DNA of 64,000 nucleotides, taken from Streptomyces sp. SCUT-3 (GTDB lineage: Bacteria; Actinomycetota; Actinomycetes; Streptomycetales; Streptomycetaceae). Positions 1 through 64,000 of this stretch are shown piece after piece. The position numbers were made by a program, and so were the translations under genes. The notes under the pieces are model-generated. The model worked only from the letters and a program-made list of their open reading frames with translations, was not told the origin of the DNA and made no database searches. The stretch lies in assembly GCF_014083985.1 (NCBI RefSeq), contig NZ_CP046907.1, positions 1,530,001-1,594,000 of the forward strand, in the 5' to 3' direction. Position 1 is the stretch's first letter. Each line of letters starts with the position of its first letter.

Positions 1-495
1 CGCGGGGGTGCGGATCGCCACCGCGAGGGCGTCGGGGATGGAGTGGTTGACCGCCACGAACTCGCAGTCGAACGGGCCGATGCGTTCGCGGTCCCCCTCC
101 TTCACCTCGAGGGTGTAGGGGCGGATGCGGTGCTCGACGAGCTTGGCCTCGACGAGGGCCAGGGTGAGCTTGGACCCGATGAGCGGGATGTCGGGCTTCT
201 CGCGGAGCAGGTAGGGCACGGCGCCGATGTGGTCCTCGTGGCCGTGCGTGAGGACGATCCCCTCGACGCTGTCGAGGCGGTCCCTGATCGAGCTGAAGTC
301 GGGGAGGATCAGGTCGACCCCGGGCTGCTCCTCCTCGGGGAAGAGCACTCCGCAGTCGACGATCAGCAGCCGGCCGTCGAACTCGAAGACCGTCATGTTG
401 CGGCCGATCTCGCCGAGGCCGCCGAGCGGGGTGATGCGCAGGCCGCCCTCGGGGAGTTCCGGCGGCGGGCCGAGTTCAGGGTGCGGATGGCTCAA
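1..495 (-). CDS. rnj: Ribonuclease J, N-terminal part (gene runs off the window)
   Basis: Metallo-beta-lactamase/beta-CASP ribonuclease that processes and degrades mRNA and rRNA in the cytoplasm. Only the first 165 codons are here. The protein opens with the GGLGEIGRNM block and then carries the zinc-binding motif THGHEDH (about residue 80), both standard for RNase J. The start chosen is a TTG with a GAGGAG ribosome-binding site six bases upstream; it gives the SHPHPELG N-terminus I recall from Streptomyces RNase J. It lies upstream of no other gene on its strand except dapA, 108 bp away, so dapA and rnj may be cotranscribed. The C-terminal beta-CASP and tail domains are not visible. Confidence 0.93.
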   Translation of the reverse strand, partial: MSHPHPELGPPPELPEGGLRITPLGGLGEIGRNMTVFEFDGRLLIVDCGVLFPEEEQPGVDLILPDFSSIRDRLDSVEGIVLTHGHEDHIGAVPYLLREKPDIPLIGSKLTLALVEAKLVEHRIRPYTLEVKEGDRERIGPFDCEFVAVNHSIPDALAVAIRTPA

Positions 496-603
496 AGTGT
501 CTCCTCACCACACGCGCCACGTGCCCGGCCGGACACATGGCGCGTGTGACATCGTGCGGTGCTTCTTCTTCGTCGTGCGATGTTCAGTTGTCGAGCCTGT
601 TGT

Positions 604-1503
604 TCACAGCTGTACCCCGCCGGCCGTGAGATCCCTCTTCAGCTGTTCGGTCTCCTCCTCGCCCATGCCCACCATCGGCAGACGCAGCGGTCCGCCGGGC
701 AGGCCCTGGAGCGCGAGCGCAGCCTTCGTGGTGATGACGCCCTGGGTGCGGAACATGCCGGTGTAGACAGGCAGGAGGCGCTGGTGGATCTCGGTGGCCT
801 TCGCGACGTCCCCCGCCAGGTACGCCTCGACCAGCGAGCGCAGTTCGGGCGAGACGACGTGGCCGACGACGGAGACAAAACCCACGGCGCCGACGGACAG
901 CAGCGGCAGGTTGAGCATGTCGTCGCCGGAGTACCAGGCGAGGTCGCTGCGGGCGATCACCCAGCTCGCGCGGCCGAGGTCGCCCTTGGCGTCCTTGTTG
1001 GCGACGATCCGGGGGTGCTCGGAGAGCCGGACGAGGGTGTCGGTCTGGATCGGCACACCGCTGCGGCCGGGGATGTCGTAGAGCATCACGGGCAGGGCGG
1101 TGGCGTCCGCGACGGCGGTGAAGTGCTGGTACAGCCCTTCCTGCGGCGGCTTGCTGTAGTAGGGCGTGACGACGAGCAGCCCGTGCGCGCCGGCCTGCTC
1201 GGCCCGGCGGGCGAGTTCGACGCTGTGCCGGGTGTCGTTGGTGCCGACGCCCGCGACGACGTGGGCGCGGTCCCCGACCGCCTCCACCACGGCCCTGACG
1301 AGCTGCTCTTTCTCCACATCGCTGGTGGTGGGCGATTCACCGGTGGTGCCGTTGACGACGAGGCCGTCGTTCCCTGCTTCCACCAGGTGGGCGGCGAGGC
1401 GCTGCGCGCCGTCGAGATCGAGTGCGCCGTCGGCGGTGAACGGCGTGACCATCGCGGTCAGGACCCGGCCGAACGGGGTCTGCGGTGTGGACGTCGGAGC
1501 CAT
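604..1503 (-). CDS. dapA: 4-hydroxy-tetrahydrodipicolinate synthase
   Basis: Condenses pyruvate with aspartate semialdehyde, the first committed step of diaminopimelate/lysine synthesis. The 299-residue TIM-barrel protein has the substrate-binding GTTGES loop, the catalytic tyrosine in MLYDIPGRSG and the Schiff-base lysine in IVANKDAKGD, so it looks fully active. The ATG at 1503 (MAPTSTPQTPFG) matches the N-terminus of Streptomyces homologues as I recall them; an in-frame GTG nine bases upstream is the alternative. It shares a strand with thyX upstream and rnj downstream. Another pathway gene, dapB, lies 2.7 kb away in the same direction but is separated by other genes. Confidence 0.95.
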   Translation of the reverse strand: MAPTSTPQTPFGRVLTAMVTPFTADGALDLDGAQRLAAHLVEAGNDGLVVNGTTGESPTTSDVEKEQLVRAVVEAVGDRAHVVAGVGTNDTRHSVELARRAEQAGAHGLLVVTPYYSKPPQEGLYQHFTAVADATALPVMLYDIPGRSGVPIQTDTLVRLSEHPRIVANKDAKGDLGRASWVIARSDLAWYSGDDMLNLPLLSVGAVGFVSVVGHVVSPELRSLVEAYLAGDVAKATEIHQRLLPVYTGMFRTQGVITTKAALALQGLPGGPLRLPMVGMGEEETEQLKRDLTAGGVQL

Positions 1504-1722
1504 GGGTCCCACGCTACTCGCAGCACCGCCCGCCGTGCCTCATCGGGGAGTACGAAGATGCGGGAGCGGTGCGGCGGAGCGGCGGTTACGAGGACCCCGG
1601 TACTGCCTGCTCGGGGGTCCAGGCAGTACCGGAATCCGTTCCTGCAGCCTAGGCCAGGTTCACATAGGCCCGCAATTCAGACACCGCGGCGTTGCGGTGA
1701 CGGGCCCACGGGGGCCCGGAAC

Positions 1723-1777
1723 GGCTCCGGGCGCCCGCTCCGGGTGCCCGATCCGGCCGGGCGAGGCGCCCGGAGCC
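1723..1777 (-). terminator. Inverted repeat downstream of thyX
   Basis: Perfect 13-bp arms (1723-1735 and 1765-1777, GGCTCCGGGCGCC and its complement) enclose 29 bases. It begins 12 bp past the thyX stop, so a terminator or processing hairpin is likely. There is no U-tract, as is common in Streptomyces. The rest of the thyX-dapA gap shows nothing else clear. Confidence 0.5.
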
Positions 1778-1788
1778 ACCGGAGGACC

Positions 1789-2535
1789 TCAGGGGGCGAC
1801 GCGGCCGTTGGCGTTGTAGGCCGCGTGGGTGAGCGGCATGAGTCCGGCCCACAGCTGCTCCATCCGCTCCCCGACCATCTCGATCTCCCGCTGCGGGAAG
1901 GAGGGGACGGTGGCCTGCTCGTGCTGGGTGCGCAGGGACAGGAAGTGCATCAGCGAGCGGGCGTTGCAGGTGGCGTACATCGAGGAGAAGAGGCCGACCG
2001 GCAGCACGGCGCGGGCGACCTCGCGGGCGATGCCGGCGGCCAGCATCTCCTGGTAGGTGGCGTACGCCTGCCGGTAGGACTCCTCCATGGCCTTGGCCGC
2101 CAGTTCGTGCTGCTCTGCGGTGCCCTCGACGAACTCGTACTTGCCGGGGCGGCCCTGCTGGACGAGCCTGCGGTCGGCCCCGGGCACGTAGAAGACGGGC
2201 TGCAGCTCGCGGTAGCGGCCGGACTCCTCGTTGTAGGACCAGCCGACCCGGTGGCGCATGAACTCGCGGAAGACGAAGATCGGGGCGCTGACGAAGAAGG
2301 TCATCGAGTTGTGCTCGAACGGGCTGCCGTGGCGGTCCCGCATCAGGTAGTTGATCAGGCCCCTGGAGCGCTCCGGATCCTTGACGAGCTCGTCCAGGGA
2401 CTGCTCGCCGGCGGTCGACACCCGGGCCGCCCAGAGCACGTCGGAGTCCGCGGCGCTGTGCTTGACCAGTTCCACGGTCACGTCGCTGCGGAACCGGGCT
2501 GCGTTCCCGGGCGTCGTGGTGTCGGTGTCGGTCAC
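1789..2535 (-). CDS. thyX: Flavin-dependent thymidylate synthase ThyX
   Basis: Makes dTMP from dUMP using FAD, NADPH and methylenetetrahydrofolate. The 248-residue protein carries the ThyX signature as RHRVGWSYNEESGRY (around residue 90-105), preceded by a FEHN block and followed by the VARAVLPVGLFSSMY and NARSLMHFLSLR substrate-binding stretches. The signature has eight residues between RHR and Ser instead of the usual seven; I believe this is a known variant in Streptomyces-type proteins, not a defect. GTG start with GGAAGG upstream. Transcribed in the same direction as dapA, 277 bp apart. Confidence 0.95.
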   Translation of the reverse strand: MTDTDTTTPGNAARFRSDVTVELVKHSAADSDVLWAARVSTAGEQSLDELVKDPERSRGLINYLMRDRHGSPFEHNSMTFFVSAPIFVFREFMRHRVGWSYNEESGRYRELQPVFYVPGADRRLVQQGRPGKYEFVEGTAEQHELAAKAMEESYRQAYATYQEMLAAGIAREVARAVLPVGLFSSMYATCNARSLMHFLSLRTQHEQATVPSFPQREIEMVGERMEQLWAGLMPLTHAAYNANGRVAP

Positions 2536-2772
2536 CGGCGGTCCTTCCTGGTCGTGCGTACGTCCGCGGGGACGGCGTACGGGGAGTCGGGGGCGGCGCC
2601 CAGCTTAGACGGACCGGGGCGACTGTCGCGTTTGCCGTGTTTGCCGCCGCGGGTTCCGGGCACTGCGCACCTTACGCGGACGTTGACCGCAGGGACCCGG
2701 CGCGGGTGCCCCGTCACGCCGCCCGGGTGCCGTCGCAGGACCCGTGTCTTCCGAACGAGGAGAGTGTTCCCG

Positions 2773-3015
2773 ATGCCCCGCAGGGGAGAGTCCGTCCCCT
2801 TCGCCTTCGTCGCCGAGGCGGAGAGCTTCCGCAGCAACGTCGCCCCGCCTCCCCCGCCGCCGGGGGGGGCCGGACAGCGCCTGAGGACCGCCCTGGGCGC
2901 GCTGGGGGTGGTGGCCGGCCTGGTCGGCGCCCTCGTGCTCGGCGTCCCGGCGCTCGACACCGGGGAGAACGGCGGCACGGCGGGGACGCAGCAGGAGGCT
3001 GCCCGGGGCCGCTGA
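2773..3015 (+). CDS. Small single-pass membrane protein, unknown function
   Basis: An 80-residue protein with an ATG start and a GAGGAG site 11 bases upstream. Its N-terminus is charged and followed by a run of six prolines (about residues 30-35). One strong hydrophobic segment follows (ALGALGVVAGLVGALVLGV), then a short polar Gly/Thr/Gln tail. It sits divergently from thyX and 47 bp before the next plus-strand gene, so the two are probably an operon. I do not recognise a family. The real coding case rests on the ribosome-binding site and codon bias in a short frame. Confidence 0.6.
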   Translation: MPRRGESVPFAFVAEAESFRSNVAPPPPPPGGAGQRLRTALGALGVVAGLVGALVLGVPALDTGENGGTAGTQQEAARGR

Positions 3016-3062
3016 TAGCCTCCCGCACACAGCCGTATCCGGCGTGATCGCGGAAAGCGTTG

Positions 3063-3620
3063 GTGAACGAAACCGTGCCCCTGACGTTCCTGTCCACGGA
3101 CAGCAGCCACCAGAGCCACGCCGCCGAGGAGGTCCTGCCCTACGAGGCGGAGGACCGGTGGCGGCGTCCGTACCGCCCCGGCCCCTGGCGGGTCGCGGGC
3201 TCGGCCCTGCTCCTCATGCTCGCCTCGTACATGCTCTTCGCCGGCATGATCATCGGCCTGGCGGGGGCGCTTCCCGGGGCCGGGCTGTGCCTGCTGCTGG
3301 CCGCCCTGGTGATCGCGGCGGCGGTGCGCCTGGTGCGGGTGGGCATCTGGGTGAACGAGGCGGGGCTGCGGCAGGTGGGCCTGCTGCACTCCGTCACCCT
3401 GCCGTGGTCGCGGGTGGAGTCGGTCCGCACCTCGCAGCAGCCGGTCAAGTGGCTCGGCATGCCCCGCACCGTGCAGGGCCAGGCCGTGGTGGTCACCACG
3501 GCCTCCGGCGAGCGGCTGAGGGCGGTGCTGACCGACCGCAACGCGGACTTCCTCGGCCGCGGCGAGGCCTTCGACATGGCGGCCGACGCGGTGGAGGGCT
3601 GGGCCGAGCAGGGCCGCTGA
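3063..3620 (+). CDS. PH-like domain membrane protein
   Basis: A 185-residue protein with two hydrophobic segments (about residues 45-95: ALLLMLASYMLFAGMIIGLA and a second one), followed by a beta-rich cytoplasmic part. The part reading GIWVNEAGLRQVGLLHSVTLPWSRVESV resembles the PH domains attached to actinobacterial two-TM membrane proteins. GTG at 3063 is preferred over TTG at 3060 because GGAAAG then has normal spacing. It follows the small membrane protein in a probable operon and ends just before a very strong palindrome. Function unknown. Confidence 0.8.
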   Translation: MNETVPLTFLSTDSSHQSHAAEEVLPYEAEDRWRRPYRPGPWRVAGSALLLMLASYMLFAGMIIGLAGALPGAGLCLLLAALVIAAAVRLVRVGIWVNEAGLRQVGLLHSVTLPWSRVESVRTSQQPVKWLGMPRTVQGQAVVVTTASGERLRAVLTDRNADFLGRGEAFDMAADAVEGWAEQGR

Positions 3621-3663
3621 GCCCCGGCCGGCAGCCACCGGCCGTCGTCCGCCTGTCCTGCGG

Positions 3664-3720
3664 GCCCCCGAACCGCCGGCCCGCCCGTGGTGATCACGGG
3701 CGGGCCGGCGGTTCGGGGGC
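3664..3720. terminator. Perfect 26-bp palindromic bidirectional terminator
   Basis: Arms 3664-3689 and 3695-3720 are perfectly complementary around a 5-base loop (GTGAT). It lies between the convergent PH-domain gene (ends 3620) and the minus-strand gene ending at 3782, so it can terminate both. There is no T-tract on either side. Confidence 0.85.
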
Positions 3721-3781
3721 CTGCCGCGTGCTGGGCCCGCAGTGTGCGGGACCGGCGGCGTGCGAGGCTCGCGGACCGGGG

Positions 3782-4234
3782 TCAGCGGCGCACAGGGCGG
3801 CCGTCGTGCAGGGCGATGGCCCGCTGCATGGCCTTGCGGGCGCGCGGGGTGTCGCGCGCGTCGTGGTAGGCGACCGCCAGGCGGAACCAGGCCCTCCAGT
3901 CCTCGGGGGCGGCCTCCGCCTCCGCCCTGCGGCGGGCGAAGGCCTCGTCGGCGGAGTCCCGGTCGATCCTGCCGGACGGGGTGCGCCTGAGGTCGTCGAC
4001 GGGCAGGCCGCCCTCGGCCTCGAGCTCCCGGGCCAGCCGCCCGGCGTCCCGGGCGAAGCCGACGGTCCGCCACAGGAACCACACGCCCAGTGCCGGCAGG
4101 ACCAGCACCGCGACGCCGAAGGTCACCGTGAGCGGCGTCCCCTCGCGGATCAGCAGCCAGCCGCGGCTGCCGACCAGGACGAAGTAGACGACCAGGACCG
4201 CGGCGAGGACGAAGAACGTGATCTTGGCCCGCAC
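3782..4234 (-). CDS. Two-TM protein with C-terminal TPR-like segment
   Basis: A 150-residue protein with two N-terminal transmembrane helices (about residues 5-23 and 35-53). A linker (LDAEGGLP-type region) follows, and then a C-terminal helical stretch, DWRAWFRLAVAYHDARDTPRARKAMQRAI, that resembles one tetratricopeptide unit. It starts with GTG 5 bp after dapB ends, so it is the last gene of a dapB operon. The family is conserved next to dapB in Streptomyces as I recall; its function is unknown. The TPR part suggests protein binding. Confidence 0.85.
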   Translation of the reverse strand: MRAKITFFVLAAVLVVYFVLVGSRGWLLIREGTPLTVTFGVAVLVLPALGVWFLWRTVGFARDAGRLARELEAEGGLPVDDLRRTPSGRIDRDSADEAFARRRAEAEAAPEDWRAWFRLAVAYHDARDTPRARKAMQRAIALHDGRPVRR

Positions 4235-4239
4235 GGCGG

Positions 4240-5064
<825 letters not shown>

Positions 5065-6459
5065 TCAGGCCACGGCGTCGTGCAGCCCGGCGGCCTGCTT
5101 GTCCTTCAGCGCGCCGATCACGGCGAGCGAGGGACGCCTGCCCAGTACATCGCGGGCGACCTCGCGCACGTCGTCCGGGGTGACCTGCGCGTACTTGTCC
5201 AGCATGGCGTCGACGCCCAGCTGCTCGCCCCAGCAGACCTCGCTCTTGCCGATCCGGTTCATCAGCGCGCCGGTGTCCTCCAGGCCGAGCACGGTGGAGC
5301 CGGACAGCTGTCCGACGGCGCGCCGCAGCTCGTCCTCGGGCAGCCCCTTGTCGGCGACCTTGGCCAGCTCCTCCCGGCAGATGCCGAGGACCTCCCCGAC
5401 CCGGGAGGGCTTGCAGCCGGCGTAGACGCCGAACAGGCCGCAGTCGGCGAAGCCGGAGGTGTAGGAGTACACCGAGTAGGCCAGGCCGCGCTTCTCGCGG
5501 ATCTCCTGGAACAGCCGCGAGCTCATCCCGCCGCCGAGGGCCGCGTTGAGGACGGCCAGGGCCCATCGGCGCTCGTCGGTGCGGGAGACGCCGGGCATGC
5601 CGAGGATCAGGTGGGCCTGCTCGGTCCTGCGGGTGAGCACCTCCACCCGTCCGGCGGCGTCCGGGCTGTGCTGCCCGGCCCGGGGGGCGGCGGGCAGGAC
5701 GTCCGGGTCGCGCAGTGCCCCTGCCCCGGCGAACGCCTCCTCCACCTGCCGGACGAGCAGGTCGTGGTCGAGGTTGCCGGCGGCGGCCACGACCAGGTTC
5801 TCGGGGCGGTAGTGGCTGCGGTAGAAGCCGTGGACCGCGTCGCGGGTGAGGCCCTCGACGGTCTCGACGGTGCCCAGGACGGGCCGGCCGAGCGGGGTGT
5901 CGCCCAGGACGGCGGTGGAGAACAGGTCGTGGACCTGGTCGCCGGGGTCGTCCTCGGTCATGGCGATCTCCTCGAGGACCACGCCGCGTTCGGCCTCGAC
6001 GTCCTCGGGGCGGACCAGGGAGCCGGTGAGCATGTCGGAGACGACGTCGACGGCCAGGGGGAGGTCGGCGTCGAGCACCCGCGCGTAGTAGCAGGTGTAC
6101 TCCTTGGCGGTGAAGGCGTTCATCTCGCCGCCGACCGCGTCGACCGCCGCGGAGATCTCGAGTGCGCTGCGCCGCCCGGTGCCCTTGAAGAGCAGGTGCT
6201 CCAGGTAGTGGGTGGCCCCGCCCAGCTCCCGGCTCTCGTCGCGGGAGCCGACGGCCGCCCAGATGCCGAAGGTGGCGGAGCGGACGGTCGGCAGGGTCTC
6301 GGTGACGACGCGCAGGCCGCCGGGCAGGACCGTGCGCCGCACCGTGCCGGCGCCGTCGGTGCCGGGCAGCAGGGTGACGGTGGTGCCCGGTCGTTGCAGC
6401 GGGACGGCCCGCCCCTCGTCGAAGGGGCGGGCCGTCTCGCGCGGAGTGCTCGGGGTCAC
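5065..6459 (-). CDS. M16 family zinc peptidase
   Basis: A 464-residue pitrilysin-family peptidase related to mitochondrial processing peptidase beta. The inverted zinc motif is present as HYLEH, with the downstream zinc-ligand glutamate in [11 protein letters not shown], so the active site looks complete. The M16_C domain contains [23 protein letters not shown] start overlaps the pnp stop codon by four bases (GTGA), so translation is coupled to pnp. The same pnp-peptidase-dapB order is found in other Streptomyces from memory. The substrate is unknown. Confidence 0.93.
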
Positions 6460-8681
6460 TTGTCGGAGTCGTCCTTCTCCGTGGTGCCCGCGGCCTCGTC
6501 CTCGCCCTCGACGACCGGGATCAGCGAGAGCTTGCCGCGCTGGTCGATCTCGGCGATCTCGACCTGGACCTTGGCGCCGACCTGGACGACGTCCTCGACG
6601 TTCTCCACCCGCTTGCCGCCGGCGAGCTTGCGCAGCTGCGAGATGTGCAGCAGGCCGTCCTTGCCGGGCATGAGCGAGACGAAGGCGCCGAAGGTCGTGG
6701 TCTTGACGACCGTGCCCAGGTAGCGCTCGCCGACCTCGGGCATCGTCGGGTTGGCGATGCCGTTGATCGTGGCGCGGGCGGCCTCGGCGGCCGGGCCGTC
6801 GGCGGCACCGATGTAGATGGTGCCGTCGTCCTCGATCGTGATGTCGGCGCCGGTGTCCTCCTGGATCTGGTTGATCATCTTGCCCTTGGGGCCGATGACC
6901 TCGCCGATCTTGTCCACCGGGATCTTGATGGTGATGATGCGCGGGGCGTTCGGGCTCATCTCGTCGGGAGCGTCGATCGCCTCGAGCATCACGTCGAGGA
7001 TGTGCAGGCGGGCGTCGCGGGCCTGCTTCAGGGCCGCGGCCAGGACCGAGGCGGGGATGCCGTCGAGCTTGGTGTCCAGCTGCAGGGCGGTGACGAACTG
7101 CTTGGTGCCGGCGACCTTGAAGTCCATGTCGCCGAAGGCGTCCTCGGCCCCGAGGATGTCGGTCAGCGTCACGTAGTGGGTCTCGCCGTCGATCTCCTGG
7201 GAGATCAGGCCCATGGCGATGCCGGCGACGGGGGCCTTGAGCGGCACGCCGGCGTTCAGCAGCGACATGGTGGAGGCGCAGACCGAGCCCATGGAGGTGG
7301 AGCCGTTGGAGCCCAGCGCCTCGGAGACCTGGCGGATCGCGTAGGGGAACTCCTCGCGGGTCGGCAGGACCGGGACGAGGGCCCGCTCGGCCAGGGCGCC
7401 GTGGCCGATCTCGCGGCGCTTGGGGGAGCCGACGCGGCCGGTCTCGCCGGTGGAGTACGGCGGGAAGTTGTAGTTGTGCATGTAGCGCTTGCGGGTCTCG
7501 GGCGAGAGCGTGTCCAGCTGCTGCTCCATGCGGAGCATGTTGAGCGTGGTCACACCCAGGATCTGGGTCTCGCCGCGCTCGAACAGGGCGGAGCCGTGGA
7601 CGCGCGGGATGGCCTCGACCTCGGCGGCCAGGGTGCGGATGTCGGTGACGCCGCGGCCGTCGATGCGGACCTTGTCCTTGATGACGCGCTCGCGGACCAG
7701 CTTCTTGGTCAGCGCGCGGTAGGCGGCGGAGATCTCCTTCTCGCGGCCCTCGAACTGCGGGAGCAGCTTCTCGGCGGCGAGCGCCTTGACGCGGTCCAGC
7801 TCGGCCTCGCGGGCCTGCTTGCCGGCGATGGTCAGCGCGCTCGCGAGCTCGTCGCGCACGGCGGCGGTCAGCGCCTCGAACACGTCGTCCTGGTAGTCCA
7901 GGAAGATCGGGAACTCCGCGGTCGGCTTGGCCGCCTTGGCGGCCAGGTCGGCCTGGGCCCTGCACAGGACCTTGATGAACGGCTTGGCGGCCTCCAGGCC
8001 CGCGGCCACGACCTCCTCGGTCGGCGCCTCGGCGCCGCCCTCGACCAGCTTGATCGTCTTGTCGGTGGCCTCGGCCTCGACCATCATGATCGCCACGTCG
8101 CCGTCCTCGAGGGTGCGGCCGGCGACGACCATGTCGAAGACGGCGTTCTCGAGCTCGGAGTGGGTGGGGAAGGCCACCCACTGGCCGCTGATCAGCGCGA
8201 CGCGCACGCCGCCGATCGGGCCGGAGAACGGCAGGCCGGCCAGCTGGGTCGAGGCGGAGGCGGCGTTGATCGCGACCACGTCGTACAGGTGGTCGGGGTT
8301 GAGCGCCATGATCGTGGCGACGACCTGGATCTCGTTGCGCAGGCCCTTCTTGAAGGACGGGCGCAGCGGGCGGTCGATGAGGCGGCAGGTGAGGATCGCG
8401 TCCTCGGAGGGGCGGCCCTCGCGGCGGAAGAACGAGCCGGGGATGCGGCCGGCCGCGTACATGCGCTCCTCGACGTCCACCGTCAGGGGGAAGAAGTCGA
8501 GCTGGTCCTTGGGGTTCTTGGACGCGGTGGTGGCGGACAGCACCATGGTGTCGTCGTCCAGGTAGGCCACGGCGGAGCCGGCGGCCTGACGGGCCAGGCG
8601 GCCCGTCTCGAAGCGGATCGTGCGGGTGCCGAAGGAACCGTTGTCGATGACGGCCTCGGCGTAGTGGGTCTCGTTCTCCAC
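6456..8681 (-). CDS. pnp: Polynucleotide phosphorylase (guanosine pentaphosphate synthetase I)
   Basis: A 741-residue 3'-5' exoribonuclease and 3'-polymerase of mRNA decay, known in Streptomyces as GPSI. Two RNase PH domains come first: the first has [22 protein letters not shown], and the second contains the phosphate site region with [17 protein letters not shown] domain ([16 protein letters not shown]) and an S1 domain ([24 protein letters not shown]) follow. An acidic tail ends the protein. GTG start with GAGGAG eight to nine bases upstream. It lies downstream of rpsO, the classical rpsO-pnp arrangement, with a hairpin between them. Confidence 0.97.
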
Positions 8682-8906
8682 CGGGAAAATCTCCTCGTTC
8701 GTGTCCCCGCCGTGCGGGGACCCTCCAGGGGAGCGCCCTGCCGCTGTGCCCGACGTCCCCGGCCGGGCCGGTCTTCGATCGAAGCCTCCGGGGGGCGGGC
8801 GCGCTTCGCGCGGGCCGTCCGGGGGCCACTACCGAGGACCGGCGCCTGTGGCGTCGGTACAGGGGAGCGGACGCTCCTCCTCTTCCGTGCCCTTCGTCTC
8901 GGAACC

Positions 8907-8912
8907 AGAGTA
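8907..8912 (-). promoter_or_regulatory. Possible -10 element for pnp
   Basis: On the minus strand 8912-8907 reads TACTCT, a fair housekeeping -10. No good -35 is present at 17 bp spacing. A small hairpin (8923-8939, GGCCTCG-CCA-CGAGGCC) sits just upstream. A separate pnp promoter in this gap is known in Streptomyces, but the exact site here is inference. Confidence 0.3.
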
Positions 8913-8996
8913 ATTGGCCCGGGGCCTCGCCACGAGGCCAAGATCCGGTCCGGTCCGAAGGGGTGCCGCAACGGCAGTGCCTGCCGGTACGGCGAA

Positions 8997-9027
8997 GGGA
9001 GCGGTCCCCGTCGCGGGAACCGCTCCC
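8997..9027 (-). terminator. rpsO-pnp intergenic hairpin
   Basis: 13-bp arms (8997-9009 and 9015-9027), fully paired in minus-strand RNA if one G-U pair is allowed, with a 5-base loop. It starts 12 bp after the rpsO stop. In Streptomyces the rpsO-pnp intergenic stem-loop is a read-through attenuator and RNase III site; the same role is likely here. The remainder of the 357-bp gap holds the possible pnp promoter and leader. Confidence 0.75.
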
Positions 9028-9038
9028 TCCGTCCCTTG

Positions 9039-9329
9039 CTACCGGGCGCCGCCGGCGGCGCCGCGGCGGATGCCCAGGCGCTCGACCAGCGCGCGGAAGC
9101 GCGTGATGTCCTTCTTGGCCAGGTACTGCAGCAGACGGCGGCGCTGGCCGACGAGCAGCAGCAGACCACGGCGGGAGTGGTGGTCGTGCTTGTGGGTCTT
9201 GAGGTGCTCGGTCAGGTCGGTGATCCGGCGGGTCAGCATCGCGACCTGGACCTCGGGGGAGCCGGTGTCACCCTCCTTGGTGGCGAACTCGGCCATGATC
9301 TGCTTCTTCGTTGCGGCGTCGAGCGACAC
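9039..9329 (-). CDS. rpsO: 30S ribosomal protein S15
   Basis: A 96-residue primary 16S rRNA-binding protein of the small-subunit platform. It contains the family core [14 protein letters not shown] and [16 protein letters not shown]. The GTG at 9329 ([11 protein letters not shown]) is chosen because it has GAGGAG seven to eight bases upstream and gives the standard N-terminus; a longer frame to 9365 has no support. It is the first gene of the rpsO-pnp-peptidase series. TACTGT at 9452-9457 on the minus strand could be its -10 element. Confidence 0.97.
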
Positions 9330-9520
9330 GCGTACTCCTCGGGTTCTCGTGACCTCGTCGGGCACCCCTGGTCTTCTTCACAGGGGACTTGATCGGACCC
9401 GGACGAGGATCCGGCCGTCGCGGGCTGTGGGCACGCAGACGACCGCCACCCACAGTACCAGTCGGGTGACGGCCGTTGTGACGCACGACGCGGCCGGGAG
9501 GGTCGCCCCCGGCCGCGGCG

Positions 9521-10999
9521 TCAGGTGCTGGTCATGCTGCGCGCGGCGTTGTAGACGTCGAGCACCGCCAGCGCGAGGGGGATGAGGGAGAGCAGGACGG
9601 CCCCCTCGGCGAGGTCCATCATCCGGCCCCAGAAGGGGGTGACGCCCTTCTTCGGGACGATCAGGGCGACGGCCACCAGCAGGGCGGCGCCGAGGGCGAC
9701 GGCCGCGCTCAGCCACACGGTGCGGATGTCCAGCGGGGCCCCGTTCCCCTTGAGCAGCAGCTCCTTGAGGGCGTCGGCCGGCGGGTTGAGCGCCAGGCCC
9801 AGCACGAGGAGGGCGACGGTGGCCACGCCCGCACCCATCAGGCACACGACCTGGGCGGTGTAGCGGAAGAGCCGGGCGCGCATCATGGTGGCGATGCCGG
9901 CCGCGAGCGCCAGGGCCTGCGCCCAGCCGCTGTCGGAGAAGCCGAGGACGACGCCGGCCGAGCCGACGACCGCCGCGGAGCACCCGCCGACCAGGCCGAG
10001 GAGCAGCTCGTGGCCGCGGCGGGCCTGACCGGTGATCTTCTCGAAGTCGATCGGCTCCTCCTCCTCGCGCTCGCTCTCCGGGCCGCGCTGCTTGCGCGTG
10101 GAGGAGATCTGGTCCGGGGAGCGGAAGCCGATCGGCAGCCGGGCGAAGCGGGCCGACCAGCCGGGCAGGAAGGCGACGACGGCGATCGCGGTCACCGCGG
10201 TGACCGCGGCGGCCTCGCGCGGCTGCGCCTCGGAGACGATCGCCACGAAGGTGGCCAGGGTCCCGACGAAGGAGACGAAGGACGTCGCGACGAACGGCGC
10301 GTCGCCCTGCGGGAGGAGCGCGACCAGCAGCACCGAGGCGATCAGCACCACGACGCAGCCGATGAGGAAGTGCAGCCGGCCCGGCCCCTCCCCCTCCGAC
10401 AGCGGCATGACGCCGGAGCCCGCCACCAGCAGGTGGGGCAGGGCGGCCAGTCCCAGCGCCATCGCCGACCAGCGGTCGTCGTAGACCCGGGCGCGCACGC
10501 CGGACAGGGCGACCAGGACCAGGCCGGTGGCGCCGGCGATGATGCCGGGCAGTCCGTGCATGTCGTGCTTGAACGGTTCGGAGAACCACAGCACCAGGGC
10601 CATCATCGTCAGCAGCAGCACGCCGGCGGCCAGCCCGGCGGCGCGCATCAGCCCGTCGTTCCAGCTGCGCCGGTCGGTCTCGACCGCGGAGGCGACGGCG
10701 TCGACGACGTCGTCGAAGACGGCGGGCGGCAGCGAGTCGGCGAACGGCCTCATCAGGAGCAGTTCGCCGTCGAGGATGCGGTGCTCGACCAGGGACCGGC
10801 CCGGGTCGAGGACCGTGCCGTCGCGGCGGACCAGGTGGTAGCCGGTGGGCGCCCCTTCTGCCGGGGCCTGGCCCGACAGCCTCAGAATCTCCGGGTAGAC
10901 GTCCGACAGCGGCACGTCCTCAGGCAGTGCGACGTCGATTCTGCTGTCCGGCGCCGCGACCGTGACTCTGCAGAATCCGGTTGCTGAAACCGTGCTCAC
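9521..10999 (-). CDS. eccD: Type VII secretion integral membrane protein EccD
   Basis: Membrane channel component of the ESX/type VII secretion apparatus. The 492-residue protein starts with a ubiquitin-like cytosolic domain (about residues 5-90, CRVTVAAPDSRIDVALP). Eleven or so hydrophobic helices fill residues 120-490. A cytosolic charged loop near the middle contains KQRGPESEREEEEPIDFEK. The start is the GTG at 10999 (VSTVSATGFCRV), preferred over the upstream end of the frame because it begins at the conserved domain and has GGGGGAA upstream. It is divergent from eccC across a 247-bp gap that must hold both promoters; TAGGAT at 11145-11150 is a possible eccC -10. Confidence 0.93.
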   Translation of the reverse strand: MSTVSATGFCRVTVAAPDSRIDVALPEDVPLSDVYPEILRLSGQAPAEGAPTGYHLVRRDGTVLDPGRSLVEHRILDGELLLMRPFADSLPPAVFDDVVDAVASAVETDRRSWNDGLMRAAGLAAGVLLLTMMALVLWFSEPFKHDMHGLPGIIAGATGLVLVALSGVRARVYDDRWSAMALGLAALPHLLVAGSGVMPLSEGEGPGRLHFLIGCVVVLIASVLLVALLPQGDAPFVATSFVSFVGTLATFVAIVSEAQPREAAAVTAVTAIAVVAFLPGWSARFARLPIGFRSPDQISSTRKQRGPESEREEEEPIDFEKITGQARRGHELLLGLVGGCSAAVVGSAGVVLGFSDSGWAQALALAAGIATMMRARLFRYTAQVVCLMGAGVATVALLVLGLALNPPADALKELLLKGNGAPLDIRTVWLSAAVALGAALLVAVALIVPKKGVTPFWGRMMDLAEGAVLLSLIPLALAVLDVYNAARSMTST

Positions 11000-11246
11000 C
11001 TGGCGGTTCCCCCTCGTCCGGTGCTGGGTTATCGGCGCGTGGCCGCCGGATCCGTCCGGCACGCCCGCGCATCGCGATGCGCCACCTTACCGTCCTCGGC
11101 AATCCCCATCTCCCCCGCCCGGTACGCCTGTTGCCCGTGACCAGTAGGATCGGCGCCTGCCTTAGCTTCATGGGTGGCTTCTGTACGGGGGGCCGCCGCC
11201 ACGGGGGCGGTCCGAAACGCGAGTTGAGTGAAGGACTGGTGCATCG

Positions 11247-14200
11247 GTGAGCGTGGTCGTCGTCAAACGCCCGCCGCGGGTTCTCCCGCCGGACGTGCCG
11301 AGTGAGGAGGTGCGGCTGGAGGCGCCGCCGGAACTCCCGCGCGGCGAGGACCAGAACCTGCTCATGAACCTGCTGCCGATGCTCGGCATGGGATCCTCGG
11401 CGGCGTTCTTCTTCATGCCCGCCAACAACGGCAGCGGCGGCGGGTTCATGAAGGTCATGGGCGTGCTGATGCTCGCCTCCACGCTGGCGATGGTCGTCGC
11501 CCAGATCGTGCGGGCCCGCCAGGGGCCCTCGGGACAGATGGCCGAAGGGCGGCGCGACTACCTCAAGTACCTCGCGCAGGTACGGCGGCAGGTGCGGCGC
11601 ACGGCCCACAAGCAGCGCGACGCCCAGTACTACCTGCACCCGTCCCCGGAGCAGCTGTGGGCCCTGGTGGCCGAGGGCTCGCGGGTGTGGGAGCGGCGCT
11701 CCACCGACCCCGACTTCGCGCAGGTGCGCATCGGCCTGGGGCCGCAGCAGCTGGCGACCCCGCTGGTCGCCCCGGAGACCGCGCCGGTGGACGAGCTCGA
11801 GCCGCTGACCGCGCACGCGATGCAGCAGTTCCTGTCCGCGCACGGATCGCTGGACGACCTGCCGCTGGCCGTCGGGCTGCGCTCCTTCTACCACGTGACG
11901 GTCTCCGGGGACCCGGACACCGTCTACGGCACGACCCGCGCGGCCCTGGGCCAGATGTGCGCCCTGCACTCCCCCGAGGACCTGGTGGTCGCGGTCGTCG
12001 CGGCCCCCGGCGCCGCGGCCGAGTGGGAGTGGACCAAGTGGCTCCCGCACATGCAGCACAAGGAGGCCGACGGGGCGGGCTCGATGCGGCTGTTCTGCAG
12101 CGACCTGGGCGAGGTCGAGGAACTGCTGCACGACAAGCTCGACGGCCGCCCCCGGTTCAACCGGGAGGGGCAGCCGCTGCTGGACTCCCCGCACCTGGTG
12201 ATCGTGCTCGACGGCGGCAGCGTCCCTGCCGACTCGGTCATCGCCTCCGCGGAGGGCCTGCAGGGGGTGACCATCCTGGAGGTGGTGCCCGGCGAACTCG
12301 ACGAGATGCGCGGCTCGCTGTCCCTCCAGGTGTGGCCCGGCCAGCTGGAACTGGAGACCGGCTCGGGCGTGTACACCGGCGTCCCCGACACGATGTCCGC
12401 CAGCCAGGCCGAGTCGCTGGCACGCCAGCTCGCCCCGCTGCGCCTCGGCGCGGCGGACGCCGACGAGCCGCTGCTGGCCAACCTTGACTTCACCGACCTG
12501 ATGGGCATCGGCGACGCGGCCGGCGTCGACGTCTCCCGCACCTGGCGGCCCCGTTCGCTGCACGAGCGGCTGCGGGTGCCGATCGGCCTGGGCGAGACCG
12601 GCGAGCCGGTCATGCTCGACATCAAGGAGGCCTCGCAGGAGGGCATGGGCCCGCACGGCCTGTGCGTCGGCGCGACCGGCTCCGGAAAGTCCGAGCTGCT
12701 GCGCACCCTGGTGCTGGGCCTGGCCGTCACCCACTCCTCCGAGACGCTCAACTTCGTCCTGGCGGACTTCAAGGGCGGTGCGACGTTCACCGGCATGGGC
12801 AGCATGCCGCACGTCTCCGCGGTCATCACCAACCTGGCCGACGAGCTGACCCTGGTCGACCGCATGCGCGACTCGATCACCGGCGAGCTCAACCGGCGCC
12901 AGGAACTGCTGCGCCAGTCCGGCAACTACGCCAACATCACCGACTACGAGAAGGCCCGCGCGGCCGGCGCGCCGCTCGACCCGCTGCCGTCGCTCGTCCT
13001 GATCATCGACGAGTTCAGCGAGCTGCTGGCCGCCAAGCCGGACTTCATCGAGATGTTCATCCAGATCGGCCGCATCGGCCGGTCCCTGGGCGTGCACATG
13101 CTGCTGGCCTCGCAGCGCCTGGAGGAGGGCAAGCTGCGCGGCCTGGACACCTTCCTGTCCTACCGCATCGGCCTGCGGACCTTCTCCGCCGCCGAGTCGC
13201 GCACCGCCATCGGCGTGCCGGACGCCTACCACCTGCCGAACGTGCCCGGCGCCGGCTACCTCAAGTACGACACCGAGACGATGGTGCAGTTCAAGGCCGC
13301 CTACGTCTCCGGCACCTACCGCTCCTCCGGGGCGGTCGCGCCCGGCGGCGGCCGGATCGACCGGTCCCCGGTGCTGTTCACCGCCTCCCCGGTGCCGCTG
13401 CGCATCCTCGAGGAGCCGGCCCCGGGCGAGGTCTCCTCGCAGATCGACGACGCGCTCGCCGACACCGTGCTGGACGTGATCGTGCGCCGCCTGGAGGGGC
13501 AGGGCCCGCCCGCCCACCAGGTGTGGCTGCCTCCGCTGGAGGAGGCGCCCAGCATCGACCAGTTGCTGCCGCCGCTGACGGTCGACGCCGACCGGGGCCT
13601 GCACGCCGACGGCTACACCGCCACCGGCAAGCTGACCGTGCCGGTCGCCCTGGTGGACAAGCCGTTCGAGCAGCGCCGCGACGTGCTCTACAGCGACTTC
13701 TCCGGCTCCGCCGGCCACGCCCTGGTCGTGGGCGGCCCGCAGTCCGGCAAGTCCACCCTGGTCCGCACCCTGATCACCTCCTTCGCGCTCACCCACACCC
13801 CGCGCGAGGTGCAGTTCTACTGCCTGGACTTCGGCGGCGGCGGCATGCTGGCGCTGCAGAACCTGGCACACGTGGGCGGAGTCGCCTCCCGGCTGGACGG
13901 CGAGAAGGTCCGCCGCACCGTCGCCGAGGTGCACGGCATCCTCAACGCCCGCGAGGAGTTCTTCCGGGCCAACTCCGTCGACTCGATGGGCACCTTCCGC
14001 TCCCGCCGGGCCGCCGGCCACTACCCGGACCAGGCCTGGGGCGACGTCTTCCTGATCATCGACGGCTGGGCGACGTTCAAGACCGACTACGAGATGCTCG
14101 ACCCGGTCATCGCCGACATCGCCACCCGCGGCCTCGGCTTCGGCATCCACCTGATCCTGACCGCCACCCGCTACACCGAGCTCCGCCCGGCACTGAAGGA

Positions 14201-15197
14201 CCAGGTCCTGACCCGGCTGGAGCTGCGCCTGGGCGACGCGATGGAGTCCGAGTTCGACCGCAAGCGGGCCGAGAACGTGCCCGTCGGCAAGCCCGGCCGC
14301 GGCCTGTCCCCGGACAAGCTCGACTACATGGCCGCCCTGCCGAGGATCGACGGCTCCTCCAGCGCCGAGGACCTCGCCGACGGCATGGCGCAGATGGTGG
14401 CCACCGTCAACGAGAACTGGCCCGGACAGCCCGCGCCGCCGGTGCGGATGCTGCCGACCATGCTCCCGGCCTCCGAGCTGCCCGGCGGCGGGGACTTCGC
14501 CGACCGCGGCGTCGCGATCGGCGTCGACGAGCTCACCCTCTCGCCGGTGTTCGTGGACTTCGAGACCGACCCGCTGTTCGTCATCTACGGCGAGAGCGAG
14601 TCCGGCAAGTCCTCGCTGCTGCGGCTGATCGCCAAGCAGGTCTCCGAGCGCTACGAGCCGAGCAAGGCGCTGTTCGTGGTCTCCGACTTCCGGCGCGCAC
14701 TGCTGGGACAGGTCCCCGACAGCCACATGTACAAGTACTGCGCCTCGGGGCCGCAGCTGCAGGAGGTCATGGAGTCGCTCGCCGGCTCGATGAGCCGCCG
14801 CATGCCGGGGTCCGACGTCACCCCGGAGCAGCTGCGCAACCGCAGCTGGTACAACGAGCCGGACGCGTTCATCTTCATCGACGACTACGACCTGGTCGCC
14901 ACCTCCATGGGCAACCCGCTGTCGGTGCTGATGGAGTACCTGCCGTTCGCCCGCGACCTGGGCCTGCGCATCATCCTGGCGCGCAGCTCCTCCGGCGCCT
15001 CCCGCGCCTCCTTCGAGCCGGTCCTCACCCGCATCAAGGAGCTCGGCGCGCAGGGCGTGATCCTGTCCGGCGACTCCAACGAGGGCCAGCTGATGGGCAA
15101 CGTGCGGGCGTCGGCCATGCCGCCGGGACGCGGATCGTTCGTGACCCGCCGCCGCGGCGCGCAGCTGGTGCAGACCGGCTACCTGCCGGAGCGCTGA
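11247..15197 (+). CDS. eccC: Type VII secretion FtsK/SpoIIIE ATPase EccC
   Basis: The motor of the ESX apparatus, which binds Esx substrates and drives export. The 1316-residue protein is the fused EccCa-EccCb form. Two N-terminal transmembrane helices lie at about residues 38-58 and 68-90. Three ATPase domains follow, with Walker A motifs GATGSGKS (about 475), GGPQSGKS (about 829) and GESESGKS (about 1115). The first domain has a full Walker B (LVLIIDEFSELL). In the second the Walker B reads VFLIIDGWATF, with Gly in place of the catalytic Glu, and in the third FIFIDDYDLV. This fits the known pattern in which only the first ATPase is fully catalytic. GTG/ATG-type start at 11247; ends before two strong palindromes. 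Confidence 0.96.
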   Translation: MSVVVVKRPPRVLPPDVPSEEVRLEAPPELPRGEDQNLLMNLLPMLGMGSSAAFFFMPANNGSGGGFMKVMGVLMLASTLAMVVAQIVRARQGPSGQMAEGRRDYLKYLAQVRRQVRRTAHKQRDAQYYLHPSPEQLWALVAEGSRVWERRSTDPDFAQVRIGLGPQQLATPLVAPETAPVDELEPLTAHAMQQFLSAHGSLDDLPLAVGLRSFYHVTVSGDPDTVYGTTRAALGQMCALHSPEDLVVAVVAAPGAAAEWEWTKWLPHMQHKEADGAGSMRLFCSDLGEVEELLHDKLDGRPRFNREGQPLLDSPHLVIVLDGGSVPADSVIASAEGLQGVTILEVVPGELDEMRGSLSLQVWPGQLELETGSGVYTGVPDTMSASQAESLARQLAPLRLGAADADEPLLANLDFTDLMGIGDAAGVDVSRTWRPRSLHERLRVPIGLGETGEPVMLDIKEASQEGMGPHGLCVGATGSGKSELLRTLVLGLAVTHSSETLNFVLADFKGGATFTGMGSMPHVSAVITNLADELTLVDRMRDSITGELNRRQELLRQSGNYANITDYEKARAAGAPLDPLPSLVLIIDEFSELLAAKPDFIEMFIQIGRIGRSLGVHMLLASQRLEEGKLRGLDTFLSYRIGLRTFSAAESRTAIGVPDAYHLPNVPGAGYLKYDTETMVQFKAAYVSGTYRSSGAVAPGGGRIDRSPVLFTASPVPLRILEEPAPGEVSSQIDDALADTVLDVIVRRLEGQGPPAHQVWLPPLEEAPSIDQLLPPLTVDADRGLHADGYTATGKLTVPVALVDKPFEQRRDVLYSDFSGSAGHALVVGGPQSGKSTLVRTLITSFALTHTPREVQFYCLDFGGGGMLALQNLAHVGGVASRLDGEKVRRTVAEVHGILNAREEFFRANSVDSMGTFRSRRAAGHYPDQAWGDVFLIIDGWATFKTDYEMLDPVIADIATRGLGFGIHLILTATRYTELRPALKDQVLTRLELRLGDAMESEFDRKRAENVPVGKPGRGLSPDKLDYMAALPRIDGSSSAEDLADGMAQMVATVNENWPGQPAPPVRMLPTMLPASELPGGGDFADRGVAIGVDELTLSPVFVDFETDPLFVIYGESESGKSSLLRLIAKQVSERYEPSKALFVVSDFRRALLGQVPDSHMYKYCASGPQLQEVMESLAGSMSRRMPGSDVTPEQLRNRSWYNEPDAFIFIDDYDLVATSMGNPLSVLMEYLPFARDLGLRIILARSSSGASRASFEPVLTRIKELGAQGVILSGDSNEGQLMGNVRASAMPPGRGSFVTRRRGAQLVQTGYLPER

Positions 15198-15233
15198 GCA
15201 GCCCCGCGCCCGTGACATGACGTGACGTGACGA

Positions 15234-15280
15234 CGGAGGGGGTGGGGCGGGCCCGTACGGGCCCGCCCCACCCCCTCCGT
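15234..15280. terminator. Near-perfect 47-bp palindrome after eccC
   Basis: Arms of 23 and 24 bases meet at CCGTACGG with one bulged C. It starts 36 bp after the eccC stop and is followed by a short TTTCCG tract, so it is a strong terminator for eccC. Confidence 0.85.
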
Positions 15281-15416
15281 TTCCGTTTCCGCCTTCCTGC
15301 CCTCCCCGGGCGCTCCGGCCGCCCGGGCGATGATGTGCGGGCCGGGTACCCGGGCGCCGGGGCAGGGCCTTCTGAGCCGCGGAGCCGCATCTCCCTGAGG
15401 CCTTGCGGCCCCGTAA

Positions 15417-15464
15417 GACCGGACCGAGGCCGCACCCCGGCCGGGGTGCGGCCTCGGTCCGGTC
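15417..15464. terminator. Perfect 48-bp palindrome before the minus-strand gene
   Basis: Positions 15417-15464 form a perfect 24+24 palindrome with no spacer. It sits 66 bp past the end of the convergent minus-strand gene (stop at 15530). With the palindrome at 15234 it fills the 332-bp gap between convergent genes; nothing else is seen there. Confidence 0.85.
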
Positions 15465-15529
15465 CGGGTGCACAGCCTTCCCGGATGCACCGCAGTGCGC
15501 AGTGCCCGGCGTCTTCTTCCGCGGGGTTC

Positions 15530-16444
15530 CTAGCGCGGCTCGAGGGAGGGTTCCTCTGCAGGCCGGGGCGCCTCTTCGTTGCGGTAGGAACGGTAGGCGT
15601 TGTCGTAGGCGAGGCCTGCGACGACGGCCACGCCGCACGAGACCAGGTGCGGGACGGTCTGCGGCAGGACGAGACAGCCCGCGACCCCCACGAGCACGAT
15701 CCCCGCGCACAGCAGGGCCGGGGCGCGCAGCAGCGCGGGCCACGCCCGGTGCAGGTCGATCTCCCGGACCCGGTACGCGGGATCGGTGACGGGGCGTTGC
15801 GTCCGCGGGAGGAGCGCCAGCGCCGCCGGGGTGGGCAGGAGGCCCCGCAGCAGCCATCCGCCGTCACCGATCAGCACGGCACGGACGTCCGCCCGGTTCT
15901 CGCGCAACCGCGCCTGCGGGGTGTCACCGCCGTCCGAGGGCTTCGACTCCGGCCTGCGCTTGAGGTACAGCCAGGCGTCCTCGGGACCGATCACCGCCGC
16001 CGCGGTCTCCGCCGCCGCGTACGACTCGATGACGAACGGGGCCTCTTCGCCCCACGGCGTCGCCAGTAGCAGGCAGGGGACCGTCTTCTCCGACGCGCCG
16101 CCGGATGCGGCGGACCCCGTCCCCTCGCTCCCGGCCCCCTCGCGTCCGGCCCCACCGCTCCCGGCCCCGCCGAACCGGAAACCTGTGGAGACGGCTCCGG
16201 TCCGCCCGGAGTAACCTGCTCCACCAAAGCTCCAGACTTTTTGATGCCGGGCCGTTCTCGTATCTTCTCGGCGCCCTGTAGTTGTTCCAGCAGCCTTCGC
16301 CGACGCCTCGGCGTCCCCGGCCACCTGCTCCTTGCGCTGCTCCACGGCCGGCACGGTGCGCAGTCCGGTCTCTGCCGCCTGCAAATGCGCGGAATCGGCC
16401 TCGCATCCCGAGTCCCTGGCCTGTTGCCCGAAGTCCTCCTCCAT
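15530..16444 (-). CDS. Membrane protein of unknown function in the type VII locus
   Basis: A 304-residue protein. The first 130 residues are polar and low-complexity, ending in a Gly/Ser-rich run. A folded-looking region follows (LLLATPWGEEAPFVIESYAAAETAAAVIGPEDAWLYL), and two transmembrane helices lie near the C-terminus (about 235-255 and 260-278). I recognise no family. There is no convincing ribosome-binding site for the ATG at 16444, and the true start may be internal. It lies convergent to eccC and divergent from the redox cassette, so a type VII accessory role is possible but only positional. Confidence 0.7.
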   Translation of the reverse strand: MEEDFGQQARDSGCEADSAHLQAAETGLRTVPAVEQRKEQVAGDAEASAKAAGTTTGRREDTRTARHQKVWSFGGAGYSGRTGAVSTGFRFGGAGSGGAGREGAGSEGTGSAASGGASEKTVPCLLLATPWGEEAPFVIESYAAAETAAAVIGPEDAWLYLKRRPESKPSDGGDTPQARLRENRADVRAVLIGDGGWLLRGLLPTPAALALLPRTQRPVTDPAYRVREIDLHRAWPALLRAPALLCAGIVLVGVAGCLVLPQTVPHLVSCGVAVVAGLAYDNAYRSYRNEEAPRPAEEPSLEPR

Positions 16445-16706
16445 TGAAGGAAATTGGGCCGGTCGATCGTATTCGGACGTCGCCGGGAACGATCAGTGGC
16501 GGTCGGGGCCTTCCGCTCCCCCCGTCAACGACCTGTCGTCCCCCCGGACGGCGCCGGGCGAGTTGCGCAGGGACGAACGCGCCGGTAGACGGGAAGCACC
16601 GGGTGCCGGGCCGATGTGCCCTCTCCCCGTCGTCGCCCCTCCCGTATGGTGGGGCGGAATACTTGGGGACGCCCCGCACCCCGTGCACGGAAGGACGCCC
16701 GCGCCC

Positions 16707-17177
16707 ATGGCCCGCAGCCGGACTGCCCGCGCGCTGCCCGCGCCCGCGGCACGAGGGCTGCTCGTGCAGACGCTGGTACTGGCGCTGCTCGCCCTGGCCG
16801 CCTTCGCCTGCGTGCGCCTGCACCCGGGCAGCGGCAACTCCACCGGGCCGGAAGCGGCCCTGCGTGCGTCGGCGCCGGTGGCCGTGTCCCTCCAGGACCT
16901 CACCCGGACGGCGGTCGAGGCCTCAACCGAGATCCCCGCAGCGGAAGGCGTCGGCACGGAAGGCGCCGACACCCGTACGAGCGCCAACTGCTCGAAGAAG
17001 CCGGGGGCCACCGAAGGGCCCTCGAACCCGCGTTGGGCCGGATCCGACACGGCGCACCCGGCGGCCGCAGAGCCCTGTCCCTCCCGCCCCGCTCCTGTCC
17101 GGCACCACGTCACCGGGCACATCGGTCCTGCGCCCCCGGCGCCGGACCTGACCCGCCTGTCCGTTCTGCGGATCTAG
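16707..17177 (+). CDS. Single-TM exported protein of unknown function, first gene of redox cassette
   Basis: A 156-residue protein with a basic N-terminus and one hydrophobic segment (about residues 17-34, LLVQTLVLALLALAAFACV) that could be a signal anchor. A polar external part follows with two cysteines and a histidine pair (PVRHHVTGH). ATG start with GGAAGG 12 bases upstream. I do not recognise a family. It is 95 bp upstream of the CPVCNK membrane gene and in the same direction as the DsbA-like and CcdA-like genes, so it probably belongs to that unit. Confidence 0.6.
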   Translation: MARSRTARALPAPAARGLLVQTLVLALLALAAFACVRLHPGSGNSTGPEAALRASAPVAVSLQDLTRTAVEASTEIPAAEGVGTEGADTRTSANCSKKPGATEGPSNPRWAGSDTAHPAAAEPCPSRPAPVRHHVTGHIGPAPPAPDLTRLSVLRI

Positions 17178-17272
17178 CGGAGCCGCCGCGTGCCGTACCG
17201 CCCCGCAACAACCGGGTGCCCCGTACGGCGCGTGCCGGCCCGCCGACCGATCCGACAGAACAGGACTTCCCC

Positions 17273-17965
17273 ATGCCCTCTGCCGTCCCGCGCCCGCCCG
17301 GGCGTGCGCCCGGGCGGGCGGCCGCCGCCGTCCGCGGCTCCCTGCGATCCGCCGCCACCGCCCTGCGGGCGTGGCCTGCCGCCCGGTGGCTCGCCGCCGC
17401 CGGCGGGGCACTGCTGACCGCTGCGGTCGTCGGCTTCCCCACCGCGGTGATCCCCAGCCCGCTCTTCGGCCGGGAGGTCCCCGTCCAGTGGTGGAACTAC
17501 CCGGCTCTGGTCGCCACCGCCGTGCTGGGCGGCATCGTGATCGCCACCTACGTCCGCACCCCGTACACCGGAGCAGAGGCACGCTTCGACGGCGGCAACG
17601 GCGAACGCCCCGAGGGCAGCGACGGTGACGACGACGGCGACGACCGTGGCACGTCCCGCCTGGGTGCCGTCGGAGGGGTGCTGTCGTTCTTCGCCGTCGG
17701 CTGCCCGGTGTGCAACAAGGTCGTGCTGGTCCTGCTCGGCACGTCCGGGGCGATGACCGTCTGGGCCCCGGTCCAGCCGGTTATCGCGGTTGCGTCCGTG
17801 CTGTTCATGGGCGTGGCCGCCGTGCGCCGGCTGTCCGGCGAGGTCGCCTGCCCCGTACGGCCGACAGTCGCGGCGGGTACGGCGGGCACTGCGGCTCCCG
17901 CGGGAGCCCGGGGGGCGACGGAGCCGGCCGAGCCGGCGGTCGGCGTCTCCGCGACCGGCAACTGA
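17273..17965 (+). CDS. Four-TM membrane protein with CPVCNK motif
   Basis: A 230-residue protein with four predicted transmembrane helices: about 46-64 and 72-92 in the first half, then about 133-155 and 160-180. An acidic loop (EGSDGDDDGDDRG) separates the pairs. A CxxC motif (GCPVCNK) lies in the third helix, followed by a helix with GTSGAM. The layout is reminiscent of small thiol or metal-handling membrane proteins (MerT-like, DsbB-like), but no family is certain. It is followed 48 bp later by a DsbA-like protein and then a CcdA-like protein, so a role in carrying electrons or thiols across the membrane is a reasonable inference. AGGA site before the ATG. Confidence 0.8.
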   Translation: MPSAVPRPPGRAPGRAAAAVRGSLRSAATALRAWPAARWLAAAGGALLTAAVVGFPTAVIPSPLFGREVPVQWWNYPALVATAVLGGIVIATYVRTPYTGAEARFDGGNGERPEGSDGDDDGDDRGTSRLGAVGGVLSFFAVGCPVCNKVVLVLLGTSGAMTVWAPVQPVIAVASVLFMGVAAVRRLSGEVACPVRPTVAAGTAGTAAPAGARGATEPAEPAVGVSATGN

Positions 17966-18013
17966 ACCCCGCCCCACACTCTTCGTCCTCTCCGTCTCTT
18001 CAGGAGCATTCCC

Positions 18014-18814
18014 ATGCCCAGCAACACCTCCGCCGACAGGACCAGCAGGAGGCGGGGCATCGCCGCCGCCGCAGCCGTCCTCGTCGTCGCCCTTGTCCTC
18101 GGTGTCGTCTCCGCCGTGGCCACCGCGAACAAGGACACGTCCGGTGCCTCCGGCGGGCCGGCCGCCACCGTCGCCACTCCCGAAGCCCAGCCGCCCTCCG
18201 AGCAGGACGCCGAACTGCTCGCCCTGGCCCGTCGCGACGCCGATGACCCGCACGCCGTGGGACGCGCGGACGCGCCCGTGGTGATGATCGAGTACTCCGA
18301 CTTCCAGTGCCCGTTCTGCGGGAAGTTCGCCCGGGACACCAAGCCCGAGCTGATGAAGTACGTCGAGGACGGCACCCTGCGCATCGAATGGCGCCACTTC
18401 CCCCTCTTCGGCGAGGAGTCCGAGAACGCCGCACGCGCGGGGTACGCCGCCGCTCAGCAGGACCGGTTCTGGCAGTTCCACGACGTCGTCTACTCCGAGG
18501 AGCGCAAGCGCAACAGCGGGGTGTTCGCCCCCGGCAAGGTAGAGAAGATGGCCCGGGAGGCGGGCGTCCCCGACATCGACCGCTTCTGTGCCGACATGAA
18601 GAGCAAGAAGGCGGGCGCGTTCGTCACCGCTGACTCCGAGGAGGGTTACCGCCTCGGAGTGACCAGCACCCCCGCGTTCCTGGTCAACTCGCAGCCCATC
18701 CTCGGCTCGCAGCCCCTGGAGACCTTCGAGGCCGCCATCGAGTCCGCTGCCAAGGCGGCTCAGGGGTCCGGGAAGGCAGCGGGCAAGGACACCGGCGAGG
18801 AGGCGGCCGAGTGA
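18014..18814 (+). CDS. DsbA-like membrane-anchored thioredoxin
   Basis: A 266-residue extracytoplasmic thiol oxidoreductase. One N-terminal membrane anchor (about residues 17-40) precedes a thioredoxin-fold DsbA domain. The active site is FQCPFCGKF (about residue 97), and the cis-proline loop reads GVTSTPAFLVN. It would form or rearrange disulfide bonds in exported proteins. ATG start with AGGAG eight bases upstream. Its stop overlaps the GTG start of the CcdA-like gene by four bases, so the pair is translationally coupled, as expected for a thioredoxin and the membrane protein that supplies it with electrons. Confidence 0.93.
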   Translation: MPSNTSADRTSRRRGIAAAAAVLVVALVLGVVSAVATANKDTSGASGGPAATVATPEAQPPSEQDAELLALARRDADDPHAVGRADAPVVMIEYSDFQCPFCGKFARDTKPELMKYVEDGTLRIEWRHFPLFGEESENAARAGYAAAQQDRFWQFHDVVYSEERKRNSGVFAPGKVEKMAREAGVPDIDRFCADMKSKKAGAFVTADSEEGYRLGVTSTPAFLVNSQPILGSQPLETFEAAIESAAKAAQGSGKAAGKDTGEEAAE

Positions 18815-19740
18815 CCGACATCGGCTACCTCGCCGCATTCCTCGGCGGGCTGCTCGCGCTCCTCAGCCCGTGCAGTGCGCTGCTCCTGCCCGCCTTCTTC
18901 GCCTACTCGTTCAGCTCCCCGGCACGGCTCCTGGGTCGCACCGTCTTCTTCTACGCCGGACTGTGCACGACCCTGGTGCCCCTGGGCGCGGCCGGTTCGT
19001 TCGCCGGACGGCTGTTCTACGGCAACCGCGACCTGCTGGTGGCCGTCGGCGGCTGGACGGTCGTCGCGCTGGGCATCCTCCAGATACTGGGGCTCGGCTT
19101 CGGCTCGCGCCGCATGCAGGAGGCGGCCTCCCGGATCAGGCCCTCGTCGGCGTGGTCGGTCTACGCACTCGGCGCGGTCTACGGGCTGGCCGGATTCTGC
19201 GCCGGCCCCGTCCTCGGCAGCGTGCTGACCGTGGCCGCCGTCGGCGGCAACCCCTGGTACGGGGGCGCGCTGCTGGCCGTGTACGCCCTGGGAATGGCCT
19301 TCCCGATGTTCCTGCTCGCGCTGGTCTGGGACCGTTTCCGCCTGGGGAGCAGGCGCTGGCTGCGCGGCCGGGGGTTCCAGGCGGGACCGCTGCGACTGCA
19401 CACCACCTCCCTGCTGTCCGGTGCTTTCTTCGTCCTCCTCGGCGTGATGTTCCTGGTCTTCGACGGAACCTCCGCGCTGCCGGGAGTGATGGGTGTGGAC
19501 ACCGAGTACGCGGTCGAACGGTGGGTGAGGACGGCAGCCTCAGGCGTCTCCGACACCGCGGTGCTGCTCACCGTGGCGGGCGCGGCGGCGCTCGCCGTCG
19601 CACTGCTCGCTCTCCGTCCCCACCGGTCCGCACCCGACTCGGGCGGAGACAAGGACGGGACAGCGGTCAAGAACTGTCCCGAGGAAACCTCCGGGGCGGC
19701 CGGAACGATCGCGAGGGACGGGGCCGCCGATCACGCCTGA
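18811..19740 (+). CDS. CcdA/DsbD-like transmembrane electron carrier
   Basis: A 309-residue CcdA-family membrane protein, which normally passes reducing electrons from cytoplasmic thioredoxin to an extracytoplasmic partner. Six hydrophobic helices are visible. The two paired cysteines sit in the family positions, LSPCSALLLPAFF in the first helix and GFCAGPVLGS in the fourth. A polar tail carries another Cys. It starts with GTG overlapping the DsbA-like stop (GTGA). It ends 288 bp before the convergent mycosin; a hairpin lies in that gap. Presence of both partner genes makes a dedicated thiol-redox pathway likely. Confidence 0.92.
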   Translation: MTDIGYLAAFLGGLLALLSPCSALLLPAFFAYSFSSPARLLGRTVFFYAGLCTTLVPLGAAGSFAGRLFYGNRDLLVAVGGWTVVALGILQILGLGFGSRRMQEAASRIRPSSAWSVYALGAVYGLAGFCAGPVLGSVLTVAAVGGNPWYGGALLAVYALGMAFPMFLLALVWDRFRLGSRRWLRGRGFQAGPLRLHTTSLLSGAFFVLLGVMFLVFDGTSALPGVMGVDTEYAVERWVRTAASGVSDTAVLLTVAGAAALAVALLALRPHRSAPDSGGDKDGTAVKNCPEETSGAAGTIARDGAADHA

Positions 19741-19959
19741 CCCGAACCCGCCCCGCTGCCGGCCCTCGAACGGTCCGGCGGCGGGGCACCTCTCCGTCCG
19801 CGGAGTTCAGCCAGCGGTCTCCTGCCTGCCGGCGGCAAGCAAGGAAGGCGGCCCACTCCCCGGACGAGAGGGCGAACGTCCCTTGGGGTGAACGTGCCCG
19901 ACAGTAGGGTCCCGAGGCGCCCTGGGCCCTGTCCCCACAAGGGCGGAGGCCTACGGGGA

Positions 19960-19992
19960 CGGGCTCACGCGGAAGGTGACCGCGCGAGCCCG
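19960..19992. terminator. Hairpin between CcdA-like gene and mycosin 1
   Basis: 13-bp arms (19960-19972 and 19980-19992) with one mismatch and a 7-base loop. It lies 35 bp past the mycosin 1 stop and 220 bp past the CcdA-like stop. A related but decayed sequence lies downstream of mycosin 2 near 22010-22080, a trace of the segment duplication. Confidence 0.6.
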
Positions 19993-20027
19993 TGATGCTT
20001 CTCTTCTTCTCTTCTCCTCGCCCGCCC

Positions 20028-21341
20028 CTACGGACCCCAGGGGCCGGACGGCTGGTTCTGGTTCGGTCCCTGCGGCTGGGGCGGGAACCCGCCCGCGTTC
20101 CCGGGGGGCATCGGCTGACCGTACGGAGGCTGCTGTGCCTGAGGCCCTTCTCCCCAGCCGACTCCGACCGGGGCACTCCTCTTCTTGCGCCGGGAAGACC
20201 TGACAACCGCGAACACGGTCACGCCGACGACCAGCAGCAGGAAAACAGGCGCGACCACGAACACCAGGATCCGTTTCAGGGTGTTGCTGGAGTCCGTTCC
20301 GGACCCGGATCCGGCCTCGACCTCGGCCTCGGCCTCCGGGGAAGAAGAGTCCAAAGAATCCGGAACCTTGAGCGGTCCGTACTTCGAGCCCGCCGGGATA
20401 TTTTCCGTCAATGCAGCCAACGGTCGGATATACCCGTAACCGTACTTCTCATCTGGGAGAGAGAGGCCTTTCGTCGACTCCGGAAGACCAGCAGTCTTCA
20501 CCAGTCGATTCACCACCTGGCCTGCGGTCAGGTCAGGATACTCGGCACGAACCAATGCAGCAGCAGCAGAGGTATAGGCCGCCGAACTTGAGGTTCCATT
20601 GCCCTTGTGATAGTAAGCCCCAGGAGAATTCCCTCCAGCGGAAACAATCCCAACACCAGGAGCAGTCAGCAAAACTTCTGGACCGTAGTTGGAGTCTTCC
20701 CAAATTTCACCCCTCTCCCCAACCGCGCCAATGGTCAAAACGCCCGGATACTTACCCGGATAGCCAATCAATCCAGGCTCTCCATCGTTCCCGCTGGCAT
20801 TGATCACCAAGACGTCTTTTTTCAAAGCATAAGCGACGGCCTCTTCCTCCTCTTGCGTCTTCCCCGAGCCCCCCAAGGAAATATTGATCACGGAAGCCCC
20901 TTGATCCACTGCATAAATAATGGGATCCGCCAGGTTTCCCGATGCCTTTATTCTGACTGGTAGGATTTTTGCCTTCGGCGCAAGTCCCCTAACTCCATCA
21001 CCACCCCCCAGGCCGTGTCCATGAGCTGCAATAATTGAAGCCATTCCCGTTCCGTGTGATTCGCCCTGCTCAGGATCGACCGATCCACCGTCAACAAAAT
21101 CTTTTCCCTCAAGGAGACTTTGTGAAATATCCTGATGATTTACTTCAAATCCGATATCAATTACAGCTACCGTGACCCCCTCTCCTTGCGAGATCTCCCA
21201 CACCTTCTCCGCCTGGAAGTGATCCAACGCCCATTGATCTTGCCTTACTCTGTCCGCGCTCGCAGGAGCAGTCGAAGCAAGAAGTAGCGCTCCCGACAGG
21301 GTCGCACTGCTTACAATGCGCACCGTTCGCAAAAGATTCAT
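20028..21341 (-). CDS. Mycosin-type subtilisin protease, copy 1 (type VII secretion)
   Basis: A 437-residue S8 serine protease anchored in the membrane. It has a signal peptide (residues 1-29, ending ASA), then the triad: Asp in VAVIDIGFEVN, His in ESHGTGMAS, oxyanion Asn in INASGNDG and Ser in GTSSSAAYTSA. A C-terminal transmembrane helix (about residues 365-388) is followed by a basic stretch and a Pro/Gly/Gln-rich cytosolic tail of about 45 residues ending GPWGP, which is unusual for mycosins. The ATG at 21341 has GGAAAGG eight bases upstream; the frame upstream of it is not needed. GC content is clearly lower than in its neighbours. It is closely related to the broken copy at 22085-23397. 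Confidence 0.9.
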   Translation of the reverse strand: MNLLRTVRIVSSATLSGALLLASTAPASADRVRQDQWALDHFQAEKVWEISQGEGVTVAVIDIGFEVNHQDISQSLLEGKDFVDGGSVDPEQGESHGTGMASIIAAHGHGLGGGDGVRGLAPKAKILPVRIKASGNLADPIIYAVDQGASVINISLGGSGKTQEEEEAVAYALKKDVLVINASGNDGEPGLIGYPGKYPGVLTIGAVGERGEIWEDSNYGPEVLLTAPGVGIVSAGGNSPGAYYHKGNGTSSSAAYTSAAAALVRAEYPDLTAGQVVNRLVKTAGLPESTKGLSLPDEKYGYGYIRPLAALTENIPAGSKYGPLKVPDSLDSSSPEAEAEVEAGSGSGTDSSNTLKRILVFVVAPVFLLLVVGVTVFAVVRSSRRKKRSAPVGVGWGEGPQAQQPPYGQPMPPGNAGGFPPQPQGPNQNQPSGPWGP

Positions 21342-21365
21342 GACATTATCCTTTCCCAAGAAAGT

Positions 21366-21393
21366 GGGGGTGCGGCCCATACGCCACACCCCC
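21366..21393 (-). terminator. Hairpin upstream of mycosin 1
   Basis: GGGGGTG and CACCCCC arms with an imperfect centre, 25 bp before the mycosin 1 start and 28 bp after the end of the PPE-like pseudogene. It matches in position the stronger hairpin 23544-23575 of the other copy. Confidence 0.5.
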
Positions 21394-21420
21394 ATTAATT
21401 CCGTGCGGACTCTTCAGCGA

Positions 21421-21900
21421 TCAGTTATCGACCACTCGGGGAGCCACGTTGCGTTGTGTTGCCCAGGTCTCCTCGTCCTCCGGTCGGGCCACCAGGCCGA
21501 GCGGGCACCTCCCTCGCCCTGTGCCGTCTCTCGGGTCCGCTGGGGGCCAGCCCATGTCGTGCCCCGGCAGCACCGCTCCGGCCCGCAGTCCCACCACCGA
21601 CAATCCCTCCACCGTCAGCTCTCCCGGAGGCTGGAACCCGCATCTTCGGTCACCACGCCGCCGGCTGAGCCTCCCGAAACTCCTCCGGGAACGAGGACTT
21701 CGTAATGATTTTCCAGCGCGTCCTCGGTACTGACATTGCCCAGGTCCGCCTCGAAGGCCTTGTCACTGCTGCAGTCACCGCTGTCGCCGAGGAATTCGTC
21801 GGCACTATTCAAAGTGCTGAACATCTCCATGTTGTCGATGATCGGCTTGTACTTGCCGAGAGCTTCGGTACCTCACTGCATCGTCTCCGGAGTGTTCCAG
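21421..21900 (-). pseudogene. Remnant of a PPE-like type VII substrate gene
   Basis: Minus-strand translation gives NTPETMQ, an in-frame TGA (21873-21875), then YKPIIDNMEMFSTLNS and VSTEDALENHY. It stops near 21615 and, in another frame, ends EDEETWATQRNVAPRVVDN at 21421. This lines up with residues NTSVAMQ to NVSTEEALNKHH and with the last 20 residues of the intact gene at 23623-25107. The N-terminal third and most of the Gly/Ala-rich middle are missing. So this is a truncated, frameshifted and nonsense-mutated duplicate, in the same order relative to mycosin 1 as the intact gene is to mycosin 2. Confidence 0.85.
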
Positions 21901-22084
21901 TAGCGACATGTGTCCCACGGTGAACGACGGTCCGCACGTCTCCATATCCGCGGTCAGGCAGTGGCAAGGAATCAAAGCAGGATCCACAGACTTCTGTACC
22001 GGAGCGGAGCCCTATAGGAACGGGTCCGCCCAGGAGACGACTGCGCAGGCTCGTGACGTTTTGCTTTCCCTCACTCGGCCGCTT

Positions 22085-23397
22085 CTACGGCCCCCAGGGG
22101 CCCGACGACTGGTTCTGATTTGATCCCTGCTGCTGGGGCGGGAACCCGCCCGTGTTCCCGGGAGGCACCGCCTGGCCGTACGGCGATGGCTGCCCCTGCT
22201 GGCTCCCATGCCAGCCGCTTTCGGTCTGCGTTCTGTTATTTTTCCGACGAAAAATCCTGACAATCACGAAGACGATCGTTACGACGACCAACAGCAGGAA
22301 GACCGGTGCAACCACGAACACCAGGATTCGCTTCAAAGTGTTGTTGGACCCTGCCCCCGAATCAGAACCGCTGTCACCTCCGGATCCGGATTCCGGAGAA
22401 GACGACTGCAGTGACTCCGGCACCTTCAACGGCCCATACTTCGAACCGGCCGGGATATTCTCGGTCAACGCAGCCAGCGGCCGAATATAACCGTAACCAT
22501 ACTTTTCGTCCGGGAGGGAGGTACCCTTCGCCGAATCCGGAAGTCCAGCAGTCTTGGTCAATCGATTCACAACCTGTCCTGCGGTCAGGTCAGGATATTT
22601 AGCGCGGATCAGTGCAGCAGCGGCGGAGACATGAGCCGCAGAACTGGACGTGCCGTCAGATACGTGATAGGCAGATCCGGAATTCCCAGCCTTGGGTGTG
22701 AGAATTCCAACCCCAGGAGCAGTCAACATCACCTCTGAGCCGTAATTTGATTTACTCCAAATTTCCCCCTCCTCGTCAACTGCGCCAACCGTCAGAACAC
22801 CCGGATACCAACCCGGGTAGCCAATGCTTCCAGATTCTCCCTCGTTGCCGCTGGCAGTCACCACCAACACATCTTTCTCAAGCGCGTAAGCCATGGCTTC
22901 AGCATCTTGGGAACTTCCCCTGGAAGACCATACCGAAATATTGATCACGGAAGCCCCCTGATCAACCGCGTAGTAGATTGAATCCGCCCACCCCGAAGAA
23001 AGATCGCTACGGATAGGTAGAATTTTGCTTTTGGTGCGAGCCCTTTGACTCCGTCTCTTCCCTGCGACCCATGGCCGTGTGCCGCAATAATGGAGGCCAT
23101 GTCAGTTCCGTGGACATCACCCTCCGCAGGGTCCACAGAACCTCCATCGACAAAATCCTTACCCTTCAACAGATTTTCGCGAAGGTCTTGGTTCTTCGTG
23201 TCGAACCCGTCATCGATGACAGCTACCGTCACACCTTCACCCTGTGAAATCTCCCAAATTTTTTCCGCTTCCAATTTTTCTAGTACCCACTGGTTCTGCC
23301 TCACCAGGTCTGCCGCAGCGGAAGGCGCCGCGAGAAAAATCAAAGAGCCTGCCAAGAACGCGCTACCCGCAGAACGAAGCGATCGACCGAAGGTCAT
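22085..23397 (-). pseudogene. Mycosin-type protease, copy 2, frameshifted
   Basis: Two abutting frames, 23397-22945 (signal peptide, Asp motif VAVIDDGFD, His motif DVHGTDMAS) and 22948-22085 (Asn, Ser motif GTSSSAAHVSA, transmembrane helix, Pro/Gly/Gln tail ending GPWGP), together make one protein homologous end to end to mycosin 1. The join is a one-base loss in an A-run (minus strand AAAATT, 23020-23025). Restoring one A gives the mycosin 1-like reading KAKILPIR. All catalytic residues are otherwise intact, so the defect is recent or a sequencing error. GC content is low, like copy 1. About 200 bp separate it from the PPE-like gene upstream. Confidence 0.85.
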
Positions 23398-23543
23398 CTT
23401 TTATTTCCTTTCGTGAACCGATTAGAACGCAGCGAGAAAGCCGCATCTCCGCTCTTCCATGTTCCCCAAGCTTCCTCTTGCAGGGAGCGCTCTTTCTTCA
23501 GGAGCCGCAGTTCAAAACTCCCATGATGGCCTTTCGCAGGGGG

Positions 23544-23575
23544 AAGGGGGTGCAGCCAGACGGCTGCACCCCCTT
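23544..23575 (-). terminator. Hairpin after the PPE-like gene
   Basis: Perfect 14-bp arms (23544-23557 and 23562-23575) with loop AGAC, 48 bp after the PPE-like stop and before mycosin 2. It would limit read-through into mycosin 2. Confidence 0.75.
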
Positions 23576-23622
23576 CTCCTTCTACCCCGCACTCTCACTG
23601 CTGGAATTCGTCCCCGAGTCGC

Positions 23623-25107
23623 TTAATCAACCACTCGAGGAGCTGTGTTGCGCTGCGGCGTCCAGGTCTCCTCGTCCTCCACGAGGTAGTCCGGGCGTTC
23701 TCCCTCCCGCCGGCTTTCCTCTCTTTCCCTGTCACTGCGTCCACGAGGTACACCTGCGCCCATCGGACCACCGGGACGGCCGCCGCCCCTCGCCGCCTGT
23801 GCGGCTCCTCGGCTCCGGTGGAGGCCGGAACCACCGGCCGTTCCCCTGCCGGCCCCACCGGCTCCCGGAGTGCCGCCGACGACTCCGCCCTTCTGGCGGG
23901 CCAGGGCTCCTGCACGGCCGGATGCTGCACCGCTTCTTCCCCCAGCAGCCGCACCAGCAGCACCGGGCATTCCGGGACGCCCGGCTCCGGCTGCGCCACC
24001 GCGGCCGGCGGCTCCACCGCCGGCTGCCGCACCTCGACCGGCAGTGCCGCCGACTCCAGCGGTGCCACGGCCACCGACGCCACCGACACCGCGGGCCCCG
24101 CCCACAATGCCCGCTGCCCCGCCGCCGGCGATCCCCCCGCCGGAAATTCCGCCCGCTCCAGAGCCTCCTGCGCCCCCGGTGGCAACGCCGCCGACAGAGC
24201 CTCCCCCGGTTCCCCCGGAGATACCGTCGATCACGGTCCCCACCTGAGGCTTGGCTCCAGGAACAGGCTTCTGCGCGCCGCCAATGACTGCCGAATCCCT
24301 AGGAGGAGCAACCGGCTTTGAAGGGGCAACAGTTCCTCCTCGTCCTCCTGCACCTCCGCCACCTGACACTGACGGACTGGGGCGGGATACCGCAGAGGAG
24401 ATAGGAACGACAGTCGTCACTGGTGGAATTCCACCAGGCGGACCCGGAAAGTCCTCGCTCTTGTCGTTCCGCTCTTTTGTCCACGAGCCCATTGCCTTGG
24501 CCTGGGAGTTGTAGGCGGCTCCCAGTTGCTCCATGACGATGGCGGCCTCGAGCTGGCGTTCCTTGCCGGCGGAGAGGCTTCCGTGGTGCTTGTTCAGTGC
24601 CTCCTCAGTGCTGACGTTGCCCTTGATGTCGGCGTCGAGGGCCTTGTCGCCGCCGCGGTCGCCGAGATCGCCGAGGAAGTCGCCGGCCCTGTCCAGGGTG
24701 TCGGGCATCTCCATGTTGTCGATGACCGGCTTGTACGCGGCGAGTGCTCTCGCGGCGCCCTGCATCGCCACTGAGGTGTTCTCGGCGTACTTCGCGCTGT
24801 CGGTGATCTTCTTGCTGATCTTCTTGGCGTGGGCCCTGAAGGCGTCCGCGGCCGCGCCCTCCCAGTGCTTGAGGACGGCTTCGACCGCGGCGTCGAAGGT
24901 CTCCTTGACACCGCCGCCGCCGACCAGCTTGGTCTCGATGTCCTTCCACGCCTTGGAGACCCGCTCGACTTCGCCGGGCTTGGCGTTGGCCACCATCTTC
25001 TTCATGGCGGGCAGCGTCTCGTTGGCGAACTTCGTCTCGTGGCTCTCCGGGTAGCCCGAGGCCGCACCCGGTTCGTGGTACTCGTACTCGGTCCGTTTCT
25101 CACCCAC
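23623..25107 (-). CDS. PPE-like / WXG-domain type VII protein with Gly/Ala/Pro-rich region
   Basis: A 494-residue protein. Residues 1-200 are helical and contain a WXG motif (KHWEGAAADAF, about residue 80) and a second conserved part (YKPVIDNMEMPD). Residues 200-460 are Gly/Ala/Pro-rich and disordered. The last 20 residues (DEETWTPQ ... RVVD) are conserved even in the decayed duplicate. The form resembles PPE or LXG-type substrates of type VII secretion. The GTG at 25107 is chosen because GGGGG is nine bases upstream; TTG at 25116 is the alternative. It is 39 bp downstream of the small Esx-like gene, so the two may act as a PE/PPE-like pair. Confidence 0.85.
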   Translation of the reverse strand: MGEKRTEYEYHEPGAASGYPESHETKFANETLPAMKKMVANAKPGEVERVSKAWKDIETKLVGGGGVKETFDAAVEAVLKHWEGAAADAFRAHAKKISKKITDSAKYAENTSVAMQGAARALAAYKPVIDNMEMPDTLDRAGDFLGDLGDRGGDKALDADIKGNVSTEEALNKHHGSLSAGKERQLEAAIVMEQLGAAYNSQAKAMGSWTKERNDKSEDFPGPPGGIPPVTTVVPISSAVSRPSPSVSGGGGAGGRGGTVAPSKPVAPPRDSAVIGGAQKPVPGAKPQVGTVIDGISGGTGGGSVGGVATGGAGGSGAGGISGGGIAGGGAAGIVGGARGVGGVGGRGTAGVGGTAGRGAAAGGGAAGRGGAAGAGRPGMPGAAGAAAGGRSGAASGRAGALARQKGGVVGGTPGAGGAGRGTAGGSGLHRSRGAAQAARGGGRPGGPMGAGVPRGRSDREREESRREGERPDYLVEDEETWTPQRNTAPRVVD

Positions 25108-25145
25108 GGCCCACAACCCCCTACTTTCCTGTCCGGCGGAAAACG

Positions 25146-25466
25146 TCAGCTCTGCTTCTGCGAGAGCGCGGCCTGGATCTCGTAGTCGCTCTCCTCGTAC
25201 GCGTTCTTGGTGCTGACCGTCTTCTGGCCGAACTTGTCCATGACGTCGTCGAGGTGGTCGATGATCGCCTCGATCTGGTCCTTCATCGACACGTGGGCCG
25301 TCTCCAGGTTCCTCGCCTCGGCGAAGCCGGTGCCCAGGGCGCCGGGGGGAAGGTACGTCTCGGACTTGGCCTTGCCCTTGGTGTCCTGCACGTCCTTGAG
25401 GACGCCGTTCAGTTTCTTGACGACGCTGTCGAGTTCGCTCAGGTCGACACGGTACTGATCAGCCAT
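25146..25466 (-). CDS. Small Esx/PE-like protein lacking WXG
   Basis: A 106-residue, mostly helical protein of WXG100 size. The central turn reads LGTGF where WXG would be, but the C-terminus has NAYEESDYE, a match to the YxxxD/E export signal of type VII substrates. The start ATG overlaps the end of the mycosin gene upstream by eight bases, so it is translationally coupled to it, and the PPE-like gene follows 39 bp later. The pairing suggests it is the signal-bearing partner of the PPE-like protein. Function beyond that is unknown. Confidence 0.85.
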   Translation of the reverse strand: MADQYRVDLSELDSVVKKLNGVLKDVQDTKGKAKSETYLPPGALGTGFAEARNLETAHVSMKDQIEAIIDHLDDVMDKFGQKTVSTKNAYEESDYEIQAALSQKQS

Positions 25467-26790
25467 GCCTGGCCTCCCCGTTCATTCGTGTTCCGTTCTT
25501 CCTCCGCCAGTCGCGCAGGACGATCGATCCGCCGGCGAGGAGGGCGACGGCGGCCAGGCCGCCGCCCACGGCGTAGACCGCCATGCGTTCGGTGCGCTCC
25601 TGCGGGCTCTCGCCGAGGACGATCGCCGCGGGCTGGATGTCGGTGCCGCTGCCCGGTGCGGCAACCGGCTTCTCGACGGGTTCCTGGCCGGGCTCCGTGT
25701 CGTCCTCGGTGAGTGCCGCGACCGGGTCCACGACGCCCCAGCCGACGAAGCGGTCCTTGCCGACCTGCGGACGCTCGGCGGTCTGCAGGATTTGGGTGAT
25801 GACCTGCTGGTAGTTCCAGTCGGGGTGCTTGGCGCGGATCAGAGCCGCGACGCCTGCGACGTACGGGGCGGAGAAACTGGTGCCGTTGTCGAGGCAGTGC
25901 CCGCCCTTGGGGACGGTCGAGACCATGTCGACGCCCGGGGCCGCGACGTCGATGAAGGAGCCCGGCTGGGAGAAGGGGGCGCGTTCGTTGTTGCGGTCCG
26001 AGGCGGCCACGGCCAGCACTCCCTCGTAGGAGGCCGGGTAGGTCTCCTTCTCCTTGCCGCTCGCGCCGTCGTTGCCGGCGGAGGCGACGATGAGGACGTC
26101 CTTCGCCTGCGCGTTCCTGACGGCCTGGGCCAGGACGGATCCGCTGCTCAGCTTCGAGGCCGAGTCCTGGGAGACGTTGATGACCTTGGCCCCCGCGGCC
26201 ACCGCGTGGTCGATGGCCTTCGCCATCGTCAGGACCGTTCCACTGCCGTTGTTGTCGTTCTGGCGGATCGGGATGATCGTGGCGCCGGGCGCGATCCCCA
26301 CGAAGCCGGTGGTGGAGGGGGACGGGCGGGCGGCGATGATGCCCGCCACCTTGGTCCCGTGGCCCACCAGGTCGGTCGTCTCGTCGCCCTCGCTCTTGCC
26401 CTTGAGGAAGTCGGCGCCGGCGCCGCGGTCGAGGGCCTGGGCGAGCTGCGGGTGGTCGTCGTCCACACCCGTGTCGATGACGGCAACCTTCACCCCGCGG
26501 CCGGTGGTGTCCTGCCACATCTGGTCGAGCAGGACCCTCTGCAGCGACCAGGGGGTTCCCTTGATGGGGTCGGAAGGGAAGGTGCACTGGGTGTTGTCGA
26601 TCTTCACGCCGCCGTCTTCGCCGTCCTCGGCGAGGACCGTCCCCGTTGCTCCCGTGCCCCGGCCCGGCCCTGGTCCGGGTACGGCCGCCGTGTTCGCCGC
26701 GGCCGGCACGGCGGCGGCGAACAGGCCGAGAGCGGCGAGCGCGGCCGCCGTCGAACGCCCGGCGGTGTACCTCACGACGCGCGGTCCCAC
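25459..26790 (-). CDS. mycP: Type VII secretion-associated serine protease mycosin
   Basis: A 443-residue subtilisin-type protease of the ESX apparatus, which is membrane-anchored and needed for complex stability in mycobacteria. A signal peptide covers residues 1-32 (ending AAANT). The triad is intact: Asp in VAVIDTGVDDDHPQ, His in VGHGTKVAGI, Asn in VASAGNDG and Ser in GTSFSAPYVAGVAAL. A C-terminal transmembrane helix (about 408-430) is followed by a short basic tail. The GTG at 26790 (VGPRVVRYTAG) has GGAGGA eight bases upstream and starts at the signal peptide; 55 further codons upstream are not supported. GC content is normal, unlike copies 1 and 2, so this is probably the ancestral locus mycosin. 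Confidence 0.93.
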   Translation of the reverse strand: MGPRVVRYTAGRSTAAALAALGLFAAAVPAAANTAAVPGPGPGRGTGATGTVLAEDGEDGGVKIDNTQCTFPSDPIKGTPWSLQRVLLDQMWQDTTGRGVKVAVIDTGVDDDHPQLAQALDRGAGADFLKGKSEGDETTDLVGHGTKVAGIIAARPSPSTTGFVGIAPGATIIPIRQNDNNGSGTVLTMAKAIDHAVAAGAKVINVSQDSASKLSSGSVLAQAVRNAQAKDVLIVASAGNDGASGKEKETYPASYEGVLAVAASDRNNERAPFSQPGSFIDVAAPGVDMVSTVPKGGHCLDNGTSFSAPYVAGVAALIRAKHPDWNYQQVITQILQTAERPQVGKDRFVGWGVVDPVAALTEDDTEPGQEPVEKPVAAPGSGTDIQPAAIVLGESPQERTERMAVYAVGGGLAAVALLAGGSIVLRDWRRKNGTRMNGEARHG

Positions 26791-26937
26791 AGGATTCGCT
26801 CCTCCCCCACGGAGTGGGCGTTGTGACAGTTGGTGCGTTTTTGCGTGCTGCGGTGCGGCGGGCGGCCCGCCGGGGCGGATGTGATCACGCGCTCCGGCCG
26901 GCCGTCCGTCCGGTCCGACGGCTCCGGAACGGCCGAC

Positions 26938-26963
26938 GAGGGCGGGTGCACGCACCCGCCCTC
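26938..26963 (-). terminator. Hairpin after esxA
   Basis: Perfect 12-bp arms (26938-26949, 26952-26963) around two bases, 34 bp past the esxA stop. It likely terminates the esxBA transcript and gives high levels of the small secreted proteins. Confidence 0.75.
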
Positions 26964-26996
26964 CTCATCGCACCGGAACTGCTCGGACCGGCCGGT

Positions 26997-27287
26997 TCAG
27001 CCCCACATCGCCTTGTTGCGCGACTCGGTGGCCTGGTAGCTCTGCGCGGCCTGGTCGAGCGCCTTGGCGATCTGCTCCAGGGTCTGCTGCATCGACAGCG
27101 CCCGCTTGTCCCACTCGGCCTGCTTGGCCCGGTAGCTCTCCTGCGCGGAGCCCTCCCAGGTCGTGGCGATCTTCTTGACGCCGGCCTCGAGGTCGTCGAG
27201 CTGGTTCTTGATGCTGCTCGCCGTCTGCCGCACGTCGTTGGCGGCAGTGGAGATCGTGGAGAAATTGACGAGGATCTGCCCGGACAT
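26997..27287 (-). CDS. esxA: WXG100 family type VII substrate EsxA-like
   Basis: A 96-residue helix-turn-helix protein with the central WXG motif (TTWEGSAQESY, about residue 43). A YxxxE export signal sits near the C-terminus (SYQATESRN). Such proteins form dimers with their partner and are exported by EccC. It follows the other WXG100 gene by 63 bp, with a TGAGGAG site before its ATG. In Streptomyces EsxA and EsxB are the main known substrates of this system and affect sporulation. Assignment of A versus B here is by order and length only. Confidence 0.92.
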   Translation of the reverse strand: MSGQILVNFSTISTAANDVRQTASSIKNQLDDLEAGVKKIATTWEGSAQESYRAKQAEWDKRALSMQQTLEQIAKALDQAAQSYQATESRNKAMWG

Positions 27288-27350
27288 GATGTCTCCTCAG
27301 AAATTCTGCGCTGGATGGACCCGGACGCACGCAACCGCGTGCGCGGCGGA

Positions 27351-27671
27351 TCACCCGAACGGCGACGCCGCCGCGATGTTGTTGATCGCCGACTGCTGCT
27401 CGGCCTCGGACGCCGCGTAGTTCTTCGTCGTGGCGTCGATCGTTTCCTTGATGTCCAGCAGGATGTCGTTGATCTTGTTCGCGTCCTGGTTGACCTGGTT
27501 CTGAAGGTTGTTGTAGGCGGTGGCCGCCGAACCCTTCCAGCCCCCGGTGATCGTGTCGATCACCGTCTGCAGGCGCTTGATCTGACCCTGGATCGAGGAG
27601 TTGACCGACTGGATCCGGTTGCTGAAAGCAACCATCTCCTCCTCGGTCATCGTGAACTGCTGTCCGGCCAT
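27351..27671 (-). CDS. esxB: WXG100 family type VII substrate EsxB-like
   Basis: A 106-residue helical protein with a central WXG motif (GGWKGSAATAY, about residue 45). A YxxxE signal (NYAASEAEQQ) lies near the end. It is the first gene of the esxBA pair and has a good upstream promoter at 27767-27795. The pair is the likely heterodimeric substrate of the EccC motor. Confidence 0.92.
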   Translation of the reverse strand: MAGQQFTMTEEEMVAFSNRIQSVNSSIQGQIKRLQTVIDTITGGWKGSAATAYNNLQNQVNQDANKINDILLDIKETIDATTKNYAASEAEQQSAINNIAAASPFG

Positions 27672-27766
27672 GCTCGCTTGTCCCCCATGAGACGTAGAAA
27701 ACTTGGCTCCGCCCGCCCGGATCGCTCCGGGCGCCCGGTCGGCACCACCTGCCGATGCCGCTCCTT

Positions 27767-27795
27767 ACTCTAGCCACACCCACCCGCACCCCCAA
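27767..27795 (-). promoter_or_regulatory. Housekeeping-type promoter of esxBA
   Basis: On the minus strand TTGGGG (27795-27790) and TAGAGT (27772-27767) are separated by 17 bp, a good fit to the main sigma-factor consensus. It would give a leader of roughly 90 nt before esxB. The rest of the 455-bp gap between eccB and esxB holds a hairpin at 28079-28113 and no recognisable gene. Confidence 0.6.
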
Positions 27796-28078
27796 CAGGA
27801 GAGCGGCAGCTGTGACGCACCGATGACATTCCCATGAGAGCCCCCAACTGCCTCCCGCGGCAATCGGTTTGACCGGTGCTTTTTGCAGGGCTCGGGCAGG
27901 GGCCGGCCTGCCGGGGGCGGGGCTATCCGGCAGGCCGACGGCCGTGACGGCGACTTCCCGGAAGGGCTCCGCCTCCGGTCCTCCACGTTTTCTCCCCGAT
28001 CCCCTCACCCGCACCGCGGGGACCGCCGTAGACGTGCGGCAGGGACAGGACCGTGAGAGGGGAAGGAGCGGCGACGGC

Positions 28079-28113
28079 GGGTGCCGCCCCGGGGAGAACC
28101 CGGGGCGGCACCC
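28079..28113 (-). terminator. Hairpin after eccB
   Basis: Perfect 14-bp arms (28079-28092, 28100-28113) with loop GGAGAAC, 14 bp past the eccB stop. A clear intrinsic terminator candidate separating eccB from esxBA. Confidence 0.8.
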
Positions 28114-28126
28114 GGCGCCCGGCGCC

Positions 28127-29647
28127 TCAGGAGTTCTGCGGCTGCTTGGCGCTGTCGGTGTCCAGCTTCGGCCCCCTGGAGAGCAGTTCGGACCACACCT
28201 TGGGCACCGGAACCAGGCGGGTCTTCTCGTACCCGAGCCGGACCTGCGCCTCCCTCGTCTTGTCGTCGGCCTTGCCCGCGCCGCCGGCCTTGCTGTCGCC
28301 GTTGTTCGGCACCGAGTAGCGCAGACCGGTGTCCGTCACCAGGAAGACCAGGCCGACGTTCGGGTCCGAGCCGGTCACCTGCCGGAACAGCAGGCCGCTG
28401 CCGGGGGAGACGTAGGTGCTGTTGCCGCTCTGCACGACGTCCTCGGGGTAGTCCCGGCCGGCCCAGACGCTCATGAGGGGCCGCTTGGTCAGGGAGTTGT
28501 TCTCACCGTGGTAGACGCTGCAGGAGACCTTGCGCCCGTCCTCCTTGGTGACGTTGTTCGCCTGGACGACGGCCGGCTCGGGCCAGTCGACGTCGTCGAG
28601 GAAGGGTTCTCCCGGAGTGATGTCCTGGGCCGCGACCTTCACCGGCCTGGGGACCTGGCCGGAATAGAGCTCTTCCGTCTGCGGGCTGCCCAGGAGCAGC
28701 TGGGCGGTGAAGTCCGACACCGGCGCGACCCGGTCCTTGAGCACCACGTACTTGTGCGTCTTCGAGCCGGAGGGCGCCTCGAGCACCAGGCCGACCTTGG
28801 CGTACTCGGGGGCGAGGTTCGGCGCGTTCGACGTCTCGTTGGCGCCGTCGACCGGCGGGAAGTCGATGGGGAGGCCGGGGTTGAGGGTGCTCAGCCATTT
28901 GGCGGACACCGACTGCGGCTGGGCGCCCTCCTCGAAGACGACGCGGCGCAGCAGGTTCATGAACTTCGAGGACTGGTCCCGGCCCAGCCTGTGGGCCGTC
29001 CCCTTGGAGTCCACGAGGTACTCGGCGCCGTCCGGGCCCTTGACGAACAGGGCCTCGCGGTCGGTGAGGCTGTTCTTGTTCTTGACGACGAGCTTGCTGT
29101 CCTTCTCGTTGAGGACGAAGAGGGCCTTCTGGCTCTTCTGCCGGCCCTCGCCGCCCATCTGCTCGCACAGTGCCCAGTACTTGCGGGTCTCGGCGTCCTT
29201 GGCGTCCGGGAGCCGGTCGGGGGCGTAGGGGATCCCGATGGTGGCGCCGACCTTGATGCCGCTCTTGTCCAGTTCGGACTCGTTGACCTTGATGACGTCG
29301 AACTTGGACGGGTCGAGCAGGAGTTTGGCCGAGGCCAGGTTGAGCACCGGGTGGAGCTGCTTCTTGCCCTTGCCGCTCTTGAGGACCACGTAACGGGTGG
29401 TCGACTCGCTGCCGACGATGACCTTCGCGTTGGGGGTGTCCCAGCCCTTGGGCGCGCCGGGCTTGATCATTCCCCACGCGCCGAATCCGACGAGGACCAG
29501 CGTGCCGACGACGAGGCTGGGCATGACCGCCTTCAGCGGCCTCGGGGCGCCCTCCTCGGAACCGTGCGGGGACGGCTGCAGGAACGCGGCCACCGTGCGC
29601 CTGCGCGCGAAGGTGTATGCGTTGAGCTCATCCCTACGTGTTGCCAT
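28127..29647 (-). CDS. eccB: Type VII secretion protein EccB
   Basis: A 506-residue extracytoplasmic component of the ESX membrane complex. The canonical N-terminus MATRRDELNAYTFARRR is present. One transmembrane helix follows (about residues 43-62) and then a large external repeat domain with KVNESELDKSGIKVGATIGIPYAPD. ATG at 29647 gives the family N-terminus. It is divergent from eccE, 198 bp apart, a gap that should hold both promoters. Confidence 0.95.
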   Translation of the reverse strand: MATRRDELNAYTFARRRTVAAFLQPSPHGSEEGAPRPLKAVMPSLVVGTLVLVGFGAWGMIKPGAPKGWDTPNAKVIVGSESTTRYVVLKSGKGKKQLHPVLNLASAKLLLDPSKFDVIKVNESELDKSGIKVGATIGIPYAPDRLPDAKDAETRKYWALCEQMGGEGRQKSQKALFVLNEKDSKLVVKNKNSLTDREALFVKGPDGAEYLVDSKGTAHRLGRDQSSKFMNLLRRVVFEEGAQPQSVSAKWLSTLNPGLPIDFPPVDGANETSNAPNLAPEYAKVGLVLEAPSGSKTHKYVVLKDRVAPVSDFTAQLLLGSPQTEELYSGQVPRPVKVAAQDITPGEPFLDDVDWPEPAVVQANNVTKEDGRKVSCSVYHGENNSLTKRPLMSVWAGRDYPEDVVQSGNSTYVSPGSGLLFRQVTGSDPNVGLVFLVTDTGLRYSVPNNGDSKAGGAGKADDKTREAQVRLGYEKTRLVPVPKVWSELLSRGPKLDTDSAKQPQNS

Positions 29648-29845
29648 CGACGCGTCAACTCCCCGTGTGTCGCTGTGCTGTTGTGCGGGCCCCGCCCCGA
29701 CCGCAGGGCGACCGTGGCCGCGGGGCCCCCTACTATGCCGTGTGACGATCGCACCGTACGGTACGGGGTACCGCGATCTCGCCGCCAGCCGCAGCCGACG
29801 GACTGCGCGCGGCGGACCGACAAACAAGAGGGGTTGTTCCGGGGG

Positions 29846-31186
29846 ATGACCAGCGCGACCAGTTCCCGGCGCCGAAGCGGGGGACGCCGCCAGCAGCAAC
29901 CGCAGCACACCGGAGGGCAGGGGCAGCCGGAACCGCCCGGGCGGTCCTCCCGCCCCGGCACCGCGAGCCTGACCCTGTCCCGCCGTCCCGGGAGCATCGG
30001 CCCGGTACGGGTGCACCAGCTCATCGTGATCGAACTGGCCCTTGCGCTGCTGCTCGCGGCCTGGACGATCCATCCGCTGGCACTGGTTCCGGCCGCGATC
30101 GTGTCCGCCGCCCTGGTGCTGTTCTCCCTGCTGCGCAGGCGCAGCAGGCCGCTGCCCGAGTGGCTGGCCGCCGCCCGGGCGCTCCGCAACCGCCAGAAGC
30201 GCAACGCCGTTCCGGTCCCCCCTGGGACCGACCCCGGTTTCGCCCCGGCGGTCGAGTGCGAACCGGCCCTGCGCACCTACTCGTTCACCGACCGGCAGCA
30301 GCGCTCGGTCGGCCTGGTCGGTGACGGGACGTTCCTGACCGCGCTGGTGCAGGTCTCGGCCGGCGACGAGCCGCTGCGTCCGCAGCGCGGTTCGCGGCCG
30401 CTGCCGCTGGACCTGCTGCACGCCGTGCTCGAGGTGGACGACATCCGCCTGGCGTCGGTGCAGGTCGTCCAGCACACCCAGCCGGCGCCCGCCCCGCACC
30501 TGCCCGAGCAGGCGATGGCGGCCCGCTCCTACGCCCCGCTCCAGGCGCAGACGCAGACCCCCGGCCTGCGCCTGACCTGGGTGGCGCTCAAGCTCGACCC
30601 CGAGCTGTGCCCGGAGGCCGTCGAGGCACGCGGCGGCGGACTGCAGGGCGCGCGGCGGGCGGTGCTGCGCACGGCCGACCAGTTGGCCAGCCGCCTGGCC
30701 GGCGCGGGTTTCGAGGCCCACGTCCTGGACGAGCCGGAGATCGTCTCCGCGGTCGCCACCTCCACCTGCGTCAACCCCCTTGCGACCACGGCCGGTTCGG
30801 CCATGGACGGCAGCCGGTCCGCCCGCCGCACCTCGGAGACCACTCGTGCCTGGCGGTGCGACGACCGCTGGCACACCACCTACTGGGTGGGCCGGTGGCC
30901 CCAGTTGGGGTCCGTCGCCTCCCCCATGCCCGACCTGGTCAACCTGCTGACCTCCTCCCCCGCGCTGGCGAGCACGTTCGCGCTGACCCTGGCCCCCGGC
31001 AAGGGCACGGGTTCCGCCGCCGTCTCCGGATTCGTCCGGCTGACCGGCCGCAGTGAGAACGAACTGGTCGAGGCGAGGCGCCAGTTGGAGCGCCGGGCCG
31101 CCGCGGTCAAGCTCGGCCTGGTCCGGCTGGACCGCGAGCAGCTGCCCGGGATCCTTGCCACTCTGCCTCTGGGAGGTACCCGCTGA
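29846..31186 (+). CDS. eccE: Type VII secretion protein EccE
   Basis: A 446-residue membrane component of the ESX complex. A basic, Gln-rich N-terminus is followed by two adjacent transmembrane helices (about residues 56-95). A large domain then contains RTYSFTDRQQRSVGLVGDGTF and WRCDDRWHTTYWVGRWPQ, typical of actinobacterial EccE. The ATG at 29846 is used; a TTG four codons upstream is a poorer option. The stop overlaps the next start (TGATG), so it is coupled to the second EccE-like gene. Confidence 0.9.
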   Translation: MTSATSSRRRSGGRRQQQPQHTGGQGQPEPPGRSSRPGTASLTLSRRPGSIGPVRVHQLIVIELALALLLAAWTIHPLALVPAAIVSAALVLFSLLRRRSRPLPEWLAAARALRNRQKRNAVPVPPGTDPGFAPAVECEPALRTYSFTDRQQRSVGLVGDGTFLTALVQVSAGDEPLRPQRGSRPLPLDLLHAVLEVDDIRLASVQVVQHTQPAPAPHLPEQAMAARSYAPLQAQTQTPGLRLTWVALKLDPELCPEAVEARGGGLQGARRAVLRTADQLASRLAGAGFEAHVLDEPEIVSAVATSTCVNPLATTAGSAMDGSRSARRTSETTRAWRCDDRWHTTYWVGRWPQLGSVASPMPDLVNLLTSSPALASTFALTLAPGKGTGSAAVSGFVRLTGRSENELVEARRQLERRAAAVKLGLVRLDREQLPGILATLPLGGTR

Positions 31187-32022
31187 TGTCCGCGCCCACC
31201 TTCCGCACCTCCGTCCCCCAGCAGTCCGGGGGCGGCGGGTACGGCTACGCCGGCCCCGCCCAGGGACGGCCCCCGTACGCCGCGGGGCCCGCCGGGGCGG
31301 GTCCGGAGCAGCAGCGCAGGCGGCTGCGTCCCGCGTTCGGCCTGCTCGGTCCCAGGCGCGACCGTCATGTGCTGCCCTCGGAGCAGTTGGCGGCGCTGTC
31401 GCTGCCCGTCGGCGACGACGGGGTCGTCATCGGCGTGGACACCCACAACCAGCCGGCCGTGCTGGGGCTGAGCCGCCCGACCAGGCTGGACGTCCTGCTG
31501 GTCGGCGGCATGTGGCTGGCCCAGGTGGTGGCGCTGCGCGCCGCCGCGACCGGGGCCAGGGTCGCGGTCGAGACCGGCCGTCCCCAGGCGTGGACGCCGA
31601 TGGCCCAGGCGGCCGGCGGCGGGCAGCAGTGCGTGACGGTGCACCAGGTCGGCCGGGTGTCCCCGCAGGGGCCGTCGGTGGCCAGCCCGGTGCTGATCGT
31701 GCGGGACTGCGGCATCCGCCCTCCGCGGGGCCGGGTCGCCTCGGCGCCGTGGCAGTCGGTGCTGACCCTCCTGCCGTACCTGGGTCCGACGGCGCCCCGT
31801 CTGCTGAGCAACGCCGACCTGGTCGGCGTCCAGCGGGTGTCGCCGCAGGAGGCCGAGGTCATCGGGCGGATCATGGGCCTGCCCCGGGCCGAGGTGTCCG
31901 CGCTGTCCACCCTCGGCGACAACGTCACCCTCTGGTGCACCCGCAAGCACCGGCAGTTCGTCATGACGCAGCCGACGGACGCCGAGACCGGCCTGCTGGG
32001 CGCGGCACGGCGCGTGGACTGA
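31186..32022 (+). CDS. EccE-linked soluble type VII accessory protein
   Basis: A 278-residue protein without transmembrane helices. Residues 1-45 are Gly/Pro/Tyr-rich (GGGGYGYAGPAQGRPPY). A folded region follows that begins RHVLPSEQLAALSLPVGDDGVVIGVD and resembles the soluble C-terminal part found in EccE-associated proteins. It is coupled to eccE by a one-base overlap. No catalytic motif is visible. It may form the cytoplasmic part of the EccE module; that is inference from position and loose similarity. Confidence 0.8.
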   Translation: MSAPTFRTSVPQQSGGGGYGYAGPAQGRPPYAAGPAGAGPEQQRRRLRPAFGLLGPRRDRHVLPSEQLAALSLPVGDDGVVIGVDTHNQPAVLGLSRPTRLDVLLVGGMWLAQVVALRAAATGARVAVETGRPQAWTPMAQAAGGGQQCVTVHQVGRVSPQGPSVASPVLIVRDCGIRPPRGRVASAPWQSVLTLLPYLGPTAPRLLSNADLVGVQRVSPQEAEVIGRIMGLPRAEVSALSTLGDNVTLWCTRKHRQFVMTQPTDAETGLLGAARRVD

Positions 32023-32203
32023 CGCCCCGTCCGCGGAGGGCGGGGCGGGCCCGCGTGCGCCGCCCCACCTCCGGGGCGTCCCGGTGCCGCGCCCCTTTCC
32101 CCTTCCGGGCCCGGTCTTCACGGGTGCGCGGGAGCGGGGTCGGGGGCGGGGCGGTTCGCGGACGTGCCGGGAACAGGTCTGCCGTGCCCGTGGGGCAGGT
32201 GAC

Positions 32204-32266
32204 TAGGCTGTTCCGGTGAGCGGCAGGAGCACGGCACGGGGAGGCCGCCCGGTTCCCCGCCGGTGA
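32204..32266 (+). promoter_or_regulatory. Possible promoter and leaderless 16-codon upstream ORF before the EspI-like gene
   Basis: TAGGCT at 32204-32209 is a fair -10 with no strong -35. Seven bases after it a GTG at 32216 opens a 16-codon frame (VSGRSTARGGRPVPRR) ending at 32266, so it could be a leaderless leader peptide ahead of the GTG at 32363. The rest of the 340-bp gap shows a small GC hairpin (32023-32047) and no gene. Confidence 0.35.
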
Positions 32267-32362
32267 CCGGTCGACCGCAGCGCGCCGCATGCCCGGAGGC
32301 GGTGCGCCCCACCCGTGGACCTCGGCCGCCGCGGGCGAACCCTTTGGACCTGGAGGCACGTA

Positions 32363-35122
32363 GTGAACAGCGATCGGGACGACATCCGCGCCGGCGGCGC
32401 CGCCCCCGACGAGGATCGGTCCGACGCCGACCTCACGGGCGAGTTCACCATCGACTACACCCCACCGGCCTGGTACACCGAGAACGACAGTTCCTCGGGT
32501 GCGGGTGCACCGGCCGTCCAGGCCCCGCCGACGGGCCCGCCGATGCCCGTGACCGGCCCTGCCGGACCGGTCGGTGCGCCGTCCTGGACCGCGTCCGCCG
32601 AGCAGCAGGGGCAGCACGGACAGCCGCCCGCCGACGGCGGCGGGTACGGCTACCCGCAGGGCGGCGCGCCCGGGCAGACGGCTCCTCAGCAGCCCTCCGC
32701 GGCCCCGGTTCCCGACGGCCCCCCGGGTTTCCCGGTGCTGAACCCCGTCGACGCCCCCGAGGCGCCGACGCCTCCTGGACCGCCCGCCCCCGGGCCCGCC
32801 GCACCGCACGCCGCGCCCGGACCCGTGGCACAGACCCCCGCGGCGCAGGCCCCCGATGCGCAGGCGTCCGAGGAGCCCGCACCGCACGGCGCGCAGGCGC
32901 CGGACTCCGTCGCGGCCCCCGGCGGCACCGGGGGCGACGGCGCCTCCGACACCCCTGCCGCGCAGGGACCGGACGCCGCCGACGACGCGCACTCCCCCGG
33001 GGCCGGCGGACACCCCGGCCAGGCGGGCGGCTCCCACGCTCCCGGAGTGCCGTCGCCTGCCGCGCCCGCTCCCGAGGGGGCGTTGGACGCCGGTGCCCCG
33101 GCCGCCGGTCCGGCGGGTGCTCCCGGTCCCGGCGCCCCCGGTGCGGGCGCCCCGGTTCCCGGGCAGGGGTGGGCGGCCGCGCCGCAGCAGGGCGGGCCCG
33201 CCGCGCCCCCGCCCCCGCCCCACGGCTCCCTCCCCCCGCTGCCGCCGGAGTACCGTCCCGCGCAGCCGCCCCACGGGAACCAGGCGGCTCCCGGTGTGCC
33301 GAACCAGCCCCAGGCGCCCGGCGGGTACGGCTACCCGCAGCAGGCACCGCCCGCCCAGGCCCCGTACGGCGCGCCCGCGCAGGCCCCCGTTCCCGGCCAG
33401 CAGCAGGCGCCCGGCGGCTACGGCTACCCGCCGCCCCACCAGCACCCGCAGAGCGCCCCGATGCCTCCCGGTGTGCCGAACCAGCCCCAGGCGCCCGGCG
33501 GGTACGGCTACCCGCAGCAGGCACCGCCCGCCCAGGCCCCGTACGGCGCGCCCGCGCAGGCCCCCGCCCCGGGGGTCCCGGGGCAGACGCCGATGCCTCC
33601 GGCGGCCAACGCGCCGATGCCCCCGTACTCCGGGGACGGGCCGGCGCAGCAGCAGCCGATGCCCGGCGGCTACGGCTATCCGCAGCCCGGCGCCGGGCAG
33701 CAGCACCCGTCCGCCCAGCAGCCCCCGCAGCAGCCCCAGTCCGCGCAGCCGTACCCGCAGCCCCAGGCGTACGCCCAGCCGCAGGCGCAGCCCCAGCCGC
33801 CCGCCGACCCGCGCAGCGGGGCCGCCTGGCCGTCCGCCCCGCAGGGACCGGGCAGCGAGGCCCCCCAGCGGACCGTGCACGGGGCGCCGCTGGGCTACAA
33901 CGCCGCGGTGGAGCTGTCCTCGGACCGGCTGCTGCGCCAGCAGCCCAAGGCGCGCAAGAACAACGTGGCGCCGCGGTTCAAGCTGGGCGGCAAGGCCGCG
34001 GAGGCCGAGCGCCAGCGCAAGCTCGACCTCATCCGCACCCCCGTGATGTCGTGCTACCGGATCGCGGTGATCAGCCTCAAGGGCGGTGTGGGCAAGACGA
34101 CGACCACCACCGCCCTGGGGTCGACGCTGGCGACCGAGCGCCAGGACAAGGTGGTGGCGATCGACGCGAACCCCGACGCCGGAACGCTCGGCCGCCGGGT
34201 GCGCCGCGAGACGGGCGCGACCATCCGCGACCTGGTGCAGGCCATCCCGCACCTGCACAGCTACATGGACATCCGCCGGTTCACGTCGCAGATGCCCTCG
34301 GGCCTGGAGATCGTGGCCAACGACGTGGACCCGGCTGTGTCGACGACCTTCAACGACGCGGACTACCGCCAGGTCATCGACGTCCTGGGCAGGCAGTACC
34401 CGATCATCCTGACCGACTCGGGCACGGGCCTGCTCTACAGCGCCATGCGCGGGGTGCTGGACCTGGCCGACCAGCTGATCATCATCTCGACGCCCTCGGT
34501 GGACGGGGCGAGCAGCGCGAGCACCACCCTGGACTGGCTGACCGCCCACGGGTACGCGGACCTGGTCCAGCGGAGCATCACGGTCATCTCCGGGGTCCGC
34601 GAGACCGGAAAGATGATCAAGGTCGAGGACATCGTGTCGCACTTCGAGACCCGCTGCCGCGGTGTCGTGGTGGTGCCCTTCGACGAGCACCTGGCGGCCG
34701 GTGCCGAGGTCGACCTGAACATGATGCGACCCAAGACCCGGGAGTCCTACTTCAACCTCGCCGCGATGGTGGCCGAGGACTTCGCCCGTACCCAGCAGGC
34801 CCAGGGCGGGTGGGGCGGCGACGGCCCGGGGGCCGGGCAGCAGGTGCCCCAGCAGGGCGGCTACCCCCAGCAGGCGGGCTACCCGCAGCAGGGCGGCTAC
34901 CCGCAGCAGGGCCGGCCGGGAGCCCACCCCTACCCGCCGCAGCAGGGCGGGCAGCCGCAGCCCGGCCAGGGCTGGAACCAGCAGCCGGGGCAGGACGGCG
35001 GGTACGGCTACCCGCAGCAGGCGGCTCCGCCCGGCCAGAACCAGCCGGCCCAGCCGGCCCAGCCGGCCCAGCCGCAGCCGGGGTACATCCCGCCGGGCTG
35101 GCAGCAGCCCCCGCAGCAGTAG
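32363..35122 (+). CDS. EspI-like protein: disordered Pro/Gly/Gln-rich N-terminus plus MinD/ParA ATPase
   Basis: A 919-residue protein with GTG start and a perfect GGAGG seven bases upstream. Residues 1-500 are Pro/Ala/Gly/Gln-rich with repeated GGYGYPQ modules. Residues 555-805 are a MinD/ParA-type ATPase with the deviant Walker [11 protein letters not shown] (about 573) and [20 protein letters not shown]. Residues 815-919 are again Gln/Gly/Pro repeats (GGYPQQ). The architecture matches mycobacterial EspI, an ESX-1 accessory ATPase with a Pro-rich N-terminus. Its place as last gene of the locus supports that. The role (regulation, recruitment or positioning of the secretion complex) is inference. 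Confidence 0.9.
33288..33566 (+). repeat. Two identical 102-bp direct repeats inside the EspI-like gene
   Basis: 33288-33389 and 33465-33566 read the same base for base and are 177 bp apart start to start. They encode two copies of a 34-residue module with [19 protein letters not shown] followed by [10 protein letters not shown]. Perfect identity in a fast-drifting linker points to recent duplication or gene conversion. Confidence 0.9.
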
Positions 35123-35133
35123 GGGCCGCGCAC

Positions 35134-35179
35134 GAAGCGGTGAGGGGGAGGGCCGGCCGGCCCTCCCCCTCACCGCTTC
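35134..35179. terminator. Perfect 46-bp palindrome
   Basis: Arms of 23 bases meet without spacer at CCGGCCGG. It lies between the end of the EspI-like gene (35122) and the convergent end of ribF (35201), so it serves both. Confidence 0.85.
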
Positions 35180-35200
35180 ACGGGGTGCGTCGCCTCCGGG

Positions 35201-36160
35201 TCACCGCGGACCGTCGTAGGCGTCGACGAGTTCGCGGGAGCGCTTGACGTCGTCCGCCATGCTCTCCAGCAACGCCTCGACCGTGTCGAACTTCTCCATG
35301 CCGCGCAGGCGGGCGAGGAAGTCGACGGCCACGTGCAGGCCGTACAGGTCCAGGCCGACCCGGTCGATGGCGTAGGCCTCGACGGTGCGGGCGGTGCCGT
35401 CGAAGGTCGGGTTGGTGCCGACCGAGATCGCCGCCGGCATCGACTCCCCGTCCACGACCAGCCAGCCGGCGTAGACGCCGTCGGCGGGGATCGCGGTGTG
35501 GGGCAGGGTCTCCACGTTGGCGGTGGGGTAGCCCAAGTCGCGTCCGCCGCGGCCCGCCCCGCGCACCACGACGCCCTCCACCCGGTGCGGCCGGCCCAGG
35601 ACCTCCCGGGCCCCGGCCATGTCGCCCTCGGCCACCAGGCGCCGGGCGAGCGTGGAGGAGAACGGGTCGCCCCCGCCGGCCTCGCCCCTGACGAACAGGT
35701 CGACGGCCTCGACCTCGTAGTCGTACTTCAGGCCGAGCGCGGACAGGAAGTCGATGTCGCCGGCGGCCTTGTGGCCGAACCTGAAGTTGGGGCCCTCGAC
35801 CACCACCCGCGCGTGCAGCGCGTCCACCAGGACGGTGCGGACGAAGTCGCCCGCGGAGAGCTGGGAGAACTCGGCCGTGAACGGCAGGATCAGCAGCGCG
35901 TCCACGCCGAGCCCGGCCGTCAGCTCGGCCCGCCGGTGGTGCGCCGCGAGCAGCGGGGGGTGGCTGCCGGGCCGGACGACCTCGCTGGGGTGCGGGTCGA
36001 AGGTGACCACGACGCAGGGAATGCCGAGCTCCCGCGCCCGCTCGACCGCCCGGCCGATGATCAGCTGGTGGCCGCGGTGCACACCGTCGTAGGAACCGAT
36101 GGTGACGACGCTCCGTCCCCAGTCACCGGGAACGTCCTCCAAGCCCCGCCAGCGCTGCAC
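35201..36160 (-). CDS. ribF: Bifunctional riboflavin kinase / FAD synthetase
   Basis: Makes FMN and FAD from riboflavin. The 319-residue protein has an N-terminal nucleotidyltransferase domain with TIGSYDGVHRGHQ (HxGH-like site) and VVVTFDPHPSEV. A C-terminal riboflavin kinase domain contains LGYPTANVETLPHTAIPADGVYAGWL. GTG at 36160 (VQRWRGLED) has GAGGAG eight bases upstream and gives the usual N-terminus; the longer frame to 36241 is not needed. It is last in the rimP-to-ribF series, as in many actinobacteria. Confidence 0.95.
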   Translation of the reverse strand: MQRWRGLEDVPGDWGRSVVTIGSYDGVHRGHQLIIGRAVERARELGIPCVVVTFDPHPSEVVRPGSHPPLLAAHHRRAELTAGLGVDALLILPFTAEFSQLSAGDFVRTVLVDALHARVVVEGPNFRFGHKAAGDIDFLSALGLKYDYEVEAVDLFVRGEAGGGDPFSSTLARRLVAEGDMAGAREVLGRPHRVEGVVVRGAGRGGRDLGYPTANVETLPHTAIPADGVYAGWLVVDGESMPAAISVGTNPTFDGTARTVEAYAIDRVGLDLYGLHVAVDFLARLRGMEKFDTVEALLESMADDVKRSRELVDAYDGPR

Positions 36161-36303
36161 TGTGACCGCTCCTCGCCCGAACCCGTTGTCCGATTCTGAT
36201 CCCTGCACCTGTTGCACGAGGTGCAGGTCCAAGACTGCCATGCCGGGCCCCGGAGCCCGGCACCGGCACCGGCGGCACCCGCGGGGCGGCCGTGGAACGG
36301 CCG

Positions 36304-36338
36304 CCGCAGGACGCGCCGGGCCGCGGCGCGTCCTGCGG
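36304..36338 (-). terminator. Hairpin after truB
   Basis: Perfect 15-bp arms (36304-36318 and 36324-36338) around GGCCG, three bases beyond the truB stop. It separates truB from ribF, which therefore may have its own promoter. Confidence 0.75.
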
Positions 36339-36341
36339 GCC

Positions 36342-37241
36342 TCAGACGAAGACGGCGAGGCTGCGCGCCTGCCCGCGCTTCTCCTCCACCAGGGCGAGGA
36401 AGCGGTCCTGGGGGCCGAACACGGCGATCGGCCCCGCGCCGAGCCCCGCGGCCTCGAGCCGGACGCCGTTGACCAGCAGACGGGCCTGCTCGGCGTCCAC
36501 GTCCCGGCGGGGGAACGCCGCGGCGGCGGCCTCCCCCATCGGCAGCACGTCCAGGGACTCCTCCAGCTGCTCCAGCGTCCTGGCGGACCCGAGGGTGTAC
36601 GGGCCGACCCGGGTGCGCCGCAGCGCCGTCAGGTGGCCGCCCACGCCCAGGGCCGCGCCGAGGTCGCGGGCGAGCGCCCGGACGTAGGTGCCGGAGGAGC
36701 ACTCCACGCTCACGTCCAGGTCCACCAGCGCGGTGCCGTCCTCGGCGACCGCGTCGCGGACCTCGTGCACGGTGAACGACGAGACGGTCACCGGCCGGGC
36801 GGCCAGTTCGACGTCCTCCCCGTCGCGCGCACGGGTGTAGGAGCGCTTGCCGTCGATCTTGATGGCGCTGACCTTCGAGGGCACCTGCAGGATGTCGCCG
36901 GTGAGCCGGGCGATCTCCGCGTCGATCGCCGCGCGGGTGACGCCGTCCGCCGCGACCGTGGCCGTGACCTCGCCCTCGGCGTCGTCGGTGAAGGTGTTCT
37001 GGCCCAGCCGGATCGTGGCGTCGTACGCCTTCTCGGTGAGCATCAGGTGCCCGAGCAGGCGGGTCGCCCGCTCCACCCCGATCACCAGCACCCCGGTCGC
37101 CATGGGGTCGAGCGTCCCGGCGTGCCCGACCCGGCGTGTCCCGGCGAGCCTGCGCATCCGCGCGACCACCCCGTGGGAGGTGATTCCGGCCGGCTTGTCG
37201 ACGATGACCAGGCCGTCGGGCCCGGTTCCCTTGCGTTTCAT
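36342..37241 (-). CDS. truB: tRNA pseudouridine(55) synthase
   Basis: Converts U55 of tRNAs to pseudouridine. The 299-residue protein carries the catalytic motif RVGHAGTLDPMATGVL, with the nucleophilic Asp in GTLDP (about residue 47), and the family stretches KAYDATIRLG and GTYVRALARDLG. Its ATG overlaps the stop of the small upstream gene (ATGA), so they are coupled. Followed by a hairpin and ribF. Confidence 0.96.
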   Translation of the reverse strand: MKRKGTGPDGLVIVDKPAGITSHGVVARMRRLAGTRRVGHAGTLDPMATGVLVIGVERATRLLGHLMLTEKAYDATIRLGQNTFTDDAEGEVTATVAADGVTRAAIDAEIARLTGDILQVPSKVSAIKIDGKRSYTRARDGEDVELAARPVTVSSFTVHEVRDAVAEDGTALVDLDVSVECSSGTYVRALARDLGAALGVGGHLTALRRTRVGPYTLGSARTLEQLEESLDVLPMGEAAAAAFPRRDVDAEQARLLVNGVRLEAAGLGAGPIAVFGPQDRFLALVEEKRGQARSLAVFV

Positions 37242-37495
37242 CGGTCCCCAGGCGTTGTCGTGTCGTCCAGCAGTGCGCGGAAGGCCGCGTCAGCCTCCGC
37301 GGTCTTGCGCAGCACGTCGATCAGCCCCTCGATCCGGTCCAGGGGCACGTGGTGGCGTTCGCGGTCGGCGCGCGGCACCACGGTCCGCACCAGGCCCCGG
37401 CCGCCCGCGGCGGCGGGCGGTGCGCCCGCCCCGCGCACGCGGCGCGGGGCGGGCACGCCGGTCCCGGCGCCGACCGGTGACCGGTGCTCGGCCAC
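37238..37495 (-). CDS. Small protein between rbfA and truB, unknown function
   Basis: An 85-residue protein with GTG start 2 bp after the rbfA stop and a stop overlapping the truB start. The first half is Gly/Ala/Arg/Pro-rich. The second half looks folded and helical (HHVPLDRIEGLIDVLRKTAEADAAFRALLDD). I recognise no family, but its tight coupling on both sides within a ribosome-maturation operon argues that it is a real gene. Confidence 0.7.
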   Translation of the reverse strand: MAEHRSPVGAGTGVPAPRRVRGAGAPPAAAGGRGLVRTVVPRADRERHHVPLDRIEGLIDVLRKTAEADAAFRALLDDTTTPGDR

Positions 37496-37497
37496 GG

Positions 37498-38001
37498 TCA
37501 GGCTTCCCCGTCGCCCGCGGGCCGGCCCGTGCCGGGGCCCGCCGCCCCGTCCGCCCCGTCCGCCCCGTCCGCCTCGTCCGCGGCCGCCGGCCGGCGGTAC
37601 GGGTCGGCGCCGGCCGCGTAGGTGGCGTTGGCGGATGCGCTGCGCACCTGCTCGTCGCGCATCCTGGCCTGTGCCAGCAGCTCGTCGATGTTCTTGGCGG
37701 TGTCCGGGACGGCGTCCAGGACGAAGCTCAGGGTGGGCGTGAAGCGCACCCCGGTCTGCCGCCCGACCTCGGAGCGGAGGACGCCCTTGGCGCTCTCCAG
37801 GGCCGCGGCGGAGGACTCCCGTTCGGTCTCGTCCCCGAAGACCGTGTAGAAGACCGTGGCCTCCCGCAGGTCACCGGTGACCCGGGTGTCCGTGATCGTC
37901 ACGAAGCCCAGCCGCGGGTCCTTGATCCGCCGCTCCAGGGTCTCCGCGACCACGACCCGGATGCGGTCCGCCAGCTTGCGCGCCCGCGCGGTGTCGGTCA
38001 C
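37498..38001 (-). CDS. rbfA: 30S ribosome-binding factor A
   Basis: Binds pre-30S subunits during 16S rRNA maturation. The 167-residue protein has the KH-like core [41 protein letters not shown] and the end of domain at [17 protein letters not shown] polar Asp/Ala/Gly tail follows. GTG at 38001 has AAGGAG seven to eight bases upstream; the frame extending to 38154 lacks support. It is 71 bp downstream of the DUF503 gene. Confidence 0.95.
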
Positions 38002-38072
38002 TGGTCCGTCTCCTTCTCTTTCACTTCTTCCGGCCGACGGCTTCGTCCGTCGGTCGCCCGTCAGTCCGTCCG

Positions 38073-38369
38073 TCAGTCGTCGTCGCCGCCGTGGAACCGG
38101 CGCCGTACCGACAGCAGTTCCACCTCGGGCCGCGCCGCGACCCAGCGTTCGCACCGGTCGAGCACGTCGGTCAGGTGGCCCGCGTCGCCGGAGACGGCCG
38201 CGAGGCCGATCTCGGCCCGGCGGTACAGGTCCTGGTCCCCCACCTCCGCCACGCTCACCGCGTACCTGCGGTGCAGTTCGGCGACGATGGGCCGGACGAC
38301 GGAGCGTTTCTCCTTCAACGACCGTACGTCGCCGAGGAGCAGATCGAAGGACAGCGTCCCCACATACAT
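38073..38369 (-). CDS. DUF503 family protein
   Basis: A 98-residue protein of the DUF503 (YlxP-like) family, often found between infB and rbfA in Gram-positive bacteria. The family pattern is clear: [25 protein letters not shown] followed by [23 protein letters not shown] (shown in parts). YlxP-type proteins may act in ribosome assembly, but the biochemical role is not settled. The ATG at 38369 lacks a good ribosome-binding site, so it may depend on transcription from infB read-through or a weak start. Confidence 0.88.
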
Positions 38370-38459
38370 GTGCAGCAGGTCTTGAGCCGACCTGGAAGGC
38401 CTCGTCGGAACGCCCCCGGTACCGGAGGCGCCTCTCGGTGTGAACGGTACACGCAACGG

Positions 38460-38503
38460 CCGGGGCCGATCGACGGGAATTCCTTCCCGCCGACCGGCCC
38501 CGG
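38460..38503 (-). terminator. Hairpin after infB
   Basis: 20-base arms (38460-38479, 38484-38503) that pair completely in minus-strand RNA with two G-U pairs, loop GGAA. It starts 14 bp after the infB stop and probably reduces transcription into the DUF503-rbfA genes. Confidence 0.75.
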
Positions 38504-38516
38504 ACCGCACGGCCGA

Positions 38517-41500
38517 TCAGCCCCGCGGCTTCTCCCGCATCTCGTAGGTGGCGATGACGTCGCCGACCTTGATGTCGTTGAAGTTGCCGAGGTTGATACC
38601 GCCCTCGAAGCCCTCGCGGATCTCGGTGACGTCGTCCTTGAAGCGACGCAGTCCCTCGATCGTGAGGTTCTCCGCGACGATCTTGCCGTCGCGGACCAGG
38701 CGGGCCTTGGTGTTGCGCTTGACCTCTCCGGAGCGGATGAGGACACCGGCGATGTTGCCCAGCTTGGACGAGCGGAAGACCTCGCGGATCTCCGCGGTGC
38801 CGAGCTCGACCTCCTCGTACTCCGGCTTGAGCATGCCCTTGAGGGCCGCCTCGATCTCCTCGATCACCTGGTAGATGACCGAGTAGTAGCGGATGTCCAC
38901 GCCCTCGCGCTCGGCCATCGACGTGGCACGTCCCTCGGCGCGCACGTTGAAGCCGATGATGATGGCGTCGGAGCCGGTCGCCAGGTCGACGTCCGTCTCG
39001 GTGACCGCACCCACACCGCGGTGCAGGATCCGCAGGTCGACCTCCTCGCCGACGTCGAGCTGGAGCAGCGAGGACTCCAGGGCCTCGACCGAACCGGACG
39101 CGTCGCCCTTGATGATGAGGTTGAGCTGCTGCACCTCGCCGGCCTTGAGGACCTTGTCGAGGTCCTCGAGGGAGACCCGGCGGCGGTTCTTGGCGAAGGC
39201 CGCGTTGCGCTCGCGCGCCGCGCGCTTCTCCGCGATCTGCCGCGCGGTCCGGTCCTCGTCGACGACCAGGAAGTTGTCGCCGGCGCCGGGCACGTTGGTC
39301 AGGCCGAGCACCAGGACCGGGGTCGCCGGGCCGGCCTCCTCCAGCGCGTTGCCGTTGTCGTCGAGCATCGCCCGGACGCGGCCGTAGGCGTCGCCGACCA
39401 CCATGGTGTCGCCGACCCGCAGGGTTCCGCGCTGCACGAGCACGGTGGCCACGGCGCCGCGGCCGCGGTCGAGGTGCGCCTCGATCGCGATGCCCTGGGC
39501 GTCCTGGTCGGGGTTGGCCCGCAGGTCCAGGGAGGCGTCCGCGGTCAGGACCACGGCCTCCAGCAGGCTGTCGATGTTCAGACCCTGCTTGGCGGAGATG
39601 TCGACGAACATGGTGTCGCCGCCGTACTCCTCGGCCACCAGCCCGTACTCGGTGAGCTGGCCGCGCACCTTCGTCGGGTCCGCGCCCTCGACGTCGATCT
39701 TGTTGACCGCGACGACGATCGGCACGTCGGCCGCCTTGGCGTGGTTGAGCGCCTCGACCGTCTGCGGCATGACGCCGTCGTTCGCCGCCACCACGAGGAT
39801 CGCGATGTCGGTGGACTTGGCACCGCGGGCACGCATGGCGGTGAACGCCTCGTGACCGGGGGTGTCGATGAAGGTGATGGCGCGCTCTTCACCGTTGACC
39901 TCGGTGGCCACCTGGTACGCACCGATGTGCTGGGTGATGCCGCCGGCCTCGCCCGCGACCACGTTGGTCTTGCGGATCGCGTCCAGCAGGCGGGTCTTTC
40001 CGTGGTCGACGTGACCCATGACGGTGACCACCGGCGGACGCGCCACGAGCGCTTCCTCGCCGCCCTCGTCCTCGCCGAACTCGATGTCGAAGGACTCGAG
40101 GAGCTCTCGGTCCTCCTCCTCCGGGCTGACGATCTGGAGGGAGTAGTTCATCTCGTCGGCGAGCAGCTGCAGCGTGTCGTCGGAGACGGACTGGGTCGCG
40201 GTGACCATCTCACCCAGGTTGAACATCACCTGGACGAGGGACGCCGGGTTGGCGTTGATCTTCTCCGCGAAGTCGCTCAGCGAGGCACCGCGGGACAGGC
40301 GCACGACCTGCCCGTTGCCCCTCGGGAGCATGATGCCGCCCACGGACGGGGCCTGCTGGGCCTCGTACTCCTGACGCCTCTGACGCTTCGACTTGCGACC
40401 GCGCGACGGGCGTCCGCCCGGACCGCGGCCGAAGGCACCCTGCGTTCCGCCGCGGCCGCCGGGGCCGCCGGGACGGCCGCCGAAGCCGGGACGGCCGGCG
40501 AAACCGCCACCGCCGCCACCGCCACCGGGACGACCGGCGAAACCGCCGCCGCCACCGGGACGACCGGCACCGCCGCCGCCACCGGGACGGCCGGCGAAGC
40601 CGCCGCCGCCGGGACGGCCGGCACCGCCGGGACGACCCGCGCCGCCACCGGGACGGGCACCGGGGCCACCGCCGGGGCGGGGGCCCGCGGCCGGGCGCTG
40701 CGGCATCATGCCGGGGTTCGGACGGGGGCCGCCGGGGCCGCCGCCGGGACGGGGACCGCCCTGCGGACGGGGCATGCCGCCCGGAGTGGGACGGGCACCG
40801 CCGGCGCCGGGACCCTGCGGACGGGGACCGCCCGCACCGGGGCCGCCGGGACCACCGGGACGCGGGCCGGGAGCCGCCGGGCGCGGGGCGCCGGGCTTGG
40901 GCATGCCGGTGCTGCCGGAGGTGAAGGGGTTGTTGCCCGGGCGGGGTCCGCTGGGACGGGCGCCGCCGGGACGGGGTGCACCCTGGCCCGGACGGGGCGC
41001 GCCACCGCGGCCTCCGTCACGGCCGCCCTGCGGGCGGTCGCCGCCGGAGCGCTGCGGACGGGGGCCGGGAGTGGCACCCGGACGCGGGCCCTGCTGCTGC
41101 GCCGGGGCGGCCGGCTGCTGCTGCTCGGGCGCCGCCGGCTGCGCGGGGGACGCGGGGGAGGAGAACTCCGCCGCGGCCGGCGCGGGCTTGGCCGGGGCCG
41201 GCTTGGGGCCCGGGCGCGGCGCCGGGCGCGGGCCCGGGGCGGGCGCGGCGGGGCCGCCGGAGGATGCTGCCGGACGCGGGCCGGGGGCGGGGGCACCACC
41301 GGGCCTGGGGGCAGCAGGACGGGCCGCCTGCCCGGACGGGGCCGGGGCGGACGGCTTGGCGGGCGCCTGCTTGCGCGGGGCGCCGGGCTTCGCGGACGGA
41401 CGGCCGGAGCCGCCGTTCCCGAAGGCGTCTGTCAGCTTGCGAACAACGGGCGCCTCGATGGTCGAGGACGCCGAACGGACGAACTCACCGAGTTCCTGGA

Positions 41501-41570
41501 GCTTGGCCATGACGGCCTTGCTCTCCACGCCGAGCTCCTTGGCGAGCTCGTATACCCGGACCTTAGCCAC
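38517..41570 (-). CDS. infB: Translation initiation factor IF-2
   Basis: The GTPase that places initiator tRNA on the ribosome. The 1017-residue protein starts with an IF2 N-terminal helical domain ([21 protein letters not shown]). A very long Pro/Gly/Ala/Arg-rich linker follows (about residues 60-390), typical of Streptomyces. After a second IF2_N module comes the G domain with GHVDHGKT (about 517), DTPGHE and NKID. Domains II to IV make up the rest. GTG start with AAGGAG upstream. The Gly-rich repeats of the linker explain many long spurious frames on the other strand. Confidence 0.97.
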
Positions 41571-41721
41571 TTCGCTCCTTCTAGGTCCGGGGTGGTCGTC
41601 CGCCGGACCGTCGCTACTTCATGGGCGTACTCATCGCGTACTCATCGAGTGCTCATCGCAATCTCGACCTACTTCCGACTCGCGAGGTACCTGACGGCGG
41701 GATGCCTGCCCGCCGTTCTCC

Positions 41722-42021
41722 TTACTGTGCCGCGGCTGCGGCGGACTGCCCCGCCTCCTCGACGAAACGGCTGACGTGCACCGCGTCGAGCGGGCCCCGG
41801 TCCCTGAAGGCCCGGGGGAAGGCCCGGCGGCGGACCGCCAGGTCGAGGCATGCCGTGCCGGGGTGCAGATAAGCACCCCGACCGGGCAGCGTACCGCGAG
41901 GATCGGGGGTGAGAACTCCCCCGACCATCACCACACGCAGCAGATCGTCCTTGGCCGCACGCTTGCGGCAACCCACGCACGTTCGCTCAGGGCACGCTCG
42001 CGCACGCGTCCGGCCAGACAC
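41722..42021 (-). CDS. ylxR: YlxR (DUF448) RNA-binding protein
   Basis: A 99-residue basic protein of the YlxR family, found between nusA and infB in many bacteria. The hallmark CVGCRKR is present near residue 15, and GRGAYLHP follows near residue 48, both highly conserved. Family members bind RNA, and one has been reported to act as a nucleoid-associated regulator. GTG start at 42021; it ends with TAA 151 bp before infB. Confidence 0.93.
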   Translation of the reverse strand: MSGRTRARACPERTCVGCRKRAAKDDLLRVVMVGGVLTPDPRGTLPGRGAYLHPGTACLDLAVRRRAFPRAFRDRGPLDAVHVSRFVEEAGQSAAAAAQ

Positions 42022-42108
42022 TGGACTAGTCTACCTCCCCGCGCCGTCGGCGCGCCCTCGGGTCCGCGGCCGCCGCTGCGGCTCACGGAATGTGCAACCA
42101 CGGCAGGC

Positions 42109-43104
42109 TCAGCCTTGTTCCGTGTCGGGGCGGATGTCGATCCGCCATCCGGTGAGCCGCGCGGCCAGCCGGGCGTTCTGCCCCTCCTTGCCGATGGCGA
42201 GGGAGAGCTGGTAGTCGGGGACGACGACCCGGGCCGACCGGGCGGAGGCGTCCACGACCTCGACCTTGCTCACCCGGGCGGGGGACAGCGCGTTGGCGAC
42301 CATCTCCGCCGGGTCGTCCGACCAGTCGACGATGTCGATCTTCTCCCCGTGCAGCTCCGCCATCACGTTGCGGACCCGGCCGCCCATCGGGCCGATGCAC
42401 GCGCCCTTGGGGTTCAGCCCCGAACGGGTGGACCGCACAGCGATCTTGGTGCGGTGGCCGGCCTCGCGGGCGATCGCCGCGATCTCCACCGAGCCGTCCG
42501 CGATCTCCGGCACCTCCAGGGCGAAGAGCTTCTTCACCAGGTTGGGGTGGGTGCGCGAGAGGGTGACGGAGGCTCCGCGCACGCCCTTGGTCACCCGCAC
42601 CACGTAGCAGCGCAGCCGGGTGCCGTGCGTGTAGCTCTCCCCCGGCACCTGCTCCTGCGGCGGCAGGATGGCCTCGATCTTCCCGATGTCCACCAGGACG
42701 TTGCGGGGGTCCTTGCCCTGCTGCACCACGCCGGTGACGATGTCGCCCTCGCGGCCGGCGTACTCGCCGAAGGTGACCTCCTCCTCGGCGTCCCGCAGCC
42801 GCTGCAGGATGACCTGCTTGGCGGTGGTGGCCGCGATCCGGCCGAACCCGGAGGGGGTGTCGTCGAACTCCTTCGGCTCGTTGGGCGTGCCGTCCTCCCC
42901 GACCCCGGCCTCCTCGGGCGTCTCGAGCGCCCACACGGTGACGTGGCCGGTCTTGCGGTCCAGCTCCACCCTGGCGCGGTGACGGCTTCCGTCGGTGCGG
43001 TGGTACGCGATGAGGAGGGCCGATTCGATCGCCTCGACCAGCAGGTCGAACGAGATCTCCTTCTCACGAACCAGTCCCCGCAGGGCACTCATGTCGATGT
43101 CCAC
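42109..43104 (-). CDS. nusA: Transcription termination/antitermination protein NusA
   Basis: Binds RNA polymerase and nascent RNA to control pausing, termination and antitermination. The 331-residue protein has the N-terminal polymerase-binding domain ([23 protein letters not shown]) and an S1 domain (VTGVVQQG). Two KH domains follow ([14 protein letters not shown] and [19 protein letters not shown]). It lacks C-terminal acidic repeats, as usual in actinobacteria. It begins 14 bp after rimP ends. Confidence 0.96.
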
Positions 43105-43118
43105 GGCTGCGCCTCCTC

Positions 43119-43640
43119 CTAGCTCTCGTCAGTGTCGGCGGCGGTGTCGTCCTCGGCCGCGCCGCCCTTGGGGTTGAACTCGATCTCCACCCGCGCCTTG
43201 GCGATCTCGGCGAACGCCAGGCGGCGCGCGGTGGGCCTGCGCCCCTTCACACCCGGGACCTCGAGGTCGAGTCCCTCCTCGTCGACGGCGGTGATCCGCG
43301 CGACCAGCTCGCCGCCGCCCGCCAGCTGCACCTTGACCAGGCGGCCGGTGTTGCGGCGGTAGTGGCGCGGTTCGGTGAGCGGGCGGTCCACCCCCGGGGA
43401 GCTGACCTCGAGGTTGTACGGGGCCCCGCCCATGGCGTCGGAGGCGTCGAGAGCCTGGGAGACCGCCCGGGTGACTTCCGCGATCGCGTCCAGGGACACG
43501 CCCTCGTCGGCGTCGACCACGACGAGCAACTGCCGCCGGCTGCCGGCGGCGGTGACCTTGACGTCCTCCAGGTCCATTCCGGCCGGAGCGACGATCGGTT
43601 CCAGCAGCTTTCGCAGCCTGTCGCTCTGGGGGGTGCTCAT
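43119..43640 (-). CDS. rimP: Ribosome maturation factor RimP
   Basis: Needed for 30S subunit assembly. The 173-residue protein has the N-terminal domain ([28 protein letters not shown]) and the motif [20 protein letters not shown]. The C-terminal SH3-like domain ends in an acidic tail. ATG with GAGGAG eight bases upstream. First gene of the rimP-nusA-ylxR-infB series; the promoter should lie in the 180-bp gap to the divergent lipoprotein gene (AGGGTA at 43698-43703 read on the minus strand is TACCCT, a possible -10). Confidence 0.95.
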
Positions 43641-43820
43641 CCGGGTGACTCCTCGGCCGCGTCTGCTGTTGTCGGAAGGTCGATCGTGCTCGGGCTCAGG
43701 GTATCCGGTCGCAGCGCGTAGTGACGATTCCGCGCATCCGGGCGGGTACGCTCGCCTGACGGTGATCACCTCCGCGGGCCAGGGCGCCGCGCGGCTGCGG
43801 GAACGGCGAGGGCGAGGAAC

Positions 43821-44405
43821 GTGCCGATCGTGGTGGAGCACCGGGCCGACCCCGGTCCGGGCAGAAGGTCCGTGCTGGCCGCGGCGGTCGGCACCGCAAC
43901 GGCGGCGGTCCTGCTCGGCGGCTGCGCCGGGGACGGCGCGGGGACGGCGGAGCGTTCCGCCGCGGCGGCGATGCGGCGGCGCGCGGCGGACGGGGCCGCC
44001 GCGCTGCTCGAGCGCTACGACGCCACCGGCCGGGCCCATCCCGCACTGGCCGCGGGGCTGGCCCCGCTGCGCGCGCAGACCGCCCAGCACGTCGAGGCGT
44101 TCGGGGGCGTGCCCGCGGCCCCTCCGCCGGCCCTTTCCGCGGGCTCCGCCCCCGCCCCGCAGGATCCGTCCGCGCCCGCCGGGGCCTCCGCACCCGCCGG
44201 GGCGTCCGCGGAGCCGGGGCCGGCCGCCGCCGTTCCCGGGGACCGCGGCGAGGCGCTGCGCGCCCTCGCCTCCGCCGCCTCCCGGCAGTCGGACGCGTTC
44301 CTGGCCGACCTGACCGAGGCCCCCGGCGACCTCGCCCGACTGCTCGCCTCCGTCGCGGCGGCCTGCGCCGCGCACGCGACCCTCCTGCCGGAGCTGACAG
44401 CGTGA
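43821..44405 (+). CDS. Small secreted lipoprotein, unknown function
   Basis: A 194-residue protein with an N-terminal RRSVLAAAV segment and the lipobox LLGGC (Cys about residue 35). It is thus lipid-anchored outside the membrane, possibly via Tat because of the twin arginines. The rest is Ala/Pro-rich and helical. GTG start. Its stop overlaps the start of the DUF4439 gene (GTGA), and the two are conserved neighbours divergent from rimP in Streptomyces as I recall. Function unknown. Confidence 0.85.
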   Translation: MPIVVEHRADPGPGRRSVLAAAVGTATAAVLLGGCAGDGAGTAERSAAAAMRRRAADGAAALLERYDATGRAHPALAAGLAPLRAQTAQHVEAFGGVPAAPPPALSAGSAPAPQDPSAPAGASAPAGASAEPGPAAAVPGDRGEALRALASAASRQSDAFLADLTEAPGDLARLLASVAAACAAHATLLPELTA

Positions 44406-44917
44406 CCGCCCTCCTCCTCTCCCCCGCCGGGTCCCCCGCCTCCGACGCGGCGCTGGACGCCCTCCAGGCCGCCCTGGGCGCCGAGCACGCCGCGGTCTAC
44501 GGCTACGGCGTCGTGGGGGCCCGCCTCGACGGCGCGGGGCGCGACCGGGCCCGCGAGGCCCACACCGCGCACCGCGCCCGGCGCGACGGCCTGGAGCGCA
44601 CGGTGCGCGACCTGGGCGGACGCCCCGTCGCCGCGGCCGCCGCGTACTCCCTGCCGTTCCCGGTGCCCGACGCGGAGGCCGCGGTGCGCCTCGCGGCGGA
44701 ACTGGAGAACCGGGTGGCGGCCGTGTACGCGGACCTGGTGCGCGCCTCGGAGGGCGGCCGGCGGCGGGAGGCCGCCGCCGCGCTGCGCGAGGCGGCCGTC
44801 CGTTCGGCACGCTGGCGGGGCGTCGGCGTAGCCTTCCCCGGACTGGCCGAACGGGCCCCGGAGGCGGGCGCGGCCGCGTCGCCCTCCGCCGCGGCCGGTC
44901 CCTCCGACACCCTGTAG
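44402..44917 (+). CDS. DUF4439 ferritin-like protein
   Basis: A 171-residue helical protein with the DUF4439 pattern: ALQAALGAEHAAVYGYGVVGA at the start, then AHTAHRARRDGL and ELENRVAAVYADLV. The spaced Glu/His residues (EHAAVYGYG, HRARRD) resemble the ferritin-like diiron family, although metal binding is unproven. GTG start coupled to the lipoprotein gene upstream. No transmembrane helix. Confidence 0.88.
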   Translation: MTALLLSPAGSPASDAALDALQAALGAEHAAVYGYGVVGARLDGAGRDRAREAHTAHRARRDGLERTVRDLGGRPVAAAAAYSLPFPVPDAEAAVRLAAELENRVAAVYADLVRASEGGRRREAAAALREAAVRSARWRGVGVAFPGLAERAPEAGAAASPSAAAGPSDTL

Positions 44918-45039
44918 GCCCCGGCCGAGGACCGCCGTGCGCCGGCCGCGGGGAACGGCGGGAGGAGCGGCGGGGAGCGCGGCCGGACGGAAGCGGCGGG
45001 ACGGAAGCGGCGGGACGGACGCCGCGAAGGGACGGCACT

Positions 45040-45960
45040 GTGATGGCACCGGTTCGACTTGACCCCCCCGAGCGGCTCGTGCGCGCCGTCGTCTCGCGGG
45101 AGGGCGGGGCCGGCCTCCCGTGGCTGGAGTCCCTGCCCGGCCTCGTGCAGGAGTACCTGGAGCGGTGGGAACTGGAGCCGGAGCGCGTCCAGGCGCCGGG
45201 CGGGCGGACCGGCATGGTGGTGCTGGTGCGGCTCGCCGACGGCGGGCAGGCCGCCCTCAAGGTCTGCAGGGTGACCCCCGAGACCGCGCTGGAGCACCGC
45301 GCCCTGGAGCACTGGGACGGGCGCGGGGCCGTCCGCCTGCTGCGCTGCGACCCGGCCGCGGGCGCCCTGCTGCTGGAACGGCTCCGGGGCGACGTCACCC
45401 TGCGTTCGCTGCCCGAGCCGAAGGCCCTGCTGGAGGCCGCCGGGGTACTGCAGCGGCTGTGGACGCCGCTGGAGGAGGGACACCCGTTCACCTCGGTGGC
45501 CGACCGCACCGCCGGGGGGGCGGAGGAGCTGGCCGCGCGGCGGGGGCAGCCGTGGGCGGAGGAGGTCGGCGGACTGGTCGACGAGGCGCTGCGGACCCGC
45601 TCCTCGCTCCTGTCCGAGCCCGCGGAGGAGGTGCTGCTGCACGGCGACTTCCACCAGGGCAACGTCCTCGCGGGCTCCCGGGCCCCGTGGCTGGCGATCG
45701 GCCCCGAGCCGCTGGCCGGCGAACGCGCCTACGACCTGGCCCGGCTGGCCCGCGACCGCCTGGACACCCTGGCCGCCTCGCCGGGGCCGCGGGCGGAGGT
45801 CCGCCGCCGGATCACCAAGCTGGCCGCCTCTCTCGACGTGGCCCCGGAGCGGCTCCGGGGGTGGGCGCTGTGGCGCTCGGTGGAGGCGGGCGTGCGGTCG
45901 CTGGCCGCGGGCGACCGCGAGGACGGCGAGCTGCTGCTGGAGTTCGCGAGCCGGCTGTGA
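45040..45960 (+). CDS. Aminoglycoside/hydroxyurea-phosphotransferase-like protein
   Basis: A 306-residue protein of the streptomycin 6-kinase-like (APH_6_hur) family. The ATP-site lysine is in QAALKVCRV and the catalytic loop is intact as LLHGDFHQGNVL (about residue 205). The next motif, normally AIDPKPL with a metal-binding Asp, reads LAIGPEPLAGERAYDLA: Gly replaces Asp. That may impair or alter kinase activity. Resistance to an antibiotic should not be assumed. GTG at 45040 with AAGGGA seven bases upstream; ATG at 45043 is the alternative. Confidence 0.85.
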   Translation: MMAPVRLDPPERLVRAVVSREGGAGLPWLESLPGLVQEYLERWELEPERVQAPGGRTGMVVLVRLADGGQAALKVCRVTPETALEHRALEHWDGRGAVRLLRCDPAAGALLLERLRGDVTLRSLPEPKALLEAAGVLQRLWTPLEEGHPFTSVADRTAGGAEELAARRGQPWAEEVGGLVDEALRTRSSLLSEPAEEVLLHGDFHQGNVLAGSRAPWLAIGPEPLAGERAYDLARLARDRLDTLAASPGPRAEVRRRITKLAASLDVAPERLRGWALWRSVEAGVRSLAAGDREDGELLLEFASRL

Positions 45961-45989
45961 CCCGGGGCGTCGGCCCTCCGCGGCGGCAC

Positions 45990-46049
45990 TCCGTGGCGGC
46001 CTCCTCCGTGGAGGCCCCCTCCGTGGAGGCTCCCTCCGTGGAGGCTCCC
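45990..46049. repeat. Four tandem 15-bp repeats
   Basis: Units at 45990, 46005, 46020 and 46035 share TCCGTGGAGGCTCCC with few changes. They lie between the phosphotransferase stop and the zinc-ribbon gene and can fold, since each unit contains CTCC and GGAG. No gene uses them convincingly. Confidence 0.85.
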
Positions 46050-46170
46050 TCCCGGTGCCGGGGCGCTCCGGGCGCCGGCACCGGTGCCGCGGACACCCTC
46101 AGGTCCGCCCCTTCACCAAGGATTCACAGTGCTCCCACGATGATCACATCACCCGATCGTGCGCCCGGCA

Positions 46171-46176
46171 CATAAT
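46171..46176 (+). promoter_or_regulatory. -10 element for a nearly leaderless zinc-ribbon gene
   Basis: CATAAT ends 10 bp before the ATG at 46187, so transcription would begin within a few bases of the start codon. There is no ribosome-binding site between them, which fits leaderless translation. Confidence 0.5.
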
Positions 46177-46186
46177 CTGCGGCGCG

Positions 46187-46960
46187 ATGGATTACTGCCC
46201 AGCGTGCCAACGGCACCTCAACGGCGCCTACTCCTGCGCCGGTTGCGGTACACCGGCCCAGGCACTCCCGGCGTCGTCGCCCCCTCTCCGGGAGGACTTC
46301 GGCCCCGCCGACCCCCACGGCTCCGCAGACCTCCACGGGCCCGCCGACCCGGTCGCTCCCGGCTCCCCCGGCGATCCGTCCGCCCTTCCCGGCCCGGCCT
46401 CCGCCGACGGCCCGGCGGAGGCCGCCCTTCCCGGCCGCCGGGCCCGGCGGGTCCGTGCGGCGCGGCGCTCCCGTCGTGCCCGGAAGCGCCGGGTGCGCGT
46501 CCTGGCGGCCGTCCCCGTGGCCCTGGTGATCGTGCTGGTGGGCTGGAAGGCGGCGGAGCTGCCCGTGCCCGGCGGGATCGTGAACGACTCCGTCCCCGAG
46601 GACTCCTCCTCCGCGCCCCCCGGCGGGACGGAGGGCCCCGGCCCGCTCCCGGCCACCACGCCGGGCGTCCTGCCCGGCTCCTCCGGCTCGGCGGACCCGT
46701 CGGCCTCCGCGTCCCCGTCGGCGTCCGCCGGAGAGAGCGAGGAGCCCTCGCCGTCCGCCTCCGCGGACCCTTCGCAGTCCCCGTCCGCGCCGGAGGAGGA
46801 GTCCCCCGCCCCCGCGCCGGAGGAGCCGGGCACCCCGGGGGGAACGGAGGCCCCCTCCTCCCCCGGCGCCCCGGAACCGCCGCCGGGCCCGGACCCCGGG
46901 GAGCCGTCCTCCCCCGCCCCCTCCCCCACCTGCTCCCGGTTCCTGTGGTGGTGCGCCTGA
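46187..46960 (+). CDS. Zinc-ribbon single-TM protein with Ser/Pro-rich external region
   Basis: A 257-residue protein. A zinc-ribbon opens the sequence (MDYCPACQRHL and YSCAGCG, two CxxC pairs, residues 4-22). A linker and a very basic stretch follow ([18 protein letters not shown]), then one transmembrane helix (about residues 106-122). A long Pro/Ser/Glu/Gly-rich outer region ends CSRFLWWCA. The basic-inside rule places the zinc ribbon in the cytoplasm. Proteins of this design are common in Streptomyces, function unknown. Leaderless start is likely (CATAAT 10 bp upstream). Confidence 0.82.
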   Translation: MDYCPACQRHLNGAYSCAGCGTPAQALPASSPPLREDFGPADPHGSADLHGPADPVAPGSPGDPSALPGPASADGPAEAALPGRRARRVRAARRSRRARKRRVRVLAAVPVALVIVLVGWKAAELPVPGGIVNDSVPEDSSSAPPGGTEGPGPLPATTPGVLPGSSGSADPSASASPSASAGESEEPSPSASADPSQSPSAPEEESPAPAPEEPGTPGGTEAPSSPGAPEPPPGPDPGEPSSPAPSPTCSRFLWWCA

Positions 46961-47083
46961 CCCCGGGCGGAACGGTCCGCGTGACGGCCCGCGGAACGGC
47001 CCATGGGGCGGCGAAGCAGGCAGGCGTCCCGAGCGGGTGTCCCGAGCGTGCGTCCCGGGACGGCCCCGTCCCGGGCCGCACGA

Positions 47084-47127
47084 CGGGCCCGCCCCGCGGC
47101 ACCTCACGGTGCCGCGGGGCGGGCCCG
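47084..47127. terminator. Perfect 20-bp stem between convergent genes
   Basis: Arms 47084-47103 and 47108-47127 with loop TCAC, between the zinc-ribbon gene and the convergent proS end. A second smaller palindrome (CCCGGGACGG-CCCCGTCCCGGG type) lies just before it near 47054-47075. Confidence 0.85.
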
Positions 47128-47182
47128 CGACCTCTCCGCCGCACCGCCCGGGCCCGTGACCGGGCCGGGGTGCGAGGGGGCG

Positions 47183-48889
47183 TCAGTTGCGCACGGCGGC
47201 GGCAAGCCTGGCGATGGCCTCCTCGGCGGTCAGCTCCTCGCGCTCGCCGGTGCAGCGGTCCTTCAGCTCCACGACGCCCTCGCCGACGCGCCGGCCGGCG
47301 ACCAGGATGTTCGGCACTCCGATCAGCTCGGCATCGGTGAACTTCACGCCCGGGGAGACCCCGGCCCGGTCGTCCACCAGCACCCGCACGCCCGCGGCCT
47401 GCAGCTTCTCCGACAGCTCCAGCGCGAACTCGGTCTGGGCGGCCTTCCCCGCGGCGACCACGTGCACGTCGGCCGGGGCGATCTCCCGCGGCCAGCACAG
47501 GCCGCTGTCGTCGTGGGTCTGCTCGGCGAGCGCGGCCACCGCCCGGGAGACGCCGATGCCGTAGGAGCCCATGGTGACGCGGACCGGCTTGCCGTTCTGT
47601 CCGAGCACGTCGAGCTCGAAGGCGTCGGTGTACTTGCGGCCCAGCTGGAAGATGTGGCCGATCTCGATGGCGCGGTCGATCTGCAGGCCGGCGCCGCACT
47701 TCGGGCACGGGTCGCCGGGCAGGACGGTGGCGACGTCCAGGTACTCGTCGACCCGGAAGTCACGGCCGCAGACCACGTTGCGGGCGTGGGTGTCGGCCTT
47801 GTTGGCGCCGGTGATCCAGGCGGTGCCGGCCGCGACGCGCGGGTCGGCCAGGTAGCGGAAGGCCTTGCCCGCCATGCCCTGCGGGCCGACGTAGCCGCGC
47901 ACCAGGTCGGGGCGGTCGGCGAAGTCCTCGGCCGTCACCATCTCGACCTCGGCCGGGGCCAGGGCCTCGGCGAGCTTGCCCATGTCCACCTCGCGGTCGC
48001 CGGGCACGCCGACCGCGACGATCTCGCCGTCCACCTTGACCAGGAGGTTCTTCAGCGTGGCGGAGGCGGGGACGCCCAGGTGCTCGGCGAGGGCCTCGAT
48101 GGTGGGGGTGTCGGGGGTGTCGATCTCCTCCGCCGGCGGGTGCTCGGTGCTCTCCGGCTCCCCGACGACGGCGGTGACGGCCTCGGTGTTGGCCGCGTAG
48201 TCGCACGCGGGGCAGTCCACGAAGGTGTCCTCGCCGGCCGCCGCGGGAGCCAGGAACTCCTCGGACTGCGAGCCGCCCATGGCGCCGGAGACGGCGGAGA
48301 CGACGCGGTAGTCGAAGCCGAGCCGCTCGAAGATCCTGACGTAGGCCTCGCGGTGCAGGCGGTACGCCTCGGCGAGCCCCTCGTCGGTGGTGTCGAAGGA
48401 GTAGGAGTCCTTCATCTGGAACTCGCGGCCGCGCAGCACGCCGGAGCGCGGGCGGGCCTCGTCCCGGTACTTGGTCTGGATCTGGTAGAGGATCACCGGC
48501 AGGTCCTTGTAGGACGAGACCTGGTCCTTGACCAGCTGGGTGAAGATCTCCTCGTGCGTCGGGCCGAGGACGTAGTCGGTGCCCTTGCGGTCCTTGAGCG
48601 TGAACAGCAGGTCGCCGTACTCGTCGGCGCGGCCGGTGGCGTCGTAGGGCTCGCGCGGCAGCAGCGCCGGCAGCAGCACCTCCTGGCCGCCGATGGCGTC
48701 CATCTCCTCGCGGACCACGCGGGAGACGTTCTCCAGGACGCGCTTGCCGAGCGGGAGCCAGGTCCACACTCCGGCGGAGGAGCGGCGGACGTATCCGGCG
48801 CGTACGAGCAGTTTGTGGCTCGCGGTCTCTGCGTCGGCCGGATCGTCGCGCAGTGTCTTGAGGAGCAGTCGGGACATGCGCAGGACCAT
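47183..48889 (-). CDS. proS: Prolyl-tRNA synthetase, bacterial type
   Basis: Charges tRNA-Pro. The 568-residue protein has the class II motifs: motif 1 near residue 45-75, motif 2 with [23 protein letters not shown] (shown in part), and motif 3 [17 protein letters not shown]. The editing domain typical of bacterial ProRS is inserted between motifs 2 and 3 (about residues 225-405). ATG at 48889 ([13 protein letters not shown]) has AGGAGA six bases upstream; the ATG at 48877 is the other option. Confidence 0.96.
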
Positions 48890-48957
48890 GGTGCGTCTCC
48901 TGGGAACGAGGCGGAATCCTTGGAGGATATCCGCCCCGCCCCGCCGGGCCGAAACCG

Positions 48958-49503
48958 TTACCGCAGCAGGGGCAGCACGGCGCCCATGACCGCGTACGGC
49001 CGCGGGGCGCCGGGGAAGTGCACGGGCCGGGCCAGGTCGGCGTAGCCGAGGGAGCGGTACAGGTGCCGGGCGGGGGTGTCGGCGTCGATCGCGGAGAGCA
49101 GGCTGCGCGGCTGCCCGCTCTCGTCGGTGAGCCGGGTGATCAGGGCGCGGCCGAGGCCCCGCCCCTGGTAGGCGGGGAGGACGTGCAGTTCGGTGACGGC
49201 GAAGGAGTCGTCGAGCCAGTCGTCGTGCCCGGTGCGGCGCAGGTACGGCTCGACGACGGTGGACCACCACTGGGTGCGGTCGTTCGGCATCCCGTACCCG
49301 AAGCCGACCAGCGTGCCGCCGGGGGTCTGGACGCCGAGGGCCCGGGCCCCGGGGCACCGGGCGTGGCCCAGCACGATCCGGCGGCGCACGGCGATCTCGT
49401 CGTCGTCGAGGCCGAAGGCGAGGGCCTGCACGGCGAGGGCCTCGTCCACCCGTGCGGCGAGGTCGATGGGCCCGATCACCAGGTCGTCCATGGCCGGGGA
49501 CAC
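48958..49503 (-). CDS. GNAT family N-acetyltransferase
   Basis: A 181-residue acetyl-CoA-dependent acetyltransferase. The CoA-binding motif A is clear, [21 protein letters not shown], with QxxGxG-type loop QGRGLG. Motif B follows in [16 protein letters not shown] at 49503 or ATG at 49491 ([11 protein letters not shown]) could be the start; neither has a strong ribosome-binding site. It lies upstream of proS by 68 bp. Substrate unknown. Confidence 0.88.
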
Positions 49504-49528
49504 TACCCCAGGACGGGGGTGCGGGGCG

Positions 49529-50374
49529 TCAGAACAGCACGCTCATGAAGGTGCCGGTCTCGGTGAGGCCGACCCTGCGGTAGGCGGCGCGGGCGGGCAG
49601 GTTGTAGTCGTTGACGTAGAGGCTGGCGACGGGCGCCACCTCCCGCAGGGCGTAGTGCAGGACGGCGGCCATGCCGGTCTCGGACAGGCCCCGGCCGCGG
49701 TGTTCGGGGGCGACCCAGACGCCCTGGATCTGGCAGGCGTACTCGGTGACCGCGCCGATCTCCGCCTTGAAGACCACCTCGCCGTCGTCGATCCTGGCGA
49801 ACGCCCGCCCCGTGGTCACGAGTTCGGCCACCCGGGCCTGGTAGAGCAGCCCGCCGTCACCGGCCGTCGGGGACACGCCGACCTCCTCGGTGAACATGGC
49901 GACGCAGGCCGGCATCAGCAGGTCCAGCTCGTCCCTGCGCACCCTGCGCACCCGCGGGTCGGGGGGGACGTCGGCCGGCAGGGAGGAGGTCTCCATCATC
50001 GGCTGGTTGGCGCGGACCTCGCGCGCCGGGCCCCAGTCGGGCTCGAGCAGCGACCACAACCGCGCCGTCGGCCCGGCGGGGCCGACGATCGAGGAGCAGC
50101 GGCGGCCGGCCCTGCGGGCCCGTTCGGCGAAGGCGCGGACGGCCTCGGGGCCGGCGCAGATCGGCACCAGGTTCGCCCCGGCGTAGCACATCGACTGCAG
50201 GCGGCCTCCGGCGTACCAGCCCCACATCTCACCGCCCAGGCGCCACGGGTCGAGCCCGGCGACGCGCACCCGGGAGGCGACGAAGGCGTTGGCGACGGGT
50301 TCGCGGCGCAGGACCGCGAGGGCGTCGTCGAGGTCCGCGGGTTCCAGGACTCTGGTGGTGGTTGTAGTCAACAC
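49529..50374 (-). CDS. GNAT family N-acetyltransferase, two-domain type
   Basis: A 281-residue protein with an N-terminal DUF4081-like domain (LDPWRLGGEMWGWYAGG, YAGANLVPI) and a C-terminal GNAT domain with QIQGVWVAPEHRGRGLSETGMAAVLHYAL. The loop RGRGLS binds acetyl-CoA. GTG at 50374 (VLTTTTTRVLEP) with GAGG nine bases upstream is chosen; the longer frame is unsupported. It is 277 bp downstream of ispG and 25 bp upstream of the other acetyltransferase gene, so the two may be cotranscribed. Substrate unknown. Confidence 0.9.
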   Translation of the reverse strand: MLTTTTTRVLEPADLDDALAVLRREPVANAFVASRVRVAGLDPWRLGGEMWGWYAGGRLQSMCYAGANLVPICAGPEAVRAFAERARRAGRRCSSIVGPAGPTARLWSLLEPDWGPAREVRANQPMMETSSLPADVPPDPRVRRVRRDELDLLMPACVAMFTEEVGVSPTAGDGGLLYQARVAELVTTGRAFARIDDGEVVFKAEIGAVTEYACQIQGVWVAPEHRGRGLSETGMAAVLHYALREVAPVASLYVNDYNLPARAAYRRVGLTETGTFMSVLF

Positions 50375-50613
50375 GTGTCGAAGCCTCACCGTGCGGGCCG
50401 CAAGCGGCTGAGTCTTCCGGCACTGTACCCCGCGACCGGGCACGTCAGCCCGCCCCGTTTCCGATGTGCCGCCATGCCCGTACCCCTCTCCCCCGGCACG
50501 CGGCCGGGTCGGGCACGGGGGCGGGGGCGGGGCGGGGGCGGGGGCGGACGCGCTGCGGCGCCGCAGTGTCCTCGGGCACGGGACCGGACCCGGGGCCGGC
50601 CCCGGGGCCGGGT

Positions 50614-50635
50614 GCCGGTGCCCGCAGGCACCGGC
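50614..50635 (-). terminator. Hairpin after ispG
   Basis: Perfect 9-bp arms (50614-50622, 50627-50635) with loop CGCA, 16 bp after the ispG stop, within a longer GC-rich stretch. Confidence 0.6.
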
Positions 50636-50651
50636 CGCGGCCCGGCGGTGC

Positions 50652-51806
50652 TCAGTAGGCGGCGACCTCGGGCTCGCCGGAGACGACGCCGTCCTTCTCC
50701 ATCTGCTCGGCGATCTTGAGCGCTTCCTCGATCAGCGTCTCGACGATCTTCGACTCCGGCACGGTCTTGATGACCTCGCCCTTGACGAAGATCTGGCCCT
50801 TGCCGTTGCCGGAGGCGACGCCGAGGTCGGCCTCGCGGGCCTCTCCCGGGCCGTTGACGACGCAGCCCATGACGGCCACCCGCAGCGGCACGGTCATGCC
50901 CTCCAGGCCCGCGGTGACCTGGTCGGCGAGCTTGTAGACGTCCACCTGGGCGCGGCCGCAGGACGGGCAGGAGACGATCTCCAGGCGGCGCTGCCGCAGG
51001 TTGAGCGCCTCCAGGATCTGGATGCCGACCTTGATCTCCTCGACGGGCGGGGCCGACAGCGAGACGCGGATGGTGTCGCCGATGCCCTCGGCCAGCAGCG
51101 CCCCGAAGGCCACTGCGGACTTGATGGTGCCCTGGAAGGCGGGGCCGGCCTCGGTGACGCCCAGGTGCAGCGGGTAGTCGCACTGCTGGGCGAGCTGGCG
51201 GTAGGCGTTGACCATCACGACCGGGTCGTTGTGCTTGACCGAGATCTTGATGTCGCGGAAGCCGTGCTCCTCGAAGAGCGAGCACTCCCACAGCGCGGAC
51301 TCCACCAGCGCCTCGGGGGTGGCCTTGCCGTACTTGGCCAGCAGACGCTTGTCCAGGGAGCCGGCGTTGACGCCGATGCGGATCGGGACGCCGGCGTCGG
51401 AGGCGGCCCTGGCGATCTCCTTGACCTTGTCGTCGAACTGGCGGATGTTGCCGGGGTTGACCCGCACCGCCGCGCAGCCCGCGTCGATCGCGGCGAAGAC
51501 GTACTTGGGCTGGAAGTGGATGTCGGCGATGACCGGGATCTGCGACTTCTTCGCGATGATCGGCAGCGCGTCCGCGTCGTCCTGCGAGGGGCAGGCCACG
51601 CGCACGATCTGGCAGCCGGAGGCGGTCAGCTCGGCGATCTGCTGCAGTGTGGCGCCGATGTCCGCGGTGACCGTCGTCGTCATCGACTGCACCGACACCG
51701 GTGCGTCGCCGCCCACCGAAACCGACCCGACCCGGATCTGGCGGCTCTTGCGGCGTTCGGCGAGCTTGGTCGGAACGGAAGGCATCCCGAGCGAAATCGC
51801 GGTCAT
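50652..51806 (-). CDS. ispG: 4-hydroxy-3-methylbut-2-enyl-diphosphate synthase
   Basis: Iron-sulfur enzyme of the MEP isoprenoid pathway. The 384-residue protein has the TIM-barrel part ([21 protein letters not shown]) and the [4Fe-4S]-binding cysteines in [10 protein letters not shown] and [17 protein letters not shown] at 51806 follows GGGGAT upstream. The gene is 170 bp downstream of rseP and dxr, so two pathway enzymes flank the protease in one direction. Confidence 0.96.
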
Positions 51807-51976
51807 CTGGTGTGCATCCCCATGGTGTGGATCGTGGCCCCGGCGGACGGGCCTGCCGGCCTTCGAGACTACGGCACTTCCCGCACCGGGAGCACACGCG
51901 GCCGTCCGGCGCGGGCGGACCGGGGCGGACCGCCCGCGCCGAATGTCCTCCGCGGTCCGCCGCCGCGGGCGGGCCG

Positions 51977-53287
51977 CTAGCTCAGGGTCACGGGGTTCAC
52001 CACGTCCGCGACCAGCACGAGCAGGGTGAAGCAGACGAAGACCCCGGCGACCACGTAGGCGACCGGCATCAGCTTGGCGACGTCGAAGGGGCCCGGATCC
52101 GGACGGCGGAAAACCTTCGCCACCGCGCGGCGCAGCGACTCCCACAGGGCTCCCGCGATGTGCCCACCGTCCAGGGGGAGCAGGGGCAGCATGTTGAACA
52201 GGAAGAGGGAGAGGTTGAAGCCCGCCACCAGCATCAGCATGGTCGCGACCCGCTGCCCGGCGGGGACGTCGAGGGTGAAGACCTCTCCGCCGACCCTGGC
52301 GGCCCCCACCACGCCCATCGGCGAGTCGGGCTCGCGCTCGGCCCCGTTGAACGCGGCGTTCCACAGGTCGGGGACCTTCGAGGGCAGCGCTATCAGCGAC
52401 TCGACCCCGGAGCTGATCATGTCGCCCATGCGGTCCACGGACTGCCCGAAGGACTGCTGGACGATGCCGGACGCGGGGGTGAAGCCCAGGAAGCCGGCCG
52501 TGACGTACTCGCCCTCGACGTAGTTGCCCCTCCCGTCCACCTTGCCGACCTGGTTCTTTATCAGGTCGGCCCTGAGGACGAGGTTCTCGCCGTCGCGGAC
52601 GACGCCGATGGTGGCCGGGCCGACCGTGTCCCGGATGCTGCTCTGCAGCGTCGCCCAGTCCTGCACGGGGCGGCCGTTGAACGCCACGATCCGGTCGCCG
52701 GGCCGCAGCCCGGCCGCCTTGGCCGGGGAGTCCGGGGCGCCCTTCGGGCAGGTGTCGCCCTTCTTCAGCGCCTCGGCCTGCGAGATCACGCAGTCCGAGA
52801 CCGAACCGACGGTGGTGGTCTGGGTGTTGATGCCGAAGCCCATCAGCACGCCGAGGAAGACCACCACGGCGAGGACCAGGTTCATGAAGGGGCCGGCGAA
52901 CATCACGACCACGCGCTTCCAGGGCTTGCGCGTGTAGAAGAGCCGGTTCTCGTCGCCGGGCTGCAGTTCCTCGAAGGCCGCCGAGCGGGCGTCCTCGATC
53001 ATCCCGCGCCAGGGGGAGGTGGACCGGGCCTCGATCCTGCCGTCGTCGCCGGGCGGGAACATCCCGATCATGCGGATGTAGCCGCCCAGCGGGAGCGCCT
53101 TGACGCCGTACTCGGTCTCGCCGCGGCGGCGCGACCAGATCGTGGGGCCGAAGCCCACCATGTACTGCGGCACCCGGATGCCGAACATCTTGGCCGTCGA
53201 CAGGTGGCCCAGCTCGTGCCAGGCGATCGAGAAGAGCAGGCCGAGCACGAAGACGACTATGCCCAGGACTGTCATCACTGCTGTCAT
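51977..53287 (-). CDS. rseP: Site-2 membrane zinc protease, RseP type
   Basis: Intramembrane M50 protease that releases membrane-held regulators such as anti-sigma factors. The 436-residue protein has the zinc motif HELGH at residues 24-28 within the first helix. Then come a second transmembrane helix ([22 protein letters not shown]), a PDZ domain ([19 protein letters not shown]) and the third zinc ligand in [14 protein letters not shown] last helix ends the protein. ATG overlaps the dxr stop by four bases. The next gene to the other side of dxr is a SigK/RskA pair, a possible target. Confidence 0.95.
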
Positions 53288-54561
53288 GCGCGCGCTCCGC
53301 TCGTCCTCGCCCCCGCCGTGCCCGCCGCCGCGGCCACCAGCTCCCGGGCCCGGGCCCGGGCCCACGTCTCCGCCTCGAGGACGTCCTCCACCGTGAGGGC
53401 GGTTCCGCCCGCGGGACGGCCGTGCTCGGCGACCACCTCGGCGACGGTGTCGACGATACCCAGGAACGGCAGCGTCCCGGCGAGGAACGCGTCCACGCAC
53501 TCCTCGTTGGCCGCGTTGAAGACGGCCGGCGCCGTGCCGCCGAGGCCGCCGACGTGGCGGGCGAGCCCCACCGCGGGGAAGGCCTCGTCGTCCAGCGGGA
53601 AGAACTCCCACGTCGCGGCCTTGGTCCAGTCGCAGGCGGGCGCCGCGTCGGGCACCCGTTCGGGCCAGCCGAGCCCCAGCGAGATCGGGCCGCGCATGTC
53701 CGGCGGGCCGACCTGGGCGAGGGTGGAGCCGTCGGTGAACTCCACCATGGAGTGCACGGCCGACTGGGGGTGCACCACCACCTCGATCCGCTCGAAGGGG
53801 ATGTCGTAGAGCAGGTGCGCCTCGATCACCTCCAGGCCCTTGTTGACCAGGGTCGCGCTGTTGACCGTGATCACCGGGCCCATGGCCCAGGTGGGGTGGG
53901 CGAGGGCCTGCTCGCGGGTGACCGAGGCCAGCTCGGCGCGGCTGCGCCCGCGGAACGGCCCGCCGCTGGCGGTGACCACCAGCTTGCGCACCTCGGCGCG
54001 GGTGCCGCCCATCAGCGCCTGGAACAGCGCGGAGTGCTCCGAGTCGACGGGCACGATCTGGCCCGGCTTGGCGAGGGCCCGCACCAGCGGGCCGCCGACG
54101 ATCAGGGACTCCTTGTTGGCCAGGACCAGGACCCGGCCGGCCTCGAGCGCGGCGAGGGTCGGGCGCAGGCCGATGGAGCCGGTGATGCCGTTGAGCACCG
54201 AGTGGCACGGCAGCGACGCCAGCTCGGTGGCGGCGTCCGGGCCGGCGAGCACCTCGGGGGGCGCGTCGGCCCCGTACTGCGCGGCGAGCGCCTCCCGCAG
54301 CGCGGGGACGGCGCGTTCGTCGGCGACCGCCACGGTGCGCACGCCCAGGCTGCGCGCCTGCTCGGCCAGCAGGGCCGGGCGCCCGCCCGCGGCGGACAGG
54401 GCCACGACCCGGAAACGGCCGGGGTTGCGGAGCACCACGTCGACGGCCTGGGTGCCGATCGATCCGGTGGATCCGAGGATCACGATGTCCCGGGGGCCGT
54501 CCTTCGGGGCGGCCGTACTGCTCGGGTAAGTCAGGTGCGGGTCGGCGAGGCTGTCCGTCAT
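53284..54561 (-). CDS. dxr: 1-deoxy-D-xylulose-5-phosphate reductoisomerase
   Basis: Second enzyme of the MEP pathway. The 425-residue protein has the NADPH-binding [14 protein letters not shown], the substrate site [17 protein letters not shown] and the conserved [17 protein letters not shown] and [16 protein letters not shown] at 54561 ([11 protein letters not shown]) is preceded by a G-run right next to it, so the ribosome-binding site is unclear, but the frame is certain. Divergent from sigK across 161 bp. Confidence 0.96.
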
Positions 54562-54676
54562 CCCCCCATTGTGTCGGCTCCACGGCGCCGGTCCGACACC
54601 CCCCGCTCCGTCCCGGCGGCACCTGCCCGCCGGGACGGCCCCGCGCACACCTGTACGGTCGCGTTCCGCTCCTCGA

Positions 54677-54704
54677 CCAATCCGCCCGGGATCCGGCGAC
54701 GAAC
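54677..54704 (+). promoter_or_regulatory. Possible ECF-type promoter of the sigK-rskA pair
   Basis: CCAATCC at 54677-54683 and CGACGAAC at 54697-54704 are arranged like -35 and -10 elements of an ECF promoter, with 13 bp between the core elements as marked. Autoregulation by the SigK-like factor is usual for this family and is inferred here. Confidence 0.4.
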
Positions 54705-54722
54705 AGGGACGAGGAGATCACT

Positions 54723-55325
54723 GTGTCGGAGGTGTGCATGCGTGCGGTGGCCCGCAGCGAGGATCCCGCGGCCCCGGCCCCCGGGGCCCTGGAGACGATG
54801 CTGGTGCGGGTGGCCCGCGGCGACCAGGAGGCGTTCGAGAGCCTCTACACGGTCGTGGCGGGCCCCGTGCTGGGACTGGTGCGCAGGGTGCTGCGCGATC
54901 CGGCGCAGTCGGAGGAGGTGGCACAGGAGGTGCTGGTGGAGGTGTGGCGCACCGCGGCCCGGTTCGACCCTCGGCAGGGCGGCGCCATGGCCTGGGTGAT
55001 GACCATGGCCCACCGGCGCGCGGTGGACCGGGTGCGCTCCGCGCAGGCGTCCGCCGACCGCGAGCACCGGGCGGCGCTGCGGGACCGCACGCCGGAGTTC
55101 GACGAGGTGGCCGAGCAGGTGGAGCGCCGGCTGGAACGCGAGCAGGTCCGCCGCTGCATGGGCTCGCTCACCGAGCTGCAGCGCGAGTCGGTCGTGCTCG
55201 CCTACTACCGCGGCCGCACCTACCGGGAGACGGCGGACCTGCTCGGCGTGGCGCTGGGCACGGTGAAGACCCGGCTGCGGGACGGACTCATCCGCCTGCG
55301 CGACTGCCTGGGGGTGGCGGCATGA
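54723..55325 (+). CDS. sigK: ECF sigma factor, SigK-like
   Basis: A 200-residue extracytoplasmic-function sigma factor. Region 2 contains [33 protein letters not shown] and [13 protein letters not shown]. Region 4 contains [40 protein letters not shown] start with GAGGAG six to seven bases upstream. It overlaps the anti-sigma gene by four bases. The sigK/rskA order and sizes match the mycobacterial SigK-RskA type, in which a membrane anti-sigma holds the factor until site-2 cleavage. Confidence 0.92.
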
Positions 55326-56083
55326 CGGCGGCGGACCTGCACACGCTGACCGGCGCGTACGCGCTGGACGCGCTGGACGGGGCGGAGGCCGGGGCGTTCG
55401 AGCGCCACATGGCGGAGTGCGGGGTGTGCGCGCAGGAGGTGCGCGAACTGCGGGAGACCGCGGCGCGCCTGGCGCTCGGGGTCGCCCTGGTCCCGCCGCC
55501 CGCGATGCGGGAGCGGGTGATGGCCGCCGTCGCCGGGGTGCGGCAGCTGCCGCCGCTGGTCCCGGAGGCGGACGTCGTGCCGCTGCGCGGCCGGCGGCGC
55601 GGACGCGGCCGGCTGTCCTACCTGGCGGCCGCGGCCTGCCTGGTGATCGCGGTCGGCGCGGGGGGCTGGGCGGTGAACGCGCAGCGCGAGGCCGAGCGGG
55701 ACCGGGCCCGGCTGGAGAGCGTCCGGCAGGAGACCGCGATGCTGGTGGACCTGATGTCCGCGCCCGACACGACGATGCGCACGGCGCCGGTGTCCGGCGG
55801 CGGGGAGGCCACGGTGGTGACGTCGCGAGGGCTGAACCGGGCGGCGTTCCTCTACCACGACCTGCCCGAACTGCCCGACTCGCAGGTGTACCAGCTGTGG
55901 TACGACGAGGACGGCTCGATGAAGTCCGCCGGCCTGGTCGACGCCCCGGAGGGCGGCAGCGGGGCGATGCTGCTGGCCGGGGGCCCGCGCGGCACGGACG
56001 GGGTGGGCGTGACCGTGGAGCCCGCCGGCGGGTCGGCCGAGCCCTCCGGCGCCCCGGTGATGCTGGTGCCCTTCAAGGGCTGA
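55322..56083 (+). CDS. rskA: Anti-sigma factor, RskA-like
   Basis: A 253-residue single-pass membrane protein. The N-terminal anti-sigma domain carries a zinc-binding HxxxCxxC motif (RHMAECGVCAQEV). A transmembrane helix follows (about residues 101-120), and then a C-terminal RskA domain with FLYHDLPELPDSQVYQLWYDEDG. ATG overlaps the sigma stop. The RseP-type protease encoded nearby could release the sigma factor by cutting this protein; that is inference. A palindrome follows 28 bp after the stop. Confidence 0.93.
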   Translation: MTAADLHTLTGAYALDALDGAEAGAFERHMAECGVCAQEVRELRETAARLALGVALVPPPAMRERVMAAVAGVRQLPPLVPEADVVPLRGRRRGRGRLSYLAAAACLVIAVGAGGWAVNAQREAERDRARLESVRQETAMLVDLMSAPDTTMRTAPVSGGGEATVVTSRGLNRAAFLYHDLPELPDSQVYQLWYDEDGSMKSAGLVDAPEGGSGAMLLAGGPRGTDGVGVTVEPAGGSAEPSGAPVMLVPFKG

Positions 56084-56111
56084 GCCCGGCGGCCCCGGCG
56101 GCCCCGGCAGC

Positions 56112-56166
56112 CCGACGGCCCCGGCCCCGTCCCGCAGGAGGCGCGGGACGGGGCCGGGGCCGTCGG
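56112..56166. terminator. Long hairpin between rskA and the aldehyde dehydrogenase gene
   Basis: Arms 56112-56135 and 56143-56166 are perfectly complementary around seven bases. It lies between the convergent ends of rskA (56083) and the dehydrogenase (56183), so it serves both. Confidence 0.85.
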
Positions 56167-56182
56167 ACGGCGGTGCTGTCTC

Positions 56183-57628
56183 CTACAGGGCCAGGCCGGT
56201 GAGGACCAGGACGCGCTCGTAGGTGTAGTCCTCCATGGCGTACTTCACGCCCTCGCGGCCCACTCCGGACTCCTTGGCGCCGCCGTAGGGCATCTGGTCC
56301 GCGCGGTAGGACGGGACGTCGCCGATGATCACCCCGCCGGTCTCCAGCTCCGCGTGGGCGCGGAAGGCGGTGCGCAGGTCGTGGGTGAACACGCCGGTCT
56401 GCAGGCCGTACTTGGAGTCGTCGGCGGCGGCGAGGGCGGCGTCGGTGCCCTCGACCCGGTGCAGGGACAGGACGGGGCCGAAGACCTCCTCGCAGGCGAG
56501 GGTCACGCCGTCGGGCAGGTCGGCGAGGACGGTGGGCGCGTAGGTCGCCCCGTCCCGGGTGCCGCCGGTGAGCAGCTTCGCGCCGGCGGCCACGGCCTCG
56601 TCCACCCACGCCTCGACGCGCCGGGCCGCGTCCTCGCTCACCAGCGGGCCGACCTGGGTCGCCTCGTCCCACGGGTCGCCGGTGACCTGGGCCTCGACCT
56701 TGGCGACGACCTTCTCCGCGAGCCGGTCGTAGACCGACGCGTCGGCGATCACCCGCTGCACCGAGATGCAGGACTGGCCGCCCTGGTAGTTGGCGAAGGT
56801 CGCGATCCGCGAGGCCGCCCACTCCAGGTCCTCCTCGGAGGACCAGTCGGCGAGCACCACGGCCGCGGCGTTGCCGCCGAGCTCCAGGGTGACGTGCTTG
56901 CGCGGCGCGGAGTCCAGGATGCCCCAGCCGACGGGGCCGGAGCCGGTGAAGGAGATGACGGGCAGCCGCTCGTCGCGCACCAGGGCGGGCATCCGGTCGT
57001 TCGGCACCGGCAGCACGCTCCAGGAGCCGGCCGGCAGGTCGGTCTCGGCGAGGATCTCGCCCAGGACGAGGGCGGAGAGCGGGGTCGACGGGGCCGGCTT
57101 GACGATGATCGGGGCGCCGACCGCCAGGGCCGGGGCGACCTTGTGGGCGACCAGGTTGAGCGGGAAGTTGAACGGGGCGATGCCCAGGACCGTCCCGCGC
57201 GGGAAGCGGCGGGTCAGGGCGAGGCGGCCGGTGCCGCCGGCGTCGGTGTCGAGCCGCTGCGCCTCGCCGCCGTTGAAGCGGCGGGCCTCCTCCGCCGCCC
57301 AGCGGAAGACCGACACGGCGCGGCCGACCTCGCCGCGCGCCCACGTGATCGGCTTGCCGTTCTCGGAGGTGATCAGCCGGGCGATCTCCTCGGAGCGCTC
57401 CGCCAGACGGCGCACCACGTGGTCCAGGGCGGCGGCGCGCACGTGCGCCGGGGTCGCGGCGAACTCGCCCCGCACGGCGTGGGCCGCGGCGACGGCCTGC
57501 TCGACCTGCTCCTCGGTGGGGACACTGACACGGCCGACGACGCCGCCGTCCCAGGAGTTGGTCACGTCGAAGGTGTCGTCGCCGGTCGCCGGGGCGCCGG
57601 CGAGCCAGAACGCATGGGTGGTGGTCAC
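56183..57628 (-). CDS. NAD(P)-dependent aldehyde dehydrogenase
   Basis: A 481-residue enzyme of the ALDH superfamily that oxidises an aldehyde to a carboxylic acid. The catalytic Cys is in YQGGQSCISVQRV and the general-base Glu in HVTLELGGNAA. The cofactor-binding region has PFNFPLNLVAHKVAPAL. With gabT and a PucR-type regulator close by, succinate semialdehyde or another amine-derived aldehyde is a likely substrate, but specificity cannot be read from the sequence. ATG at 57628. 206 bp downstream of the regulator gene. Confidence 0.93.
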   Translation of the reverse strand: MTTTHAFWLAGAPATGDDTFDVTNSWDGGVVGRVSVPTEEQVEQAVAAAHAVRGEFAATPAHVRAAALDHVVRRLAERSEEIARLITSENGKPITWARGEVGRAVSVFRWAAEEARRFNGGEAQRLDTDAGGTGRLALTRRFPRGTVLGIAPFNFPLNLVAHKVAPALAVGAPIIVKPAPSTPLSALVLGEILAETDLPAGSWSVLPVPNDRMPALVRDERLPVISFTGSGPVGWGILDSAPRKHVTLELGGNAAAVVLADWSSEEDLEWAASRIATFANYQGGQSCISVQRVIADASVYDRLAEKVVAKVEAQVTGDPWDEATQVGPLVSEDAARRVEAWVDEAVAAGAKLLTGGTRDGATYAPTVLADLPDGVTLACEEVFGPVLSLHRVEGTDAALAAADDSKYGLQTGVFTHDLRTAFRAHAELETGGVIIGDVPSYRADQMPYGGAKESGVGREGVKYAMEDYTYERVLVLTGLAL

Positions 57629-57833
57629 AACGGTTCCCGGCCTTCCGGTGGTGAGGGTGGATCGTTCCCCTCACGGTAGGGCGGCACGCCGGGCAGGTCC
57701 CTTGTCCACCGAGGTGCGCGGACGGGGGGCGCCGCGCCGTTTCGGCCAAGGATGCGGCGGGGCCGCGCAGGACGGGGCCCGCGCGCGGCCCCGCGCGGCC
57801 CCCGCGCGCGGCCTGTGCGTCGTCGCGCGCGGC

Positions 57834-59462
57834 CTATGCGTCGTCGCGCCGGGCCTTCAGGGCGAGCCACAGCTCCATCCGCACGTCCGGGTCGTCCAGG
57901 GAGCGGCCGAGGAGTTCCTCGACACGGCGCATCCGGTAGCGCAGCGTGTGGCGGTGCACGCCCAGCTCGGCTGCTGCCGCGTCCCACTGCCCGTGCCGGG
58001 ACAGCCACGCCTGCAGGGAGGCCACCAGGTCGCCCCGGGCCGTGGCGTCGTGCTCGCGCAGCGGGCGCAGCAGCCCCTCGGCGAAGGCCCGGACCGCCTC
58101 GTCGCCCAGCAGCGGCAGCACCGAGCCGTGGCCCAGCTCCCCGTGCTCGACCAGGGGGCGGCCCCGGCGCAGGGCGACGGCCAGGGCCCCCTCGGCCTGG
58201 CGGTGGGCGGCCGCGGCCGCGGCGGGGGCCACCGGTCCGGACAGTCCGGCGGCGAGGCCGGCCTCCGCCCGGCCGTCGTCCGGGCCCTCCTCCGCCTGCC
58301 CGTCCGCGGCACCCAGGCGCGCGGTGCACGCCTTCTGCACCGCTCCCCCGTCGGCCATCAGCAGGACCAGCCGGTCGTCGTGGTGCAGGACGAGTGCGTG
58401 CTCGGCCGTGCGCAGGGCGGCGGTCTCGACCGCCCCGACGAGCGCGTCCAGCGGCCCGTCCTCCTCGCCGGGGCCCGGCGCGGGGGCGGGCCCGTTCCGC
58501 TCCCCCGCCGCGCCCCGTGCGCGGGCCGGGCGCCGGGCGACCAGGATCCGCACGGGGCCGTCCAGCAGCGTGCCGAACATCGTGCCCGCCACCGTCCGGG
58601 CGCGCTCGGCCTCGCCCGCCAGCAGCATCTGCAACAGGGCGGCGCCCAGCCGCTGCTCGGCCCCCTGCAGAGTGCGCGAGTGCTCCAGCGACAGCGTCAG
58701 CAGGGCCACCGCGGCGTTGACCACGTACCGCTCGGACGGCGACAGCCGCCGCTCGGTGCCGACGGCGAGGAACCCGCGGGCCCGCCGCCCCGTGCCGAGG
58801 GACTGGAGCTCCACCCGGTCGGCCGCGTCCTGCACCGCGGCCGCCGCGGGGGCGGGGCGCTCCCGCAGCCGCACGGCCTCCCCGGCGATCCGGGCCGCCC
58901 GCCGGACGGCCCACTCGGGCTCGGCCGCGAGGACACCGCCCGCGGCGTCGTACAGGGCCGCCCAGCCGTCCAGCCGCTGCGCCAGGCGGCCCAGCAGGGC
59001 CCGGCTGCCGTCCGGGCCGAGCGCGGCGCGGGTCAGCTCCTGCTGCGCCTGCGAGGTCATGGTGACGGCCCGGTACTGCTCGGCCGCCAGCGCCGCCGAG
59101 ACCGCCTTGCTGATCGCGATGAACGGCGTCGGCTGCGGCACCCTCAGCAGCGGCAGCCCGCGTTCCTCGGCCGCGTCGGCCAGGGGGCCGGGCACCTCCT
59201 CGTGCGAGAGCCCAATCCCGAAGCCGAGCCCGACCACTCCCGCGTCCGCGAGCCGGTGGACGTAGGCGCGCTGCCCGGAGGCGGCGTCGGGCAGCTTCAG
59301 CCCCGTGGTCAGCAGCAGCTCCCCGCCCTCGAGGAACGGGGCGGGGTCGTCCAGCTCGCTGGTGTGCACCCAACGGACGGGCACGTCGAGGCCGTCCTGC
59401 CCGGCCAGCACGGTGAGTTTCAGGGCGGGGTTGCGGACGAGCGAGGCGAGCGTCGGGGGCAT
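57834..59462 (-). CDS. PucR family transcriptional regulator
   Basis: A 542-residue regulator. It has an N-terminal PucR sensor domain (PPTLASLVRNPALKLTVLAGQDGLDVPVRWVHTSE in parts, ELLLTTGLKL) and a GGDEF-like middle. The C-terminal PucR helix-turn-helix reads WDAAAAELGVHRHTLRYRMRRVEELLGRSLDDPDVR (in parts). Members control purine, GABA or amine catabolism genes. ATG at 59462 is preferred over GTG at 59468, since AGGT lies upstream of it. Located between the aldehyde dehydrogenase and the ATPase, likely controlling the neighbouring gabT or dehydrogenase gene. Confidence 0.9.
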   Translation of the reverse strand: MPPTLASLVRNPALKLTVLAGQDGLDVPVRWVHTSELDDPAPFLEGGELLLTTGLKLPDAASGQRAYVHRLADAGVVGLGFGIGLSHEEVPGPLADAAEERGLPLLRVPQPTPFIAISKAVSAALAAEQYRAVTMTSQAQQELTRAALGPDGSRALLGRLAQRLDGWAALYDAAGGVLAAEPEWAVRRAARIAGEAVRLRERPAPAAAAVQDAADRVELQSLGTGRRARGFLAVGTERRLSPSERYVVNAAVALLTLSLEHSRTLQGAEQRLGAALLQMLLAGEAERARTVAGTMFGTLLDGPVRILVARRPARARGAAGERNGPAPAPGPGEEDGPLDALVGAVETAALRTAEHALVLHHDDRLVLLMADGGAVQKACTARLGAADGQAEEGPDDGRAEAGLAAGLSGPVAPAAAAAAHRQAEGALAVALRRGRPLVEHGELGHGSVLPLLGDEAVRAFAEGLLRPLREHDATARGDLVASLQAWLSRHGQWDAAAAELGVHRHTLRYRMRRVEELLGRSLDDPDVRMELWLALKARRDDA

Positions 59463-59622
59463 GTGCACCTGGTCGGGAGGTGGGGCGCGGGTTCGGGCGG
59501 CCCGCCGGTGACGGGCACGCCCGATTGTGCCTCACCGCCCGGCCCGGACGGACGTTCCGGACGCCCGGCCCGGGCGGGCCGCGCCGACGCCCGCGTGCGC
59601 CCCGCACCGGGTGCGCCCCGCA

Positions 59623-59702
59623 CCGGGTGCGGGGCGGGCCGGGTGCGGGGCGGGCCGGGTGCGGGGCGGGCCGGGTGCGGGACGGGCCGGGTGCGGGACG
59701 GG
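59623..59702. repeat. Five tandem 16-bp repeats downstream of the ATPase gene
   Basis: Units of CCGGGTGCGGGGCGGG (last two with A for G) begin at 59623, 59639, 59655, 59671 and 59687. The sequence before them contains the inverted form (CCCCGCACCGGGTGC), so the minus-strand transcript can form a stem just past the ATPase stop at 59705. It may act as a terminator. Confidence 0.85.
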
Positions 59703-59704
59703 CC

Positions 59705-61936
59705 TCAGCCGCGCAGGTCCACCAGGAGGGGCGGGACGTGCTCGCCGCGCACCGTGGTCAGGGACAGCACCGCGTGCCCCGGCGGGAGGCCGTGGGCCAG
59801 TTCCGAGGGCGACCACCTCTCCCGCTCCACCCGCCGCACCGTCACGGACTCGGTGGTGGCCGCCTCGCCGGTCAGCAGCCGGCGCAGTCCCCGCCCGGTG
59901 CGGCGGAGCAGGCCGCCGGTCCGGTCGGGGGTGCGGGTGACGTCGCGCTCCTCGACCCACTCGGTGCCCCACGCCTCGGCGAACCGCCTGCCGTCCCACG
60001 TGGTCGTCCCGGGCAGCACCATGCGGCAGCCGGCCGCCCCCACCAGTCCGCTGCGCAGTCCCTCGGGGACGTCGTCCAGGGTGCGCAGTGCGAGCACCGT
60101 TCCGGCGTTGGCCGAGCGCAGGCCCTGGAGCCCGCGCAGGGTCTCCGCGGTGACGGCGTGCGCGGCGTCGTCCATCACCAGGCAGGCGAAGAGCGAGCGG
60201 TCCGACCGCGCCGCGGCGGCCGCCGTGAACTGGGCCAGGAGGAGCCGGGCGAGGACCCGGGAGGCCTCCGGGTGGCCCCGCTCCGGCAGGTCGACGCGGA
60301 CCCGCAGCGGGTGCTCCAGGGCCCGCAGGGAGAACGGCCTGGTGCGGCCGGAGGCGTCGAAGAAGTCGGCGAAGGCGGGCCGGTCCAGGACCGCCAGCCG
60401 GTCCGCCAGCAGCGGCCCGGCGTCACCGGGGCGTTCGGAGTGCCGCTGCCTGGCCTCGAGTTCGCGCAGGTGGGCGGGGTTCGCCCCGGCGGCGGAGAGC
60501 GCGTCGCGCAGGGCCGCGAGGGCGGCCGGGGCCCCGTCGAGCAGTTCCCGCAGCTCGCGCACGCCCGGGTAGCGGCCGTGCGCCGCGTGGAAGGGCCCCA
60601 GGAGCTGGGCGAGCACGGTGTGTCCGCGCCGTCCGGGGCCGGCCGTCCCGTCGTCCGGCAGCAGTGCCTGGGCCAGGAGCGCCGCCGCCTCGTCCGGGCC
60701 GCGGGCTCCGCCGTACAGGTCCAGGTCGTAGGCAGAGGCCGGGTCGCCCGGCGCCACGACGACGTCGAAGGAGCCGGCGGGCCCCGGGTCGCTCTCCGGG
60801 GATCCCACCGCCACCACCACCGCGATGCCGGCCAGCGCCTGCAGGCACATCGACTCGACGACGGGGCGGACAACGTGCCGGGTCTTCCCCGACCCGGGCG
60901 GGCCGACGACGAGCAGCGAGGTGCCGAGCAGCGCGGGGTCGAGTGCGACGGAGGCGCCCCGGTGGGCGTGGGGGTTCTTGTCGGTGGCGGGCGCGGCGCC
61001 GATCCTGACCTGCCGCGCCGCCAGGTCGTGCACGGCCTGCCGGGCCGGCAGGTCCCGGGCCCCGGAGGGGTGGGCGAAGGCGGCGGCGCCGTGCAGGCGG
61101 ACCTCCTCGGCGAAGGCGGCCGTCCCGTCCGGCCGTCCGGCCGCCGACTCCCAGGCGCGCTCCAGCCGCAGGTGGTCCACGTCGTTCATCCGGCCCGCGG
61201 CGGCCTCGGCCTCCAGCCGGTCGGCCTCGGCGGTGCGGCCGACGGCGCGCAGCCGCGTCCACGCGGCCGTCCCGCCGGCGGCGTCCGCCCCGGGGCCGGC
61301 CGCCGCCGGGTCCGTGGTGTCCTCGTCCTCCACGAGGCCGCGCAGGGCGGGGGCGACGTAGCGGCGCAGCACCTCGCGCCAGCGGCCGAGGGAGCCGAAG
61401 ACCCGCACCAGGAGGAAGACGACGGCGGCGTAGACGGCGTAGGACAGGACGACGGAGGGGGTGCCGCTGTGCCAGGCGTCCGGGGTCACCCACATCACGA
61501 GCGGGAAGACCGGCAGGTAGCCGTTCCAGAACAGCGACCACAGCAGCAGGGCCGACAGCAGGGACAGCAGGGCGCCGCCGAGCAGTTGGCGCGCGGGGAG
61601 CCGCCCTGGGTCCTCCGGGGGCCGGGGGACGTGGCCGAGGCCGTAGATCCCGGGGGCGTCGAAGCGGCGCGGGGCGCGCAGCCAGGCCAGGAAGCCGTTC
61701 TCGGGGCCGGGAGCGCCTGCCGGCGGGGGCGGCGCGGCGGGCGGGGGCGGCGCGGTCGTCGGCCGGTCCGGCACGGCAAAAGCGGGAGGCGCGGCGGCGG
61801 GCGGTGCGGGCGGTGCCGACGGCGGCAGCACGGGGCGCGGGGGCTGCTGCGGAACGGGGGCCGGGGGCTGCCGGGGCGGGGGCGGCGGGCCTGCGGCCTC
61901 CGGTGAACGGTGCGTGCTCTCGCGGTCCATCGCCAC
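59705..61936 (-). CDS. Membrane-anchored VirD4/FtsK-like ATPase of unknown role
   Basis: A 743-residue protein. Residues 1-80 are Pro/Ala-rich. Two transmembrane helix regions lie at about 115-140 and 160-185. An ATPase domain follows with Walker A VVGPPGSGKTRHVV (about residue 338) and a Walker B-like FACLVMDDAAH. Together these resemble coupling-type ATPases (TraG/VirD4) or single-domain FtsK relatives, but no secretion or conjugation genes are next to it. It sits between pucR and gabT and is conserved there in Streptomyces as I recall. Start GTG 61936 or ATG 61930. Function unknown. Confidence 0.85.
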   Translation of the reverse strand: MAMDRESTHRSPEAAGPPPPPRQPPAPVPQQPPRPVLPPSAPPAPPAAAPPAFAVPDRPTTAPPPPAAPPPPAGAPGPENGFLAWLRAPRRFDAPGIYGLGHVPRPPEDPGRLPARQLLGGALLSLLSALLLWSLFWNGYLPVFPLVMWVTPDAWHSGTPSVVLSYAVYAAVVFLLVRVFGSLGRWREVLRRYVAPALRGLVEDEDTTDPAAAGPGADAAGGTAAWTRLRAVGRTAEADRLEAEAAAGRMNDVDHLRLERAWESAAGRPDGTAAFAEEVRLHGAAAFAHPSGARDLPARQAVHDLAARQVRIGAAPATDKNPHAHRGASVALDPALLGTSLLVVGPPGSGKTRHVVRPVVESMCLQALAGIAVVVAVGSPESDPGPAGSFDVVVAPGDPASAYDLDLYGGARGPDEAAALLAQALLPDDGTAGPGRRGHTVLAQLLGPFHAAHGRYPGVRELRELLDGAPAALAALRDALSAAGANPAHLRELEARQRHSERPGDAGPLLADRLAVLDRPAFADFFDASGRTRPFSLRALEHPLRVRVDLPERGHPEASRVLARLLLAQFTAAAAARSDRSLFACLVMDDAAHAVTAETLRGLQGLRSANAGTVLALRTLDDVPEGLRSGLVGAAGCRMVLPGTTTWDGRRFAEAWGTEWVEERDVTRTPDRTGGLLRRTGRGLRRLLTGEAATTESVTVRRVERERWSPSELAHGLPPGHAVLSLTTVRGEHVPPLLVDLRG

Positions 61937-61984
61937 TCGACCCCAGCCCCTCGCCCCTCAAGCATCCGTGCAGCTGCGCGACTC

Positions 61985-62107
61985 AATGTAGTGGAGCGGC
62001 CACCGCCGACGAAGGAGCGCGCGGCCGCCCCTGGCCGTACCGGACAATCCGTGCCCGCCGACGCTACCGATCGGCGCATGCCGGGCCCGGCGGCCCGGCC
62101 GTAGCCT
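61985..62107. promoter_or_regulatory. Divergent promoter region between the ATPase and gabT
   Basis: On the minus strand 61990-61985 reads TACATT (with a weak TTCGTC 17 bp upstream), a possible -10 for the ATPase gene. On the plus strand TAGCCT at 62102-62107 is a possible -10 for gabT, with no clear -35. This 205-bp gap is also where a PucR-type regulator would be expected to bind. Confidence 0.35.
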
Positions 62108-62141
62108 GCGGCAAAAGCCCGCGATCGTCAGGAGACGCACC

Positions 62142-63506
62142 ATGACCGAACTGCCCGGCGGCCCGTCGCTCCCGCAGGAGCGCCGCCTCGTCACCGCCGT
62201 CCCGGGGCCGAAGTCCCTGGAGCTGGCCGCCCGCAAGGCCGCCGCCGTGCCGTCCGGCGTGGGCACCACCCTGCCGGTGTACGTCGCGCGCGCGGGCGGC
62301 GGCGTGCTGGAGGACGTGGACGGCAACTCGCTGATCGACTTCGGGTCCGGCATCGCCGTCACGAACGTGGGCAACAGCGCGGAGGCCGTCGTGCGCCGCG
62401 CCGGCGAGCAGCTGGCCGCCTTCACCCACACCTGCTTCATGGTCACCCCCTACGAGGGCTACGTGGCCGTCGCCGAGCAGCTCAACGAGCTCACCCCGGG
62501 CGACCACGAGAAGCGCACCGCGCTGTTCAACTCCGGCGCCGAGGCCGTCGAGAACGCGGTGAAGATCGCCCGCGCGTACACCGGCCGCCAGGCCGTCGTG
62601 GTCTTCGACCACGGCTACCACGGCCGCACCAACCTCACGATGGCCCTGACGGCGAAGAACATGCCGTACAAGCACGGCTTCGGCCCGTTCGCCCCCGAGG
62701 TGTACCGGGTGCCGGTGGCCTACCCCTACCGCTGGGCGACCGGCGCGGACAACTGCGCCGAGGAGGCCGCGGCGCAGGCCGTCGACATGATCACCAAGCA
62801 GGTCGGCGCGGAGAACGTCGCGGCGATCATCATCGAGCCCGTCCTGGGCGAGGGCGGCTTCATCGAGCCGGCCAAGGGCTTCCTGCCGAGGATCGCGGAG
62901 TTCGCGAAGGCCAACGGGATCGTCTTCGTCGCCGACGAGATCCAGACCGGCTTCTGCCGCACGGGGCAGTGGTTCGCGTGCGAGGACGAGGGCATCGTCC
63001 CGGACCTGATCACCTCCGCCAAGGGCATCGCGGGCGGCCTGCCGCTGTCCGCCGTCACCGGCCGGGCCGAGATCATGGACGCCGCGCACGCGGGCGGCCT
63101 GGGCGGCACCTACGGCGGCAACCCGGTCGCCTGCGCCGCGGCGCTGGGCGCGATCGAGACCATGCGCGAGCAGGACCTCAACGCAAAGGCCCGGCGCATC
63201 GGCGAGATCATGCTGGGCCGTCTGCGCGCCCTGCAGGACAAGTACGCGGGCTCCGCCTCCTTCTCCATCGGCGACGTCCGCGGCCGCGGCGCCATGATCG
63301 CCGTCGAGCTGGTGAAGCCGGGCGGCAAGGAGCCCCACCCGGAGGCCACCGCCGCGGTCGCGAAGGCCTGCCACGCCGAGGGCCTGCTGGTGCTGACCGC
63401 CGGCACCTACGGCAACGTGCTGCGCTTCCTGCCGCCGCTGGTGATCGGCGAGGACCTGCTGAACGAGGGCCTGGACATCCTGGAGAACGCCTTCGCGCAG
63501 CTGTGA
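62142..63506 (+). CDS. gabT: 4-aminobutyrate aminotransferase
   Basis: A 454-residue PLP-dependent class III aminotransferase that turns GABA and 2-oxoglutarate into succinate semialdehyde and glutamate. The PLP-binding lysine is in ITSAKGIAGGLPLSA, the cofactor Asp in VFVADEIQTGFCRTG, and the substrate-binding pattern NSGAEAVENAVKIA near residue 130. ATG with CAGGAGA eight bases upstream. It follows the divergent ATPase gene; the aldehyde dehydrogenase 5 kb away could oxidise its product. Confidence 0.94.
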   Translation: MTELPGGPSLPQERRLVTAVPGPKSLELAARKAAAVPSGVGTTLPVYVARAGGGVLEDVDGNSLIDFGSGIAVTNVGNSAEAVVRRAGEQLAAFTHTCFMVTPYEGYVAVAEQLNELTPGDHEKRTALFNSGAEAVENAVKIARAYTGRQAVVVFDHGYHGRTNLTMALTAKNMPYKHGFGPFAPEVYRVPVAYPYRWATGADNCAEEAAAQAVDMITKQVGAENVAAIIIEPVLGEGGFIEPAKGFLPRIAEFAKANGIVFVADEIQTGFCRTGQWFACEDEGIVPDLITSAKGIAGGLPLSAVTGRAEIMDAAHAGGLGGTYGGNPVACAAALGAIETMREQDLNAKARRIGEIMLGRLRALQDKYAGSASFSIGDVRGRGAMIAVELVKPGGKEPHPEATAAVAKACHAEGLLVLTAGTYGNVLRFLPPLVIGEDLLNEGLDILENAFAQL

Positions 63507-63617
63507 CACACGCTGCCGGAACCGCAGGCGTACGGCGTGAAGAAGGTGTGCGGGCATGATGGCGGGGCAGTGATCCCCCTCCCCCGCCCCCGACACGGTG
63601 CCGTACGGTCTTCGCAG

Positions 63618-64000
63618 ATGGCAGAAACACCCGCCCCGCCGAGCAGCAGCGGAGCGAGCGACAACGTGCCGGCGATTCCCCGTCGCCCGCACGGCAGTGC
63701 TCTCGCGCACAGTGCCGGTGCCCCAGGCCCCGGCGACCCACGCCGATCGACCGGCCGTGCGTCCCAAACCCCCCGGGACGCGCGGGACGGCGGTCGACAC
63801 AGCCGCCCCGGAACGCTCCCCCCTGTTCCGGGGCGGCGCCCTTTCCCGGCCCCCCTCTCCGCAGTCGCCCCGGCGGTGCTCCTGGCGGCGGCGCTCCTGG
63901 CTGCGCTGGCCCTGATCACCTGGCAGGTGGTCTCGCACGGGGCGCTGACCGCGGTCGACGACCGCCTGGGCGGCGGACGGCCGGCCCCGGTGCCGCAGTT
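63618..64000 (+). CDS. Probable PAP2 family phosphatase, N-terminal part (runs off the window)
   Basis: An open frame from the ATG at 63618 runs past the window end. The N-terminal 80 residues are polar and Pro/Arg-rich. A transmembrane helix follows (AVLLAAALLAALALITWQVV) and then SHGALTAVDDRLGGGRPAP, which resembles the start of PAP2-type membrane phosphatases. TACGGT at 63604-63609 could be a -10 for a nearly leaderless start. The catalytic motifs lie outside the window, so the family call is tentative. Confidence 0.6.
   Translation, partial: MAETPAPPSSSGASDNVPAIPRRPHGSALAHSAGAPGPGDPRRSTGRASQTPRDARDGGRHSRPGTLPPVPGRRPFPAPLSAVAPAVLLAAALLAALALITWQVVSHGALTAVDDRLGGGRPAPVPQ

Follow-up and report, generated by a model that had tools for sequence, protein, structure and literature searches.

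The window, a stretch of 64,000 nucleotides from Streptomyces sp. SCUT-3, carries four consecutive open reading frames (ORFs), P1 to P4, all on the forward strand between the type VII secretion gene eccC and genes for mycosin-type subtilases. On re-reading the window, we found all four exactly where a first-pass annotation had placed them, and its description of a thiol-redox cassette embedded in type VII surroundings was borne out by the ORFs as well as by the neighboring genes.

P1 (16707-17177) encodes a small exported or single-TM protein of 156 aa with three cysteines and the C-terminus VLRI, and its N-terminal hydrophobic segment agrees with the single-TM exported protein initially proposed. 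Neither Pfam nor NCBIfam gave a match to P1 up to E 1. P1-like ORFs lie upstream of the P2 gene in four other loci (L028, L009, L010, and L001), bringing the loci with a P1-type ORF alongside P2 to five, the window included. Every one of these ORFs ends in VLRI, an ending seen in 0 of 1738 control ORFs, and P1 can be regarded as a hidden family ending in VLRI outside Pfam and NCBIfam. With the P1 profile, the family sample yielded three weak additional hits (E 0.0015-0.009). One of the three, located in a type VII locus of genome G008, was dropped because it covers the signal region of an ORF that resembles a lipoprotein and lacks the VLRI ending. A tblastn search of plasmids with P1 returned nothing, although two plasmid loci carry P1-type ORFs, and the absence of P1 in BLAST searches therefore means little. 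Upstream of the five P1 genes, the search for a simple sigma-R-like pattern gave zero matches.

P2 (17273-17965) encodes a membrane protein of 230 aa with four predicted helices, the last two of which are MerT-like. The CPVCNK motif (17702-17719, forward strand) lies in predicted helix 3 with Cys144 and Cys147, and Cys193 (17849-17851, forward strand) follows helix 4 on the predicted cytoplasmic side. The motif of the four-TM protein described at first was confirmed; the four helices stand as a prediction from hydropathy together with an AlphaFold2 model of low confidence (mean pLDDT 49), which was built on an alignment of two rows, the window and L001, and is too poor for a fold test.

P3 (18014-18814, 266 aa) is a DsbA-like thioredoxin, membrane-tethered or secreted, as judged from its matches to Pfam Thioredoxin_4 (1.5e-28) and DSBA (6e-18), the CPFC active-site motif (18308-18319, forward strand), and the cis-Pro loop TPAF. 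P4 (18811-19740, 309 aa) is a CcdA-like membrane electron carrier matching Pfam DsbD_TM (2.1e-13; 50.5 bits vs. a cut-off of 27.1), and its GTG start overlaps the P3 stop by four bases. The earlier assignments of both genes and of their overlap thus hold.

The order P1-P2-P3-P4 is repeated in genome G059, and because of this identical gene order the four-gene set stands above chance. The G+C content of the cassette (0.73) equals that of the window (0.728), and none of the repeats inspected around it was taken as an insertion mark, so that it bears no mark of recent arrival. The cassette appears to be a travelling, operon-like set of genes for thiol handling.

Type VII genes around the cassette

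The type VII locus around the cassette is genuine. Outside the cassette lie EccD (9521-11062, reverse strand; Pfam EccD 9.2e-93) and EccC (11247-15197, forward strand; Pfam FtsK_SpoIIIE 2.2e-75) on one side, and on the other, all on the reverse strand, the nearest mycosin-type subtilase (20028-21395; Pfam Peptidase_S8 6.6e-45), a second one in two overlapping pieces (22085-23397), a third (25459-26955), two WXG100 proteins (26997-27287 and 27351-27671), and EccB (28127-30874). EccC homologues were found in all 21 genomes searched, among them the host; in 19 the match had an E of 0.

A disulfide or thiol pathway dedicated to type VII secretion, as the first-pass annotation had proposed, has only the position between eccC and the mycosins in its favor, besides the disulfides of mycosins and EccB3 reported in mycobacteria (PMC12421883, in the part consulted). 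The cassette shares its genome position with the secretion locus here, but it is missing from all 13 syntenic type VII loci examined in relatives. Conversely, type VII genes were detectable in the examined flanks of none of the 36 other P2 loci, and about 1.5 Mb separates the cassette from eccC in G059. Recurrence with eccC/eccD, as would be looked for in a type VII accessory, was thus found on neither side. Moreover, cysteine is absent from the nearest mycosin as well as from both Esx proteins, and the cysteine counts of the third mycosin and EccB are about those of most relatives; the type VII proteins give no sign of extra disulfides. We consider a dedicated type VII pathway very improbable, and occurrence of the cassette away from type VII loci is what the first-pass annotation itself had named as grounds for giving it up. 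The position beside the secretion genes looks accidental. In the explanation we favor, the cassette, which this single genome carries within a type VII locus, would not serve the secretion machine.

The P2 family and its relation to MerT

Window P2 has zero matches in Pfam and NCBIfam up to E 1. We assign it to an unnamed family present in Actinobacteria, Thermomicrobium, and haloarchaea. Among the 24 aligned members, C144, P145, C147, and N148 are invariant, and the position of Cys193 is a cysteine in 23. The charge pattern of the family is compatible with an N-in, C-in topology. Solved structures gave receptor matches only, at E 0.2 and worse, which were taken as chance, and no relative of P2 turned up when viral contigs were scanned. 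Two of six P2 matches (G011 and G035; E 1.4e-4 and 5.3e-4) were partial, left the motif uncovered, and were dropped as chance.

MerT is the commonest weak Pfam match of the P2 family, with 9 of the 24 members matching (best 5.6e-5), and NCBIfam MerT is weakly matched by 7 of the 24. When six members were scanned singly, two matched MerT with 16.3 and 18.7 bits, below the curated cut-off of 32.9 for PF02411, and the remaining four had no MerT match at E 0.1. In hhalign, the P2 family matched a small MerT alignment with a probability of 95.5% (score 55, 65 columns), a thin alignment in which three of the other four sequences are 87-93% identical to the first. Compared with five MerTs singly, the probability was 89.8-95.7%. 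For comparison, none of 136 membrane ORFs taken from control loci exceeded 8% (score 28). These profile comparisons indicate that the last two helices of P2 are distantly related to the MerT mercury carrier. The likeness of the CPVCNK protein to a MerT-type carrier, suggested earlier, is supported; a match to a metal-transporter family, albeit a distant one, is also the second outcome that had been named as speaking against the type VII proposal.

What P2 shares with MerT is a hairpin of two helices, the first of which bears a cysteine pair, as well as a GxSGA stretch, a P..P turn, and a cysteine further on. In MerT, Cys24/25 of helix 1 hand Hg(II) on to Cys76/82 at the cytoplasmic face, as described in the consulted part of PMC5715351. 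P2 differs in carrying CPxCN in 24 of 24 members where MerT has adjacent cysteines, and in having one cysteine after the hairpin rather than two; this Cys193 aligns with the MerT loop-cysteine position in hhalign, and its cytoplasmic side is predicted from charges. Furthermore, P2 has two additional predicted N-terminal helices, and the hhalign match leaves out the third helix of MerT. No MerT was found among 60 genomes from the class, but the controls were also silent, and this absence carries no weight.

Neighbors of P2 and of the P3-P4 pair

Homologues of P3 and P4 lie within about 4 kb of P2 in 10 of the 36 other loci, in several actinobacterial genera and in varying gene orders and orientations, whereas in the examined flanks of the remaining 26 P2 occurs without the pair. 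Seven relatives have a P3-P4 pair without P2. The active-site motif of P3 is CPFC or CPYC in all 11 proteins near P2, the window included, and CGYC or CSFC in all seven P2-less relatives.

Annotated metal (copper) or persulfide genes were found near P2 in 16 of 19 plasmid loci (all but L010, L020, and L024), a biased count because plasmids are expected to be rich in metal genes and the loci were hand-chosen from 88 records. merA is annotated near one of these 19, a further difference from MerT. Among the genome loci of P2, 10 of 17 have homologues of metal or persulfide genes nearby vs. 4 of 20 random stretches. L009 alone of the five P1-bearing loci has such neighbors: none were found by tblastn near L001, L028, and the window, or by annotation near L010.

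DsbD is a reducing carrier. In Streptomyces lividans, the stop codon of the DsbC-type thioredoxin Sli-DsbC overlaps the start of a ccdA homologue, described as DsbD-related in function (PMC6657201, consulted in part). P3 and P4 share this layout, a likeness drawn from the published description; the homologous pairs of the seven relatives differ from the cassette in carrying CGYC/CSFC and no P1-P2. A second parallel, by analogy from published descriptions, is the ScsB-ScsC couple, which acts in copper tolerance and whose thioredoxin-fold member is held in the reduced state by its DsbD-like membrane partner (PMC8900818, PMC5524982, both consulted in part). ScsB-ScsC, however, was described in Gram-negative bacteria, ScsB has additional periplasmic domains, and the consulted parts of its descriptions name no MerT-like partner.

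Function of the cassette

We give about even chances to P1-P4 comprising an Scs-like reducing pair and, served by it, a MerT-like carrier whose ligand is a soft metal or thiol, with no role in type VII secretion. This thiol-loving ligand, handled at the cell surface, would most likely be a persulfide or a soft metal ion, for instance Cu(I) or Hg(II). With cytoplasmic thioredoxin as the source, P4 would bring reducing power through the membrane to P3, and P3 would keep both the CPVC pair of P2 and the outside cysteines of P1, presumably a small exported partner, in the reduced state. In the fashion of MerT, the CPVC pair inside helix 3 may then take up the ligand and hand it to Cys193 on the cytoplasmic side.

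Counting for such a carrier are the invariant CPxC in a predicted helix, the cysteine of 23 of 24 members at the MerT-equivalent later place, the P2-MerT profile matches, the proximity of P3-P4 in 10 of 36 loci, the metal or persulfide neighbors, and the Scs and Sli-DsbC/CcdA parallels. Counting against it are such neighbors in only one of five P1-bearing loci, the biased plasmid count, the missing CC pair, the unmatched third helix of MerT, the sub-cut-off Pfam scores, the seven relatives in which P3-P4 stands apart from P2, the 26 of 36 loci in which the examined flanks of P2 lack the pair, and the poor structure model.

The last two distributions would also fit a loose gathering, in which a general reducing pair of the Sli-DsbC/CcdA type happens to lie beside an unrelated small membrane protein without joint function. 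We find this doubtful, as P2 recurs near P3-P4 in ten loci of several genera in varied arrangements and five loci have a P1-type ORF alongside P2. Less probable still is an oxidative pathway for the general folding of exported proteins, in which P2, as a DsbB/VKOR-like protein, would re-oxidize P3 and P4 would balance it. The four predicted helices of P2 with CPxC in a helix would suit this role, and CPFC is nearer to the motif of oxidizing DsbA than the CGYC of P2-less relatives. However, searching the 24 P2 members against Pfam and NCBIfam up to E 1 gave no match to VKOR or DsbB, whereas MerT does match. DsbB and VKOR have two cysteine pairs, and P2 has one CxxC and one tail cysteine. In addition, the genome has a separate VKOR at 5.32 Mb, and the CcdA homologue next to Sli-DsbC has been likened in function to the reducing carrier DsbD.

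Returning to a reducing pair serving a MerT-like carrier, we tentatively put forward, as a less probable extension, that P2 founds an undescribed MerT-related family of transmembrane carriers in Actinobacteria and haloarchaea, in which a redox-active CPxCN pair, reduced by the CcdA-DsbA couple, would move Cu(I) or sulfane sulfur and would thus be redox-powered, unlike the passive mercury carrier.

The tempting tie of type VII export to oxidative folding is removed as unsupported. It is replaced by a testable proposal, an unnamed MerT-related CPxCN family often found next to a DsbA/CcdA couple and within islands of copper or persulfide genes. Should P2 prove to be such a carrier, Scs-type reducing pairs and Mer-type thiol relays would be joined in Actinobacteria and archaea.

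The four-gene cassette and its surroundings

ORF reading confirmed the four genes of the first-pass annotation, with their places, motifs and overlap, all on the plus strand: P1, a small protein that is probably exported or has a single transmembrane segment (16707-17177); P2, a membrane protein with four predicted helices carrying CPVCNK (17273-17965); P3, a DsbA-like thioredoxin carrying CPFC (18014-18814); and P4, a CcdA-like carrier (18811-19740), which overlaps P3 by four bases. Pfam places P3 with Thioredoxin_4/DsbA and P4 with DsbD_TM/CcdA; neither P1 nor P2 had a Pfam or NCBIfam match up to E 1.

The neighbours of the cassette are genuine type VII genes, encoding EccD, EccC, mycosins, WXG100 proteins and EccB. 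Directly after eccC lies a 280-aa ORF (15227-16069, plus strand) that lacks a Pfam match and was found by tblastn in 0 of 13 relatives' type VII loci. In a relative, G008, ORFs of 147 and 778 aa that resemble type VII cargo lie between eccC and the mycosin (L053, 10006-12808), which suggests a variable cargo slot at that place. Three mycosin-type genes alternate with two related copies of a 497-aa WXG100-edged protein at 20028-26955 (minus strand), as if by tandem duplication. One mycosin-type subtilase (22085-23397, minus strand) is divided between two overlapping ORFs, 22945-23397 and 22085-22948, whose matches to the Peptidase_S8 profile follow one another; a sequencing error or a broken gene may account for the split.

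The link to type VII secretion

The cassette had been tied to type VII secretion by its position, and the comparison of gene neighbourhoods spoke against this link. EccC homologues occur in all 21 genomes searched, including the host, a single contig of 6,075,149 bases and the sole representative of its genus in the genome collection; they reach E 0 in 19 and are weaker in G007 and G010. Thirteen equivalent type VII loci, of which L063 and L064 end at contig ends, were taken from the 20 other genomes. With the window proteins as tblastn queries (E up to 1e-6), EccC, EccD and a mycosin were present in 13/13 of these loci and P1-P4 in none. Likewise, the window's type VII proteins matched none of the flanks examined at 36 other P2 loci (the 23 loci L001 and L009-L030 at E 1e-6, the 13 loci L083-L095 at E 1e-4). 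Several of these flanks are short (less than 7 kb in total for L091 and L095), and type VII proteins that have diverged in distant lineages could escape these queries. The annotation of the 19 plasmid P2 loci among them names no type VII product.

In G059 one contig carries both the cassette, at 5.19 Mb, and eccC, at 3.65 Mb; the draft genomes G054 and G093 have their P2 gene on a different contig from the best eccC. Cysteines were counted in aligned parts, leaving out the split mycosin: the nearest mycosin has none in the window versus 1-3 in relatives, both Esx proteins have none, the third mycosin has 1-2 versus 1-3, and EccB is equal or within one in 9/10 comparisons, with 4 versus 11 in L062.

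Distribution of the cassette and its components

P2 relatives were found in 6/101 genomes of the family, presumably Streptomycetaceae (two of the six doubtful), and 14/149 phylum genomes, host included in both. Among plasmids, 88 records matched with E up to 0.01 and 76 at 1e-5, and one S. halstedii contig also carries a relative. G059 has all four cassette genes in unchanged order. In 10/36 loci, homologues of P3 and of P4 are both found within about 4 kb of P2, and L020, L025 and L026 have a distant homologue of either near P2. The haloarchaeal P2 relatives on plasmids in L025 (9369-10423) and L026 (9369-10408), near multicopper oxidases, each overlap by four bases a hypothetical gene that is equally long in both records.

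Close P4 relatives (64-70%, E <1e-100) occur in 8/100 other family genomes, all of one genus, among which only G059 has P2. The other seven carry the P3-P4 pair with no nearby match to 24 P2 sequences or the window P1; in layout, the pair resembles the published Sli-DsbC/CcdA pair of S. lividans (PMC6657201). P3 has CPFC or CPYC in 11/11 loci where it lies near P2, window included, versus CGYC in six and CSFC in one of the seven P2-less relatives. Since these seven form one clade (99/97), the motif difference may reflect a single event.

P1-like ORFs lie immediately upstream of P2 in G059 (138 aa), L009 (6463-6843), L010 (6443-6838) and L001; those of L009 and L010 are missing from the plasmid-record annotation. 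All five P1 proteins, including that of the window, end in VLRI, an ending seen in 0/1738 control ORFs (at least 80 aa, 21 control loci). The search pattern, which was not blind because it was chosen after two members had been seen, permitted other endings and returned only VLRI, in 4/7 loci searched; L029, L030 and L017 gave no P1-type ORF by it. The window and G059 proteins align only at short Pro/Cys-rich spots (BLAST E 0.085), and thus the P1 family is based on position, layout and the C-terminal ending. A P1 profile matched strongly only the host and G059 in the family sample, both part of the model.

P2 as a proposed MerT-like carrier

The earlier comparison of P2 with the mercuric transporter MerT was supported. 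MerT was the commonest weak library match of P2 members (Pfam 9/24, NCBIfam 7/24). By hhalign, P2 gave a probability of 89.8-95.7% against single MerTs and 95.5% (score 55) against five aligned MerTs, a thin set because the first shares 87-93% identity with three of the remaining four; the best of 136 control-locus membrane ORFs, entered as single sequences, reached 8% (score 28). The match spans helix 3, helix 4 and Cys193. R67, P70, A141, G143, C144, P145, C147, N148 and P166 are common to 24 P2 members, and Cys193 occurs in 23. Judged by charge, loops 1 and 3 would lie outside and the N-terminus, loop 2 and tail inside, so that Cys193 is predicted inside, like Cys76/82 of MerT in the available part of its report (PMC5715351).

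Annotated metal or persulfide genes lie within 7-10 kb of P2 in 16 of the 19 plasmid loci, which were picked for variety from the 88 records; they include multicopper oxidases (two in each of two haloarchaeal loci), P-type ATPases, metal-sensitive/CopY-type regulators, rhodaneses, DsrE, TauE and DUF302. Homologues were found in 10/17 genome P2 loci (E 1e-10) and, with the same queries, in 4/20 random stretches from nine of those genomes (an MBL protein at 29%, merA at 34%, Lnt and a CopZ/P-ATPase pair; 3/20 without Lnt). Among P1-bearing loci, such neighbours were seen at L009 only: the query set found none near P2 in L001, L028 (the G059 cassette) or the window, and L010 has none in its annotation. 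The copper reading therefore comes from more distant relatives. The available parts of the published plasmid accounts describe a sulfur module and list a cytochrome biogenesis module (Arthrobacter, bearing L019) and test nreB, hoxN and copYZ (S. mirabilis, bearing L017); these parts do not mention the P2 gene. CPVCNK was not found in the literature searched, and searches on type VII/DsbA, CcdA/DsbA/copper, MerT/CcdA and type VII/disulfide gave no such cassette among the titles of the matches listed.

Elsewhere the host genome has a VKOR gene (5.32 Mb) and one more DsbD_TM gene besides P4 (3.29 Mb), and hence general disulfide formation and cytochrome assembly may not need the cassette. We propose that P4 would pass reducing power to P3 in an Scs-like reducing couple, for which ScsB-ScsC is the precedent in the available parts of the reports (PMC8900818, PMC5524982). 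This couple would serve P2 as a MerT-like carrier, with P1 as its putative small exported partner.
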